Source of the DNA: a virus
Virus record (IMG/VR): IMGVR_UViG_3300035560_000001
Span: 1 to 43,200 of that record
DNA length: 43,200 nucleotides
Reading direction: 5' to 3' (one strand)
Within the stretch, counting starts at the first letter, position 1, and the number at the start of each line of letters is the position of its first letter. Below are positions 1-43,200 of the stretch, in pieces. The notes beneath the pieces are model-generated. The model had not been told where the DNA came from and made no database searches. It was given only the letters and a program-made list of their open reading frames with translations. The position numbers and the translations under genes are program-made.

Positions 1-14
1 GAAAGGGGAATAGA

Positions 15-212
15 ATGGTTTGGTATGAGCATCTATTCGGCGTTCTGGCGATGATAGGCGTTTGCTGGATTCTTGTTATGGCGTTTATATATGCTGCTTT
101 TTGGCTTTCTGGTCAGATTTCAGAGCAAGAAGAGAGAAGGCGGCAAGGTGATATTGAGGTCGTCCAGGAGTCACAGGACCCGAAGATCAGGACGTGCGAC
201 TTTGACGAATGA
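15..212 (+). CDS. Small single-pass membrane protein
   Basis: A 65-residue protein with one long hydrophobic stretch at about residues 8-33, followed by a charged, glutamine- and glutamate-rich tail that would face the cytoplasm. The start is set by the purine-rich AAAGGGGAATAGA directly before the ATG; that motif also contains a TAG that may end an upstream gene lying outside the window. It is the last gene before the terminator at 252-282, so it probably closes the lysis/late small-gene operon seen at the right end of the window. I recognise no family. A lysis accessory role is only a guess from size, membrane segment and position. Confidence 0.6.
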   Translation: MVWYEHLFGVLAMIGVCWILVMAFIYAAFWLSGQISEQEERRRQGDIEVVQESQDPKIRTCDFDE

Positions 213-251
213 ATGATAATCTGGTATAATTCAATAAATGGTCTATGCAGT

Positions 252-282
252 AGGGCGTCCATTGCGGGCGCTCTTTTTTTTT
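252..282 (+). terminator. Rho-independent terminator
   Basis: A 9-bp stem (252-260 with 266-274, two G-U pairs) and a 5-nt loop ATTGC are followed by a run of T to 282. It lies between the small membrane gene and the promoter at 285, so it insulates the upstream operon from the packaging operon. Confidence 0.85.
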
Positions 283-284
283 GT

Positions 285-313
285 TTGACAAAGCCTGTCA
301 CCTGTGGTATATT
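285..313 (+). promoter_or_regulatory. Sigma70-type promoter of the packaging/structural operon
   Basis: TTGACA at 285-290, a 17-nt spacer and TATATT at 308-313 match the bacterial housekeeping consensus almost perfectly. The expected start is near 320, giving a leader of about 90 nt before the first gene at 408. No operator-like palindrome is obvious around it. It is the only strong promoter I see ahead of the rightward block ending at 34280, so it is the likely source of the structural transcripts. Confidence 0.8.
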
Positions 314-407
314 AAAAGCGAAACATGTTTTTTCTCCACAGCAGCATCAGGGCGGGTGAACGCAAAACGGCATTCGTCCTGAGTCGTTTCTAATCAAGGC
401 GGATATT

Positions 408-1751
408 TTGAGCGAAGCAGCAACGACAACCTCGCTCGAAACGGGAGACTATTATATAGCCACTCTCCCATTGTCCGACGTTTCCCCCCATCCAGATAAC
501 CCAAGAATCCATACCAGAGAGCAAATAGACCGACTCAAGGCGTTCATATCTGACGTAGGTATTATCAAAGTCTCGATGGGTATACAGGAATCCACTAAGC
601 GGCTTTATGCTGGTCATGCCTTTCATCAAGCCTTGACGGAGCTTGGCTATAAATCAGAGCAATTCGTCATTAAAGACATGACGAATGCCGAAACGCTGAT
701 CGCTATGGCTGGCGATAATCAGGTCGGCGATATGAGTACCAACGATCCCATCAAGCTGAAGGCGATCAGCGTTGAGCTTCAGAAGATGGAGGTCAATATC
801 GAGCGCATGGGGTACAGTATGAAAGAGATTAACGCCATGCAACCGCGCCGTGAAGTCGTTGAGGACGACCCGCCAGAAGTGCAGGAGCGTGTTATTACGA
901 AGACTGGCGACCTGTGGCATTTGGGCAAGCATAGGGTACTATGTGGCGACTCGACGGTAGCTGGCGACGTGGAGCGGGTTATGGGCGGGGAGAAGGCGGA
1001 TATTTGCGTTACTTCGCCGCCATATTTCAATCAGCGTCCAGAGTATTCACAATTTGAGAGTTATGCAGAATATAATCGCTTTCTCGAGTCGGCGCTATCC
1101 AATGTCAAGCAAATCGCAGGTTTGCCTTTTGTGCTTGTTTGGAACACTGGAGACAATCAGCCTGATTGTCTCCCAATGGTAGCAGATCAAACGGTTCTTA
1201 TTCATGAGCTCGGATTCACATATCTGGATACAATCGTCTGGCGCAAGGCAGGAGCTGTATATTCGATACCACGAAGCGCTCATATTAGAACAAATCAGAA
1301 GTATTACCCTGCTCTATGCTGGGAGCCGATTATAGTCTTTAGGCTGGGAGAGACTATGCCTGCGTTTGATATATCGGACGTGGAAGCTGTCTCGAGTTGG
1401 GGTATGAATGTTTGGGAGATGAATCAAGTTGTAGGTTCGGAGCAATCGAAGATCGGGCATCCTGCTATCTATCCAGTCGAGTTGGCTTTCAGATCGCAGA
1501 TGTCCTATTCGTCAAGAGATTCGATGGTATACGACCCCTTTCTCGGCTCAGGCACAACGCTGATAGCCGCAGACCAACTCGACCGGGTGTGTTTTGGAAT
1601 TGAGATTAGCCCCCGATACTGCGACGTTATCGTAAAGCGATATATCAACCATTCCAGATTCGATGCCGCTGGCGTGTCAGTTGAGCGCGGTGGCAAGACG
1701 CTGACGTGGGAGCAAGCCGAGCGCAAGTCGCAACTCCCGAAGGTGGTATAG
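408..1751 (+). CDS. ParB-like domain fused to DNA methyltransferase
   Basis: Predicted site-specific DNA methyltransferase of 447 residues. Residues about 18-115 resemble a ParB/sulfiredoxin-like N-terminal domain (LPLSDVSPHPDNPR at 20-33, then AGHAFHQAL). The catalytic half has TSPPYF at 202-207 (motif IV) before DPFLGSGTT at 376-384 (motif I, AdoMet binding), the class-beta order. An S/DPPY motif allows N4-cytosine or N6-adenine methylation; TSPPY leans towards N4-cytosine. The start is a TTG with AAGGCGG a few bases upstream. No restriction endonuclease lies beside it, so it is an orphan enzyme, probably protecting phage DNA or marking it for packaging. This fusion is common in phages; the methylated site cannot be read from sequence. 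Confidence 0.9.
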   Translation: MSEAATTTSLETGDYYIATLPLSDVSPHPDNPRIHTREQIDRLKAFISDVGIIKVSMGIQESTKRLYAGHAFHQALTELGYKSEQFVIKDMTNAETLIAMAGDNQVGDMSTNDPIKLKAISVELQKMEVNIERMGYSMKEINAMQPRREVVEDDPPEVQERVITKTGDLWHLGKHRVLCGDSTVAGDVERVMGGEKADICVTSPPYFNQRPEYSQFESYAEYNRFLESALSNVKQIAGLPFVLVWNTGDNQPDCLPMVADQTVLIHELGFTYLDTIVWRKAGAVYSIPRSAHIRTNQKYYPALCWEPIIVFRLGETMPAFDISDVEAVSSWGMNVWEMNQVVGSEQSKIGHPAIYPVELAFRSQMSYSSRDSMVYDPFLGSGTTLIAADQLDRVCFGIEISPRYCDVIVKRYINHSRFDAAGVSVERGGKTLTWEQAERKSQLPKVV

Positions 1752-1976
1752 ATGTTAGTTATCAATGAAGATGTGGACATTATGGAGAAGCTGTTGGAGC
1801 ATGTTTGCGGAACGTGCGCTCATGCGAAGCTGAATGAGAATCTGTCATCGCATAAACGCATCTGTGCCGATGGATATGGATTCAGGCACCTGATGGCGAA
1901 AGGTTGCGGAGCGTGGAGCGATGCAGAAATCGAAAAAGCTCCCGACCTTTATCTCATGGAAGTTGTACGAAGGTGA
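1752..1976 (+). CDS. Small cysteine-containing protein, unknown
   Basis: A 74-residue protein whose ATG follows the methyltransferase stop directly, with AAGGTGG upstream as ribosome site. It has four cysteines: a CGTC pair near residues 19-22 and single cysteines near 38 and 52. That spacing could bind zinc. No family is recognised. Its place between methyltransferase and small terminase suggests an accessory to DNA modification or packaging, which is inference only. Confidence 0.6.
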   Translation: MLVINEDVDIMEKLLEHVCGTCAHAKLNENLSSHKRICADGYGFRHLMAKGCGAWSDAEIEKAPDLYLMEVVRR

Positions 1977-1982
1977 TATGAT

Positions 1983-2492
1983 GTGGTTGAGACTAAGCGA
2001 CATGGCGACGCTTTTGATTACTATTACTCGCTGGGAGCAGAGCGAAGTTGTCAGAAGGTTGCCAATAAGTTTACAGTCTCCAGAACGTCAGTAAATAAGT
2101 GGAAGACGTCGTTTAACTGGCACGAGCGAGTCATCCAACGAGACATCGAGATCAACCGCAAAACCGAAGCAAAGACCAACAAGGCAATCGTAAACACCAA
2201 AGCCGACTACCGGGCGGACATCAAAAAGAACCGAGAGGAACTGGTGGTCATCCGCTCCCGATTCGAGAAGCTGATCGCCGATGCAACTGCAAAGATAGCG
2301 GCTGGTGAGATAGCGATCAAGGATGTGAGCGAGCTGGATCGAGTGGCGTCTAGCCTCAAGAAGCTGCACGACCTGGACAAGGATTATATCAACCTGGACC
2401 TGAAGCTCATCGGCGAAGACATCCCCGATAGATCAGATCTGAATATCAAGCTGGAGCTGCCAAAGGACTTGAACCTTGACGACATTATCTGA
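1983..2492 (+). CDS. Terminase small subunit
   Basis: A 169-residue protein directly before the large terminase and overlapping it by 17 nt. Residues about 17-48 form a helix-turn-helix (SCQKVANKFTVSRTSVNKWK), as expected for DNA recognition at the packaging site. A long charged coiled-coil-like region (about 55-135) could mediate ring assembly. The start is GTG, supported by AAGGTGA seven bases upstream. In tailed phages this subunit binds the pac or cos site and loads the motor. The call rests on HTH, size and position rather than a strong family signature. Confidence 0.8.
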   Translation: MVETKRHGDAFDYYYSLGAERSCQKVANKFTVSRTSVNKWKTSFNWHERVIQRDIEINRKTEAKTNKAIVNTKADYRADIKKNREELVVIRSRFEKLIADATAKIAAGEIAIKDVSELDRVASSLKKLHDLDKDYINLDLKLIGEDIPDRSDLNIKLELPKDLNLDDII

Positions 2493-3810
2493 GACGACAT
2501 TATCCGACATGATTGGCGATCAAGTCGAATTCCCCGAAGAACTGCCTCAGGAGCAGACTATCGAATGGGATTTGAGACAGGTCAAGAGTCTGATAAACAA
2601 GAAGTTCTACCCCCTGCTCATGGACAAGAAGCGGTTTCTTGTCTTGATGGGCGGAGCTGGCTCTGGCAAGTCGCATTGGATCGCCCAGAATTTTATCATC
2701 CGCATCCTGGCAGGCATATCCAGGGGCATCAAGCATAACATACTCGCTGTTAGAAAGACCTCGCCATCCGTCCGCTATTCCGTTTTCCTTCTATTCAAGC
2801 ACTACATAGACGAATGGAATCTCCGGTCATTGGTTGACATCAAAGAATCTACGATGGAGATCCGTTGGATGGGCGGCTCGACGATCCGATGTGCTGGCAT
2901 GGATGATCCCGAAAAGATTAAGTCATTCGAGAATCTGACCAGTGCATGGGCGGAAGAGGCGACGGAGTTCAACGAGATCGACATAATACAGTTGAATCTT
3001 CGGCTTCGGGGCAGGAAGGAAACGAAGAAGCAGATCGCCTTATCATTCAATCCTGTCGATCAATTCTCGTTTCTCAATGATAGGTTCTTCATCGCCGGGC
3101 AGCCCAAAGAAAACGATCCCGCCGCGACTGTCATGCACTCCACATACAAAGACAATGACTTTCTGAACGACCCAGAATACGAGGCGGAATTGGAGGCGCT
3201 TAGAGAGCAGGACGAGAACCTGGGGAATATCTATGCTGATGGTATCTGGGGCGTATTGAGGAACCTCATCTATCCGAACTGGCGGGAGCTCGGAGCGGCT
3301 GACTGGCCTGACAAGTTCGATGACGTGATCTATGGGCTTGATTTCGGCGACGCTCATGCTATGGTCCTGGTAGAGATCGGGATGATAGAAGACGAGATAT
3401 ACGAGCGACCGTTGCTCTTTGAGTCGAGGGTAGATATAGATACTTTCGTTGAGCGGTTCGAGGCTCTGGAAGTAAACAAAAATTCCTATATGTACGCCGA
3501 TCCCTCGAGGCCTGATCTGATACGGATTATAGAAGATGGCGGATTCAACATCTATCCCGCTGACAATGATGTGAAGGCGGGGCTGTCCCTGGTGAAGACC
3601 AAAAATCCTTTCGTCTATGTTGAAAGCGAGGAGGGGCTTGCGTATCTGAAGCAACGCAAGGGATACAAGCTCAAAGAGGATCGGCATGGCAATGTATACG
3701 ATTTCCAGCCCATAAAGATACGGGACGACGGCCCCGATGCTGAACGCTATGGACTGTATACTTACTTCAGCGAAATGGATATGATCCCCAAAGTGTTAGG
3801 ACACCTATGA
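2476..3810 (+). CDS. Terminase large subunit (packaging ATPase/nuclease)
   Basis: DNA-packaging motor of the Terminase_3 (PBSX/SPP1-like) type, 444 residues. The ATPase half shows Walker A GGAGSGKS at 59-66, Walker B SAWAEEATEF at 156-165 and a coupling motif SFNP at 190-193. The RNase H-like nuclease half starts near YGLDFGD (286-292) with further acidic residues at ADPSRPD (341-347) and DDGPDAERY near the end. Length is typical. The TTG start at 2476 has AAAGGA upstream and gives a 17-nt overlap with the small subunit; ATG at 2509 is an alternative. It docks on the portal and cuts concatemeric DNA at headful or cos ends. Confidence 0.97.
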   Translation: MTTLSETTLSDMIGDQVEFPEELPQEQTIEWDLRQVKSLINKKFYPLLMDKKRFLVLMGGAGSGKSHWIAQNFIIRILAGISRGIKHNILAVRKTSPSVRYSVFLLFKHYIDEWNLRSLVDIKESTMEIRWMGGSTIRCAGMDDPEKIKSFENLTSAWAEEATEFNEIDIIQLNLRLRGRKETKKQIALSFNPVDQFSFLNDRFFIAGQPKENDPAATVMHSTYKDNDFLNDPEYEAELEALREQDENLGNIYADGIWGVLRNLIYPNWRELGAADWPDKFDDVIYGLDFGDAHAMVLVEIGMIEDEIYERPLLFESRVDIDTFVERFEALEVNKNSYMYADPSRPDLIRIIEDGGFNIYPADNDVKAGLSLVKTKNPFVYVESEEGLAYLKQRKGYKLKEDRHGNVYDFQPIKIRDDGPDAERYGLYTYFSEMDMIPKVLGHL

Positions 3811-5210
3811 GCATCAGAACGAAACTCGCCAGGGCGATAATAGGGAAGTCAGCGTTGAGCAAGTCAGACTTTGGCGACTGGGATTCGTTTATTGCCGGCA
3901 TAGGCCAGAAGAAGAAGACGGGAGAGATACTGTGGAACGACTACGCAGGGCAGCGACGACAGTACAAAGGCACGACGTACAACTGTATCAACAAGATAGC
4001 CCCTGCTGTTGCGGCGGTTCCGCTCCATCTATTCATTCCGGATGGGAACGATGTTCGGGAAGAGAAGAAGATCTCTGTTGATGATGATATGAAGGCGTTT
4101 TTATTGACCCGGCCGCACTGCAAGGCGATAATGAAGGTCAGCGAAGATGTGGAGGAGATCACGGATCACGCCGCTCTGGATATATTTACGAGGGCGAATG
4201 GGGCCATGTCTCGACACCAGACATTCGAGCTTTTGATAATCGACATGAAGCTGTACGGCAACTGCTACTGGCTACCGATTATGAATCAGACCGACTCGTT
4301 TCCTGCTATGCTTCAGTTCCTGCCAGTGGAGAAGATGAAGCCCATCGAGAAGGACGGGATCACGACGGGATATAAATTGAAGCGGAGAGCGCCGCATCGT
4401 GATAAGATCTTTAAGCTGGAGGAGATCGTGCATTTCTTCTACCCGAATCCGCATAGCAATGGCGAGGGCTTCTCTCCGGTGAGTGCAGGATCTCAGTGGA
4501 TAAGCGGGGAGGGGCTGATAGCCACATTCCAGAACAGCACATTGACAAACATGGGAATTCCTGCTAGCGTGGTGAAAATACTGAGGCGAATGCCATCGGA
4601 TGAGTTCAACGACTTCAAGAAAGAGTTTGGCGATCTCTTTGGTGGCCCTATGAAGACGGGCAAGATGGCGTTTACTCAGGGCGAATGGCAGCTTGAGAAG
4701 CTGGGCCAGACGCTGGCAGAGATGGGGTATCTGGAAGGCGCGAAATTGATGCGAGAGTTCATTGCAAACACGATGGGCGTTCCTATCTCAAAGTTGACTA
4801 TGGAATCGTCTAACAGGGCCGTGGCAGATGTTGGTAAGACAGAGTTCCAGCGCGATACCATACTCCCGGACCTGACGATGATTTCCCAGGAGATGACTGA
4901 GAGTCTGATTCCCCTGTTCCCCTCGCTGGTAGGCACCGGCGCTTTCTATATGTTTAGCGATCCAGTCGATGAGGATATGAGAAACAAGATGCTTATGAGG
5001 CGTATCAACCGCACAACAAGCGTGACAACTCCCAATGAAGAGCGGCAGGAAGACGGACGCGAGCCGCATGATTCACCAGAAGCCGACAGCCTCGCTCCAG
5101 CAAGTGCGCTGTCATTGACGGGCAGTCCAGAACAGCAAGCGAGGTCGGCTATTGACACGGCAGTCGATAAGGCCATTGACGAAATGCGAAATGGCGACTG
5201 TCACGACTAA
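3807..5210 (+). CDS. Portal protein (HK97 family)
   Basis: A 467-residue portal, the dodecameric ring at the capsid vertex through which DNA passes. Sequence features fit the Phage_portal family: an early YNCINKIAPAVAAVPLHLF segment, the central wing/clip region with IAFQNS-like ATFQNSTLTNMG, and the later FIANTMGVPISKL helix. The C-terminal 80 residues are polar and probably disordered (SPEADSLAPASA). The ATG overlaps the terminase stop (ATGA), so the two are translationally coupled, which fits motor-portal partnership. Confidence 0.95.
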   Translation: MSIRTKLARAIIGKSALSKSDFGDWDSFIAGIGQKKKTGEILWNDYAGQRRQYKGTTYNCINKIAPAVAAVPLHLFIPDGNDVREEKKISVDDDMKAFLLTRPHCKAIMKVSEDVEEITDHAALDIFTRANGAMSRHQTFELLIIDMKLYGNCYWLPIMNQTDSFPAMLQFLPVEKMKPIEKDGITTGYKLKRRAPHRDKIFKLEEIVHFFYPNPHSNGEGFSPVSAGSQWISGEGLIATFQNSTLTNMGIPASVVKILRRMPSDEFNDFKKEFGDLFGGPMKTGKMAFTQGEWQLEKLGQTLAEMGYLEGAKLMREFIANTMGVPISKLTMESSNRAVADVGKTEFQRDTILPDLTMISQEMTESLIPLFPSLVGTGAFYMFSDPVDEDMRNKMLMRRINRTTSVTTPNEERQEDGREPHDSPEADSLAPASALSLTGSPEQQARSAIDTAVDKAIDEMRNGDCHD

Positions 5211-5221
5211 AAGGGGATAGA
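5211..5221 (+). repeat. Repeated RBS/boundary motif AAGGGGATAGA (copy 1 of 6)
   Basis: The exact 11-mer occurs six times, always 2-4 nt before an ATG: 5211-5221, 5410-5420, 21140-21150, 24893-24903, 25979-25989 and 26165-26175. In the copies at 5410 and 26165 the TAG inside the motif is the stop codon of the preceding gene, so one sequence serves as C-terminal codons, stop and ribosome site. Near-copies precede the genes at 15 and 19827. Confidence 0.8.
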
Positions 5222-5224
5222 AAA

Positions 5225-5419
5225 ATGAATGGTGAAACTGAAGGCAGGGAAAGATCAGGACAGGGAAGGGTGTATGTAGACAGAAATGGGCAGTTGCAAT
5301 ATGAATACCGCGAACCTGCACCCATGAATCAGAAACTCGTAGATTTTATAGTAGACTGTTTCTATAGCGCAAACCCACATATCGAAAGGCCAGAAGATGA
5401 CAGCGAGAAAAGGGGATAG
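5225..5419 (+). CDS. Small hypothetical protein
   Basis: A 64-residue acidic, polar protein between portal and head morphogenesis genes, with no membrane segment or cysteine pair. It is preceded by one AAGGGGATAGA motif and ends inside another (its last codons read KRG then TAG). Being bracketed by the same 11-mer makes it look like an exchangeable insert rather than a core head gene. Function unknown. Confidence 0.65.
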   Translation: MNGETEGRERSGQGRVYVDRNGQLQYEYREPAPMNQKLVDFIVDCFYSANPHIERPEDDSEKRG

Positions 5420-5423
5420 AAGT

Positions 5424-5741
5424 ATGAGGATACTGGAGATCAATGAATGTAGTGAGTGTCCATGTTTTGCCATAACACTTGGCGGAATTAGATGCCGGCA
5501 TGAGGACAATAAGCACAGGATCATTCATGAACTCCCTGGCGATGATCATTGGGATGAATGGAATGAGCTTATGAAGCATTGTCCGACGCCCGAATGGTGC
5601 AGCATTCCGCTTCTACCAGCGATTGGTATAGATGATAGCAAGCCGGATATAATCAGCCGGACGTTGAATAGTTGCCAATGGTGGGCTGAGAAGATAATAG
5701 GATTGAGGTCGAAACATGACGGCAAGCCCGGCACTAATTGA
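5424..5741 (+). CDS. Small cysteine-rich hypothetical protein
   Basis: A 105-residue protein starting at the ATG four bases after the AAGGGGATAGA motif; an upstream in-frame ATG at 5397 lies inside the previous gene and has no ribosome site. Cysteines cluster at the N terminus (NECSECPCF, then RCRH) and recur at HCPTPEWC and SCQWW, a pattern compatible with zinc or iron-sulfur binding. It overlaps the head morphogenesis gene by 26 nt. No family recognised. Confidence 0.7.
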   Translation: MRILEINECSECPCFAITLGGIRCRHEDNKHRIIHELPGDDHWDEWNELMKHCPTPEWCSIPLLPAIGIDDSKPDIISRTLNSCQWWAEKIIGLRSKHDGKPGTN

Positions 5742-6564
5742 ATATGCAGCGACACGGCTCATTGACTTACAGAAGGCTGTGTCATGGCAACAGTTCGAGC
5801 GATGGACGCGACGCTATAGAAGAGCAGTTGAGCATCAAGTGCGAGTCTTTTTCCGAAAGCAGGAGAACGAAATTATCGGCAATATCAATGCCGGTAAGTC
5901 GATCATGAAGCATATCAGAGACTTAGCCGCTCTCAAAGGCCCGAATCAATGGCTGGACATGGTGAAGTGGCAAATAATCTTTGAGGAATATGGTCAACTG
6001 TTTCTCCCCGAGGTCATTGGAGATAAAGGGCAGATCGAGATGGAGCAGCTGCTGATTGGCATTGACTTCGACGTGGAGAATCCGCGTGTACTGGCCTTCA
6101 TCAATCAGCGCAGCTTCCGCTTCTCATTCGACACCAACGCAGGGACGCAGCAGGCACTCAGGGACATATTCAACGCGTCCATAACAGCCGGCGAGGGCGT
6201 TCCTGAGATGACGAGGCGTATCAACGAGCTATTCACGTTTAAGAAGCGTTATCAGGCAGGGCAGATCGCCAGGAGCGAGGTTATACGGGCGAGCAACTTT
6301 GCCGCAGAGCAGAGCTATATGCAATCTGGCGTTGTCTCAAAGAAGCAATGGCTCACGTCGAAAGATGCGCGTGTCTGTCCCTACTGCGAACCGATGCAGG
6401 GACGTGAGGTTGTTCTTGGCATGGTATTCTTTCAGCGAGGGGACGTGTTGCAGAATCCCGATCCTGAGAGCGTAGCGACGCTCAATCTGGACTATGAAGA
6501 CATTTTTCATCCGCCATTGCATGTGCAGTGTCGGTGTACGCTGATACCGATTCTGGCGGCATAG
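5716..6564 (+). CDS. Phage head morphogenesis protein (SPP1 gp7/Mu F-like minor head protein)
   Basis: A 282-residue minor capsid protein. The last third carries the family signature: IARSEVIRASNFAAEQSY, QWLTSKDARVCPYC (paired cysteines) and HPPLHVQCRCTL at the C terminus. The N-terminal half is helical and basic. In SPP1 and related phages this protein binds the portal and travels with DNA or helps procapsid assembly. It lies in the expected place, between portal and prohead protease. The ATG has GAGG upstream and overlaps the previous gene. Confidence 0.92.
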   Translation: MTASPALIEYAATRLIDLQKAVSWQQFERWTRRYRRAVEHQVRVFFRKQENEIIGNINAGKSIMKHIRDLAALKGPNQWLDMVKWQIIFEEYGQLFLPEVIGDKGQIEMEQLLIGIDFDVENPRVLAFINQRSFRFSFDTNAGTQQALRDIFNASITAGEGVPEMTRRINELFTFKKRYQAGQIARSEVIRASNFAAEQSYMQSGVVSKKQWLTSKDARVCPYCEPMQGREVVLGMVFFQRGDVLQNPDPESVATLNLDYEDIFHPPLHVQCRCTLIPILAA

Positions 6565-6573
6565 GAGATTGAC

Positions 6574-6807
6574 ATGATCAGCAGGGAATGGAAGGGGTAT
6601 AGCAAAGAAGACAGAGCGATGATAAAAGAGATCGTTGGCAAAGTCTGCGATGGCGAAAAACTTACAGATGATGAGATTGGATTCTTGAATGAGCGATCCT
6701 TCCATGCCATAAGATCGGAAATATCGAGGGATGGGCAAGATCTTGCATGGGATGGTTCTAGAGATTTCACTGACTTCGTGGCGTTTTTGATGACCATCGA
6801 CGATTAG
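6574..6807 (+). CDS. Small acidic hypothetical protein
   Basis: A 77-residue charged helical protein with TAGGAGATTGAC before the ATG. It sits in the head operon between the morphogenesis protein and the prohead protease. No motif, cysteine or membrane segment stands out. An assembly accessory role is possible, but nothing in the sequence shows it. Confidence 0.65.
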   Translation: MISREWKGYSKEDRAMIKEIVGKVCDGEKLTDDEIGFLNERSFHAIRSEISRDGQDLAWDGSRDFTDFVAFLMTIDD

Positions 6808-6817
6808 GAGATCTATC

Positions 6818-7750
6818 ATGAGTGTATTGACTATCAAACAGATATTGGATTCATTCGAGGGCGATATACCTGAGCTATTCACGAAGACCTTGGGCAGTCT
6901 TGCTCCAGAAGACGAGATCATCAGAAAGCAGCTTCCCGCCCGTTTGCTCAGATTCGACGAAGACGAGACGGCGGCGGTGGGCGTGATCTCCAGCATACGC
7001 AAGGACAGGGACGACGAGGTTCTGCTCTCTGAAGGCATCGACATAACTAACTATTCAGGCATCGTGCTATGGAATCATAATTACTTCGGCGGGTCGATTC
7101 CTCATGCGACTAATGAGTGGGTAGCCAAAGACCCGACTCGCGGCGTTCCATACCGGGTCGTGGCGAAGACTCAGTATCTCACGGAGATGTCGCCGCTCGG
7201 CAATGATGTCTATCGCTATAGACAGGCAGAGCATCCGCTTGGTTTTTCAGTGGGATTCAGATCGACCGAAAGCGTGAGAAAAGATCAGACGGGTTATGAC
7301 GAGGTATATAAAGACTGGCTGCCGCGTGTCAAGACCATGCTCAAAGACGAGGGGCTGAAGTCTGTTCCAGGCGAGTTCGAGAAGCCGTACAGATTCATCA
7401 CGAAATGGGAAATGTGGGAATACAGCGACGTTTATATCGGGTCTAACGTTGACGCCGTTCAGTTAGCTGTCAAAAGCGGGATATTGACTCCCGAAGAGGC
7501 TAAGTTGCTGGTGGATTTCAGCGCAGAATATCCGCCGGACGAACCGGATAAAATCGCTGTGCTTGAGAAACGAATAGCAGAACTTCAGGCATCTCTTGAC
7601 ATGCTACTCGGACAAGGGGATTTTACCGGACTGATGCCGACCATCGATCTGGAGAAGGCGTGGAATAATGCCAGGATAACGACTGGACGGAATGCCGAAG
7701 AGGTTGACGACGTAGATTTTGAGAAGATGTGGAACGAAACCACAGGATAA
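6818..7750 (+). CDS. Prohead serine protease, with coiled-coil extension
   Basis: A 310-residue HK97-type maturation protease (U35/S78-like). Candidate catalytic residues are His87 in LWNHNY and Ser144 in LGFSVGF. After the protease domain (about 40-235), a heptad-like segment (LEKRIAELQASLDMLL, about 250-270) and an acidic C terminus suggest a built-in scaffolding part. It would cleave the N-terminal delta domain of the capsid protein during maturation. Start supported by AGGAGATCTATC before the ATG. Confidence 0.92.
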   Translation: MSVLTIKQILDSFEGDIPELFTKTLGSLAPEDEIIRKQLPARLLRFDEDETAAVGVISSIRKDRDDEVLLSEGIDITNYSGIVLWNHNYFGGSIPHATNEWVAKDPTRGVPYRVVAKTQYLTEMSPLGNDVYRYRQAEHPLGFSVGFRSTESVRKDQTGYDEVYKDWLPRVKTMLKDEGLKSVPGEFEKPYRFITKWEMWEYSDVYIGSNVDAVQLAVKSGILTPEEAKLLVDFSAEYPPDEPDKIAVLEKRIAELQASLDMLLGQGDFTGLMPTIDLEKAWNNARITTGRNAEEVDDVDFEKMWNETTG

Positions 7751-7765
7751 GCTATCAGGAAGAAA

Positions 7766-7802
7766 AAGCCGGGGGACGTTAGCTCGCTTAACGTTAGGGC
7801 TT
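7766..7802 (+). promoter_or_regulatory. Stem-loop leader upstream of the capsid gene
   Basis: AAGCC (7766-7770) can pair with GGCTT (7798-7802), enclosing a second stem ACGTTA (7776-7781) with TAACGT (7789-7794) and a 7-nt loop. ACGTTAG is also directly repeated here. The stem-loop lies in the 111-nt gap before the capsid gene, the longest gap in the head region. No T run follows, so it is not a terminator. It may stabilise or process the capsid mRNA. Confidence 0.45.
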
Positions 7803-7861
7803 CGATTCTGGGGATAGACATAGAGAAGCAATACTATCAACATCAATCGAGGTGAAAGGAA

Positions 7862-9136
7862 ATGACACCAGCAGAAATTAGAGAATTCTTAGAGGGTAAG
7901 ATCGCGGAAATGAAGACGGCGCTAGAGGCTGATTTCAAGGGCAAGTTTGGCGATCCCGATCCTGATTACCAGAAAGATCTTGACGAGAAGATCGGAGATA
8001 TTCAGGATCTTCTCAAGGAACTGATGAAGCCGAAAGATGGCGTTCCCGGGGCAGTTGACGAGCAGGGTGATCCTTGGTGTGGGTATGACCCGCTCCTGGG
8101 CGGCGGCGATTATATGAAGGATATATATAACGCTGCATTGGGAACTCCATCAGACAAGCTCCTGAAGATCGTCAGCATCCAGGAAGAAAAGAACGTCAAG
8201 GCGGGCAAAGCCGCAGGAGACGGGCTTGAGGTTGACGATGCGGACTACGGCGGCTTCCTCGCTCCTGAAGCGTTTAGAATGTCGATATGGACGCCAACGC
8301 TTGAGCAGTCGAATCTCATGGATCGGGTTACGGTCCTGCCAGTCGCTGGGAATCAATCGGTAAGGCTGCCAGTGGTGAAGGATACGGATCACAGCGCCGG
8401 AACGGTCTACGGCGGGATCATCTTCTATGACGAGGGCGAGAATGATACTCTGACTGAGAGCCGTCCGAAGTTCGAGATGGTTGAATGGAACATGGGTATG
8501 CAGGCCGCTTTCGTCCACGCTTCAGACGCCATGATGAGGTTCACGCCCATAACTGCCGGGGCCATGCTGTCAACGCTCTATGCCGAGGCATTGGCATGGC
8601 GGATCGACTTCCTTCTGTTGAAGGGAACCGGAGCAGGACAACCGACTGGATTCCTGAATGCTGATGCAAAGGTCAGCCAGGCTAAGGAAACGGGACAGGC
8701 CGCAGATACTATCGAGTATGAAAACTTGATCAATATGTTTGCATTGGCCATCAATCCTGAAAGGACGATCTGGGCATATAATCAGACCTGCTTCCCGCAA
8801 CTTGCCAGTCTTGCTTTTGTGGTGGGAACCGGGGGAACGGCAATCAGCAAGGAAGAGGCTTTCCAGGGCAGACCTGACTTCAGAAACGAGCACATGAGCG
8901 TAATAGGCGATCTGAATGATATTGCTTTGCTAGATCCTTCAGAGTATATTGTCACAATCCCGGCGGGGATGACGGATGGAACGTGGGACACTTCGATCCA
9001 CTTCTCATTCGATACGGTCAAGACGTCATTCAGATCCGTGTTCTATATGGATGGCAAGATCAAGAGACGCTCGGCCCTGACTCCGAGATTCGGGGACGAC
9101 TTGGCTCCGGTGGTTACGCTTGCAGAAAGAGCATAA
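7862..9136 (+). CDS. Major capsid protein (HK97 fold)
   Basis: A 424-residue capsid subunit of the Phage_capsid family. Residues 1 to about 60 are strongly helical and charged, the delta (scaffold) domain removed by the prohead protease. The mature part begins around residues 115-130 (GGFLAPEAF, the typical N-arm) and contains the expected P-domain and A-domain blocks such as WRIDFLLLKGTGAGQPTGFL. The ribosome site GAGGTGAAAGGAA is very strong, fitting the high copy number. Hairpins lie on both sides of the gene (7766-7802 and 9139-9155). Confidence 0.97.
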   Translation: MTPAEIREFLEGKIAEMKTALEADFKGKFGDPDPDYQKDLDEKIGDIQDLLKELMKPKDGVPGAVDEQGDPWCGYDPLLGGGDYMKDIYNAALGTPSDKLLKIVSIQEEKNVKAGKAAGDGLEVDDADYGGFLAPEAFRMSIWTPTLEQSNLMDRVTVLPVAGNQSVRLPVVKDTDHSAGTVYGGIIFYDEGENDTLTESRPKFEMVEWNMGMQAAFVHASDAMMRFTPITAGAMLSTLYAEALAWRIDFLLLKGTGAGQPTGFLNADAKVSQAKETGQAADTIEYENLINMFALAINPERTIWAYNQTCFPQLASLAFVVGTGGTAISKEEAFQGRPDFRNEHMSVIGDLNDIALLDPSEYIVTIPAGMTDGTWDTSIHFSFDTVKTSFRSVFYMDGKIKRRSALTPRFGDDLAPVVTLAERA

Positions 9137-9138
9137 GC

Positions 9139-9155
9139 ATCCTGATATTCAGGAT
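9139..9155 (+). promoter_or_regulatory. Hairpin just after the capsid gene
   Basis: ATCCTGA (9139-9145) pairs perfectly with TCAGGAT (9149-9155) around a TAT loop, three bases after the capsid stop. There is no T run, so it is more likely a 3' mRNA stabiliser or pause than a full terminator. Confidence 0.5.
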
Positions 9156-9187
9156 TGACGATAACATTTAATTCGAGGTGATAAGTT

Positions 9188-9610
9188 ATGAGAGATCCAG
9201 GACGCGCATCGGGGCTGTTTTCCATAATCGGCCCTGCTGTTATAAACCCGGCGGCAGAGACGAGCACTGACGCCAGCGCCTATGTTGACATGAGCGGCTA
9301 TGAATTTGGAGAGATGCAGATCTCCGCCGTGTTGACAGATACCAAGACTGCCATCGCTCAACTGACGTGCGCTTCGGATGCAGCAGGAACGGGCAAGGCG
9401 GACGTGACCGGCAAGACGGTGACGCTCACTGGAGCGACGAGCGATCTTGAACAGGTGGGCAAGATACGATTCAACGTCCACGACCTGATCGGGATTGCCG
9501 CCACCAAATACTTCGTGGGTGTGGATATTACCACGAACCAGAACAGCGATTTGATCTGTGCCACTGCGCGACTCAGCGGAGCGGATTACCAGAGCGATCA
9601 ACTGCCATAA
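9188..9610 (+). CDS. Probable capsid decoration/head-associated protein
   Basis: A 140-residue beta-rich protein immediately downstream of the capsid gene with a strong CGAGGTGATAAGTT ribosome site. The sequence is rich in Ala, Thr and Asp with alternating hydrophobic residues and no enzymatic motif, as in small head-decoration or cement proteins. I do not recognise a named family. Position and composition support a virion structural role; decoration is inference. Confidence 0.6.
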   Translation: MRDPGRASGLFSIIGPAVINPAAETSTDASAYVDMSGYEFGEMQISAVLTDTKTAIAQLTCASDAAGTGKADVTGKTVTLTGATSDLEQVGKIRFNVHDLIGIAATKYFVGVDITTNQNSDLICATARLSGADYQSDQLP

Positions 9611-9619
9611 AACTGGGCA

Positions 9620-9664
9620 GGCGGCAGATGGGATCGTGAATAGCGATTCCTCCCATCTGCCGCC
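9620..9664 (+). promoter_or_regulatory. Perfect 14-bp intergenic hairpin
   Basis: GGCGGCAGATGGGA (9620-9633) is exactly complementary to TCCCATCTGCCGCC (9651-9664), with a 17-nt loop. It starts 10 nt after the stop at 9610 and ends 10 nt before the AGGGGG ribosome site of the next gene. There is no T tract, so partial attenuation, RNase processing or 3'-end protection is more likely than intrinsic termination. Confidence 0.7.
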
Positions 9665-9686
9665 GAGTCCACTCAGGGGGAATAGC

Positions 9687-9962
9687 ATGACGATCCAGAC
9701 CAGCGAGAAGGGTTTTGAGTATATCAATATCCAGGTAATAGACCCTGCTCCTAACGGATGGATGGGCCATAAGCCCGTCTATAAAGAGCAGGAAAAAGGC
9801 TATAAAGGCAAGCCAGAAATCGACTTTGACCAAACGCCTGTCTTGCCTATCGTCCGGCTTCAGGCGGAAAAAATGATCGCTCGCGGGCAGGCGGTCGAAG
9901 CGAAAACGAAAAAGGGCAGAGCGCCGTCTAACAAAAGGGCGACTGCCGCATCTAACAAGTAG
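9687..9962 (+). CDS. Small structural-operon protein with basic tail
   Basis: A 91-residue protein; the ATG at 9687 follows AGGGGGAATAGC, which fixes the start after the hairpin. The C-terminal third is strongly basic (KTKKGRAPSNKRATAASNK). The segment VRLQAEKMIARGQAVEAKTK resembles the C-terminal half of the next small protein (LLADAKKLIDAGKAEAVKE), so the two look like diverged relatives. Function unknown. Confidence 0.7.
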   Translation: MTIQTSEKGFEYINIQVIDPAPNGWMGHKPVYKEQEKGYKGKPEIDFDQTPVLPIVRLQAEKMIARGQAVEAKTKKGRAPSNKRATAASNK

Positions 9963-9971
9963 AGGTGAATC

Positions 9972-10133
9972 ATGAAAGAGAAAAAGGTCAAAGCCCCTGC
10001 TGTTGAGTTCGTAGAGGTCGAGATCGTCAATCAGAGACATGGTTCTCTGCCGGTCGGAATGCAGATTCCGATGCTCCTCGCGGATGCCAAAAAGCTGATC
10101 GATGCAGGGAAGGCGGAGGCGGTCAAGGAATAG
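9972..10133 (+). CDS. 53-residue protein, relative of upstream gene
   Basis: A short gene with a clear GAGGTGAATC ribosome site before the ATG. The product opens with MKEKKVKAPAVEFVEVEIVN and ends ADAKKLIDAGKAEAVKE, sharing the alpha-helical KxLIxxGxAxAV pattern with the preceding protein. The pair looks like a small duplication inside the head operon. Probably a minor structural or assembly protein, with no direct evidence of function. Confidence 0.65.
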   Translation: MKEKKVKAPAVEFVEVEIVNQRHGSLPVGMQIPMLLADAKKLIDAGKAEAVKE

Positions 10134-10192
10134 AACGGAAGCATTATAGCTGATTCCACAGTGAATAAACCCGAAAGGGATGGAGAGAGAAA

Positions 10193-11182
10193 ATGCCAAA
10201 AGCAGTAGGTGAAACAAAAATCGGCGTCCGGTGGGATGTAGCCGGACTGGAAAGGCAAATGGATTTTTACGGCAAGGCAAGCGGCAACTCCGTCATGACC
10301 ATAACCGATGGCGGGGTCATCATGCCAAACCCTTCGTACGGCGTTGATTACTACGTCAACGGAAACACGGGAGACGATACAAAGTCGGGGCGCGGTGGCT
10401 GGGGCAACGCCATGAAGACGCTGACTGTAGCTCTGGCTGCCAGCCATGCCAGCATAGCGTCAAGCCCGTTGGCCACAGGCGCAGGATGGGCAGCGCGTAA
10501 CCGTATCCACTGCGTTGGTGATGCGTTTACCGAGGATCTGGTCTTGCTGGCGCAAAAGACCGACATCATCGGCTATGGATCATATAACCAGTGGATGAAG
10601 GCTGGCGTCGTGGGAAAGCACGTTCCTATCAGCGCGACAGGCATTGGCGTGAGGTGGTTTAACTTCCATTTCAGAACCGCAACGGCGGGGGACATATTCA
10701 CGCTGGATGCCACGCAACGCGGGATCGAGTTCCATAACTGCACATTTGATGCCACGGCAGATTCGGGGAACAACACAGCGGCAATAATTGCAACGGCAGT
10801 ATGGTTCTTGAGGATATATAACTGTCAATTCGTTGGCCCGTTCTCCGATGCTGCTATCGAAATCGGAGCGGGGAATGCTCAGGGGCTGGACATACGCGGG
10901 AACTATATCGAGGGGGCGAACCAGGGCATCGACATCAACGGCTCGACTACTACCTCGCCAAATAAGGGCGTCATTCGCGAGAACGTCATCCACACATCAA
11001 CGGAGTGCATCAATGACGGCAATGACGTGATGGCAATTATAAACAACAACTGCACCACGCTCCAGGCTAAAGGCTCGGCAGGCGCAGGAGCTATAGTCGG
11101 CGACGAGTTCCTGTCATCCGGGAACAAGATCTCAGCCAGCGACTTAGCAAATGCCGACTGGCCCGCATTGGGTACTTTGTAA
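10193..11182 (+). CDS. Parallel beta-helix structural protein
   Basis: A 329-residue protein. Residues 44-75 (GVDYYVNGNTGDDTKSG, then GWGNAMKTL) match the entry segment common in pectin-lyase-like viral beta-helix proteins, followed by helix rungs: IEFHNCTFDAT, LRIYNCQFVG, LDIRGNYIEG and VIRENVIHT. Such folds occur in fibres, tailspikes and head decorations that bind or cut glycans. Here it lies in the head region, far from the tail tip genes. No catalytic triad is evident, so binding is more likely than depolymerisation. Ribosome site GGAGAGA. Confidence 0.8.
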   Translation: MPKAVGETKIGVRWDVAGLERQMDFYGKASGNSVMTITDGGVIMPNPSYGVDYYVNGNTGDDTKSGRGGWGNAMKTLTVALAASHASIASSPLATGAGWAARNRIHCVGDAFTEDLVLLAQKTDIIGYGSYNQWMKAGVVGKHVPISATGIGVRWFNFHFRTATAGDIFTLDATQRGIEFHNCTFDATADSGNNTAAIIATAVWFLRIYNCQFVGPFSDAAIEIGAGNAQGLDIRGNYIEGANQGIDINGSTTTSPNKGVIRENVIHTSTECINDGNDVMAIINNNCTTLQAKGSAGAGAIVGDEFLSSGNKISASDLANADWPALGTL

Positions 11183-11199
11183 GCTAAAAACTGGCACCA

Positions 11200-11230
11200 G
11201 CCACCGGCGCGGCATGTTCGCGCTGGTGGC
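11200..11230 (+). promoter_or_regulatory. 12-bp GC-rich intergenic hairpin
   Basis: GCCACCGGCGCG (11200-11211) pairs with CGCGCTGGTGGC (11219-11230), one G-U pair, loop of 7 nt. It starts 17 nt after the beta-helix gene and has no T tract. With the hairpin at 9620-9664 it brackets a three-gene unit, suggesting transcript segmentation or attenuation in the structural operon. Confidence 0.65.
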
Positions 11231-11254
11231 ATCAGCAGGAGAAGGTGAAGCTCG

Positions 11255-11461
11255 ATGCCGAATCACATCGATCTAAATAAGATACTGGCGGACATTCCAG
11301 CGCGAGCCACCGCGAAAACCGGAGATTTGGTCGCTCTGGCGGGTCAGGAACTCAAGATTGAATCCGCTCCCGATGGCCAGGAGATCAATTTGGGGATCGT
11401 GCCTCCCGGCAAAAAATGGATCACTTCTTATGTCGTTCACGTCGAGGAGGTTGATGCCTGA
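11255..11461 (+). CDS. Small hypothetical structural protein
   Basis: A 68-residue protein with an AGGAGAAGGTGAAG ribosome site and a one-base overlap with the next start. The second half (IESAPDGQEINLGIVPPGKKW) reads like a short beta domain. Probably a small virion component of the decoration island. Not recognised. Confidence 0.6.
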   Translation: MPNHIDLNKILADIPARATAKTGDLVALAGQELKIESAPDGQEINLGIVPPGKKWITSYVVHVEEVDA

Positions 11462-11874
11462 TGGCAAGCACAGCAGTAGTCACAGCTACTACTATAACAT
11501 CCATAAAGAAATATTCGATTCTCGTTACGGCCCACACTGACGGAGCAGTCGCCAATACGCTGAATGACACCGACGGCAACGCCATCAAGTTCGATGGTAT
11601 GCTCATGCGAGTCACCATCGTCCCGGGGACAGGCGGGGATGAGCCAGACGACAACTGGGTCATGGCGATCAACGATGACAATTCAGTTGACGTACTGGCA
11701 AATCAAGGTGCGGCTCTGGACGAATCGACTACTATCACCTTCTGTCCAGGGGTGCGGTTGGACGATGACAGCATCGAGTCGGTCGTTCCCATAGCGGTCG
11801 TGGGCGAATTGGATCTGGCGGGATCGGGCATGGGAAGTGCGAATATAGCTACAATCGTTTTATATTTTAGCTGA
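11461..11874 (+). CDS. Beta-rich virion protein, unknown
   Basis: A 137-residue protein rich in Thr, Val and Asp with alternating beta-strand pattern, coupled to the previous gene by TGATG. The segment MLMRVTIVPGTGGDEPDDNW and a hydrophobic C terminus suggest a small jelly-roll or beta-sandwich. It lies between a beta-helix and a LamG protein, so a head fibre or collar role is plausible but unproved. Confidence 0.6.
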   Translation: MASTAVVTATTITSIKKYSILVTAHTDGAVANTLNDTDGNAIKFDGMLMRVTIVPGTGGDEPDDNWVMAINDDNSVDVLANQGAALDESTTITFCPGVRLDDDSIESVVPIAVVGELDLAGSGMGSANIATIVLYFS

Positions 11875-11880
11875 GGAATT

Positions 11881-12639
11881 ATGGGCGCACGAATATACAC
11901 AACGAGGCGTACTATCATCAGCCGAGGCGCAGTGGACGCCTATGCTGATATTGATGGCGACTCGCAGTACTTCTATCGGAGTGATGCCGACTTTCCAGAG
12001 AGTGGCATCATTGGGGCTACCGATCTGACGGTTCAGATGTGGATAAATACAAGTGGTCTGGATGCTCATCAAGGGATTCTGTCAAAGTGGGAAGATAGTC
12101 TCGACAAGCGCATGTATGCCATGGAGTTGCGAACATCTGGGGAATTCAATTTCTATACCTCTTCTGATGGCACTGCGGGAACCCAACGTAACAGGATGAG
12201 TACTAATGCCGGTATTGTTCCGGGAAGATGGTATCACATTGCTGTAGCATACGATGCAAGCGAAGGGGCATGTACTTTCTATAAAGATGGTGTTGCTCTT
12301 ACTGATAGCGGTGCGCCATTAAATACATCAATAGCTGATAAAACTCCTACTTTCGCGGTAGGGCAGTTTGTCATAACTCGTTTTTTCAGCGGCAAGATTT
12401 TCAATGTTGCTTTGTTTGATGACAAGCGGACGGCCGGAGAGATTCTGGCATCCGCTAACGACCGGCAGATCGACCTATCGGCAGAGGCCAATCTCGTCGG
12501 TCAGTGGATGTTTAATGAGGCTGCGAATGCGGCAGCTATCGACAACACGCAGGGGGACGCTGACAGGGATTTGATCCCCTATGACGGCGGAGATGTTACA
12601 TTCGGAAATTGTGGCAGGACTGCCGGGCTTTTATGGTAA
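11881..12639 (+). CDS. LamG/concanavalin-like lectin domain protein
   Basis: A 252-residue protein with a clear Laminin_G_3-type fold: LTVQMWINTSG, then GRWYHIAVAYD, CTFYKDGVALTDSG, FSGKIFNVALFDDKR and VGQWMFNEAA. These strands make a jelly-roll used by phages to bind carbohydrate or protein ligands. A short N-terminal piece (about 40 residues) may anchor it to the virion. A second LamG protein lies at 14325. No enzymatic residues are evident. Confidence 0.85.
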   Translation: MGARIYTTRRTIISRGAVDAYADIDGDSQYFYRSDADFPESGIIGATDLTVQMWINTSGLDAHQGILSKWEDSLDKRMYAMELRTSGEFNFYTSSDGTAGTQRNRMSTNAGIVPGRWYHIAVAYDASEGACTFYKDGVALTDSGAPLNTSIADKTPTFAVGQFVITRFFSGKIFNVALFDDKRTAGEILASANDRQIDLSAEANLVGQWMFNEAANAAAIDNTQGDADRDLIPYDGGDVTFGNCGRTAGLLW

Positions 12640-12648
12640 GGAAGATCT

Positions 12649-13404
12649 ATGACATTGATGACGAACATCAGCAAGCATATCGGGACGGCTGCGGAGCGAG
12701 CGGCAATGTCTACCACTGGACTCGCGGCGGGGTCGCTCTTTGAGGAAACGGATACGGGATTCACATATACCTATGATGGCACAACATGGGCGCTGTCTGC
12801 CGCTCCTATCCAGGGCATCAATATCACTGACCCGGCAGATATAACCCGGCAAGCTAAATTTGATAACCTGTTCAAGGTCCCTATAGCGATTACGGTTTCG
12901 CATCATGAGATACACGAGGGCGACTCGTTTACCTGTAATGCCATTGATTTAACCCTTGCCAGTGCCGCGACCATGAGCCTTGCCTTCAAGACGCCATCAG
13001 GCACAAAGCGCGCCCACGTCATCCATCGTTTTATCACGCTTACGGGGGGACATGTTGAGATCATAGAAGGGCCTACATGGACAAATCAAACGGGAACGAA
13101 GCAGCCTATTTATAACCGGAAACGCGAGGCGAGCATGGGCAGTTCGGGCATGTTAGAAGATCAGGCGCAGGCGGGATTCGTGGCAAGCGACAACATGATC
13201 CTTGAGCCAGGGAGTATCAGTGGGGGAACGGTGATCCATACTTCGTATGCCTTTGGACGGAAAAACCAATTCACCGGGGCCAGTAGAGAGACAGACGAGA
13301 TTTTACTCAAGCCTGCTACGCAATATGTTTACAAGTTTACGTCAGACGCCGCAGACAATAGCGCGCACATGATACTTGATTGGTACGAACATCAGGACGA
13401 ATGA
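12649..13404 (+). CDS. Virion structural protein with fibre-type N-terminal module
   Basis: A 251-residue protein beginning with a short module often seen in phage fibre-like proteins (AAERAAMSTTGLAAGSLFEETDTGFTY is the region; key pattern is a hydrophilic start followed by TYDGTTWAL). The remaining 190 residues are beta-rich (ITVSHHEIHEGDSF, MSLAFKTPSGTKRAHV) and may be a receptor- or sugar-binding head. Exact family unknown. Ribosome site AAGGAAG. Confidence 0.65.
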   Translation: MTLMTNISKHIGTAAERAAMSTTGLAAGSLFEETDTGFTYTYDGTTWALSAAPIQGINITDPADITRQAKFDNLFKVPIAITVSHHEIHEGDSFTCNAIDLTLASAATMSLAFKTPSGTKRAHVIHRFITLTGGHVEIIEGPTWTNQTGTKQPIYNRKREASMGSSGMLEDQAQAGFVASDNMILEPGSISGGTVIHTSYAFGRKNQFTGASRETDEILLKPATQYVYKFTSDAADNSAHMILDWYEHQDE

Positions 13405-13416
13405 TAGGAGATCGAT

Positions 13417-13707
13417 ATGGCATTACAGACGCCAGTGATAACGTGTAGCGACGTCATGGTTCCGCAGAAGGACTTGTATAGCATTACGTTTTTGATGGTT
13501 GTTGCAGATGACGATAGTAACTTCGACGGAATAACTATGACCAAATCAATATACGTTCGTCCCGGTGATGATGTTGGCGATAAGGTAGCCCCGGTTATCA
13601 AAGCATTTCAAAAAAAGGTAGATGACTATCAGGCGGCTGTAGCGATTCAAGGAACGCAGGCAATGACTGATGCTATCGTAGCTATTGGAAGCGGGGTGAG
13701 TGTATAA
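13417..13707 (+). CDS. Small structural-island protein
   Basis: A 96-residue protein with ribosome site TAGGAG and a TAATG overlap into the next gene. It starts as beta strands (YSITFLMVVADDDSNFDGI) and ends as a helix (KVAPVIKAFQKKVDDYQAAV). No family is recognised. It is probably a partner of the 205-residue protein translated right behind it. Confidence 0.6.
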   Translation: MALQTPVITCSDVMVPQKDLYSITFLMVVADDDSNFDGITMTKSIYVRPGDDVGDKVAPVIKAFQKKVDDYQAAVAIQGTQAMTDAIVAIGSGVSV

Positions 13708-14324
13708 TGGCATTGACCAAAGCCCAAAACGTATTTCAGGATTGGAACGCAGTTGCTCAGAATACTATCGAGGAGTCAGCGGAGCGAGATATTTCAGGAG
13801 CTTATGTTGCCGGGCTAACGATTCAGGCCGGACTTGATACAACGACCGCTCATACAGGGACGAAGTTTATAGTTCAAGTCAATTTCAATGGCTCTGATGA
13901 TGAAGACTGGGTTGACTGGGCGGAATTCGTAGACTTAATCGGAACGGCATTGACCGAACCTATTGCTGATAATCCTCTTGCGGCTGGTTCAGGTGCGTGT
14001 GCTGCGGCAGATACAGCAGGCTTTGAGACCTATGGCGATGGTATAGACGAGATTCCTGGCTGGCTACTGATTGAAAATGGCACATTAGCCAATAGCGAAC
14101 TTGTCTATCAGATTGCATTTGTAACCGATACAAGTATAACATGGGCTGGAGTAACGAAAAATGCTCATGTACAGAATACGCTGCTTTATAATATCGCCAT
14201 ATCCAAGTACGTTTCATTGCCTATGGAGGCAAACCGTGTGAGAGTGATAGTAAATAACACCTATGATGCCGATGGCTCTACATTGAACTATCGCGTCCTG
14301 ACTGGCGAAGTAACTGGAGTATAA
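13707..14324 (+). CDS. Beta-rich virion protein, unknown
   Basis: A 205-residue acidic protein with many Thr, Asn and Asp residues and beta-strand alternation (TKFIVQVNFNGSDDEDW, NRVRVIVNNTYDADGS). It is coupled to the previous gene by a one-base overlap. The general look is that of capsid-fibre or decoration subunits. No catalytic motif or known domain is identifiable by eye. Confidence 0.6.
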   Translation: MALTKAQNVFQDWNAVAQNTIEESAERDISGAYVAGLTIQAGLDTTTAHTGTKFIVQVNFNGSDDEDWVDWAEFVDLIGTALTEPIADNPLAAGSGACAAADTAGFETYGDGIDEIPGWLLIENGTLANSELVYQIAFVTDTSITWAGVTKNAHVQNTLLYNIAISKYVSLPMEANRVRVIVNNTYDADGSTLNYRVLTGEVTGV

Positions 14325-15080
14325 ATGTCTATCATCCAAATCCCCTGGCATCAGAAGCCGCCATTAGGCGTCCCATTGCGGAAAGGCCACTGGTCTACTG
14401 ACGGCATGGTGGCTCATTACGCGCTCAACGAAGCTGGCGGCGATATAGCCTACGACTCTGGCGAGGGGAATCATGGGGCATTGGTTGGGCCGCCTACATG
14501 GGAGCGCGGAGGGTTACAATTCGGTGGTATAGCTAGTGGCGAATATGTAAATCTTGGGAGTCCCGCATCCCTTGATATTGACTGGCAGAATTTAACTGCT
14601 GCTGTATTACTCAAGCTAGACTCGGTTGCGGCTGATTATCGCATTATTGATGCTAATTGGGCCGCAAATGGTAGTTGGACGCTTTGGCTTGATAATGGTC
14701 AGCCCCGGTTCTCAATGAGAAATACTGGTGGAACTATTGTGACAGTAGCGCAAGGAACGTCTATTAGCCTAACTGAACCGACACATCTGGCGGCAACTTT
14801 CGATGGGGCTATTATGAGGCTCTATGTAAATGGCAATTTGGTTGATAGCGATACCCATTCGGGTACATTCAACAATGCTGTACCGATTGAGATTTCCAGT
14901 GCCGTAGCGGCTGAATTCCTCGGTCGCATAGATCAAGTTTCCATCCACAACAGTACTTTGGTGGCGAGTGAGAGCCAGCAGTTGGCGATGAATCCCAACA
15001 TCGTCTATGAGCCGAGGCTGTTGCCAATTTCGGTTGCGGCTCCGGCGGAAGAATTCATACCGCAAGTGATAATGATATAA
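14325..15080 (+). CDS. LamG-type lectin domain protein (second copy)
   Basis: A 251-residue protein with a LamG/concanavalin-like core: MVAHYALNEAGGDIAYDSGEG, then LTAAVLLKLDS, THLAATFDGAIMRLYVNG and FLGRIDQVSIHNSTL. The C terminus (PNIVYEPRLLPISV) resembles the short tails with which many phage LamG proteins end. It is related in fold, not closely in sequence, to the protein at 11881. A role in binding host or environmental glycans is inferred. Confidence 0.85.
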   Translation: MSIIQIPWHQKPPLGVPLRKGHWSTDGMVAHYALNEAGGDIAYDSGEGNHGALVGPPTWERGGLQFGGIASGEYVNLGSPASLDIDWQNLTAAVLLKLDSVAADYRIIDANWAANGSWTLWLDNGQPRFSMRNTGGTIVTVAQGTSISLTEPTHLAATFDGAIMRLYVNGNLVDSDTHSGTFNNAVPIEISSAVAAEFLGRIDQVSIHNSTLVASESQQLAMNPNIVYEPRLLPISVAAPAEEFIPQVIMI

Positions 15081-15092
15081 TGGTGACTCAAA

Positions 15093-16850
15093 ATGCCTAT
15101 GAATAGATATATAGTATATGGCTTGACGGGTGGAGGAACAGGCGCGCTTGATGCTATTGATGGCGCAATCCTAAATGATGAAGACCAAGCCTATGTTACT
15201 GTCGCCGGCGGATTTACATATCATTATGTGCTTGACGATGATTCTGGGGCAGGCGAATCTTCCCCTGATATTATCTCTCCTGATACTAACGCAGGGACAA
15301 AACGATGGATACTTAATGCGGTTTATGGCGTAGTATTAGAGGCCGATTTCAATGCAAATACGATCTTAGCAGCAACGGCAGATAATACTCCTGTGACATT
15401 GACCGTTGGCGAGCAAACGCTTGTCGGTAGAATAACATCTGGCAATATAGCGGCATTGACTCCGACGCAGATCAGAGTGCTGATCAACGTAGAGGATAAT
15501 GCCGATGTTACCGATGCAACAAACGTAAACGCCGCCGGTGCTGTCATGGAAGCTGACTACAATGCGAATACAGTCTTAGCAGCGACTTCGGATAATACGC
15601 CAGTCACATTGACCATAGGCGAGCAGACCATAGTCGGCAGGATTACCTCAGGGAATATAGCCGCCTTGACAGCCACGCAGGTCAGAACGCTGTTGAATAT
15701 CGAAGACGGCGCAGATGTAACGGATGCTGCCAACGTGAATTCAGCAGGAGCCGTCATGGAGTCCGACTATGATGCCAACTCGCTGCTTGCTGCTACCTCT
15801 GATAATACCCCGGCGGTTTTGACCATTGCAGAGCAAAGAATAGTTGGCAGGATAACGTCTGGGAACATTGCCGCGCTGACGGCTACCCAGATCAGAACCT
15901 TGCTTAACGTAGAAGATGGAGCAGATGTCACAGACGCAACTAACGTTGCCAGTGCTGGCGCTATCATGGCGACGTTTATGGCAGCAAAGGGCGATCTGAT
16001 AGGAGCCAGCGGCGATGATACCCCTGTTATACTTTCTATAGGGACGAATGCTTTTGTGCTCACTGCGGATTCTGGAGAGACGAGCGGGATGAAATGGGCA
16101 GCGCCAGCCGCTCCCACTGCTCATGATCTGGGCGGGGCGGCTCATACTGCCGATACATTAGCAGATCTCAATACGAAGGTGAATGATGCCACGTTAGTAG
16201 ACGCCGGAGATATAATTCTTAAGGCATTTATAGCAGCGAAAGGTGACTTGATCGGCGCAAGCGCAGATAATACGCCGCTCATATTATCGGTCGGGACGGA
16301 TACATATCGGCTAGTAGCTGATTCTAACGAAGCCAGCGGCTTGAAATGGGAGGCAATACCATCAGCCTCAGACAGTCAAGCTGGACAGGTCGAGCTTGCT
16401 ACTGTAGCCGAAACTAATACAGGAACAGATGTGACTCGCGCAGTCACTCCTGATGGGCTTGCGGGCAGTATTCATGGTACTAAAACTGTTGTAGTCAAGG
16501 TCATAGCCGACGATACCGCATTGACCACAGGAGATGGGAAAACTCATTTCACAATACCCGTTGAACTGAATGGCATGGATCTGATCTCGGTGGGCGCTCA
16601 TGTATATACGGTGTCAAGCGGGGGCTTGCCCACTGTCCAGATCCACAATTTGACAGACACGGTGGACATGCTCACGACAGAGATTACCATAGACGCAAAC
16701 GAAAAGGATTCCAGTACCGCAAACACGCCGCCAGCGATAGACGGAACGAATGACGATGTCGTGACGGGCGATGAAATCAGGATCGATGTAGATGTGGCAG
16801 GAACAGGGACCGAGGGCCTTGAGGTGCGTCTCGGATTTAGGACTCCATAA
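15093..16850 (+). CDS. Fibre-like virion protein with three 70-residue repeats
   Basis: A 585-residue protein. Residues 84-293 are three tandem 70-residue repeats containing VGRITSGNIAALT and a VEDGADVTDATNV-type motif seen in many phage fibres. Two shorter repeats follow (AAKGDLIGASxDxTPxIL). Residues about 385-420 carry the fibre-type sequence AETNTGTDVTRAVTPDGLAG, and the last 150 residues form a probable beta-sandwich head. Its site between capsid and connector genes makes it a candidate head or neck fibre rather than the main tail fibre. Confidence 0.8.
   Translation: MPMNRYIVYGLTGGGTGALDAIDGAILNDEDQAYVTVAGGFTYHYVLDDDSGAGESSPDIISPDTNAGTKRWILNAVYGVVLEADFNANTILAATADNTPVTLTVGEQTLVGRITSGNIAALTPTQIRVLINVEDNADVTDATNVNAAGAVMEADYNANTVLAATSDNTPVTLTIGEQTIVGRITSGNIAALTATQVRTLLNIEDGADVTDAANVNSAGAVMESDYDANSLLAATSDNTPAVLTIAEQRIVGRITSGNIAALTATQIRTLLNVEDGADVTDATNVASAGAIMATFMAAKGDLIGASGDDTPVILSIGTNAFVLTADSGETSGMKWAAPAAPTAHDLGGAAHTADTLADLNTKVNDATLVDAGDIILKAFIAAKGDLIGASADNTPLILSVGTDTYRLVADSNEASGLKWEAIPSASDSQAGQVELATVAETNTGTDVTRAVTPDGLAGSIHGTKTVVVKVIADDTALTTGDGKTHFTIPVELNGMDLISVGAHVYTVSSGGLPTVQIHNLTDTVDMLTTEITIDANEKDSSTANTPPAIDGTNDDVVTGDEIRIDVDVAGTGTEGLEVRLGFRTP
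15342..15971 (+). repeat. Three tandem 210-bp coding repeats
   Basis: Copies at 15342-15551, 15552-15761 and 15762-15971 inside the fibre-like gene. The protein copies are very similar but the DNA differs mainly at third codon positions, so the duplication is old or under selection for protein sequence. Confidence 0.8.
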
Positions 16851-17077
16851 TGGCTGATGCTGTCTGGCTTGATACAAGTGACGCCGTATGGAAGGACACG
16901 AGCGATGCAGTATGGTTTGATACAACCTTTGTCGAGCCAGTTCCACTTCAGACGGTTACTTTATTATCTGCCACAGTTTCGCAGCCCGGCATCACTCCAT
17001 CGGTAACGCAGCCGGGCATTACGATCGCAGTTACACAGCCGACGATCACGATAACCGAGAAGAACGATATAAGGTAG
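16850..17077 (+). CDS. Small repeat protein (DAVWxDTS and TQPGIT repeats)
   Basis: A 75-residue protein made almost wholly of two short repeats: DAVWxDT three times at the N terminus and a (T/S)QPGIT(x)3V-like unit three to four times in the middle, ending in a charged tail. It is coupled to the fibre gene by a one-base overlap. Tryptophan-containing short repeats suggest a binding or linker role, perhaps a cap or adaptor for the upstream fibre. No known family. Confidence 0.65.
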   Translation: MADAVWLDTSDAVWKDTSDAVWFDTTFVEPVPLQTVTLLSATVSQPGITPSVTQPGITIAVTQPTITITEKNDIR

Positions 17078-17081
17078 GCTA

Positions 17082-17098
17082 TATTTCAGAATGAAATA
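17082..17098 (+). promoter_or_regulatory. Intergenic hairpin, twin of 18299-18315
   Basis: TATTTCA (17082-17088) pairs with TGAAATA (17092-17098) around GAA. The same 17-nt hairpin, with one base changed in the loop, lies at 18299-18315. Confidence 0.55.
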
Positions 17099-17111
17099 GG
17101 TGAATCATAGA

Positions 17112-17423
17112 ATGGATTTGACATTGATGGTAGGCGAAGAGAAGACGATCTCGATCCAGTATGCAAATAGCCTGGATGTGTCAGGAGCGACATTGAGCTT
17201 TGCGGCGAAGCGGGATCTGGACGATGATGATACCGTATTCACGAAAGCCGATGCTGATTTCGATACGACAGATGCGGCGACGGGGCTGGTGACATTCGAG
17301 ATGGACGATACTGACGTGACTGAAGCCATGACGCTCATCGGATCGTGTACTGCTACATTCAGCGGGACGAGCAAGGACAAGACTGAATATATAACTATCT
17401 GGATGAAGGAGGCCGTGGCGTGA
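17112..17423 (+). CDS. BppU-like N-terminal/Ig-like small structural protein
   Basis: A 103-residue protein starting at ATG 17112 behind AGGTGA; an in-frame GTG at 17100 lies within the ribosome site. The pattern of an early KTISIQYANSLDVSGATLSF strand pair, then FTKADADFDTTD, GLVTFEMDDTDV and a last strand ATFSGTSKDKTEYI resembles phage baseplate upper-protein N-domains and Ig-like modules. The previous stretch of adhesion genes ends here. It overlaps the connector gene by four bases (GTGA). Confidence 0.6.
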   Translation: MDLTLMVGEEKTISIQYANSLDVSGATLSFAAKRDLDDDDTVFTKADADFDTTDAATGLVTFEMDDTDVTEAMTLIGSCTATFSGTSKDKTEYITIWMKEAVA

Positions 17424-18298
17424 TACTCCCGAAACAAGAGATGTTGACATTAGTAGGCGAATCCGACTCTTTCGACCTGGACTTTGCTCATCGCGGCGTG
17501 GAACGGGAGATCAAGAACTACTGCCAATGGGAAATCGAATCGGCGGATTATATCAACAAGCTGTTGAATGGAAGCGGGACGCGCACGTTGAAGCTGGGCG
17601 TCAGGAACGTTACGGCATTTGTGAAGGTATCGCTCGGCTTTAGAGCCGCCATCAACATCAAGCACAGCACAGCGTCAAGCAATGCGTATGCGAAGGTCAA
17701 CGTGTCCGGCAACGCTCCTGTGTCTCTCGGGCTGGTTGTGGCTGACGGATCTGATGTTGGTGACACCACCGAGCTATTCTCCACCTATACCACTATGACA
17801 GCGCTGGTTGCCCAGATAAACGCACGTTCTGGCAATGGCTGGTCTGCTCAATTAGACGATGCTGATTACGGAATATTCGCCAGTACGAACCTCATCCCGA
17901 TTCAGAACGTTTACGCCGGAACACAGGATGGCACAGATCCCGGCTGGACGGATCTCATGATGCCAGATGAGCCGCTGACTGGATATGAGCTCAACGAGAA
18001 TGTGGGGAGCATATCTCTCCCTGGCGGATGGCCTAAGGGAACCAAGAACATTCCAGCGACATTTACTGCCGGCTGGACGACAGCGAACATGCCTGATGAT
18101 CTCAAACAAGCGGTGGCTCAGATGATCAACTTCTTCTACACCAAACATCAGCAAGGAACGACAGGGATTAAGTCGTTTTCTCTGAGTCATCTGCGGATCG
18201 AGTACATAACGGAGATGCGGGAATCTGGCTCCAGTTCCATTCCTATCGAGGTGTTGGATGTATTGGATGCTGATTACAAGGCGAGCGTGCTGTTATGA
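17420..18298 (+). CDS. Head-tail connector protein (gp6-like adaptor)
   Basis: A 292-residue protein with adaptor-like ends: an N-terminal helical part (FDLDFAHRGVEREIKNYC) and a C-terminal half with the pattern KGTKNIPATFTAGW, PDDLKQAVAQMINFFYTKH and IPIEVLDVLDADYK. These match the HK97 gp6-type connector that extends the portal. A Thr/Asn-rich insert of about 120 residues in the middle makes it longer than usual (about 100-200). GTG start with AAGGAGG seven bases upstream. Confidence 0.75.
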   Translation: MILPKQEMLTLVGESDSFDLDFAHRGVEREIKNYCQWEIESADYINKLLNGSGTRTLKLGVRNVTAFVKVSLGFRAAINIKHSTASSNAYAKVNVSGNAPVSLGLVVADGSDVGDTTELFSTYTTMTALVAQINARSGNGWSAQLDDADYGIFASTNLIPIQNVYAGTQDGTDPGWTDLMMPDEPLTGYELNENVGSISLPGGWPKGTKNIPATFTAGWTTANMPDDLKQAVAQMINFFYTKHQQGTTGIKSFSLSHLRIEYITEMRESGSSSIPIEVLDVLDADYKASVLL

Positions 18299-18315
18299 TA
18301 TTTCAGGATGAAATA
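18299..18315 (+). promoter_or_regulatory. Hairpin that holds the ribosome site of the next gene
   Basis: TATTTCA (18299-18305) pairs with TGAAATA (18309-18315) around GGA, immediately after one stop and two bases before the next ATG. The only Shine-Dalgarno-like sequence (AGGA, 18305-18308) is in the loop and stem, so translation of the head-closure gene may be limited or coupled. Confidence 0.55.
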
Positions 18316-18317
18316 AT

Positions 18318-18689
18318 ATGAAAGTGCCAGGACCGAAGACGCTGTTTGCATTACAGGAGCCGGGGGATGGAACACGGACAGACACCGGCGGGACCGCGAA
18401 TACCTGGGCAACTGTAACTACGTTCAACGGCAGTCTGGGTCCGGTAACGGCGTTTGAGGCGTCAAGATTCGAGCGAGAGACGGTCGTCTCAACTCATCGG
18501 GTGATAGTAGGCTACGAAGAAATAGGCGACGCTTATGTCGCAGATCTGAAGGCGAAGAATCGTTTATACGTAGCTAACGCCGGTAATGAACTGGCGGCAG
18601 AGACTTTCGATATAACGGGCGTTGAGCCGTTCAGGTTTCCGGGGAATAAGATCGCCACTTTTGAATTGACGCTGAGGAAGGTGGAATGA
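18318..18689 (+). CDS. Head-tail joining/head closure protein
   Basis: A 123-residue protein of the Phage_H_T_join/SPP1 gp16 type by size, position and pattern: short N-terminal strand, ATVTTFNGSLGPVTAFE, then THRVIVGYEEIGDAY near the middle and a final strand pair. It would close the connector after DNA packaging. Its translation start lies two bases after the hairpin described at 18299. Confidence 0.8.
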   Translation: MKVPGPKTLFALQEPGDGTRTDTGGTANTWATVTTFNGSLGPVTAFEASRFERETVVSTHRVIVGYEEIGDAYVADLKAKNRLYVANAGNELAAETFDITGVEPFRFPGNKIATFELTLRKVE

Positions 18690-19396
18690 TGATATTATTC
18701 GCAGAATTTGAATATCCAGTTGGATGTTTGTTATTTAATCCGGATGCAATCAGTGTGGAGGCAGAACTTGAAGAGTGTTTTTCTGATAAAAGAAACCGGA
18801 CCTTCAAGACATCAGGATGGTTTAAAATAATTATGGAACATCATTCGACAATTAAAAATATGCAAATTGAACGCATTGGCATTGGGACGCGCGGAAAACT
18901 GCGACTGGCTTGGGGTCGTGATACGCCAGAGGAATATTTTGATGTTGAATTACGCAGTTTAAGCATCATAGATGGCAATGGTTACGACGTAAGAGTGAAG
19001 TATATTTTAGAGGTAGGCGATTTAATAATGGTTAAAGTCACATGGTTTGATGACAAGTTCGAGCGAGAGGAATTAGACCCGAAGATCGACCGCTTCCTGA
19101 ATCAACTCGGAGCACGGGGCGAGGCTATCTCGAAGCAGTTGACCGCAGGGCAGATCATGCCGGAACTTCGAGCCGTTGATAAGGGATTCATGCTCAATGC
19201 CTGGTCATTTGTGGTGGGAAAGGTGGGTAGAATTCCAGCGGTAAGAATAGGGACATACAAGCCGCCAGCAGGGGTATCACTCAAGTATGTGATATATGTC
19301 TTGTTTGGGCATCGCAATCATATTTCAGGGAAGCATGTTCCAGCACGTCCCATTCTCAGGACGATGCTGGCCATGCTGAAGGTGGAGCTAAAGTAA
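18686..19396 (+). CDS. HK97-gp10-like tail completion protein with extra N-terminal domain
   Basis: A 236-residue protein. Residues from Met115 onward (FDDKFEREELDPKIDRFLNQ, then the basic stretch ending VPARPILRTMLAMLK) look like a gp10-type neck or tail completion protein of usual size. The first 114 residues are a separate beta-rich domain encoded in visibly AT-richer DNA. A possible internal start at 19028 has AGGTAGG ten bases upstream, so a short form could also be made. The N-terminal domain is not recognised. Confidence 0.65.
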   Translation: MMILFAEFEYPVGCLLFNPDAISVEAELEECFSDKRNRTFKTSGWFKIIMEHHSTIKNMQIERIGIGTRGKLRLAWGRDTPEEYFDVELRSLSIIDGNGYDVRVKYILEVGDLIMVKVTWFDDKFEREELDPKIDRFLNQLGARGEAISKQLTAGQIMPELRAVDKGFMLNAWSFVVGKVGRIPAVRIGTYKPPAGVSLKYVIYVLFGHRNHISGKHVPARPILRTMLAMLKVELK

Positions 19397-19803
19397 TGGA
19401 CATCGAGGCCATTACAACGGGGATATATGATGAGTTTCTGGGGAATGCGGATCTGGTGACTGCTCTCGTCGGCGGAATGCATGATACGAAAGCTCCGCAA
19501 GACCCGGATTATCCATACTGCGTTTTTCAATTCATTACCGGCATCCCAGATCCTACATTCACGTCCGATGGCGAAGACACTCAATTTCAGTTTTCATTAT
19601 TTCATAGAGACGGCAGCCCTTTAGATAAAACGACGATCAACGATGCTCTTAAAAAACTCACGGCATGTTATGACGACGCCACATTGACACTGACGGGATA
19701 TACGTCAATCGGCGTCACCAGAGGCGTTGCGAACTTTGTGCCAACGGAAGACGACACTCAGCAATACGTTGTCACCTACGGCATTCTTGTGGAAGACACT
19801 TAG
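19396..19803 (+). CDS. Tail terminator/completion protein (DUF3168-like)
   Basis: A 135-residue protein in the tail terminator position, just before the tail tube. Typical features are an early helix (IEAITTGIYDEFLGN), then AP-x-DPDYPYCVFQFI, a central FQFSLFHRDGS strand and a C-terminal strand pair. In siphoviruses this protein caps the tail tube and joins it to the head. It starts on the last base of the previous stop. Confidence 0.8.
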   Translation: MDIEAITTGIYDEFLGNADLVTALVGGMHDTKAPQDPDYPYCVFQFITGIPDPTFTSDGEDTQFQFSLFHRDGSPLDKTTINDALKKLTACYDDATLTLTGYTSIGVTRGVANFVPTEDDTQQYVVTYGILVEDT

Positions 19804-19826
19804 GGGATAGAGAAAAGGATTGAAAG

Positions 19827-20204
19827 ATGGCTAAAGCGCATGGAAAAGGATCGAGTTTAACATTTCCGAATCTCACCGTCGGCGATTTTGCCTTCACCAT
19901 CAACGACGTAGCCGATGTAGTAGAGGTAACAGATTTTGCAAACGGCGCTGCGGGCTTCAAGGCGTGGCTGGCCGGCTTGAGAGATACTGAGTACACCGTC
20001 CAGAGTAAATGGGATGATACTCCAAACACTGCGAAAGCGGGCGACTCAGGCACGCTGGTATGTCAACTATCAGGGGCAGGAAATCTGAAATTTTCCCAAA
20101 CCGCCATATGCACTGGACACACCGTCACGTCAGATGTCAACGACGCTATTGTTGATGAGTGGACATTCAAGGGCAACGGCGCTCTGACCGTACCGGCGGC
20201 ATAA
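19827..20204 (+). CDS. Tail tube-like protein, short paralog
   Basis: A 125-residue beta-rich protein with the motif VVEVTDFANGAAGFK and a later SDVNDAIVDEWTFKGNG, features of compact phage tail tube proteins. The next gene encodes a longer relative with the same motifs. Ribosome site GAAAAGGATTGAAAG and a near-copy of the AAGGGGATAGA motif precede it. One of the two paralogs is probably the major tail tube protein; the other may be a minor ring or alternative tube subunit. Confidence 0.75.
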   Translation: MAKAHGKGSSLTFPNLTVGDFAFTINDVADVVEVTDFANGAAGFKAWLAGLRDTEYTVQSKWDDTPNTAKAGDSGTLVCQLSGAGNLKFSQTAICTGHTVTSDVNDAIVDEWTFKGNGALTVPAA

Positions 20205-20216
20205 GAGGTGATTTAA

Positions 20217-21134
20217 ATGGCCAAGCGACACGCGAAGACAGGCGCTTTATATTTCACGCCCCGAATAAACGCCATCACTATCGCATTCACGGATGATGAC
20301 CCTGATACTATCACAGATTCAGATAATGGGTTCGTGGATGCTGGATTTAAGGAAGGCGATCTCGTAACCGTCTCTGGATCTACCTCTAACGATGGGAACT
20401 ACACCATTGACACCGGCGGAGTGGCTGCTGGTGTATTGACGTTAGTGATAGGGGATTCGCTCACAGCGGAAATCGCCGGTGATAACGTCACCATCTTCAC
20501 AGCATTGCCTGGCCAGTTAGTAGCTGGCTTCTATGGTTGGGGTTTCACCGATGTTATAGACGTGGTAGAAGTGACCGATTTCGTGGATGGCGCTGCTGGA
20601 TTCAAGAAGTATATCACAGGTCTGAAAGACTGGACGGGCGACGCCGCTGGCTACTGGCTCACGGACGACTTCCATCATTACATGATAGGAAAGGAATTGA
20701 TCGTCCAATTCTTCGAAGTATACAATACCGCTCCAAATGTAACAACAGTTCATTTGCTCAGGGGCAAGTGTATCGTGACCGGGATCGACGTTGACTCAGA
20801 CGTGAATGACGCCATACACGAAAACCTTAGCTTTCAGGGCACAGGGACAGCCGAGATACAGGGTACAGGGATCGCCTTTGTAGACGGCGGTGGCGGGGCA
20901 GATACCATAACGGATACCGGCAACGGTTTTATCAGGGCAGGATTCCAGGAAGGGCATAAGATAACCGTGAGTGGATCGACTACCAGCGACGGCGATTATC
21001 CCATAGTCTCGGTCGTTGCAGGGACGATCACGCTGGCGACGGGATCGCTGCCAGGAAACGAGGCAGCGGGAGACGTTGTTTCGATAAGCGCACAGATTCA
21101 ACTCGTACCTCGCACAACAGCATGGGCGACGTAA
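20217..21134 (+). CDS. Tail tube-like protein with two inserted/appended beta domains
   Basis: A 305-residue paralog of the preceding protein: VVEVTDFVDGAAGFK and SDVNDAIHENLSFQGTG match it. A beta domain of about 72 residues is inserted near the N terminus (about 21-94; pattern DNGFVDAGFKEGDLVTVSGS) and a second copy is appended at the C terminus (about 218-290; GNGFIRAGFQEGHKITVSGS). The two domains are clearly related to each other. Extra domains projecting from tail tubes are known in siphoviruses (Ig-like in lambda gpV). GAGGTGA ribosome site. Confidence 0.8.
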   Translation: MAKRHAKTGALYFTPRINAITIAFTDDDPDTITDSDNGFVDAGFKEGDLVTVSGSTSNDGNYTIDTGGVAAGVLTLVIGDSLTAEIAGDNVTIFTALPGQLVAGFYGWGFTDVIDVVEVTDFVDGAAGFKKYITGLKDWTGDAAGYWLTDDFHHYMIGKELIVQFFEVYNTAPNVTTVHLLRGKCIVTGIDVDSDVNDAIHENLSFQGTGTAEIQGTGIAFVDGGGGADTITDTGNGFIRAGFQEGHKITVSGSTTSDGDYPIVSVVAGTITLATGSLPGNEAAGDVVSISAQIQLVPRTTAWAT

Positions 21135-21152
21135 ACCAAAAGGGGATAGACA

Positions 21153-21590
21153 ATGGGAACAGCAGGAGATACGGGCAGGAGAGAACAAGAGATCGAGCTT
21201 AATGGCAAGAAATATAGTGTCAGAGAATTCGACCTCGATGAGCTTGGCGAAATAGAAAACTTCATCAGATCAAAACATGCCAAATTATATCGAGAAGCCT
21301 CGCAGGGGATAGACCCCGCGCAAATAGAGCATACCGTCATGAAGATCGTTAAGACGGCACTATCTACTGACGAATTGGCCGCAGAGATGACTTCGGGCGA
21401 TTGTGTTATGGACATGGCCTAATTGTGCTTGAGGCATAATCCGGGAGTGACGCGCGAAAGCATTGGCACAATCATTAACAAGAAGAACGTTCGTGTTGTC
21501 ACTGATATTGTCGATGCCTGGGCCGCTGATGAAATTGGTGAAGGGGAAGATACAGAAAACCCTCCCGAAGAGACAGAGGAGATTCCCTGA
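21153..21590 (+). CDS. Tail assembly chaperone (gpG-like) with an in-frame TAA
   Basis: Zero-frame product of a lambda G/GT-type chaperone that binds the tape measure. Translation from ATG 21153 (AAGGGGATAGA ribosome site) meets TAA at 21420-21422 after 89 codons. The same frame stays open for 55 more codons (LCLRHNPGVTRESIG... to TGA at 21588-21590). The segment around the stop, MDMA-stop-LCLRHNPGVT, looks like the usual chaperone core in which an aromatic residue precedes LxLRxNxP. The -1 slippery site at 21557 also only makes sense if this frame is translated. Readthrough, restart at TTG 21423 or GTG 21447, or a mutation/sequence error are the options. Confidence 0.75.
21557..21563 (+). 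other. Programmed -1 ribosomal frameshift site
   Basis: The heptamer A AAC CCT fits the X XXY YYZ rule in the zero frame of the chaperone. After slippage AAC and CCT are re-read as AAA and CCC, and the ribosome enters the frame that is open from 21542 to the TAA ending at 21817. The zero frame stops 25 nt downstream (21588). Confidence 0.75.
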
Positions 21591-21817
21591 GCTGGTGGAC
21601 GGTGCGGGCCGCTCTCTGGCGATATTACGGCGGATCGCAAGCGGAGATCGGCAGGCTAACAATGCGGCAGGCCCGAAATTATTTTTATCAAATACCGGAA
21701 GTTGAAAAAATGTTTTCTGGCGAAGAAGGCAAAGGCTCAAGTGGCGGGCAGGACTGGGACATTAACGCGATATTTGAGGAGGCTAGCGATCTGAACTTAA
21801 AGCCTCCGGCAAGATAA
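21563..21817 (+). CDS. Tail assembly chaperone frameshift extension (gpT-like)
   Basis: The -1 frame downstream of the slippery site encodes about 84 residues, including SWWTVRAALWRYYGG, EIGRLTMRQARNYFYQIP and an acidic Gly/Ser-rich tail. There is no good ribosome site for an independent start; the first ATG of this frame after the site is about 95 codons before nothing better than an internal Met. Size and place directly before the tape measure match the T part of G/GT systems, which recruits the tail tube protein. Confidence 0.75.
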   Translation, partial: SRRDRGDSLSWWTVRAALWRYYGGSQAEIGRLTMRQARNYFYQIPEVEKMFSGEEGKGSSGGQDWDINAIFEEASDLNLKPPAR

Positions 21818-21821
21818 CGTC

Positions 21822-23753
21822 ATGGGATTCAATAAAATAGCCGAAGCTTTTGTTGAGATCAAGGGCGACAAGGGCAAATTCAGCGCGACTATCAGGCAGG
21901 GGAAGCGCGAGACGAGCAACTTCGCCAAGAGCGCAACCAAAAGCCTCAAGCGCGTTTCGATTGGCCTTGCCGCTATTGCTACGGCCGCCACTGTCGCCGC
22001 TGTTGCTATCGGAGTCAAGCTCACCAGGGCGATTATCAGAGCAGGACAGGCGACCATATCTGCGGCTGTGAAATATGATAAGTTGAACCGGGGCCTAGTC
22101 GCTGTTACGGGAAGCGTCGCCGAAGCCAATAAGCAACTGATCAGACTCAGGAAAGTAGCAGAACTTCCGGGACTTTCATTTGAGGCGGCTATCCGGGGAT
22201 CGATCAATCTGCAAGCGGCAGATCTATCGGCACAAATGGCAGAGCGAAGCCTCACGGCTTTTGGGAATGCTATCGTCACGATGGGCGGAGGCGTTCCAGA
22301 ACTACAGCGTGTAAATCTCCAGTTAGCACAGATGGCAGCAAGATCGAGTGGATTCGGCGAGGAAATCAGAACATTGCGCGCCATCGTTCCGCAGATAGGG
22401 CCTATACTGAGAAAGGCTTTTGACGGGAAAGCTCTCGAAGAGGTAAGCATTACAGGAAAAGAATTACTGGAGGTAATCGTCTCCGGGCTTGAGGATATTC
22501 CCAAAGCCACGGGCGGAGTTGCGAACGCGTTGGATAATCTCAAGATAGAATTCGATTTACTGAAGGCGGCTATCGGCAAGACAATGCTCGGTATAGTAGA
22601 AGATACGGCCAATAGCCTTGCGAGCGTCTTGAAAAAAATCGCTGCTATGATCCCTGAGTGGGGGAAATACAAGGATCAGGTTTCCAAAACATTCGCCGAT
22701 CTCATCCCTATAGTGGCAAAAGAAACAGCAAGCATGATGACCAGTATGATGAAGATAGTACTCGCTTCCGCTCGGCTAATATGGGAGCCAATAAAGTTTA
22801 GCTTCTTCACGATGATGAACTCCTTGACGACAGAAGCAGCTCTCGGATTTGCAAAATTATTGAAAAAGATGGGAGTGGGAACGGAAGAAGGCTTCCAGAA
22901 GGCAGTCGCAGCAGTTCGGGAGGCTGATAAAGAAATACAGGACAATATTGAAAAGACTTTCGAGGAAGGTTTTACGAATGCAATGAAGAAAGCTCTTGCA
23001 GCTCTTGAGGTAGAAGGCCCGAAAATAGCTTCATCATGGGAGAGAATGCTTGCGGCGATTGCTTCCGCATTCGACAGGATAAAAATAGAAGAGGCAATAG
23101 CTGAAACAGTCAAGAAAACAACCGCCGTTCTGGAAGCAATCGATCCAGCGAAATTGAAGTTTCTAATATTTGAGCCAGACGATCCGAAGAAACTGGATGC
23201 CGTCCTGAAAGACTCAGAGAAGCGGATCATCAGCTTCCGTGATATGATCGATAAAGAGATGAAGGACCGGCAGGGCAGGAGTCTTGCGAATTTCCAGGAG
23301 ATGCTGAGAGAGCAAGAGCGAGCAGCGCAAGACTTCGCCGACGCCATCCGCCCGGCTTTTGAGAATATGTTTATAGACTTCTTCTCCGGCAATACGAAGA
23401 ACCTCTGGCAAAACTTCTTTTCAGATCTCAAACGCATAGCTATCAGGGAACTGGCGAGCATCTTCGCGATTCAGCTTCTGAAGGGACTACTCACAGGCGG
23501 GACGAGCCTTGCAGCGACAGGATTGGGCGCGTCGTTATCTGCATTAGCTCCTCAGTCCATCGACCCGACTTCCAGAGCCATTGGCGGTGCGGTATCCAGG
23601 GGAGCGCGGGCTGTTGGGAACTTCTTAGAAGGCGGGACTATCATCGTCAACGATCAAGACCTATCGAATTTTGACGTGCAACGGATGACCAAACAAGTGG
23701 AGCAGGGGATAGGCCCGGCGCTTCGTCAGGCTGCCGCTGATGGTATCCAATGA
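21822..23753 (+). CDS. Tape measure protein
   Basis: A 643-residue largely helical protein. A basic N terminus is followed by an Ala-rich hydrophobic segment (about 46-65) and the pattern LRKVAELPGLSFEAAIRGSI, common in tape-measure N-terminal domains. A second hydrophobic block lies near residues 555-590 (LLKGLLTGGTSLAATGLGAS). The length would set a tail of roughly 95-100 nm at 1.5 angstrom per residue, typical for a siphovirus. It directly follows the chaperone genes, as expected. Confidence 0.92.
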   Translation: MGFNKIAEAFVEIKGDKGKFSATIRQGKRETSNFAKSATKSLKRVSIGLAAIATAATVAAVAIGVKLTRAIIRAGQATISAAVKYDKLNRGLVAVTGSVAEANKQLIRLRKVAELPGLSFEAAIRGSINLQAADLSAQMAERSLTAFGNAIVTMGGGVPELQRVNLQLAQMAARSSGFGEEIRTLRAIVPQIGPILRKAFDGKALEEVSITGKELLEVIVSGLEDIPKATGGVANALDNLKIEFDLLKAAIGKTMLGIVEDTANSLASVLKKIAAMIPEWGKYKDQVSKTFADLIPIVAKETASMMTSMMKIVLASARLIWEPIKFSFFTMMNSLTTEAALGFAKLLKKMGVGTEEGFQKAVAAVREADKEIQDNIEKTFEEGFTNAMKKALAALEVEGPKIASSWERMLAAIASAFDRIKIEEAIAETVKKTTAVLEAIDPAKLKFLIFEPDDPKKLDAVLKDSEKRIISFRDMIDKEMKDRQGRSLANFQEMLREQERAAQDFADAIRPAFENMFIDFFSGNTKNLWQNFFSDLKRIAIRELASIFAIQLLKGLLTGGTSLAATGLGASLSALAPQSIDPTSRAIGGAVSRGARAVGNFLEGGTIIVNDQDLSNFDVQRMTKQVEQGIGPALRQAAADGIQ

Positions 23754-24883
23754 ACGCGACAGCACTCAGAAGAAACCTGTCAAAAGCCTCCGTAAAGCTA
23801 CGCTATAAAATCCTATTTGATTCCGTAGATAAGACCGATCTGCTGGTGAGCCTGGGGACCATACGCAGGGACGTCAATCTGTCTACTGGAACGGCGTTGG
23901 TGACGTTCAATAACTCCGGCGGCTGGTGGAACTTCCTGCATCAAACGAATGTAGCCCTCCGGGATACAGTGGAGATCCAGGTCTACGTCGACGGCGATGC
24001 GGCAAACGTCTTGACTCTCTTCTCAGGGACGTGCTGGTATCCTAAATTCGAGGGGTCTAACGTCACTATAACCGTCAAAGATCATAGCGGCAGCTTTCTT
24101 GATCGGAAGGTGGGAAGCAACGAGAGTCCTTATACATTCTGGCAAGCGCAGGGACACACTGTTGATGCTGTGGTATGGCGGATGCTTACTCATGCCGATC
24201 TCGGAAATCTTGATGGGCTTAACGGTCCTGCAAACACAGATATTGACTACGGCTCATTCGCTCGTTGGAGAGACGTTCATATCATCCCGAACGATTACGA
24301 AGTAAAAGGAATGCCAAAGGGTCAGACCATAGGCCAGTTATTGATGATCCTCTGCCAGATGAGCCATAGCTACATCTGGATCAATAATGATGGCAAGTTC
24401 GAATTCGCTCCGCCTTACGAGCCGGGATATTCATATAGCGAAGGCAACACAGGGAAGCGGGGAAAGCCTGGACATGGACGGGAACTGGTAATACGGGACG
24501 ATCTGATCATAAACGACATCACGGTCGGGTATGGTCATAATTTTACGTTGGGAAGCTGGGTCGCCTTCGTCAACGATACGGATGCAACCAGTATCGCTAA
24601 ATATGGGTTATCGCCAAAGACCATCGAAGGCCGCATATTCGCTCATCAGACAGTGGAAAGCGCGACCTCTGACCGGGATGCGACGCTGGTGGATTATGCG
24701 TATCCTCTCAGGTTTCTCACATTAACTCCCGGCTTCCCGGCTATCATGGAGGACCTGGGTAGGCATATAGCCGTGAGCGATACATTGAAAGAGATTAGCA
24801 ATCAATCCGCAGAGACGGAACAGATCAATTACGATCTCGATACCTGGGAGATCACAATCAAAGCGAGGTGGCCCTGGCCATGA
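23750..24883 (+). CDS. Tail tip/baseplate hub-like protein
   Basis: A 377-residue protein overlapping the tape-measure stop by ATGA. It starts with paired beta domains (LVSLGTIRRDVNLSTGTALVTF), then TVKDHSGSFLDRKVG, and a centre with PKGQTIGQLLMILCQMSHSY and WINNDGKFEFAPP, which resembles the gp27/late-control-D fold of tail hubs. In siphoviruses this position usually holds the distal tail or hub protein. The exact family cannot be settled by eye. Confidence 0.7.
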   Translation: MNATALRRNLSKASVKLRYKILFDSVDKTDLLVSLGTIRRDVNLSTGTALVTFNNSGGWWNFLHQTNVALRDTVEIQVYVDGDAANVLTLFSGTCWYPKFEGSNVTITVKDHSGSFLDRKVGSNESPYTFWQAQGHTVDAVVWRMLTHADLGNLDGLNGPANTDIDYGSFARWRDVHIIPNDYEVKGMPKGQTIGQLLMILCQMSHSYIWINNDGKFEFAPPYEPGYSYSEGNTGKRGKPGHGRELVIRDDLIINDITVGYGHNFTLGSWVAFVNDTDATSIAKYGLSPKTIEGRIFAHQTVESATSDRDATLVDYAYPLRFLTLTPGFPAIMEDLGRHIAVSDTLKEISNQSAETEQINYDLDTWEITIKARWPWP

Positions 24884-24905
24884 TCTCAAAACAAGGGGAT
24901 AGAAA

Positions 24906-25583
24906 ATGACAAAGGAAGAACGCAAACGGCGAGATAAAGCAATATTATTCGGACGGATAAACGGAGATAAGCTTCATATATTAGCGTCGCGATATGAGCT
25001 TTCACATGGACGCATTTCTAAAATCCTGCAAAGTCAAGGAATGCGTTCCCATGAAATGACGGCGATAAAACATAAGCAAGTTATATCTATGCTCAAAGAA
25101 GGGAAGACGAGAAAAGAAATTGCAGTAGAGATGGGCTATTATATTACAACCGTTGAGGCTTTAGCGTTGAAATACGGCTTTAGCTGGAAGCCACAGAAAA
25201 TCCTATGCAAAATTTGTGGGGATGAATTTATGCAAAAGACATATCATCAGTCTTGTTGTTCTCTTGGTTGTTCTTACGAATATAAAAAACAGCGTACCAT
25301 GCGTTATATTACAAAAACTTGCGAATTCTGCGGGAAGGCATATAGATTACAAGTATCTGTAAAATACAGGAAACGTTTTTGTACTACATCCTGCGCCCAA
25401 AAAGCATTAAATAAGAGTAAAGAAATTCGCAATGATGAAATATGGTGGTTGAGGGAAGAGCAAAAATTGACATTTGTGCGTATAGGCGAAATATTTGAGA
25501 TGGGTTGTTCTACGGCACGTTCTATATATATAAAGCAAAAAAAGATTCGAGCTTTGGAAGACGCGGAACTAATAGGAGTCTAG
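24906..25583 (+). CDS. Predicted DNA-binding protein: HTH, two zinc ribbons, HTH
   Basis: A 225-residue basic protein in AT-rich DNA inserted between tail genes and introduced by AAGGGGATAGA. Helix-turn-helix-like segments lie at about 20-45 (LASRYELSHGRISKIL), 55-92 (EGKTRKEIAVEMGYYITTV) and 183-212 (TFVRIGEIFEMGCSTARSI). Between them are two zinc-ribbon-like units: C101-x2-C104 with C117/C122, and C139-x2-C142 with C159/C163. No nuclease motif (HNH, GIY-YIG) is visible. It looks like a horizontally acquired moron, either a regulator or the DNA-binding half of a homing-type enzyme. Confidence 0.65.
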   Translation: MTKEERKRRDKAILFGRINGDKLHILASRYELSHGRISKILQSQGMRSHEMTAIKHKQVISMLKEGKTRKEIAVEMGYYITTVEALALKYGFSWKPQKILCKICGDEFMQKTYHQSCCSLGCSYEYKKQRTMRYITKTCEFCGKAYRLQVSVKYRKRFCTTSCAQKALNKSKEIRNDEIWWLREEQKLTFVRIGEIFEMGCSTARSIYIKQKKIRALEDAELIGV

Positions 25584-25584
25584 T

Positions 25585-25980
25585 GTGAGTGGATACATGG
25601 AACTCAGCGACGGGACCAGCAGCATCAGCTTCTCTCCGCTGGTCAATCCAGGGATACGCCGACCTGGCCGCAGGACGCGTGGGCATAATCAGTATGATGG
25701 CGGGCCGTGTCAATACTGGGATGCTGAGGGAGCGTTTCGAGAAGACTTCTCGCTCAATAACATATCGAAAGCCGATGCCGACCAGCTTAACGAGTGGTGG
25801 CAGCAGTTACGCATCCTGGTGTTCAAGGCGGATCTGGACGGAGATCCTACCGGAACCATATACGCCAGGATAAACCCGGCCGGCGGGCGGCCGTTTCAAT
25901 TCATGTTTGGCCAGACGGTAGATACTAAATTCGAGGCGACGGTTACTGTAGTTGAAGTAAGCTCGTCGTCCAGTGCATAA
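25585..25980 (+). CDS. Tail protein, short paralog flanking the glycosyltransferase cassette
   Basis: A 131-residue protein with GTG start (AGGAG six bases upstream). It matches the N-terminal 120 residues of the protein at 31445: both open with (Y)xLSDGxSS, contain RG, NISKADAD/NITKTRAD followed by a WW pair, a TK near residue 110 and end in EVSSxS. It ends SSSSSA right after the shared region, while the paralog continues with a long serine-rich tail. Probably a tail tip component; precise role unknown. Confidence 0.7.
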   Translation: MSGYMELSDGTSSISFSPLVNPGIRRPGRRTRGHNQYDGGPCQYWDAEGAFREDFSLNNISKADADQLNEWWQQLRILVFKADLDGDPTGTIYARINPAGGRPFQFMFGQTVDTKFEATVTVVEVSSSSSA

Positions 25981-25991
25981 GGGGATAGAAA

Positions 25992-26174
25992 ATGATTTAC
26001 AGGATTATAGGCACAGTTCTTTTTGCTGTGGCAATGTTCTTTTTTCTCCGATTTGCGTGGCGTAAGAATATGAGGGATTGGGAATACATACAGGAAAGCC
26101 GGCGGAAACATGATGAGTGGATGATAGAATGCGGTCGGCATCAAGCTGAATGGGAGCAAAAGAAAAGGGGATAG
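25992..26174 (+). CDS. Small membrane protein between boundary motifs
   Basis: A 60-residue protein with one N-terminal membrane helix (about residues 4-23, very Phe-rich) and a charged, Trp-containing tail. It starts after one AAGGGGATAGA and ends KKRG plus the TAG inside the next copy, so the whole gene is bracketed by the 11-mer. It recalls the small membrane gene at 15-212. Function unknown. Confidence 0.65.
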   Translation: MIYRIIGTVLFAVAMFFFLRFAWRKNMRDWEYIQESRRKHDEWMIECGRHQAEWEQKKRG

Positions 26175-26177
26175 ATC

Positions 26178-27167
26178 ATGAAGACAGCATTTGCAGGCCC
26201 ATGGATAGGCGAATTTGGCTGGGAGATCATGACGTGGATTCCGTATCTCAGGAAGCTGTGTCGGGAATATGACAAGATGATTATATCAACATTCGAGGGA
26301 ATGGAGGCCTTGTATACGGGATTTCATTGTGAGCTTGAATTCAATCCGCATAATTATATGACGCGGCTTGACGACTGGATGAATCCTGATATTACTTTTT
26401 CCCTTCCGCTTGGCATACCAATAGAGGCAGTGCGGATAAATCCCATCAAAGAATATCGCATCGACGGCGAGTACGTCAGATACGGCTCGCCAGTCGTCAA
26501 AGATGTTAGCGTGCTATTCCATGCGCGGGGTATTGAGAAGGGAGCGTCAAAGAACTGGCCTCGAGAGAAGTGGGAAAAACTGGCGAAGGAATTTCCCGAA
26601 GCCATCTGCATCGGTTCGCCAAAGGATTTGAATGTATATGAAGGCATGGCAGACTGGACATTGCACCAAGACGCTAGAACGGCAGATCTAAATCAACTCA
26701 TGGACTTGATAGCATCTGCATCCATAGTCATCGGCGGATCATCCGGCGTGATGCACCTCGCCCTCATGTGCGGGACGCGGATCGCCACCTGGGGGAAGTG
26801 CAACAACTTCGGCGACACGCTGGAGAATAGATATAAAGAGACGTGGAATCCGTTTGGAACTCCGGTGACGTGGGTCGGCGATACATGGAATCCTGAGCCA
26901 GAGGATATTCTAAAGGCATTACAGCCTCATAACGTACCCGCTCCACAGACGTTAAGTGCTGTATACGATGCTGTACAATCCGGGCAGTATATCATCTCCA
27001 CCGCATTTATGGGCAAGAGAGATGGCAAGGAAGCGGTATTGACGCGCTGCTCGGCAACCAATTTCCCTGATGACAGGCTGGATGAAGCTGCAAGGAAAAT
27101 GTCCAGAGACGTAGATGGATCAATCGCCCAGGTAAAGGCGGAGAGGATACCTGTCTCATGGCGATAA
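26178..27167 (+). CDS. GT9-like glycosyltransferase
   Basis: A 329-residue GT-B fold enzyme resembling family 9 (heptosyltransferase-type). The N terminus (MKTAFAGPWIGEFGWEI) fits an acceptor-binding Rossmann fold. The second half has KNWPREKWEKLAKEF and IGGSSGVMHLA (185-195), the usual nucleotide-sugar-binding loop of GT9. Donor and acceptor are unknown. It leads a run of glycosyltransferase genes inside the tail region and overlaps the next gene by ten bases. Confidence 0.85.
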   Translation: MKTAFAGPWIGEFGWEIMTWIPYLRKLCREYDKMIISTFEGMEALYTGFHCELEFNPHNYMTRLDDWMNPDITFSLPLGIPIEAVRINPIKEYRIDGEYVRYGSPVVKDVSVLFHARGIEKGASKNWPREKWEKLAKEFPEAICIGSPKDLNVYEGMADWTLHQDARTADLNQLMDLIASASIVIGGSSGVMHLALMCGTRIATWGKCNNFGDTLENRYKETWNPFGTPVTWVGDTWNPEPEDILKALQPHNVPAPQTLSAVYDAVQSGQYIISTAFMGKRDGKEAVLTRCSATNFPDDRLDEAARKMSRDVDGSIAQVKAERIPVSWR

Positions 27168-29206
27168 AAATGGAATGGCATAACGCCCAATTTGCAGGCG
27201 ATCTGATTGCAGGGACAGCGGCCCCCAGAGACATAGCGGCAGTTCGTCAATGTGAGGTCTGTAGTTTCGAGGCTGTGATGCCGCGCAAGGCGCGAGAGGT
27301 CGTGATCGGTTGCCCAGAATGCGGAGAGGAATCACTGCGGCGCAAGTTCAGGGTGCGATTCAATACGGGAGGCAAGCCGCATTTTCAGCAGATATTCTAC
27401 GGCAATCCTTATCTGGAGAATTTCTCAGGCACTCCGGATATATCATTGAGATTGGGAACGCAGATCGCGTGCAACCGATCCAGCAGGGGCGTCCATATCA
27501 GCGAGGCGTTCCGGTTTGCTATCATGGCAAAGACGGGTTTTGAGTTCCCGATGGGACCGCTAATTCCCGACTTGCATCTGACTGAAGACGAGAAGAAGCT
27601 GCCGCCGATTATTGACGGAAGATACTGGCTGGTATGTACAGGCAAGCGCCCGCCGTTTACGTCAAAGTTCTGGCCGCCTGAACGCTGGCAAGCCGTGGTT
27701 TCGGAATTATCTGATATAACCTTCGTCCAGATAGGACTCGATGACGGCAAGCCGCATTCAGAGCATTATCATCCTGAGATATACGGCGACAACGTGATAA
27801 ACATGATCGGCGAGACTCAGGATCCTAGATCGGGCATTCGGGATCTATTCCGGCTTGTCGATCAGAGCGACGGATGCTTATCTCTCGTCAGTAGCTTGAT
27901 GCACATAGCCGCAGCATTCGGCAAGCCCTGTGTGATTCCAGCAGGAGCGCGTGAGCCGACGAGATTTGAGCAGTATAGCTTTCACAAGTATATCCATCAC
28001 CAGGGAGCTATGCGGTGCGTCGGAAAGGATGAAAAAGGATTTGAGCGCGAGCATAAAGGAAATCACTCATGCTGGAAGCAGCGGACGGATGCCTGTCCCA
28101 ATCTGGAGCAGGGTTATCCGAAGTGCATGATCATGATAGAGCCGCATCAGGTTAGCAACGCCATTAAGAGTTTTTACATCGGCGGAGCATTGGAACGTCC
28201 AGCAGAACGAGCGAGAAAGGTCGTTAAACGCCGTCCAGTCTTCAAGATGGTATGTAACGCCCACGCATACGGAGGAGGGGAGCGGTCTAGCGTGTGGTTA
28301 GCTAATAGGATGCTCCTGGAGGGCTACGAGGTACACTTAATCCCGTCTAAGAGTGTCAACCGAGAATTCAGCGTGCAGCTATCCCCGCACGTCAAGCTGG
28401 ATTCACAGGAGCATCCCCTCACTGAGCCGTGTGATATATTCATGCTCTATGCAAATGACATGCCAATAGCGTTTGATGGTCGATACAAATTGCTGGAGAA
28501 GGTGGATGCTAAGAAGAAGATCATGGTCCTGAATTACCGGCTGTTTCAGGCCGGCGAGGTCGAGTGGAGCAAGACGTGGGATCAATATATCTTTCTGTGT
28601 TCCGATCTGGAGCAGGAGTTCAAAAAGAGGGTACCCGCGTGCGACTCTATAATATTGCCGCCGCCGGTGGATCTGGCGCCGTTTCTGGATGCGGATCTGG
28701 GATCGCTGGACAAGACCTTGCACGTTGTCAGGATCGGCTCTCAGGGATCTGTCAAGTACCCGGAGAATATTAGATCTATCGTGGAGCGAATAAAACTGGA
28801 GCATCCAGCCATCAGGTTTACGTTCATGGGCGGGGACGAGAGATTGAACGGGCTTGAGTACGTCGATAACCTGAAGGCATATAGTATGCCTGTCCTGGAC
28901 GTTCTGAAGCGCGGCTGCTTGTTCTGGTACATATTGCCGCCTGATTACCTGGATAATGGCCCGCGCGTTATCATGGAGGCGATGGCCGCTGGCTTGCCTA
29001 TTGTCGCGGATAATTACGGCGGGGCGAAGGATAGACTGACGCCAGAGACGGGCTGGCTATGCGATTCGGTAGAGGATCACATCCAGGCTATTACGACCGT
29101 CAACAGCAAAGAGACGACGAAGATGGGATTGAAAGCCAAAGAACACGCCCGGATACATTTCGATCCCGAAAAGTGGATCGGAGCTATTCTGGGGAATTGG
29201 GGGTAG
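27158..29206 (+). CDS. Zinc ribbon + GT9-like + GT4-like glycosyltransferase fusion
   Basis: A 682-residue multidomain enzyme. Residues 32-55 hold a zinc-ribbon-like pair of CxxC motifs (CEVC, CPEC). Residues about 70-345 look like a GT9 domain (FWPPERWQAVV, then VSSLMHIAAAFGKP). Residues about 362-682 are a GT4 domain: AYGGGERSSVWLANRML for acceptor binding and IMEAMAAGLPIVADNYGG (605-622) for donor binding, with Glu607 in the EX7E-like position. Two transferase domains in one chain imply sequential addition of two sugars. Cys-rich segment 305-323 may be a second metal site. Confidence 0.85.
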   Translation: MAIKMEWHNAQFAGDLIAGTAAPRDIAAVRQCEVCSFEAVMPRKAREVVIGCPECGEESLRRKFRVRFNTGGKPHFQQIFYGNPYLENFSGTPDISLRLGTQIACNRSSRGVHISEAFRFAIMAKTGFEFPMGPLIPDLHLTEDEKKLPPIIDGRYWLVCTGKRPPFTSKFWPPERWQAVVSELSDITFVQIGLDDGKPHSEHYHPEIYGDNVINMIGETQDPRSGIRDLFRLVDQSDGCLSLVSSLMHIAAAFGKPCVIPAGAREPTRFEQYSFHKYIHHQGAMRCVGKDEKGFEREHKGNHSCWKQRTDACPNLEQGYPKCMIMIEPHQVSNAIKSFYIGGALERPAERARKVVKRRPVFKMVCNAHAYGGGERSSVWLANRMLLEGYEVHLIPSKSVNREFSVQLSPHVKLDSQEHPLTEPCDIFMLYANDMPIAFDGRYKLLEKVDAKKKIMVLNYRLFQAGEVEWSKTWDQYIFLCSDLEQEFKKRVPACDSIILPPPVDLAPFLDADLGSLDKTLHVVRIGSQGSVKYPENIRSIVERIKLEHPAIRFTFMGGDERLNGLEYVDNLKAYSMPVLDVLKRGCLFWYILPPDYLDNGPRVIMEAMAAGLPIVADNYGGAKDRLTPETGWLCDSVEDHIQAITTVNSKETTKMGLKAKEHARIHFDPEKWIGAILGNWG

Positions 29207-29208
29207 AC

Positions 29209-30414
29209 ATGAAGATATGCTTTTTCACGATGGCGAATGAAAGTATGATGGCACAGGCTCGACACTTGATCCTGTCTGGCGATATTGCTGGACGACCGAT
29301 ATGGTTCTTTCGCATTCCAGAAGACCATCCAGATCCGAAGCGATATAAGCTGGAATTGCTGATGGGGGATCTATTGCCAGATGCGGATAAATACGTCTAC
29401 CTGGACGCTGATAGTCTAATGCTTCAGTATGGCGACTGGGAGGCCGGCGACTGCTGGGGGGCTAAATACGAGCACTGGGGACGTGGCAGCGGATATGGAA
29501 ATGTATTCACAGGGACGGGATTCGATAAGTTCCTTGCGTTGTATAAAGAATATGGTTCGCCGCCGAGGTTAAACTCAGGGTGTGTCGTTCTATCTGGAAA
29601 GATACGCAAGCAGTTTGCGGTAGACTGGCTTGAGTTTTGTCTGCGGATCGATGCCATGAGTTCTGAGTGGTTGTGGATCAGAGATCAGATGGGCTATATG
29701 TTTGCACACATGAAATACAGACTGCCCATACTGCCGGCGAGGTTTAGCTGTATCGTCAAGCGCGAGATCCTCGGCGACCATTACATATCACTCCATGCGG
29801 CAGGACATCCTAAAGGCGCGGCGCTGGCACAATATACCCATGCTATCGACAGGATCCTGGGTGGCTCCATATCAGAGATGGCATATAACAGCCCTGATTG
29901 TCGTTGGCAAGTAATAGCTGATCTGATCATGAAGCACGCGGAAGATCCCGCTCATCCAGTGATCGCAGAGATGGGCATATTCAAGGGCGAAACTACGCGG
30001 CATCTGCTGAGGATATTCCCCGCACTCAAGATCTATTGCGTTGATAACCGGCAGCCGCCGGGGGCAGAGAAAAAAGCCAATGACGCAGAGGAGGTCTGGG
30101 GTGCATTGATGCAGGAAGATCATGATCGGATCGTCTATTACAAAGAGAATGTTCTGGACATTTCATTCCCTGAAAAGCTGGACGGCATCTTCGACGATTC
30201 GGATCATAGGACGGATGCGGTAGTAGCTCATGCTCGCAAACATTTTGGAGCGGTAAAGCGCGGTGGCTTTTATGCTGTGCATGATATAGATTTCGATAAC
30301 GGTTCATATTATGATGTATATAGCGTGAGGGATGCACTTGATATTCTCTGGGCTGCTGGGATATATGAAACAGGCCCGGACTGGATGGCGTGGACGATCA
30401 AGCGGGGATGTTGA
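29209..30414 (+). CDS. GT8-like glycosyltransferase fused to SAM methyltransferase-like domain
   Basis: A 401-residue protein; ATG 29209 after GGGGG is preferred over in-frame starts inside the previous gene. Residues 1 to about 215 form a GT-A domain with the DxD-type motif YLDAD (64-68), NSGCVVLSG (122-130) and HAAGHPKG (197-203), as in GT8. Residues about 245-400 resemble a class I methyltransferase (Methyltransf_24 type): AEMGIFKGETTRHL, YCVDN, DGIFDDSDH and GGFYAVHDID. The pair could add and then methylate a sugar. Confidence 0.8.
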   Translation: MKICFFTMANESMMAQARHLILSGDIAGRPIWFFRIPEDHPDPKRYKLELLMGDLLPDADKYVYLDADSLMLQYGDWEAGDCWGAKYEHWGRGSGYGNVFTGTGFDKFLALYKEYGSPPRLNSGCVVLSGKIRKQFAVDWLEFCLRIDAMSSEWLWIRDQMGYMFAHMKYRLPILPARFSCIVKREILGDHYISLHAAGHPKGAALAQYTHAIDRILGGSISEMAYNSPDCRWQVIADLIMKHAEDPAHPVIAEMGIFKGETTRHLLRIFPALKIYCVDNRQPPGAEKKANDAEEVWGALMQEDHDRIVYYKENVLDISFPEKLDGIFDDSDHRTDAVVAHARKHFGAVKRGGFYAVHDIDFDNGSYYDVYSVRDALDILWAAGIYETGPDWMAWTIKRGC

Positions 30415-30489
30415 AGAACTACGCGATTGAATCAAGACGAATTCTGTTATGGGTCTCGAATGTATGATTTTTTATAGGGAGGATAGATT

Positions 30490-30804
30490 ATGGGTAAAAA
30501 TACAAAGACAATCGAAGCGAAGTATCATATTGGACAGGTCGTATGGTTCTATGTGATGGCTGGTTCTACTGATGATATATTCAGCTATCCTTGTATCGGT
30601 AGAGGCCGGATAACTTATATTATACCTGCTGACAGATATATGGGATACAGTAGAGAACCTGAGATATTATATGGTATGAATGGGTGCTTGGATGGGCTAC
30701 CAATTCCTGAATCGAATATTTATCCAGATTCAATCGACGAAGCTATTGACCGATTGAATGCCAACTGGGACTGCGATTGGAGAGAATATAAAGGGGGATG
30801 CTGA
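30490..30804 (+). CDS. Hypothetical protein in the glycosyltransferase cassette
   Basis: A 104-residue protein in AT-rich DNA, preceded by GGGAGGATAGATT, a variant of the recurring leader motif. The sequence opens as a small beta-barrel-like domain (YHIGQVVWFYVM, then GRGRITYIIP) and ends in an acidic Trp-rich tail. It does not look like a transferase. Possibly an inserted moron. The 75 bases upstream hold no recognisable signal. Confidence 0.6.
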   Translation: MGKNTKTIEAKYHIGQVVWFYVMAGSTDDIFSYPCIGRGRITYIIPADRYMGYSREPEILYGMNGCLDGLPIPESNIYPDSIDEAIDRLNANWDCDWREYKGGC

Positions 30805-30837
30805 CGGCATTGACAGCGCGTGCCGCTGAGGATTAAA

Positions 30838-31443
30838 ATGGAACATCGGGAACAGATAGGGATACTGATCGGGGCCTGGGATCGATATGCCGTAGAGATC
30901 GGAGCGTTGGCAAATTCTCTGCGGGATGCGGGATTCTATGTCGTCATAGGCTACGATGCGAAAGCGGTCATGCCTTCGGCCACCGTGGTGAATAGCTGCG
31001 ACTTTTTCTTTTCTGGCGGTATATGGCGAAACAAGCAGAGCGGGCATTTGAGCCAGATACAAACGGGGTTGGCACATCTAAAGGAGCGGGGCTATAAATA
31101 CACGCTATCCACAACAGGCGACGCTCTAATCGCGAAGCCGGGCGGCATTCCATCATTGGTCAATGTGCTTGACGATCAGAATGTGATAACGTGCCACTGG
31201 CGGGATCAGTGTGGAACAAATACATTCTTCGGCAAAACGGCAGAACTGCTCGGAGTTTATCTGGATATCCCAACAGGCCCGCCGCAGATTGAGCGGAAAT
31301 TCAGAAAGGCTCTCCGCAGAAACCACATCACATATACGATACATCCTTGCAGCGCCGAAGATCTGGGAATCTGGGGGAAGACGATAGGCTTTCAGCGCGG
31401 GAATGGTAACTACAAGCCGCCTATTTTACCCTTGAGGTATTGA
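30838..31443 (+). CDS. Putative GT-A glycosyltransferase
   Basis: A 201-residue protein starting at ATG 30838 with TGAGGA five bases upstream; a GTG at 30820 is possible but lacks a ribosome site. The order of strands (IGILIGAWDRYAVEIGALANS, then FYVVIGYDAK, and KYTLSTTGDALIAKPGG with a possible D-x-x metal motif) suggests a nucleotide-sugar transferase with a GT-A fold. Support is context and fold pattern only. It ends one base before the serine-rich tail gene. Confidence 0.55.
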   Translation: MEHREQIGILIGAWDRYAVEIGALANSLRDAGFYVVIGYDAKAVMPSATVVNSCDFFFSGGIWRNKQSGHLSQIQTGLAHLKERGYKYTLSTTGDALIAKPGGIPSLVNVLDDQNVITCHWRDQCGTNTFFGKTAELLGVYLDIPTGPPQIERKFRKALRRNHITYTIHPCSAEDLGIWGKTIGFQRGNGNYKPPILPLRY

Positions 31444-31444
31444 C

Positions 31445-32263
31445 ATGGCTGATCTTTACAAATTGAGTGACGGCAATAGCTCGGTGGATCTATCACCGAC
31501 CCGGGGCTTGAATATCCCTGAGAACCGGATCAGAGAGCACGTCACTACCAAGCGCGGCACGTCTGAGGATTTCGAGTGGGGAAACGCCGAGCAGTATGAC
31601 GTACCGCTGATCAATATCACGAAGACGCGGGCAGATATACTCCTGGGCTGGTGGGAGGATATGGAGGTACTGACCTTCACTCCGGATCAGGGAGCGCTTG
31701 GGACGACCTACCAGATGATCATCGACGGCATCGAGCGGCCCATCAATATGTGGCATCATCTTTTCGACACGAAATACGCTGGCATGATGAGGCTGAACGA
31801 GGTCAGTAGCCAGTCGTTTTCATCATCTCATATATCAGTATCCAGAAGCCGGTCATGTTCCAGCATTGATGAGTCAACAAAATACTGGACATCATCGAGT
31901 AAGTCATGCAGCGTTTTTCTTGCAGATTCGAGTCGCTCAAGTTCGGTGGGCTGGGACGATTCATATTCAACGTCCCTGTCATGGTCTGAATCACGCTCAT
32001 GCTCTACAACGCGCTCATGCTCCGTATACTCCAGCAGTGTATTCCCTACAGGCTACGAGACTTCATCGTCATGCGAGGATCAATCGTCTTGCGAGGATCA
32101 ATCGTCAAGCGGCCATGTCTCATCAAAAGGAAGCTCCCGATCTTCGGGAGTTATACTGACCGAGACTTTCAGCCAGTCATGCAGTCTGCATCCGTCATCA
32201 AGCGATACGAGCGTGTTACCAGCGCAGGAGTCATGCTCCGAATCGGCGGGAGGTATCTCGTGA
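31445..32263 (+). CDS. Tail protein with 150-residue serine/cysteine-rich C-terminal tail
   Basis: A 272-residue protein. Residues 1-120 are paralogous to the tail protein at 25585 (shared LSDGxSS, NITKTRAD, WW, EVSSxS). Residues 121-272 contain about 61 Ser (about 40%) with about ten Cys and many Arg, Asp and Glu, in patterns such as SRSRSCSS and the duplicated CEDQSS. This is a low-complexity, probably extended stalk that could carry O-linked sugars. It directly follows four transferase-type genes. The stop overlaps the next GTG start. Cysteines could cross-link chains or bind metal. Confidence 0.75.
   Translation: MADLYKLSDGNSSVDLSPTRGLNIPENRIREHVTTKRGTSEDFEWGNAEQYDVPLINITKTRADILLGWWEDMEVLTFTPDQGALGTTYQMIIDGIERPINMWHHLFDTKYAGMMRLNEVSSQSFSSSHISVSRSRSCSSIDESTKYWTSSSKSCSVFLADSSRSSSVGWDDSYSTSLSWSESRSCSTTRSCSVYSSSVFPTGYETSSSCEDQSSCEDQSSSGHVSSKGSSRSSGVILTETFSQSCSLHPSSSDTSVLPAQESCSESAGGIS
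32072..32107 (+). repeat. Two tandem 18-bp repeats in the serine-rich tail
   Basis: Units TGCGAGGATCAATCGTC(T/A) at 32072-32089 and 32090-32107 encode CEDQSS twice. Such short perfect units can change copy number by slippage. Confidence 0.7.
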
Positions 32264-32718
32264 GAAAAGATCGGTATATGGACAGGCATGATAGATCGAC
32301 TACATTCGATTCTGAATCTCATAGCGCTAGTACTACGGCGCATCAGTATGGTAGCGCTCCTGGAAATGCCGTCAAGACGGCCCAAGTCATTATCGATCAA
32401 CCCGATCAATTAATAGAGTCAGACATTCCGCTTCTTTTCATTCATATTGATTTCGCTCCCAATGGGATCACGCTGATTTCATGCGGAATATCTACCAGCG
32501 CATCAAGTACCTATTCCGTAGACTTTGAAATCAGGGACGCACCGAATGATGGATCGCCCACAGCAGTTGAGACAGTAGCAACTTCAGGATCATTAGAGGC
32601 AGAGGACGACGGCACGTTGAGTGCGACGGCTGTAGCTGTTAGCGAATACGTTTACGCAAAGCTACCGGCGACAGACGTGGATCAAGTAGGAATCTGGATA
32701 ACTTACACGATAGATTGA
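32260..32718 (+). CDS. Tail/receptor-binding region protein, unknown
   Basis: A 152-residue protein; the GTG at 32260 overlaps the previous stop (GTGA) and has GGGAGGT a few bases upstream, better than the ATG at 32278. The N terminus is polar and His/Ser-rich. The rest is a beta-sandwich-like domain (IPLLFIHIDFAPNGITLISCGI, then YSVDFEIRDAPNDG). Position suggests a tail-tip or fibre part. No family recognised. Confidence 0.65.
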   Translation: MRKDRYMDRHDRSTTFDSESHSASTTAHQYGSAPGNAVKTAQVIIDQPDQLIESDIPLLFIHIDFAPNGITLISCGISTSASSTYSVDFEIRDAPNDGSPTAVETVATSGSLEAEDDGTLSATAVAVSEYVYAKLPATDVDQVGIWITYTID

Positions 32719-32724
32719 GATTAA

Positions 32725-33339
32725 ATGGCAGCAATACCAGAACAACAAATCGCTAACGGCAATGATGACGCCTCGAAGTATTATAATCTGGCACCGGCAT
32801 ATTTTCCGACTATATCGTTGCTATATGTAGGATACCAAAACGGTACGACTTTCGATTGGTGTACCGGTCTTATATATAGAAGCGTCCCTATAGCGCAAGG
32901 GGCGACCATATTATCAGCATCCATCACTGTACGGGGTGCTGCAAGTGGCGGTGCGGATTGCGATGCCAAAATACGGGCTTATGATGCGGACGATTATGCC
33001 GACAACCTATCGACCGAGGCGAAATGGGATGCCATCTTTCCCGGCAGTTTGACGACTGCGGAGGTCGAATGGAATAATATCCCGACTTTCGCGGCGGATA
33101 TATGGTATCAAAGCCCTGATATTTCAAGCGTGATCCAGGAGATTGTTAATCGTCCTGGATGGGCATCTGGTAATGACATGGTGCTTTTCATCGACGATCA
33201 CGATAGCAGGTCTGGCGTGAATTCTTATCGTATATTCTATGCTTTCGAGAATCTTGCCGGAGCGACTTCGCCGAAGCTGAATATCACTTATACGGCAGCC
33301 GGAGTAATTGGCAAAGTGATCCGCATCAATATAACGTGA
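32725..33339 (+). CDS. DNRLRE/CBM96-like putative receptor-binding protein
   Basis: A 204-residue beta-sandwich protein. The order GATILSASITVRGAASGG, IRAYDADDYADN, VEWNNIP, then SPDISSVIQEIVNRPGWASG and SPKLNITY follows DNRLRE-type carbohydrate-binding domains. These bind polysaccharides in secreted and cell-surface proteins. As the last gene of the tail block it is a good candidate for the host receptor-binding protein. Confidence 0.8.
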   Translation: MAAIPEQQIANGNDDASKYYNLAPAYFPTISLLYVGYQNGTTFDWCTGLIYRSVPIAQGATILSASITVRGAASGGADCDAKIRAYDADDYADNLSTEAKWDAIFPGSLTTAEVEWNNIPTFAADIWYQSPDISSVIQEIVNRPGWASGNDMVLFIDDHDSRSGVNSYRIFYAFENLAGATSPKLNITYTAAGVIGKVIRINIT

Positions 33340-33347
33340 GGTGAATC

Positions 33348-33410
33348 ATGAAACTATTGACCAAACAGAATAAGATAGCCGAGTTCCAGTTGTTACTCAA
33401 TGAATTTTAA
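33348..33410 (+). CDS. 20-codon mini-gene or truncated remnant
   Basis: ATG with a strong GAGGTGAATC ribosome site, the same leader as for the gene at 9972 (GAGGTGAATCATGAAA is identical at both). The product is MKLLTKQNKIAEFQLLLNEF. It may be a leader peptide or the stump of a longer gene; the opening MKLLTK recalls the start of some phage DUF2958 proteins, which is weak evidence. A 5-bp hairpin GAGGC-GTT-GCCTC follows at 33412-33424. Confidence 0.35.
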   Translation: MKLLTKQNKIAEFQLLLNEF

Positions 33411-33460
33411 TGAGGCGTTGCCTCTATAAAAAAAAGTCAATTTTATGGAGGTGACAGAGA

Positions 33461-33655
33461 ATGCCAGTTTTGAGAATCGTTCGAAACATTCTAAAGCGGC
33501 GCGCCAAAAAGGAAGTTCACTTTGAGCCGTCGCCCCAGATATTTCTCAGAGAGGAATTCGACAGACTACTATCTGAGAATGGAGGCTTAGAGGGTAAATG
33601 GAAGCACCCGGACAAAGCGGAAATGGCTGGACAGAATGGGGAAAATTCGTCCTGA
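33461..33655 (+). CDS. Small basic hypothetical protein
   Basis: A 64-residue protein with a strong TGGAGGTGACAGAGA ribosome site. The N terminus is strongly basic (RIVRNILKRRAKK), the rest acidic. It overlaps the next gene by 58 bases in a different frame, an arrangement often seen in lysis gene pairs. Function unknown. Confidence 0.6.
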   Translation: MPVLRIVRNILKRRAKKEVHFEPSPQIFLREEFDRLLSENGGLEGKWKHPDKAEMAGQNGENSS

Positions 33656-33825
33656 AAGAACTGGAGCGGCTGAACGACTGCTATGAGGAACAGCAGAAAT
33701 TACTCCAGCAAATCCAGGTCGAGATCGGTATGCTCAAAGTTAAGAGTAGCATCTGGGGCGGCATTGCCGGCTTGATCCCCTCTCTCGGTGTACTCGTTTA
33801 TTTCATCGTTAAGAATATCAAATGA
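33598..33825 (+). CDS. XhlA-like coiled-coil membrane protein (lysis candidate)
   Basis: A 75-residue protein: a coiled coil (VLKELERLNDCYEEQQKLLQ, about 18-46) followed by KVKSSIWGGIAGLIPSLGVLV and a membrane helix (about 52-71), ending in basic residues. This layout matches small phage proteins of the XhlA/hemolysin type found in lysis modules and beside tail genes. Its start overlaps the previous gene. It may anchor or regulate the holin at 34029. Confidence 0.75.
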   Translation: MEAPGQSGNGWTEWGKFVLKELERLNDCYEEQQKLLQQIQVEIGMLKVKSSIWGGIAGLIPSLGVLVYFIVKNIK

Positions 33826-33834
33826 GGTGATGGC

Positions 33835-34032
33835 ATGGGATTCATGAAGCTATGGAAACATAGGGGCGACATTCTGGAATTGATAGAGGCCCTGGTTGTG
33901 GCAAAGAGCGCGGCAGACATCGACGAAGATGACGACATCGACGTTGACGACATGAAGAAGTGGATCGAAGATGATGACTTTTGCAAGGCGATTATCAAGA
34001 TCGTGCGTGCAGGGCTGAGGCTCATCAAATGA
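33835..34032 (+). CDS. Small acidic protein, unknown
   Basis: A 65-residue protein with GAGGTGA ribosome site and a very acidic middle (DIDEDDDIDVDDMKKW). N- and C-terminal helices are amphipathic. It ends with an ATGA overlap into the membrane protein gene and so is translated with it. An interaction with the lysis proteins is possible. No family recognised. Confidence 0.65.
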   Translation: MGFMKLWKHRGDILELIEALVVAKSAADIDEDDDIDVDDMKKWIEDDDFCKAIIKIVRAGLRLIK

Positions 34033-34280
34033 AAATCATGTGGGGTCGTATCTTCATGCACATTCCTCACGGTATCCTTCTGATGCTGGCAGCTCAAGAA
34101 CTACCCTGGGCCGTATCTGTCATCGGTGCTTATTACTTTATGAAGTACGAAGAAAATGAAGATGGCCATCTAAACGATCAAGCCTTCCGTGACATCCTGG
34201 GCGCACTGGTCGGCATGGCTATCGTCATCATTCTTGCACTCATCCTGAAAGCGGTTCCCATCATTGCCGCTAGACTATAG
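34029..34280 (+). CDS. Two-helix membrane protein, holin candidate
   Basis: An 83-residue protein with hydrophobic segments at about residues 10-32 and 58-80, joined by a charged loop (KYEENEDGHLNDQAF). Start ATG 34029 overlaps the previous stop. Size, two helices and position after the XhlA-like gene fit a holin. The peptidoglycan-cutting candidate (42096) lies far away, so the link is not proved. Confidence 0.6.
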   Translation: MKIMWGRIFMHIPHGILLMLAAQELPWAVSVIGAYYFMKYEENEDGHLNDQAFRDILGALVGMAIVIILALILKAVPIIAARL

Positions 34281-34421
34281 ACCATGCAGCAGGAGCTCCT
34301 GGATCCTTCTGAAGCTGCTCACGTGGCTTATGTCTATAGTCCTTCCAGGACCTGAACCTGATAGACGGCCCAAACCCGCATAAATACTCAATTCTCTATT
34401 TTGAGCTCATCGATGACGACC

Positions 34422-34482
34422 TATGCTTATAGTATATTTTATTCTTGACATAAGCCTTATTCTATGATATACTATAAGCATA
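34422..34482 (+). promoter_or_regulatory. Operator: 15-bp perfect inverted repeat flanking a promoter
   Basis: TATGCTTATAGTATA (34422-34436) is repeated in inverted orientation as TATACTATAAGCATA (34468-34482). The right arm covers the -10 box, the left arm lies just upstream of the -35. Between the boxes a further palindrome ATAAG-C-CTTAT (34452-34462) carries the same ATAAG core. This is the likely binding site of the HTH protein encoded next. A looser GCTTAT...TATAG lies at 34326-34339. Confidence 0.8.
34445..34473 (+). promoter_or_regulatory. Sigma70-type early promoter
   Basis: TTGACA at 34445-34450, a 17-nt spacer and TATACT at 34468-34473. The predicted start is near 34480, so the leader is only about 20 nt and runs straight into the AAGGAGGTGA ribosome site. 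It drives the regulator and the early operon to its right. Confidence 0.88.
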
Positions 34483-34501
34483 CGGAAGGAGGTGATTCGA
34501 G

Positions 34502-34768
34502 ATGAACGAAGAGAAACAGGACGCAGTGAAGATGAAAGCGAGATCCATGGTAAGTGCTCAACTGAGGCTCTGGATGGGTGATAGGAAGATGGACAGATTT
34601 GTCCTGGCGCAGAAGTCGGGAGTCCACTCTGATTCCATTTATAAGATACTGCGCGGAAACAGGGGAGCTAATGTCGATAGTCTGGCGTTGCTTGCTGATG
34701 GGCTTGGTATCCAGCTTGCAGTATTATTGATGCCGCTAGAACCGGACAACGGGATCGACGAGGAGTAA
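34502..34768 (+). CDS. HTH transcriptional regulator (XRE-like)
   Basis: An 88-residue protein with a Cro/cI-type helix-turn-helix at about residues 30-56 (MDRFVLAQKSGVHSDSIYKIL) followed by SLALLADGLGIQLAVLL. The ribosome site AAGGAGGTGA (34486-34495) is a full match to the anti-Shine-Dalgarno sequence. It lies behind a promoter wrapped in an inverted repeat, so autoregulation is likely. It is the only regulator-like gene in the early region; no opposing lysogeny gene is visible. It may act as an early-to-late switch rather than as a lysogenic repressor. Confidence 0.85.
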   Translation: MNEEKQDAVKMKARSMVSAQLRLWMGDRKMDRFVLAQKSGVHSDSIYKILRGNRGANVDSLALLADGLGIQLAVLLMPLEPDNGIDEE

Positions 34769-34786
34769 ACAACCGTGGAGGAAGTC

Positions 34787-34918
34787 ATGGAAGAGGTATC
34801 GCAAGCGATAGCACTTTTGGGAATAGTCATTTCGTTGGGGCATTTAGGCATTGTACTCGCTATAGCTGTTGGTTTGGCAATGATCCAATCAGCAATAAGA
34901 AAGGGAACTAAATCATGA
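34787..34918 (+). CDS. 43-residue membrane protein
   Basis: A short gene with a GGAGGAAG ribosome site and an ATGA overlap into the next gene, both good signs of translation. The product is nearly all one hydrophobic segment (ALLGIVISLGHLGIVLAIAV) with a short basic tail. Function unknown; small early membrane proteins of phages often act on the host envelope or superinfection. Confidence 0.6.
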   Translation: MEEVSQAIALLGIVISLGHLGIVLAIAVGLAMIQSAIRKGTKS

Positions 34919-35481
34919 TAGACTATACTGACAAATCATTGACGCTGGCAGACAAGGCTATTGATGGGATTGAGAGTCTTCGGCGACAGCGTGATACCTG
35001 GTATTCGTCATACGAGAATATGCGGGAGGCTTACGATACACTGAAGGCCAAGTGTTCTAGATGTCGTGGCTTGGCGCAAGCAAAGGGGGAACAACCGATG
35101 GAACAGGCAATGTGGGATCGGATAATGCAATCTGACGGAGAGGTTCATGAGGACGGTGTATCAGCAGACGCATTCGACGCCGTAGCCGATGCAAGGAAAG
35201 AGGATAACAACTATTATCTTGGGCAACTGGATAATGTCGTACTGGAACTCAGCAGGGCGCAACTTGAGCTCGAGGAACTCCAGGGAAAGTATAAGAGCCT
35301 GGAGCGGAAGCATATCATCACGCAGGCATCATATCTGGAACTCTACGAGAAAGCCAGGGCGTATCTGAACGCGGCAGAGCGGGAAGGCGAGATTGATGAA
35401 TCAAGAGATCTCCGCGACCTTCTCTGTGATGAATCCGATATGGAGAAGCAGATAGATGGCGAGGGATATGATGGAAGCTAA
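34915..35481 (+). CDS. Coiled-coil early protein
   Basis: A 188-residue highly charged protein, mostly helical, with heptad-like repeats at about 100-135 (LSRAQLELEELQGKYKSLER). A CSRCRG pair lies near residue 47. It overlaps the nuclease gene by 26 nt, so the two are translationally linked. It might be an accessory of the recombination module. No family recognised. Confidence 0.65.
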   Translation: MIDYTDKSLTLADKAIDGIESLRRQRDTWYSSYENMREAYDTLKAKCSRCRGLAQAKGEQPMEQAMWDRIMQSDGEVHEDGVSADAFDAVADARKEDNNYYLGQLDNVVLELSRAQLELEELQGKYKSLERKHIITQASYLELYEKARAYLNAAEREGEIDESRDLRDLLCDESDMEKQIDGEGYDGS

Positions 35482-36256
35482 TATCCCGGACGATCATCTA
35501 TCATCAAGCCGATTGAATATGTTTATGCAGTGTGGGATGCAGTATTATTTCCGATACTGCGAAGGGCGTGAAACTTTGTCCAGCGGGCCGATGTCTCTGG
35601 GGTCATCCTTCCATGCGGGTATAGGTTATAACTACGGGCAGAAGCTGGAGACTCGCGAAGACCTGAAAATAGATGAAGTCCTGGACGCATTCTCCACAGA
35701 CTTCGATGAGCGTATGCACGAAACGGCGCTGTACGAGGGAGAGTTCCCGTGGACGTTCAAGGATCAGGGCGTGGGACTTCTGAGAGAGTATCATAAAGTT
35801 ATCTCTCCTGGCGTCCAGCCGGTATCAGTCGAGCGGGAATTTGAGATCCCGTTTGAGAATAAGCCGTGGACATATACCGGCCGGATCGACCTGGTAGACG
35901 ATAGCAATACCGTAGTCGAGGCCAAGACCATTGGAAGCACACCGCCAAGACCGCAAACAGCCCATAGGGGCCAGACGATAGGATACGCGGCTGGCTTGCG
36001 CTCTGAAGGACAGAAAGAGAGCGGAGCGCGCATCGACTATGCGGTGAAGAACAAAACGCCGAAGGTGGTCAGTTACGAGTTCAGAGTCCAGAATGCTGAA
36101 GTAGAGTTCTTTCTGGAACAGGTTGCGCGAACGGCGCACATGATCGAGAATGAGATGTTTTTACCAAACAGAAATCACATGTACTGTTCGCATCGGATGT
36201 GCGGCTACGCGACTCGATGCGAGCAAGTTTGCAAAGGCATTGTGCCAGAAAGGTAA
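35456..36256 (+). CDS. PD-(D/E)XK nuclease with probable 4Fe-4S cluster (Cas4/RecB-like)
   Basis: A 266-residue nuclease of the PDDEXK_1 type. Motifs: GSSFHAGI (His53), GRIDLVDD (Asp145), VVEAKT (Glu155, Lys157) and HRGQTIGYAAG. Cys26 with Cys244, Cys249, Cys255 and Cys259 matches the split four-cysteine pattern that binds 4Fe-4S in Cas4 and AddB. Such phage enzymes are 5'-3' exonucleases that feed single-strand annealing. ATG 35456 has GGAGAAG upstream; 35468 and 35471 are alternatives. Confidence 0.85.
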   Translation: MARDMMEANIPDDHLSSSRLNMFMQCGMQYYFRYCEGRETLSSGPMSLGSSFHAGIGYNYGQKLETREDLKIDEVLDAFSTDFDERMHETALYEGEFPWTFKDQGVGLLREYHKVISPGVQPVSVEREFEIPFENKPWTYTGRIDLVDDSNTVVEAKTIGSTPPRPQTAHRGQTIGYAAGLRSEGQKESGARIDYAVKNKTPKVVSYEFRVQNAEVEFFLEQVARTAHMIENEMFLPNRNHMYCSHRMCGYATRCEQVCKGIVPER

Positions 36257-36258
36257 TC

Positions 36259-37248
36259 ATGGCTGGAACATTGACGACAGAGAAAGCAAAGGCCGGCGGG
36301 ATCGTCGAGAAGGATAAATCTAGTCTGGAAAAGATCCTGGAGAAGATGGAAGCAGAGCAAGCCGATAGAGAAGGGGAGTTCAGGGTCATTGACGTTGAAC
36401 TCTCGCATGAAATAGTCGGGACGCTCCGGGGTCACTTCGCACAGAATCTTATCTATAACATCCCGCGAACCTCGTCGAGAGGAAAGACAAGCTATCCAGA
36501 ATGCGACAGGATGCCCGGCGGCTGTCCATACAAAGGCAAAACGAATCACATCCACATCCTGGGCGTGGGCTATCAGGGAGCGTTGACGGCATTGAGGGCA
36601 TACGGGCGTATGTCGGCAACGGTGAGAGATATGCCAGACATGGTAGAGCAGGGCGACAAGCTCTACTGGGCTGTCTACGGCGAGGCGTTGGACAGGCATA
36701 CCGGGAATGAGCTGGGCCGTTGGTATCTGGAGCCTGTGTTGAGAAAGTCGGGTAACAGGTTCATCGAGAATGAGTTTGGGGCCTCGATAGCACAGTCAAA
36801 GGCGTTGCGGAACGTTATACTTGCGCTCATACCAGCGAAGCTCATGGAGGGCTGGATAGAGGACTACAAGGCTGGTAAGGAAGCCTTCAGTCTGAAGCGT
36901 GCGAAGGACATGGGCTATGGTCCTGATGGCAGTCAACCGCCAAAGCGTGAGCCGAAAGAGAAGCCGAAGAACAAGAGCAACGTGCCGACTCAAGGCGCCC
37001 GGGATCTGGCTGGGGTCATGAAACAGCTTGCCGAAGACCTGTCTGGCGAAGCATCTGTACTGGAAGAGTATTATAAATCAGCGGGATGGACAAAGGCACA
37101 GGCGATGCTTCGATTCACCAATGCCCTGAATGATGAAGCCGAACTCAATAAGCTATCGACAGATCTGGATACATGGATTGAGAAGCAGAAGAAGGAATCC
37201 AATGACGAAGAGCCTGAGATGCAACCGGCGGAAGGGGAATTGTGCTGA
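36259..37248 (+). CDS. Putative recombination/ssDNA-annealing protein
   Basis: A 329-residue protein after the exonuclease gene; ATG 36259 follows AAAGG. An N-terminal charged helix (21-40) precedes a mixed domain (45-205) ending in IAQSKALRNVILALIPAKL, which recalls RecT/Rad52-type annealing proteins. A Lys/Pro-rich linker (228-241) leads to a helical C-terminal domain (245-329). The paired Cys at 82 and 89 (CDRMPGGC) could bind zinc. The role rests on exonuclease-annealase pairing in phages and is not certain. Confidence 0.5.
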   Translation: MAGTLTTEKAKAGGIVEKDKSSLEKILEKMEAEQADREGEFRVIDVELSHEIVGTLRGHFAQNLIYNIPRTSSRGKTSYPECDRMPGGCPYKGKTNHIHILGVGYQGALTALRAYGRMSATVRDMPDMVEQGDKLYWAVYGEALDRHTGNELGRWYLEPVLRKSGNRFIENEFGASIAQSKALRNVILALIPAKLMEGWIEDYKAGKEAFSLKRAKDMGYGPDGSQPPKREPKEKPKNKSNVPTQGARDLAGVMKQLAEDLSGEASVLEEYYKSAGWTKAQAMLRFTNALNDEAELNKLSTDLDTWIEKQKKESNDEEPEMQPAEGELC

Positions 37249-37565
37249 TGCAAGTAATCAACATCAGGGATCATCCCAACTGGCGCAAAGAGGGAGCGGT
37301 GTATATCGGGCGGGGATCTATCTTCGGTAATCCGTTTAGGATAGGAATCGGCGGTAGCCCTACGCGCGAAGAGGTAATCGAGAAATACCGGGCTTATTTC
37401 GATAACAGGATATACATTGAGGAGGATGTTGAATTCCTGGAGGCAGTCGAAGGCTTGCGGGGCAAGACGTTGGCCTGTTACTGCGCTCCTCTTCCGAGTC
37501 ATGGCGATGTGATTAAAGACTATTTGGAGATTACGGCAGATACCGATCTGCCAAACGTGATATAA
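37248..37565 (+). CDS. DUF4326 protein
   Basis: A 105-residue protein that matches the DUF4326 pattern: VYIGRGSIFGNPFRIG, PTREEVIEKYRAYF, then LRGKTLACYCAPLPSHGDVI at the end. The conserved Cys-x-Cys and His suggest a metal or catalytic site. The family is widespread in phages and its biochemical role is not established. ATG 37248 overlaps the previous stop (TGATG) and has AAGGGGA upstream. Confidence 0.88.
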   Translation: MQVINIRDHPNWRKEGAVYIGRGSIFGNPFRIGIGGSPTREEVIEKYRAYFDNRIYIEEDVEFLEAVEGLRGKTLACYCAPLPSHGDVIKDYLEITADTDLPNVI

Positions 37566-37575
37566 CACACACAAC

Positions 37576-37599
37576 GGGCGGGGCTTCGGCTCCGCCTTT
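37576..37599 (+). terminator. UUCG-capped hairpin, probable weak terminator
   Basis: A nine-pair stem (37576-37584 with 37589-37597, two G-U pairs) closed by the very stable C(TTCG)G tetraloop, ending in only three T. It lies 10 bases after the DUF4326 stop and is likely to cause partial termination. A smaller AATGGG/CCCATT hairpin follows at 37674-37692. The rest of the 178-nt gap to 37744 shows no gene. Confidence 0.55.
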
Positions 37600-37743
37600 G
37601 GCGGGCGATAGATATACAAATCTGAATAATCTTGGGCATAGGGAAGCAAGTATAAAACCCAAAAAGCACAGCCAATGGGCGGCGCACCCATTCAAAACAG
37701 CGATTCAGAGAATCTTGCCTATCCGCCCACACTGGAGGTCGAT

Positions 37744-37950
37744 ATGAAGATAAATACGAAAGACAGGAAATCGCTGTATCTGCGAATACACTATGCACAC
37801 GGCGAAACGGAGGAGGGCGAGGAGTTCGATATAGACTTCAATATCAACAATTCTTGCCTGATATTTACGTTTCCAGAAGCAATCTATACTGTATCTACGA
37901 AGGACATCTTGGAGGATGTTCTCGAATTCAGGCGGGACCAGAAAGAATGA
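37744..37950 (+). CDS. Small hypothetical early protein
   Basis: A 68-residue acidic protein. ATG 37744 is fixed by GGAGGT a few bases upstream. The alternating pattern (KSLYLRIHYAHG, EEFDIDFNI, CLIFTFPEAIYTV) suggests a small beta-sheet domain with a last helix. The stop overlaps the next start by ATGA. Unknown function. Confidence 0.65.
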   Translation: MKINTKDRKSLYLRIHYAHGETEEGEEFDIDFNINNSCLIFTFPEAIYTVSTKDILEDVLEFRRDQKE

Positions 37951-38240
37951 TAGCTTGTCTGGGTTACTATTCAACGGGCTTTGTGTGTGATGGATGTGCT
38001 ATGTACCATCTGTGCGGATCTAATACGACCGCGTGTGCCTCATGGCAGTATAATGAGAATGCTGTAAATGCGATACCGGGCGATCCTGGCTATGATGATC
38101 CAGAACCGGATGATCAAGTCAACAACGTCATGGTCAGGATACATTGGTCACGCACACGACACAGGCGCATCCTGCGAGATGGTAGGAAGTTTGCCAGAAT
38201 ATATGCACCGCGTCGGTTGCAGAGAGGACGGAAGGGATGA
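37947..38240 (+). CDS. Small protein with cysteine-rich N terminus
   Basis: A 97-residue protein. Five cysteines fall in the first 30 residues (ACLGYYS, VCDGC, HLCGS, ACASW), followed by an acidic Pro/Asp linker (DPGYDDPEPDDQ) and a strongly basic C terminus. A metal-binding nucleic-acid partner is possible. Start and stop are both coupled to neighbours by ATGA. Confidence 0.6.
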   Translation: MIACLGYYSTGFVCDGCAMYHLCGSNTTACASWQYNENAVNAIPGDPGYDDPEPDDQVNNVMVRIHWSRTRHRRILRDGRKFARIYAPRRLQRGRKG

Positions 38241-38521
38241 AAGCGTTGGAAGCGAAGAAGGAGGTAATGATGGATTTCGGTTTGTGCGATAGAGTTAGAG
38301 TGATTTCTGGACCACATAAAGGTATTTGGGGAGTGTATATCGCAGGCGATATGAAACGAGATCCTCGCAGATATGGAATCTCAGATGACATCACACGAAA
38401 AATACATTGGTGCTTGAAGGATGAGCTAGAAAAGGACAGAATAGAGCAAGCACAGTTGAGGACGCTTTCCGCAGGAGGTGATGGAGATGAGATACACGAT
38501 ACGATACCTTGCGAAAAATGA
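38237..38521 (+). CDS. KOW-like small protein
   Basis: A 94-residue protein. DRVRVISGPHKGIWGVYIAG resembles a KOW motif, the short beta unit in ribosomal and NusG-type proteins that binds RNA or protein. ATG 38237 overlaps the previous stop; ATG 38270 behind AAGGAGGT is an equally good start and would remove the first 11 residues. The tail is helical and charged. An RNA-related role is suggested, not shown. Confidence 0.6.
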   Translation: MKALEAKKEVMMDFGLCDRVRVISGPHKGIWGVYIAGDMKRDPRRYGISDDITRKIHWCLKDELEKDRIEQAQLRTLSAGGDGDEIHDTIPCEK

Positions 38522-38864
38522 TGATAATACACATTCGATATTCGAGGTAAAGGGCGCGCTGTCGGTGCAATGTTATGTAGATGGATCGGAAGTATTTAAC
38601 TCTGAGAGTGCGAATATTAGGCCTGAAGTGATGAAATTCGCGGAGGCCATGGAACGCAAATTAAAACTGAACGAGTATAAGGTCGGTTGGAAAGGAATGG
38701 ATGGGCGGGCATGGTGGACGATGTCGCCTGAAGACTTAATGACTAGAGTGGAGGAGGAACTGGAGGAAGTGAAGTCCTGCGAGTCGGATTCCGAGTTACT
38801 TGGCGAGGCGGCTGATGTATCCAACTTTCTGATGATGTTATGCGATGTGAAGGGGCTTCTGTAA
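38487..38864 (+). CDS. MazG-like helical protein
   Basis: A 125-residue protein; ATG 38487 sits eight bases after AGGAGG. The C-terminal third (VEEELEEVKSCESDSELLGE, then ADVSNFLMMLCDVKG) fits the MazG-type EExxE...ExxD arrangement that hydrolyses NTPs or dNTPs. The N-terminal part (YTIRYLAKNDDNTHSIFEV) is a separate small domain. In phages, MazG-like proteins adjust nucleotide pools or host alarm signals. Only one half-site is present, so activity needs dimers. Confidence 0.7.
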   Translation: MRYTIRYLAKNDDNTHSIFEVKGALSVQCYVDGSEVFNSESANIRPEVMKFAEAMERKLKLNEYKVGWKGMDGRAWWTMSPEDLMTRVEEELEEVKSCESDSELLGEAADVSNFLMMLCDVKGLL

Positions 38865-38900
38865 TGTGTTGATTTCTCTTGACATTTTGGAGGTGACGAT

Positions 38901-39158
38901 ATGAAGATAATAGATGTTCCCGTAGGGAGTATTTTCAACATTAGCAAGGATGACGGGTATCCCAAAATAAGGGTTTCGGGGGGCTATGTGTGTCTCCGGG
39001 ATGAATTTAAGATTCCAGAGGTTAGGTTTTATCCAACGGAGGATGTGGTCTTGAGCAGTATTGGTGCAGTGCAGGACTATTTCCTGGATCGATTTGGCCT
39101 TCCTAAACATGAAACAGATTCGATAATAGAACGGCTAGGGCGAGTTGTTATAGCTTGA
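38901..39158 (+). CDS. Small hypothetical early protein
   Basis: An 85-residue protein with a very strong TGGAGGTGACG ribosome site. The pattern VPVGSIFNISKDDGYPKIRVSGGYVCL resembles a small beta-barrel seen in several phage early proteins. DNA before and after the gene carries related sequence (TTGATTTC(T/C)CTTGAC at 38869 and 39155). Function unknown. Confidence 0.65.
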   Translation: MKIIDVPVGSIFNISKDDGYPKIRVSGGYVCLRDEFKIPEVRFYPTEDVVLSSIGAVQDYFLDRFGLPKHETDSIIERLGRVVIA

Positions 39159-39164
39159 TTTCCC

Positions 39165-39193
39165 TTGACTTTACAGGGGTTTTATGCTATCAT
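39165..39193 (+). promoter_or_regulatory. Sigma70-type promoter with long leader
   Basis: TTGACT at 39165-39170, a 17-nt spacer and TATCAT at 39188-39193. The expected start near 39200 leaves a structured untranslated leader of about 125 nt before the gene at 39327. It can supply the replication genes independently of the promoter at 34445. Confidence 0.7.
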
Positions 39194-39212
39194 ACAGGTG
39201 GAAAACAAATCT

Positions 39213-39306
39213 CATCTCATCCCTCGTGGCTCGCTACCACATCCGAGAGATGCCATGACTCACGCCGTAGGCGGTGTACCTTCATTCACCGTCTACTGGC
39301 CGAGTC
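39213..39306 (+). ncRNA. Structured 5' leader, possible cis-regulatory RNA
   Basis: Two consecutive stem-loops. First: CATCTC (39213-39218) with GAGATG (39247-39252), enclosing GTGG (39226-39229) with CCAC (39237-39240). Second, an extended hairpin: GACTC (39257-39261) with GAGTC (39302-39306), GCC (39264-39266) with GGC (39298-39300), and a 10-bp stem 39267-39276 with 39287-39296 (one G-U) around a 10-nt loop. It ends six bases before the AAGGAGG ribosome site. I recognise no known riboswitch class. Confidence 0.55.
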
Positions 39307-39326
39307 TAATGAAGGAGGCGATACCC

Positions 39327-39650
39327 ATGCCATACGAAGATATTCCCAGCCTAAAACGACAATTCAAAGAACTGCAAGACAAAAGACCCAGCGCATATTT
39401 TATCGTGACTCTTGGTTTGGCCAGAGGAGAGTTCAGGAAATTGCGCGGCGAGGAACTCATTAGATGCTGCTCTGTCCACAGATGCGTCTCTGGGTTTGCC
39501 GTCTTTAAGAATACAATAGTAGTGATCTGCCAGCGGCGTGATTATGATATGGAATTTCTAGAGCACACGCTTGGACATTATATAATGAAATATCATGATG
39601 CTGATGTTGTTAAAAAATGGTATCACCCGCAGAACGGCGGTGGCAAGTGA
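39327..39650 (+). CDS. Hypothetical protein behind the structured leader
   Basis: A 107-residue protein; ATG 39327 is set by AAGGAGG (39312-39318). It begins with a helical LKRQFKELQDKRP segment, then mixed strands, and contains CCSVHRC and a late HTLGHYIMKYHD. A metal site with Cys/His is possible. It is the first gene read from the promoter at 39165, so the leader should control it. No family recognised. Confidence 0.65.
   Translation: MPYEDIPSLKRQFKELQDKRPSAYFIVTLGLARGEFRKLRGEELIRCCSVHRCVSGFAVFKNTIVVICQRRDYDMEFLEHTLGHYIMKYHDADVVKKWYHPQNGGGK
39636..39650 (+). repeat. 15-bp direct repeat flanking one gene (partner 39830-39844)
   Basis: GGCGGTGGCAAGTGA occurs exactly at 39636-39650 and 39830-39844, 194 bp apart. 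Each copy encodes the GGGK end of one protein, its TGA stop and the overlapping GTG start of the next. The pair brackets the gene 39647-39844 almost precisely. Confidence 0.8.
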
Positions 39651-39844
39651 AACGGATTAAAGAACCGCCGCCTGAGTTTTTTAGATTCCAGAAGTGGTAT
39701 AATTGTATCGGGGGTAAAGTTGAGCGATGCTGCGTGTGTGATAAGGAGATCAGAAGGGGTTATTGCGATCTGCAATTTGGTAAAGTTTATTGCTTTAAAC
39801 ATGGCGCGTGGACAGAGAGTGTGAAGCAAGGCGGTGGCAAGTGA
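39647..39844 (+). CDS. Small zinc-binding protein
   Basis: A 65-residue protein with a GTG start overlapping the previous stop. The cysteine set C-C-V-C (29-32), Cys41-type and C-x2-H near residue 50 makes a compact zinc finger (ERCCVCDKEIRRGYC, then VYCFKHG). Its ends share the 15-bp repeat noted at 39636. Possibly a DNA- or protein-binding adaptor in the replication region. Confidence 0.65.
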   Translation: MKRIKEPPPEFFRFQKWYNCIGGKVERCCVCDKEIRRGYCDLQFGKVYCFKHGAWTESVKQGGGK

Positions 39845-40020
39845 GCGACAACGACTTCGAGGTAACGATTCACCAGATGCGGGCCATTAGTAGCTTTCTT
39901 GATGACACTCTCAAGAAATTCGTGCGGCAATATCTAGACCAACAGAAGATTCTAAACGCATACAGGGCCGTCACGCCGAAGGAATACAAAGAGCTGGCGG
40001 AACCAAAGGAGAAGATATGA
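39841..40020 (+). CDS. Small helical protein
   Basis: A 59-residue protein starting at GTG in the second copy of the 15-bp repeat and ending with an ATGA overlap. It is helical and charged (FLDDTLKKFVRQYLDQQKIL). No motif is recognised. Coupled translation with the neighbours suggests a shared early function. Confidence 0.55.
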   Translation: MSDNDFEVTIHQMRAISSFLDDTLKKFVRQYLDQQKILNAYRAVTPKEYKELAEPKEKI

Positions 40021-40358
40021 GCGAACCAACAGTATACGAGACGGCAATGACCGATATAGTCAACGGGATTCATAAGTGTAGCCAGATTGTCGAATCTGTG
40101 GGAAACAAATCTGCTTTCATCAGAACCGAACAACTTGAATCGCCAACGGATGAGGAAGTGGCGAAGGATGAGGAAGTGGCGAAGGATGAGGAAATGGCGA
40201 AGGATGAGGAAATGGCGAAGATCAAAGCCGAGCCATACCCGACAGAATTAGCGGCGGGACTGGGAGAAATAAAGAAGTATGTGGATAGGCTGCATCAGCG
40301 GCTCTGCGACCTTGATGATAGCATCTACACCGTGACGCATCTCAAAGCTGGTGGATGA
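40017..40358 (+). CDS. Helical protein with six-residue tandem repeat
   Basis: A 113-residue protein. Four copies of DEE(V/M)AK lie at residues about 45-68 and form a charged helical spacer between an N-terminal segment and a C-terminal helix (LGEIKKYVDRLHQRLCDLD). Copy number can vary by slippage of the 18-bp DNA unit. Function unknown. Confidence 0.65.
   Translation: MSEPTVYETAMTDIVNGIHKCSQIVESVGNKSAFIRTEQLESPTDEEVAKDEEVAKDEEMAKDEEMAKIKAEPYPTELAAGLGEIKKYVDRLHQRLCDLDDSIYTVTHLKAGG
40149..40220 (+). repeat. Four tandem 18-bp coding repeats
   Basis: GATGAGGAAGTGGCGAAG twice, then the same unit with one change (GTG to ATG) twice. Near identity of neighbouring units indicates recent expansion. 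Confidence 0.85.
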
Positions 40359-40370
40359 TGGAGGGGATCG

Positions 40371-40715
40371 GTGAGAAAGAGTGGCAACAAGAACGGCTTT
40401 ACGAAAGTTGATCACGTCACATTCGACCTGATCCTCCCTACGCTATCGACTGCTGCTCAATCCATTTTCCTGAGAATCTATCGCCAGACGTTGGGATGGA
40501 AGAAGCCAACGGACAAGATAGCAACCTCACACTTCACGAAGTTTTGCAATATCAAGAAGCGGGGCACAATCAAATCTGCCATTGACGAACTCGTGGAATT
40601 GGATTTGATTACAGCCGAAGGGAAGGGAACTCAGATCAAAGAGTTCGGGATCAACTTTGATGCCTTGCAGAAAATCAGGCAAGAATTCATTGAGTCTCAA
40701 GAGGATGAAAATTGA
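40371..40715 (+). CDS. Replication protein O N-terminal-like winged-helix protein
   Basis: A 114-residue protein of the Phage_rep_O type: NGFTKVDHVTFDLILPTLST, IFLRIYRQTLGWKKPTDKI, then SHFTKFCNIKKRGTIKSAID and a wing. Lambda-like O proteins bind origin iterons with this domain. Here the protein has no C-terminal helicase-recruiting half and the iterons lie directly downstream of the gene rather than inside it. GTG start behind GGAGGGGATC. Confidence 0.85.
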   Translation: MRKSGNKNGFTKVDHVTFDLILPTLSTAAQSIFLRIYRQTLGWKKPTDKIATSHFTKFCNIKKRGTIKSAIDELVELDLITAEGKGTQIKEFGINFDALQKIRQEFIESQEDEN

Positions 40716-40718
40716 AAG

Positions 40719-40873
40719 TTATCCACAGAGTTATCCACAATGTTTTTAGACTTATCCACATTTGTCCGATTTTTGGACATAGCTTGTCCGATTTTTGGAC
40801 AAGTTGGGGGTCTAGCTTGTCCGATTTTTGGACATACAAAAGAAAGGCTTTAAATAACTTACAAAAGAAAGGC
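40719..40873 (+). other. Predicted origin of replication
   Basis: Within 155 bases: three perfect DnaA boxes TTATCCACA (40719-40727, 40731-40739, 40752-40760), three iterons (next entry), an AT-rich stretch (TTTAAATAACTT, 40849-40860) and a 13-bp direct repeat ACAAAAGAAAGGC (40836-40848 and 40861-40873). The origin begins four bases after the replication gene, so host DnaA and the O-like protein probably open it together. The region carries no convincing gene. Confidence 0.88.
40762..40834 (+). repeat. Three origin iterons TTGTCCGATTTTTGGACA
   Basis: Identical 18-mers at 40762-40779, 40784-40801 and 40817-40834, start-to-start 22 and 33 bp (two and three helical turns). Each is itself an inverted repeat (TGTCC/GGACA around GATTTTT), so one dimer could bind each, all on the same DNA face. 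Confidence 0.9.
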
Positions 40874-40918
40874 CAGAGGTGTTACCCGGTTATAGCTTAA
40901 GATGGAGGAAGATAAGAA

Positions 40919-41338
40919 ATGACGAAAGAAGAGTATCAAGAATATCTCAATTCACCTGAATGGAAAGCAGTTAGAGCGGCAGCCTTAGAGCGTGGTGATA
41001 ATAAATGTGCTGTATGTGGAAGGCGGGACACTCTCCAGGTACACCATAACTGTTATGACAGAATAGGAGCAGAGTCACCGACTGATCTGGTTGTCTTATG
41101 CGCCTATCATCATTTAGTGTTTCATGATTGCCAAAGCGGAGATGAACAAGGCTTGTCCAAAATGTCTCGCGAATGCCTGGAATCACACATAAGATGCTTG
41201 ATAGAGGCGGTTAGAGCCATAGATCGAATCATCGATCCACATTATAGGAGCATAGCAAGGGTTGCAGTTATAAATTATATTGTTGATATGTTGCATGTCC
41301 AGATAGATCCCGGTGATATTAGTCTCCATGATACGTAA
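40919..41338 (+). CDS. HNH endonuclease
   Basis: A 139-residue protein with an HNH fold: Cys30-x2-Cys33, LQVHHNCYDRIG (His42, His43, Asn44), DLVVLCAYHHLVFHD (Cys61, His64/65, His69). The C-terminal half is helical and unrelated to the nuclease core. It may be a packaging-linked nuclease or a homing-type intruder next to the origin. Ribosome site TGGAGGAAG. Confidence 0.85.
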   Translation: MTKEEYQEYLNSPEWKAVRAAALERGDNKCAVCGRRDTLQVHHNCYDRIGAESPTDLVVLCAYHHLVFHDCQSGDEQGLSKMSRECLESHIRCLIEAVRAIDRIIDPHYRSIARVAVINYIVDMLHVQIDPGDISLHDT

Positions 41339-41371
41339 GGGATACATGGATTATCCAGAATAGGGGGAAGT

Positions 41372-41572
41372 ATGTACTGGTGTACAATGACTATAAAGTT
41401 CCATCTTGAGGACTACGAAGATACTAAACCAGTATCAGAACACTTTCACAGGGAGATTAAGAAGATAGACGGAGGCGGGGGAGTTGTCGCATTAGAGACG
41501 AAAAAGATGTCCGAACTGACACTTGGTCGTCTGGATTATAGTAAATTTCATAAACCTGATTATCCAAGTTAG
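41372..41572 (+). CDS. Small hypothetical protein
   Basis: A 66-residue protein with an AGGGGGAAGT ribosome site. His-rich middle (SEHFHREIKK) and a Gly run. Nothing recognisable. Short late-type gene in a run of similar genes with GGGGGAA leaders. Confidence 0.55.
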   Translation: MYWCTMTIKFHLEDYEDTKPVSEHFHREIKKIDGGGGVVALETKKMSELTLGRLDYSKFHKPDYPS

Positions 41573-41583
41573 GGGGAAAGACG

Positions 41584-41745
41584 ATGAATCAGCTTTGTGG
41601 CTGGGCGATAGCGTTGTTGGTTACAATTTTCTATATCACGTTGGCTCCTGAAGAAACTCCAGACATTATGTATATAGTTGTTGGCATATTGTCAGGATTT
41701 GGAATTACATGGTTGGTAAACATCATAGCGGATGATAGGCGATAG
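41584..41745 (+). CDS. 53-residue two-helix membrane protein
   Basis: A short gene with AGGGGGAAAG as ribosome site. Hydrophobic segments at about residues 5-22 and 29-47, separated by the acidic APEETPD turn, ending in a charged tail. It is a holin or antiholin candidate because it precedes the M15 peptidase by a few genes. Not shown. Confidence 0.6.
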   Translation: MNQLCGWAIALLVTIFYITLAPEETPDIMYIVVGILSGFGITWLVNIIADDRR

Positions 41746-41792
41746 CCCATGACGACAGCGACGTGCCGATGGCGGAATAGGGGGAAGGAACG

Positions 41793-41855
41793 ATGGAAGA
41801 GATTAGTCAGACCGATGGGGCAGTTGGCGGTCAGCGAGAAAGGGGGATGAAGTGA
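41793..41855 (+). CDS. 20-codon mini-gene
   Basis: ATG behind AGGGGGAAGGAACG, ending in TGA that overlaps the GTG start of the next gene. The product MEEISQTDGAVGGQRERGMK has no recognisable feature. Its ribosome site and coupling suggest translation, perhaps mainly to feed ribosomes to the next gene. Confidence 0.35.
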   Translation: MEEISQTDGAVGGQRERGMK

Positions 41856-42112
41856 GGCTAGGATTTCGAGTGATGCTTGATGATGACTGTGAGTATAGAT
41901 TCTTGACAGAGGATGAGCTGAAGAATCTATATATGCGGCATGATGGAATGCTGGTTAGATTTGAACCATACTGCCTGTCATGCCTGGGAGAGTCAAGTTC
42001 CAAATGCGATGTGGTGGCCTATACTCGCCAGCCGCGTGATTTGTTATCGTCCCGGATTACAGAAGGAGTAGGCGGGATACCAGGAAGGGGAAATGATGGG
42101 CGATCTGACTGA
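41852..42112 (+). CDS. Small hypothetical protein
   Basis: An 86-residue protein with GTG start overlapping the mini-gene stop, ribosome site AAAGGGGGAT. It opens with LGFRVMLDDDCEYRFLTEDE and contains a CLSC pair. It overlaps the peptidase gene by about 17 bases. Unknown. Confidence 0.55.
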   Translation: MRLGFRVMLDDDCEYRFLTEDELKNLYMRHDGMLVRFEPYCLSCLGESSSKCDVVAYTRQPRDLLSSRITEGVGGIPGRGNDGRSD

Positions 42113-42467
42113 GAACTTCTCGAAGCATGAGTTTATGTGTAAATGTGGCTGTGGACAGGGCGATATGGATGCTGGCTTCATCAGGAAGCTGCAAGCGGCG
42201 CGGGCGTGGGCGGGGATCCCGTTTAACATCAATTCAGGCTACCGGTGTAATGATCACAACTTAGGAATTGGCGGCGTTCCTACGAGCGCACACATGGAAG
42301 GGCAAGCGGCAGACATAGAGACGGACGGAGATTCGCGAAGGGCTTTTCTGATACTCTTCGGGCTTCACGAGGCTGGCTTCCGGCGCTTCAAGGTATACCC
42401 GAAACACATCCACGTTGACAGCGGCCAGGGCAAGCGGGACCGACTACTCATGTGGGGGAGGTATTGA
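42096..42467 (+). CDS. M15-type peptidase, endolysin candidate
   Basis: A 123-residue zinc peptidase of the Peptidase_M15_3 type. Motifs: NSGYRCNDHN, then SAHMEGQAADIE (His and Asp zinc ligands) and HIHVD near the C terminus (third ligand). Such enzymes cut peptide bonds in peptidoglycan. A CKCGC cluster at the N terminus is common in this family. ATG 42096 lies six bases after AAGGGG; 42093 is a possible start. No separate wall-binding domain is present. It may be the endolysin or a tail-borne hydrolase. Confidence 0.88.
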   Translation: MGDLTENFSKHEFMCKCGCGQGDMDAGFIRKLQAARAWAGIPFNINSGYRCNDHNLGIGGVPTSAHMEGQAADIETDGDSRRAFLILFGLHEAGFRRFKVYPKHIHVDSGQGKRDRLLMWGRY

Positions 42468-42469
42468 GG

Positions 42470-42667
42470 ATGACAGGGATGAGTCGAGATCTGAGCAATG
42501 TGCAGCGTATATGGTTCCGCCCAGTAAGAGTAGCTCCAAACCTGCCGATCTTCAGCTGGGGGTCCAGGGAGCATCGTAGAGTGAATCGAATCAGGCGACA
42601 GCGGCGGAAAGCGGCGAAGAGAGAGGCGGCTCATTGGGAGTGGGTCAACGGAAGGGAGGCGAGGTAG
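42470..42667 (+). CDS. Small basic protein
   Basis: A 65-residue Arg-rich protein; ATG 42470 lies eight bases behind GGGGGAGG. The second half (HRRVNRIRRQRRKAAKREAA) is very basic and probably helical, which fits nucleic-acid binding. No family recognised. Confidence 0.55.
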   Translation: MTGMSRDLSNVQRIWFRPVRVAPNLPIFSWGSREHRRVNRIRRQRRKAAKREAAHWEWVNGREAR

Positions 42668-43036
42668 GTGGAGAAGCGATGGGAGAATTTTAAGCTGGAT
42701 TTTGCTTCATGGTTAAACCGTAATCCGCGCTGGTGCTGGGCCAGTTTGGTTTGTTGGGCTATGTTTCATCGGTGGTGGGAAATTATTGTAAGCGATGAGC
42801 GGATCTACAAGCTGGCGATTACCGAGGTCGTTCTTTGGATAACTGGCAAGGATTATGTGGATGCCTGGCTGGCTGGCGATCATGGTGTTGGACATTATGC
42901 TGTGACTAACTGTGGATACTGCATGAAGTGTATCTATATTGACCAGCGGAAGGACGGTTATGCTCAGGCAAGGCGACGGGTTAGACGGCGTGGCGATAGG
43001 CGTGTCGATGATGAGTATATAACCCGGGGAGGTTGA
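42668..43036 (+). CDS. Hypothetical Trp-rich protein
   Basis: A 122-residue protein with a GTG start directly after the previous stop and GGAGGCGAGG upstream. The N-terminal half is Trp-rich and hydrophobic (WCWASLVCWAMFHRWWEIIV), possibly membrane-associated. A CGYCMKC cluster lies near residue 92 and the C terminus is very basic. Unknown function. Confidence 0.55.
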   Translation: MEKRWENFKLDFASWLNRNPRWCWASLVCWAMFHRWWEIIVSDERIYKLAITEVVLWITGKDYVDAWLAGDHGVGHYAVTNCGYCMKCIYIDQRKDGYAQARRRVRRRGDRRVDDEYITRGG

Positions 43037-43042
43037 TGGGAA

Positions 43043-43200
43043 ATGGAGATAGATCTCCGGGGCGTCGAGCCGATTCGTGAACGCTCGCTCATCGACGAGT
43101 GCATTGCCGCAATAAGAGAGAAGGGTCATTGTGAGAAGAAAATTCGAGTGGCGACATTCAGTCTGTTTTTAGCTTGCCGGTTTATTGTATTTTGCAAGAA
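43043..43200 (+). CDS. Partial gene, truncated by window end
   Basis: ATG 43043 behind GGGGAGG opens a frame without stop to the last base (52 codons). The visible part begins MEIDLRGVEPIRERSLIDEC and is helical. Too little remains to assign. A competing 14-codon frame starts at ATG 43036. Confidence 0.4.
   Translation, partial: MEIDLRGVEPIRERSLIDECIAAIREKGHCEKKIRVATFSLFLACRFIVFCK

Follow-up and report, generated by a model that had tools for sequence, protein, structure and literature searches.

Does a phage that carries glycosyltransferase genes among its tail genes use them to decorate its own particle and, if so, on which protein? The question is raised by the window analyzed here, a 43,200-nucleotide (43.2-kb) stretch of a viral record, for which a first-pass annotation had proposed that the phage puts sugar on a tail protein of its own. 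We favor this reading at a probability of roughly 0.72, namely that a phage-encoded module may glycosylate the phage's own virion with a Ser/Cys-rich tract as the likely acceptor. The features concerned are listed below with their counterparts in L002, a close relative that carries the paralog pair, the GT9 and GT9-GT4 enzymes, a relative of the small GT-A enzyme and a Ser-rich tract, and in two lineages unrelated to the window (L011; L110/L111).

21822–23753, + strand: tape measure protein, giving the tail-module context (PHROG tape measure profiles, E = 2.4e-6).
23750–24883, + strand: tail-tip protein, from its position after the tape measure gene (62% identical in L002, order kept).
24906–25583, + strand: HNH-type gene between the tail-tip gene and the left paralog (PHROG 1271 HNH, E = 1.8e-9).
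25585–25980, + strand: left paralog, a tail-type domain ending in EVSSSSSA (69% identical in L002, SSSSSA end kept).
26178–27167, + strand: GT9 glycosyltransferase with N-terminus GPWIGEFGWE (PF01075, 30.4 bits against a cut-off of 22; relatives in L002, L011, L110 and L111).
27158–29206, + strand: GT9-GT4 fusion glycosyltransferase, the marker enzyme of the module (PF01075, 28.0 against 22; PF00534, 30.9 against 26.4).
29209–30414, + strand: GT-A-like domain (by motif only) fused to a methyltransferase, in an exchangeable slot (PF13578, 24.8 bits, slightly under the cut-off of 26.3).
30820–31443, + strand: small GT-A-fold glycosyltransferase; its start is possibly the ATG at 30838.
31445–32263, + strand: right paralog, a tail-type domain (residues 1–120) followed by a Ser/Cys-rich tract (121–272), the proposed substrate.
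31805–32260, + strand: the Ser/Cys-rich tract proper, 152 residues with 61 Ser and 8 Cys.
32260–32718, + strand: downstream gene, function not assigned (52% identity to L002 13093–13551, position conserved).

The cassette genes lie in tandem inside the tail module with small overlaps and short gaps, which suggests late co-expression; the downstream gene starts within the end of the Ser-rich gene through a GTGA overlap. We placed the HNH-type gene outside the cassette because no homolog of it was found in L002.

Both tail genes lie where the first-pass annotation had put them, and their paralogy is borne out by 33% identity over 125 aa (E = 2e-15) and by the presence of both, in the same order, in L002. 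Their assignment as tail-type proteins rests on position and on a low-confidence predicted model of the left paralog (pLDDT 46). The closest structures to that model in the PDB are tail-tube and baseplate proteins and related proteins of phages or contractile systems. The length and serine count first given for the extension of the right paralog were accurate, with eight cysteines in place of about ten. Serine far exceeds threonine in it (61 S vs. 10 T), 100-aa segments of the right paralog have the highest Ser content among all frames of the window, and the codon usage of this open reading frame is atypical.

The Ser-rich tract is genuinely coding, since its serines are conserved across codon changes: between the window and L002, 42 Ser are kept, 25 of them by another codon, and at 6 the codon switches between TCN and AGY. 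This codon-level conservation rules out a frame artefact. The two tails align with a score of 249 (shuffled mean 63, sd 11), share an identical C-terminal ESCSESAGGIS, and place all 20 of their 20 cysteines in an S-C-(S/E/D) context.

Three recognizable glycosyltransferases and one candidate had been read from the cassette, and the GT9 enzyme, the GT9-GT4 fusion (PF01075 N-terminal, PF00534 C-terminal) and the candidate hold up. The candidate (30820–31443) models as a GT-A fold glycosyltransferase: its AlphaFold model has a pLDDT of 80 and a pTM of 0.82, and nearly all of its best 50 PDB matches in Foldseek are GT-A glycosyltransferases (E about 1e-6, TM about 0.5–0.6). Relatives of it occur in L002, in L111 (two) and in L110, where the protein is fused to a methyltransferase. 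The third enzyme, labeled GT8, fared less well, as neither its glycosyltransferase-like half (29209–29860) nor the L011 relative of that half gave any Pfam match, even at E = 10. We therefore treat GT8 as a motif reading only, drawn from a DxD-like YLDADS; the homologous stand-alone protein in L011 is 37% identical.

By profile, LPS heptosyltransferases match the GT9 domains at least as well as protein heptosyltransferases do, with the best score for 26178–27167 against heptsyl_trn_II (1.4e-8). This favors an alternative, raised in its general form in the first-pass annotation, in which the enzymes act on polysaccharides of the host surface (LPS core or O-antigen) to achieve superinfection exclusion or a change of receptor, the Ser-rich protein being an unrelated neighbor; modification of host surface sugars by phages is also well precedented. 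Three observations weaken it and make it unlikely: the enzymes are embedded among the tail genes with little intergenic space, Ser-rich tracts recur near such enzymes in several lineages (see below), and a hydropathy scan of the cassette turned up nothing that would span the membrane several times, as a glycolipid flippase does. The 19-residue hydropathy peak of the cassette enzymes never exceeds 1.6, and a single such segment is present in a 60-aa open reading frame alone. In gtr-type serotype conversion, temperate phages use a flippase and membrane enzymes that work at the host membrane on a lipid-linked sugar; the glycosyltransferases are phage-borne there as here, but the window's cassette has neither a multi-spanning flippase nor a membrane glycosyltransferase. 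The phage family also conserves a group of Cys that follows the GT9 core. In view of an alignment to TibC, whose iron finger comprises Cys339/342/358/370, this group was considered as a mark of TibC-type protein heptosyltransferases, but it was not retained as one, since four or more Cys occupy that place in 74 of 80 GT9 controls from bacteria.

The case for glycosylation of the virion itself comes mainly from other phages. We searched public viral contigs with enzyme and tail-domain sequences only, serine not being used as a seed, and recovered Ser-rich genes together with the GT9 and GT9-GT4 pair in L002, L011 and L110/L111, a co-occurrence of the kind that the first-pass annotation had suggested looking for. 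Full-length identity to the window's GT9-GT4 protein is 75% in L002, 38% in L011 and 47% in L110/L111. In L011, L110 and L111 the enzyme pair lies 0.1–0.7 kb upstream of the gene for a protein with a huge poly-Ser tract, peaking at 46–47 Ser per 50 residues; the repeats in L111 are of S/I rather than S/C type. The Ser-rich gene lies 2.2 kb from the stop codon of GT9-GT4 in the window, 1.6 kb from it in L002, 0.7 kb in L011 and 0.12–0.13 kb in L110/L111. A fourth lineage, G009 (114.8 kb), encodes a related GT9 protein of 543 aa (E = 2e-23 against the A4 profile) and four sense open reading frames with Ser/Cys linkers ("SSSCSSW"), one of them about 7 kb from the GT9 gene and on its strand. A Ser-rich frame in G004 (30/50) was left out of the counts because it is antisense to an acidic run.

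By whole-record comparison, a sense Ser-rich tract is present in 5/6 records that encode a GT9-GT4 homolog and in 0/7 with a distant GT9 only (Fisher p = 0.005; p = 0.010 without L002), for groups drawn after the data were seen and from records that are few and not independent (the window and L002 are one lineage, L110 and L111 another). Enzymes that lack a Ser-rich gene, named beforehand as evidence against self-glycosylation, do occur in the seven distant-GT9 records and in L112, a 47-kb record with a stand-alone GT9-domain relative (33%) and no Ser-rich gene found across it. The GT9-GT4 fusion was never among them, and the five phages that carry both have them 0.1–2.2 kb apart.

That proximity also bears on a somewhat less likely alternative, in which the tracts are ordinary flexible linkers, unglycosylated, and the sugar goes to a different virion protein, for example the capsid. 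Poly-Ser spacers can serve as simple linkers, and in MW202801.1 a radical SAM gene, two glycosyltransferases, a methyltransferase and a NodB-like gene directly follow the capsid gene region without any Ser-rich tract; that module, however, yielded no hit with either the GT9 or the GT9-GT4 proteins. Glycosylation of phage DNA or of a host factor is very improbable: DNA hypermodification by some phage glycosyltransferases is cited in PMC12619734, but the enzymes lie in the tail block and are associated with Ser-rich proteins.

Between phages, the body of the protein that bears the tract differs (tail domain, LamG or adhesin-like), so the tract itself is the common factor. With the enzymes beside Ser-rich tail-region proteins in distantly related phages, self-coating of particle parts is the probable outcome, and the comparative evidence that enzymes and tract travel together is what supports the idea first proposed. 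The accompanying claim, that a duplication of the tail gene brought the cassette in, is unsupported, because the same enzymes occur in L011, L110 and L111 with Ser-rich proteins of other architecture and no flanking paralog pair.

Tailoring enzymes also differ: a methyltransferase in the window; a radical SAM gene in L002, in the slot of the 29209–30414 gene, whose homolog is absent from that record; a methyltransferase and an epimerase in L011, with separate genes for the glycosyltransferase (8619–9323) and Methyltransf_24 (6421–7032); and a methyltransferase, a radical SAM enzyme and a possible sulfotransferase in L111. Sactipeptide-like action of the radical SAM enzyme on S-C-S cysteines was rejected, as the enzyme is absent from the window, which has the same motif, and present in S/I-type L111.

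We infer from these arrangements that the right paralog's tail domain would be assembled into the tail-tip region and display the flexible Ser/Cys-rich tract. The GT9, GT9-GT4 and GT-A enzymes, produced late together with the tail proteins, would put sugar on the serines of the tract (O-glycosylation) and then extend it, and swapped tailoring enzymes would vary the sugar among related phages. Most likely the coat would act as a hydrophilic brush, shielding or stiffening the parts of the tail that are exposed, or binding a host surface; the first-pass annotation had suggested masking or lectin binding as its purpose. More tentatively, and at somewhat less than even odds, this may be a mobile, as yet unnamed module in which GT9 and GT9-GT4 glycosylate poly-Ser or Ser/Cys brushes on tail proteins and a tailoring slot with rapid turnover of its enzyme (methyltransferase, radical SAM, epimerase, possibly sulfotransferase) gives each phage its own sugar coat; in the Ser/Cys type, the conserved S-C-(S/E/D) sites may bear S-linked sugar or disulfide-lock the brush.

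Virion glycosylation is already known; the GT9/GT9-GT4 and poly-Ser module appears new in form. A tblastn search of the tail domains and of the GT9, GT9-GT4 and GT8-methyltransferase proteins against 50,697 deposited phage records gave no matches, a tail-domain scan across bacterial genomes gave nothing useful, and a GT9 scan returned mostly general bacterial GT9 proteins. Nothing relevant on poly-Ser phage proteins with glycosyltransferases was found in the open-access literature. In Che8-type mycobacteriophages, glycans are reported at the C-termini of capsid and tail-tube subunits (Freeman et al., 2023, as cited in PMC11256854 and PMC12619734); phage-encoded glycosyltransferases and C-terminal glycans invite comparison with the window's C-terminal tract, whereas here GT9-based glycosyltransferases are paired with a dedicated Ser- or Ser/Cys-rich tract as the proposed acceptor. 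TibC/AAH are GT9-like heptosyltransferases that attach heptose to a repetitive surface protein, modifying numerous serines but not threonines (PMC4358343). The window's tract shares that preponderance of Ser over Thr, but TIGR04414 (TibC/AAH) scores are 18.2 bits in the window and 26.4 at best (L011) against a cut-off of 200, the phage enzyme joins its GT9 domain to a GT4 domain, and the proposed acceptor is encoded by the phage. Fap1, GspB and their relatives in Gram-positive bacteria have serine-rich repeats, dedicated glycosyltransferases and a glycosylation that differs between strains, resembling the window's candidate acceptor gene beside its enzymes; they are cell-surface adhesins with accessory Sec export and GtfA/GtfB initiation, in contrast to a tail-associated phage protein with GT9.

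Few glycosylated phage particles are known, and their substrates can seldom be guessed from sequence. GT9 and GT9-GT4 markers beside an acceptor recognizable by composition would give a sequence rule for which uncultivated phages sugar-coat their tails, predicting both the target protein and the enzyme that decides the sugar. The module may also offer a compact kit for Ser-directed glycosylation, and with it the purpose of phage tail glycosylation would become directly testable.

The 43.2-kb window, which comprises the entire record of an uncultivated virus, encodes a terminase, portal, head-tail connector, tail terminator and tape measure, and thus represents a long-tailed phage; no tRNA genes were found in it, and the nearest deposited terminases are <40% identical to its own. 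The genes of the cassette lie on one strand, with intergenic gaps of -10 to +75 bases:

25585-25980, left paralog, 131 aa
26178-27167, GT9, above the Pfam cut-off
27158-29206, GT9-GT4 fusion, above the Pfam cut-offs
29209-30414, GT-like/methyltransferase fusion, weak methyltransferase match in the second half
30820-31443, small GT-A-type enzyme, confident predicted model matching GT-A glycosyltransferases
31445-32263, right paralog, 272 aa, residues 1-120 paralogous to the left gene

The first-pass annotation described two paralogous tail genes around three recognizable glycosyltransferases and one candidate. The paralogy is borne out (33% identity between the left gene and residues 1-120 of the right, E=2e-15), as are the GT9 and GT9-GT4 genes. 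The proposed GT8 is a motif reading only, since the first half of the 29209-30414 protein has no family match. No sequence match was found for the 30820-31443 product; its predicted model supports the candidate as a probable glycosyltransferase. The last 152 residues of the right paralog, the Ser-richest stretch among all frames, contain the 61 Ser originally counted, with 8 Cys rather than about ten.

A 20.5-kb record from another uncultivated phage, L002, has the same block order: left paralog, GT9, GT9-GT4 (75%), GT-A, right paralog and a downstream gene. A radical SAM gene (PF04055, E=4.6e-16) replaces the GT-like/methyltransferase fusion, which has no homolog in that record. The right-paralog tracts of the two phages align with a score of 249 (shuffled mean 63, sd 11) and have 42 serines in common, of which 25 use different codons and 6 show a TCN/AGY switch; every Cys of both tails (8 in the window, 12 in L002) lies within S-C-(S/E/D). 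Judged from this comparison, the Ser/Cys-rich tract is real protein.

Both paralogs occur in L002 in the same order, so the duplication predates the split of the two phages, and the enzymes of the other lineages are not accompanied by a pair of paralogs. The suggestion that the cassette entered with the tail-gene duplication is therefore unsupported; for the window/L002 lineage alone it is possible, though likewise unsupported.

Several further features were observed around the block. An HNH-type gene (24906-25583) lies between the tail tip gene and the left paralog of the window. L002 lacks it there and has the two abutting directly, which makes it a recent insertion or loss. Between left paralog and GT9, an ORF of 60 aa (25992-26174) has a single strong membrane segment and no L002 homolog. 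Three near-identical leaders, AAGGGGATAGA(AA/TC)ATGA, precede genes of the block at 24888, 25974 and 26160, and the record start carries a similar AAGGGGAATAGAATGG. Two major-tail-protein-like genes follow each other at 19827-21134, the second (305 aa) containing the first's domain in copy as well as inserted segments; the same cross-match occurs in L002.

Viral contigs were searched with the GT9 N-terminus and the GT9 half of the fusion, which retrieved L011, L110 and L111 plus fragments L112 and L113. L011 encodes GT9 and GT9-GT4 as well as an epimerase, a Methyltransf_24 protein and a separate GT akin to the fusion of the window; adjoining them is a LamG protein that carries an extended poly-Ser tract. 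Upstream of the enzyme genes is a lambda-like set of tail tip genes (NlpC/P60, tip attachment protein J). In this set, a poly-Ser tail closes the product of the gene that immediately follows the tape measure. The two lambda L/J-like tail tip proteins of L011 have LamG domains inserted in them (305-5884). In L110 and L111 a gap of only 124-130 bases separates GT9-GT4 from a downstream gene whose product (946 aa and 1157 aa, respectively) contains dozens of repeats of the SSSSSSSSI type; more poly-Ser proteins follow, one of them a LamG type in L110. L111 adds a radical SAM gene (42% to L002), two GT-A relatives and a methyltransferase. A fourth lineage, a 114.8-kb phage (G009, IMGVR_UViG_3300027847_002504, the record of L014), encodes a GT9 protein of 543 aa. 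Four sense ORFs in it contain Ser/Cys linkers, SSSCSSWVSSSCSS for example, which bear a striking resemblance to the S-C-S pattern of the window. Across its loci L137-L142 we noted at least four tail-type ORFs with such linkers (SSSCSSW), LamG-like domains, several glycosyltransferases and sulfotransferase-like genes.

Whole records were then scanned for their best Ser window. A sense Ser-rich tract was present in 5 of 6 records with a GT9-GT4 homolog (L002, L011, L110, L111, G009, L112) vs. 0 of 7 with a distant GT9 only (Fisher p=0.005; p=0.010 without L002), a comparison of few lineages, grouped after the fact and including fragments. The exception, L112, encodes the GT9 half but no GT4, and the gene set of its phage includes DNA polymerase and RecA-like genes. 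L113 ends inside the gene and is uninformative, and the one high Ser score in the distant-GT9 group, in G004, was rejected as antisense to an acidic gene.

From one phage to the next, protein bodies and accessory enzymes change, and the constant elements are the enzyme pair and a Ser-rich tract. On the simplest view, the tract would be the acceptor. The earlier proposal that the phage sugar-coats its own tail protein thus gains from this recurrence, with glycosylation itself a prediction from genes, and we put O-glycosylation of the tract by the cassette enzymes at roughly 70%. The rival reading, in which the enzymes modify the host surface, is argued against by the module's location among late tail genes and its lack of a flippase-like protein. 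Under O-glycosylation of the tract, the methyltransferase and radical SAM genes would fit best as sugar tailoring, since the same tract type occurs with and without a radical SAM gene; reaction order, sugar identity and linkage are matters of inference. GT9-type enzymes include LPS heptosyltransferases and also TibC/AAH, which heptosylate protein serines (PMC4358343), two activities that GT9 profiles do not separate for the phage enzymes. A Cys cluster was dropped as a TibC hallmark, being common among bacterial GT9 proteins: 74 of 80 (loci L028-L107) carry a C-terminal CxxC...C...CM after the GT9 core, a site similar to the TibC iron finger (PMC4358343).

In the groundwater podovirus MW202801.1 (L169), a block of radical SAM, glycosyltransferase, PhyH, methyltransferase, NodB-like and glycosyltransferase genes (19640-24303) immediately follows the capsid gene region with no Ser-rich protein, and is possibly a capsid glycosylation module.

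By tblastn, 50,697 deposited phage records yielded no relative of the GT9 or GT9-GT4 proteins, and an open-access literature search found no paper linking poly-Ser phage proteins to glycosyltransferases. Passages in two papers present virion glycosylation as established in mycobacteriophages, C-termini of tail tube subunits included (PMC11256854, PMC12619734). Phages are thus already known to glycosylate their virions, and we rate the combination of GT9/GT9-GT4 with poly-Ser as a new variant thereof.
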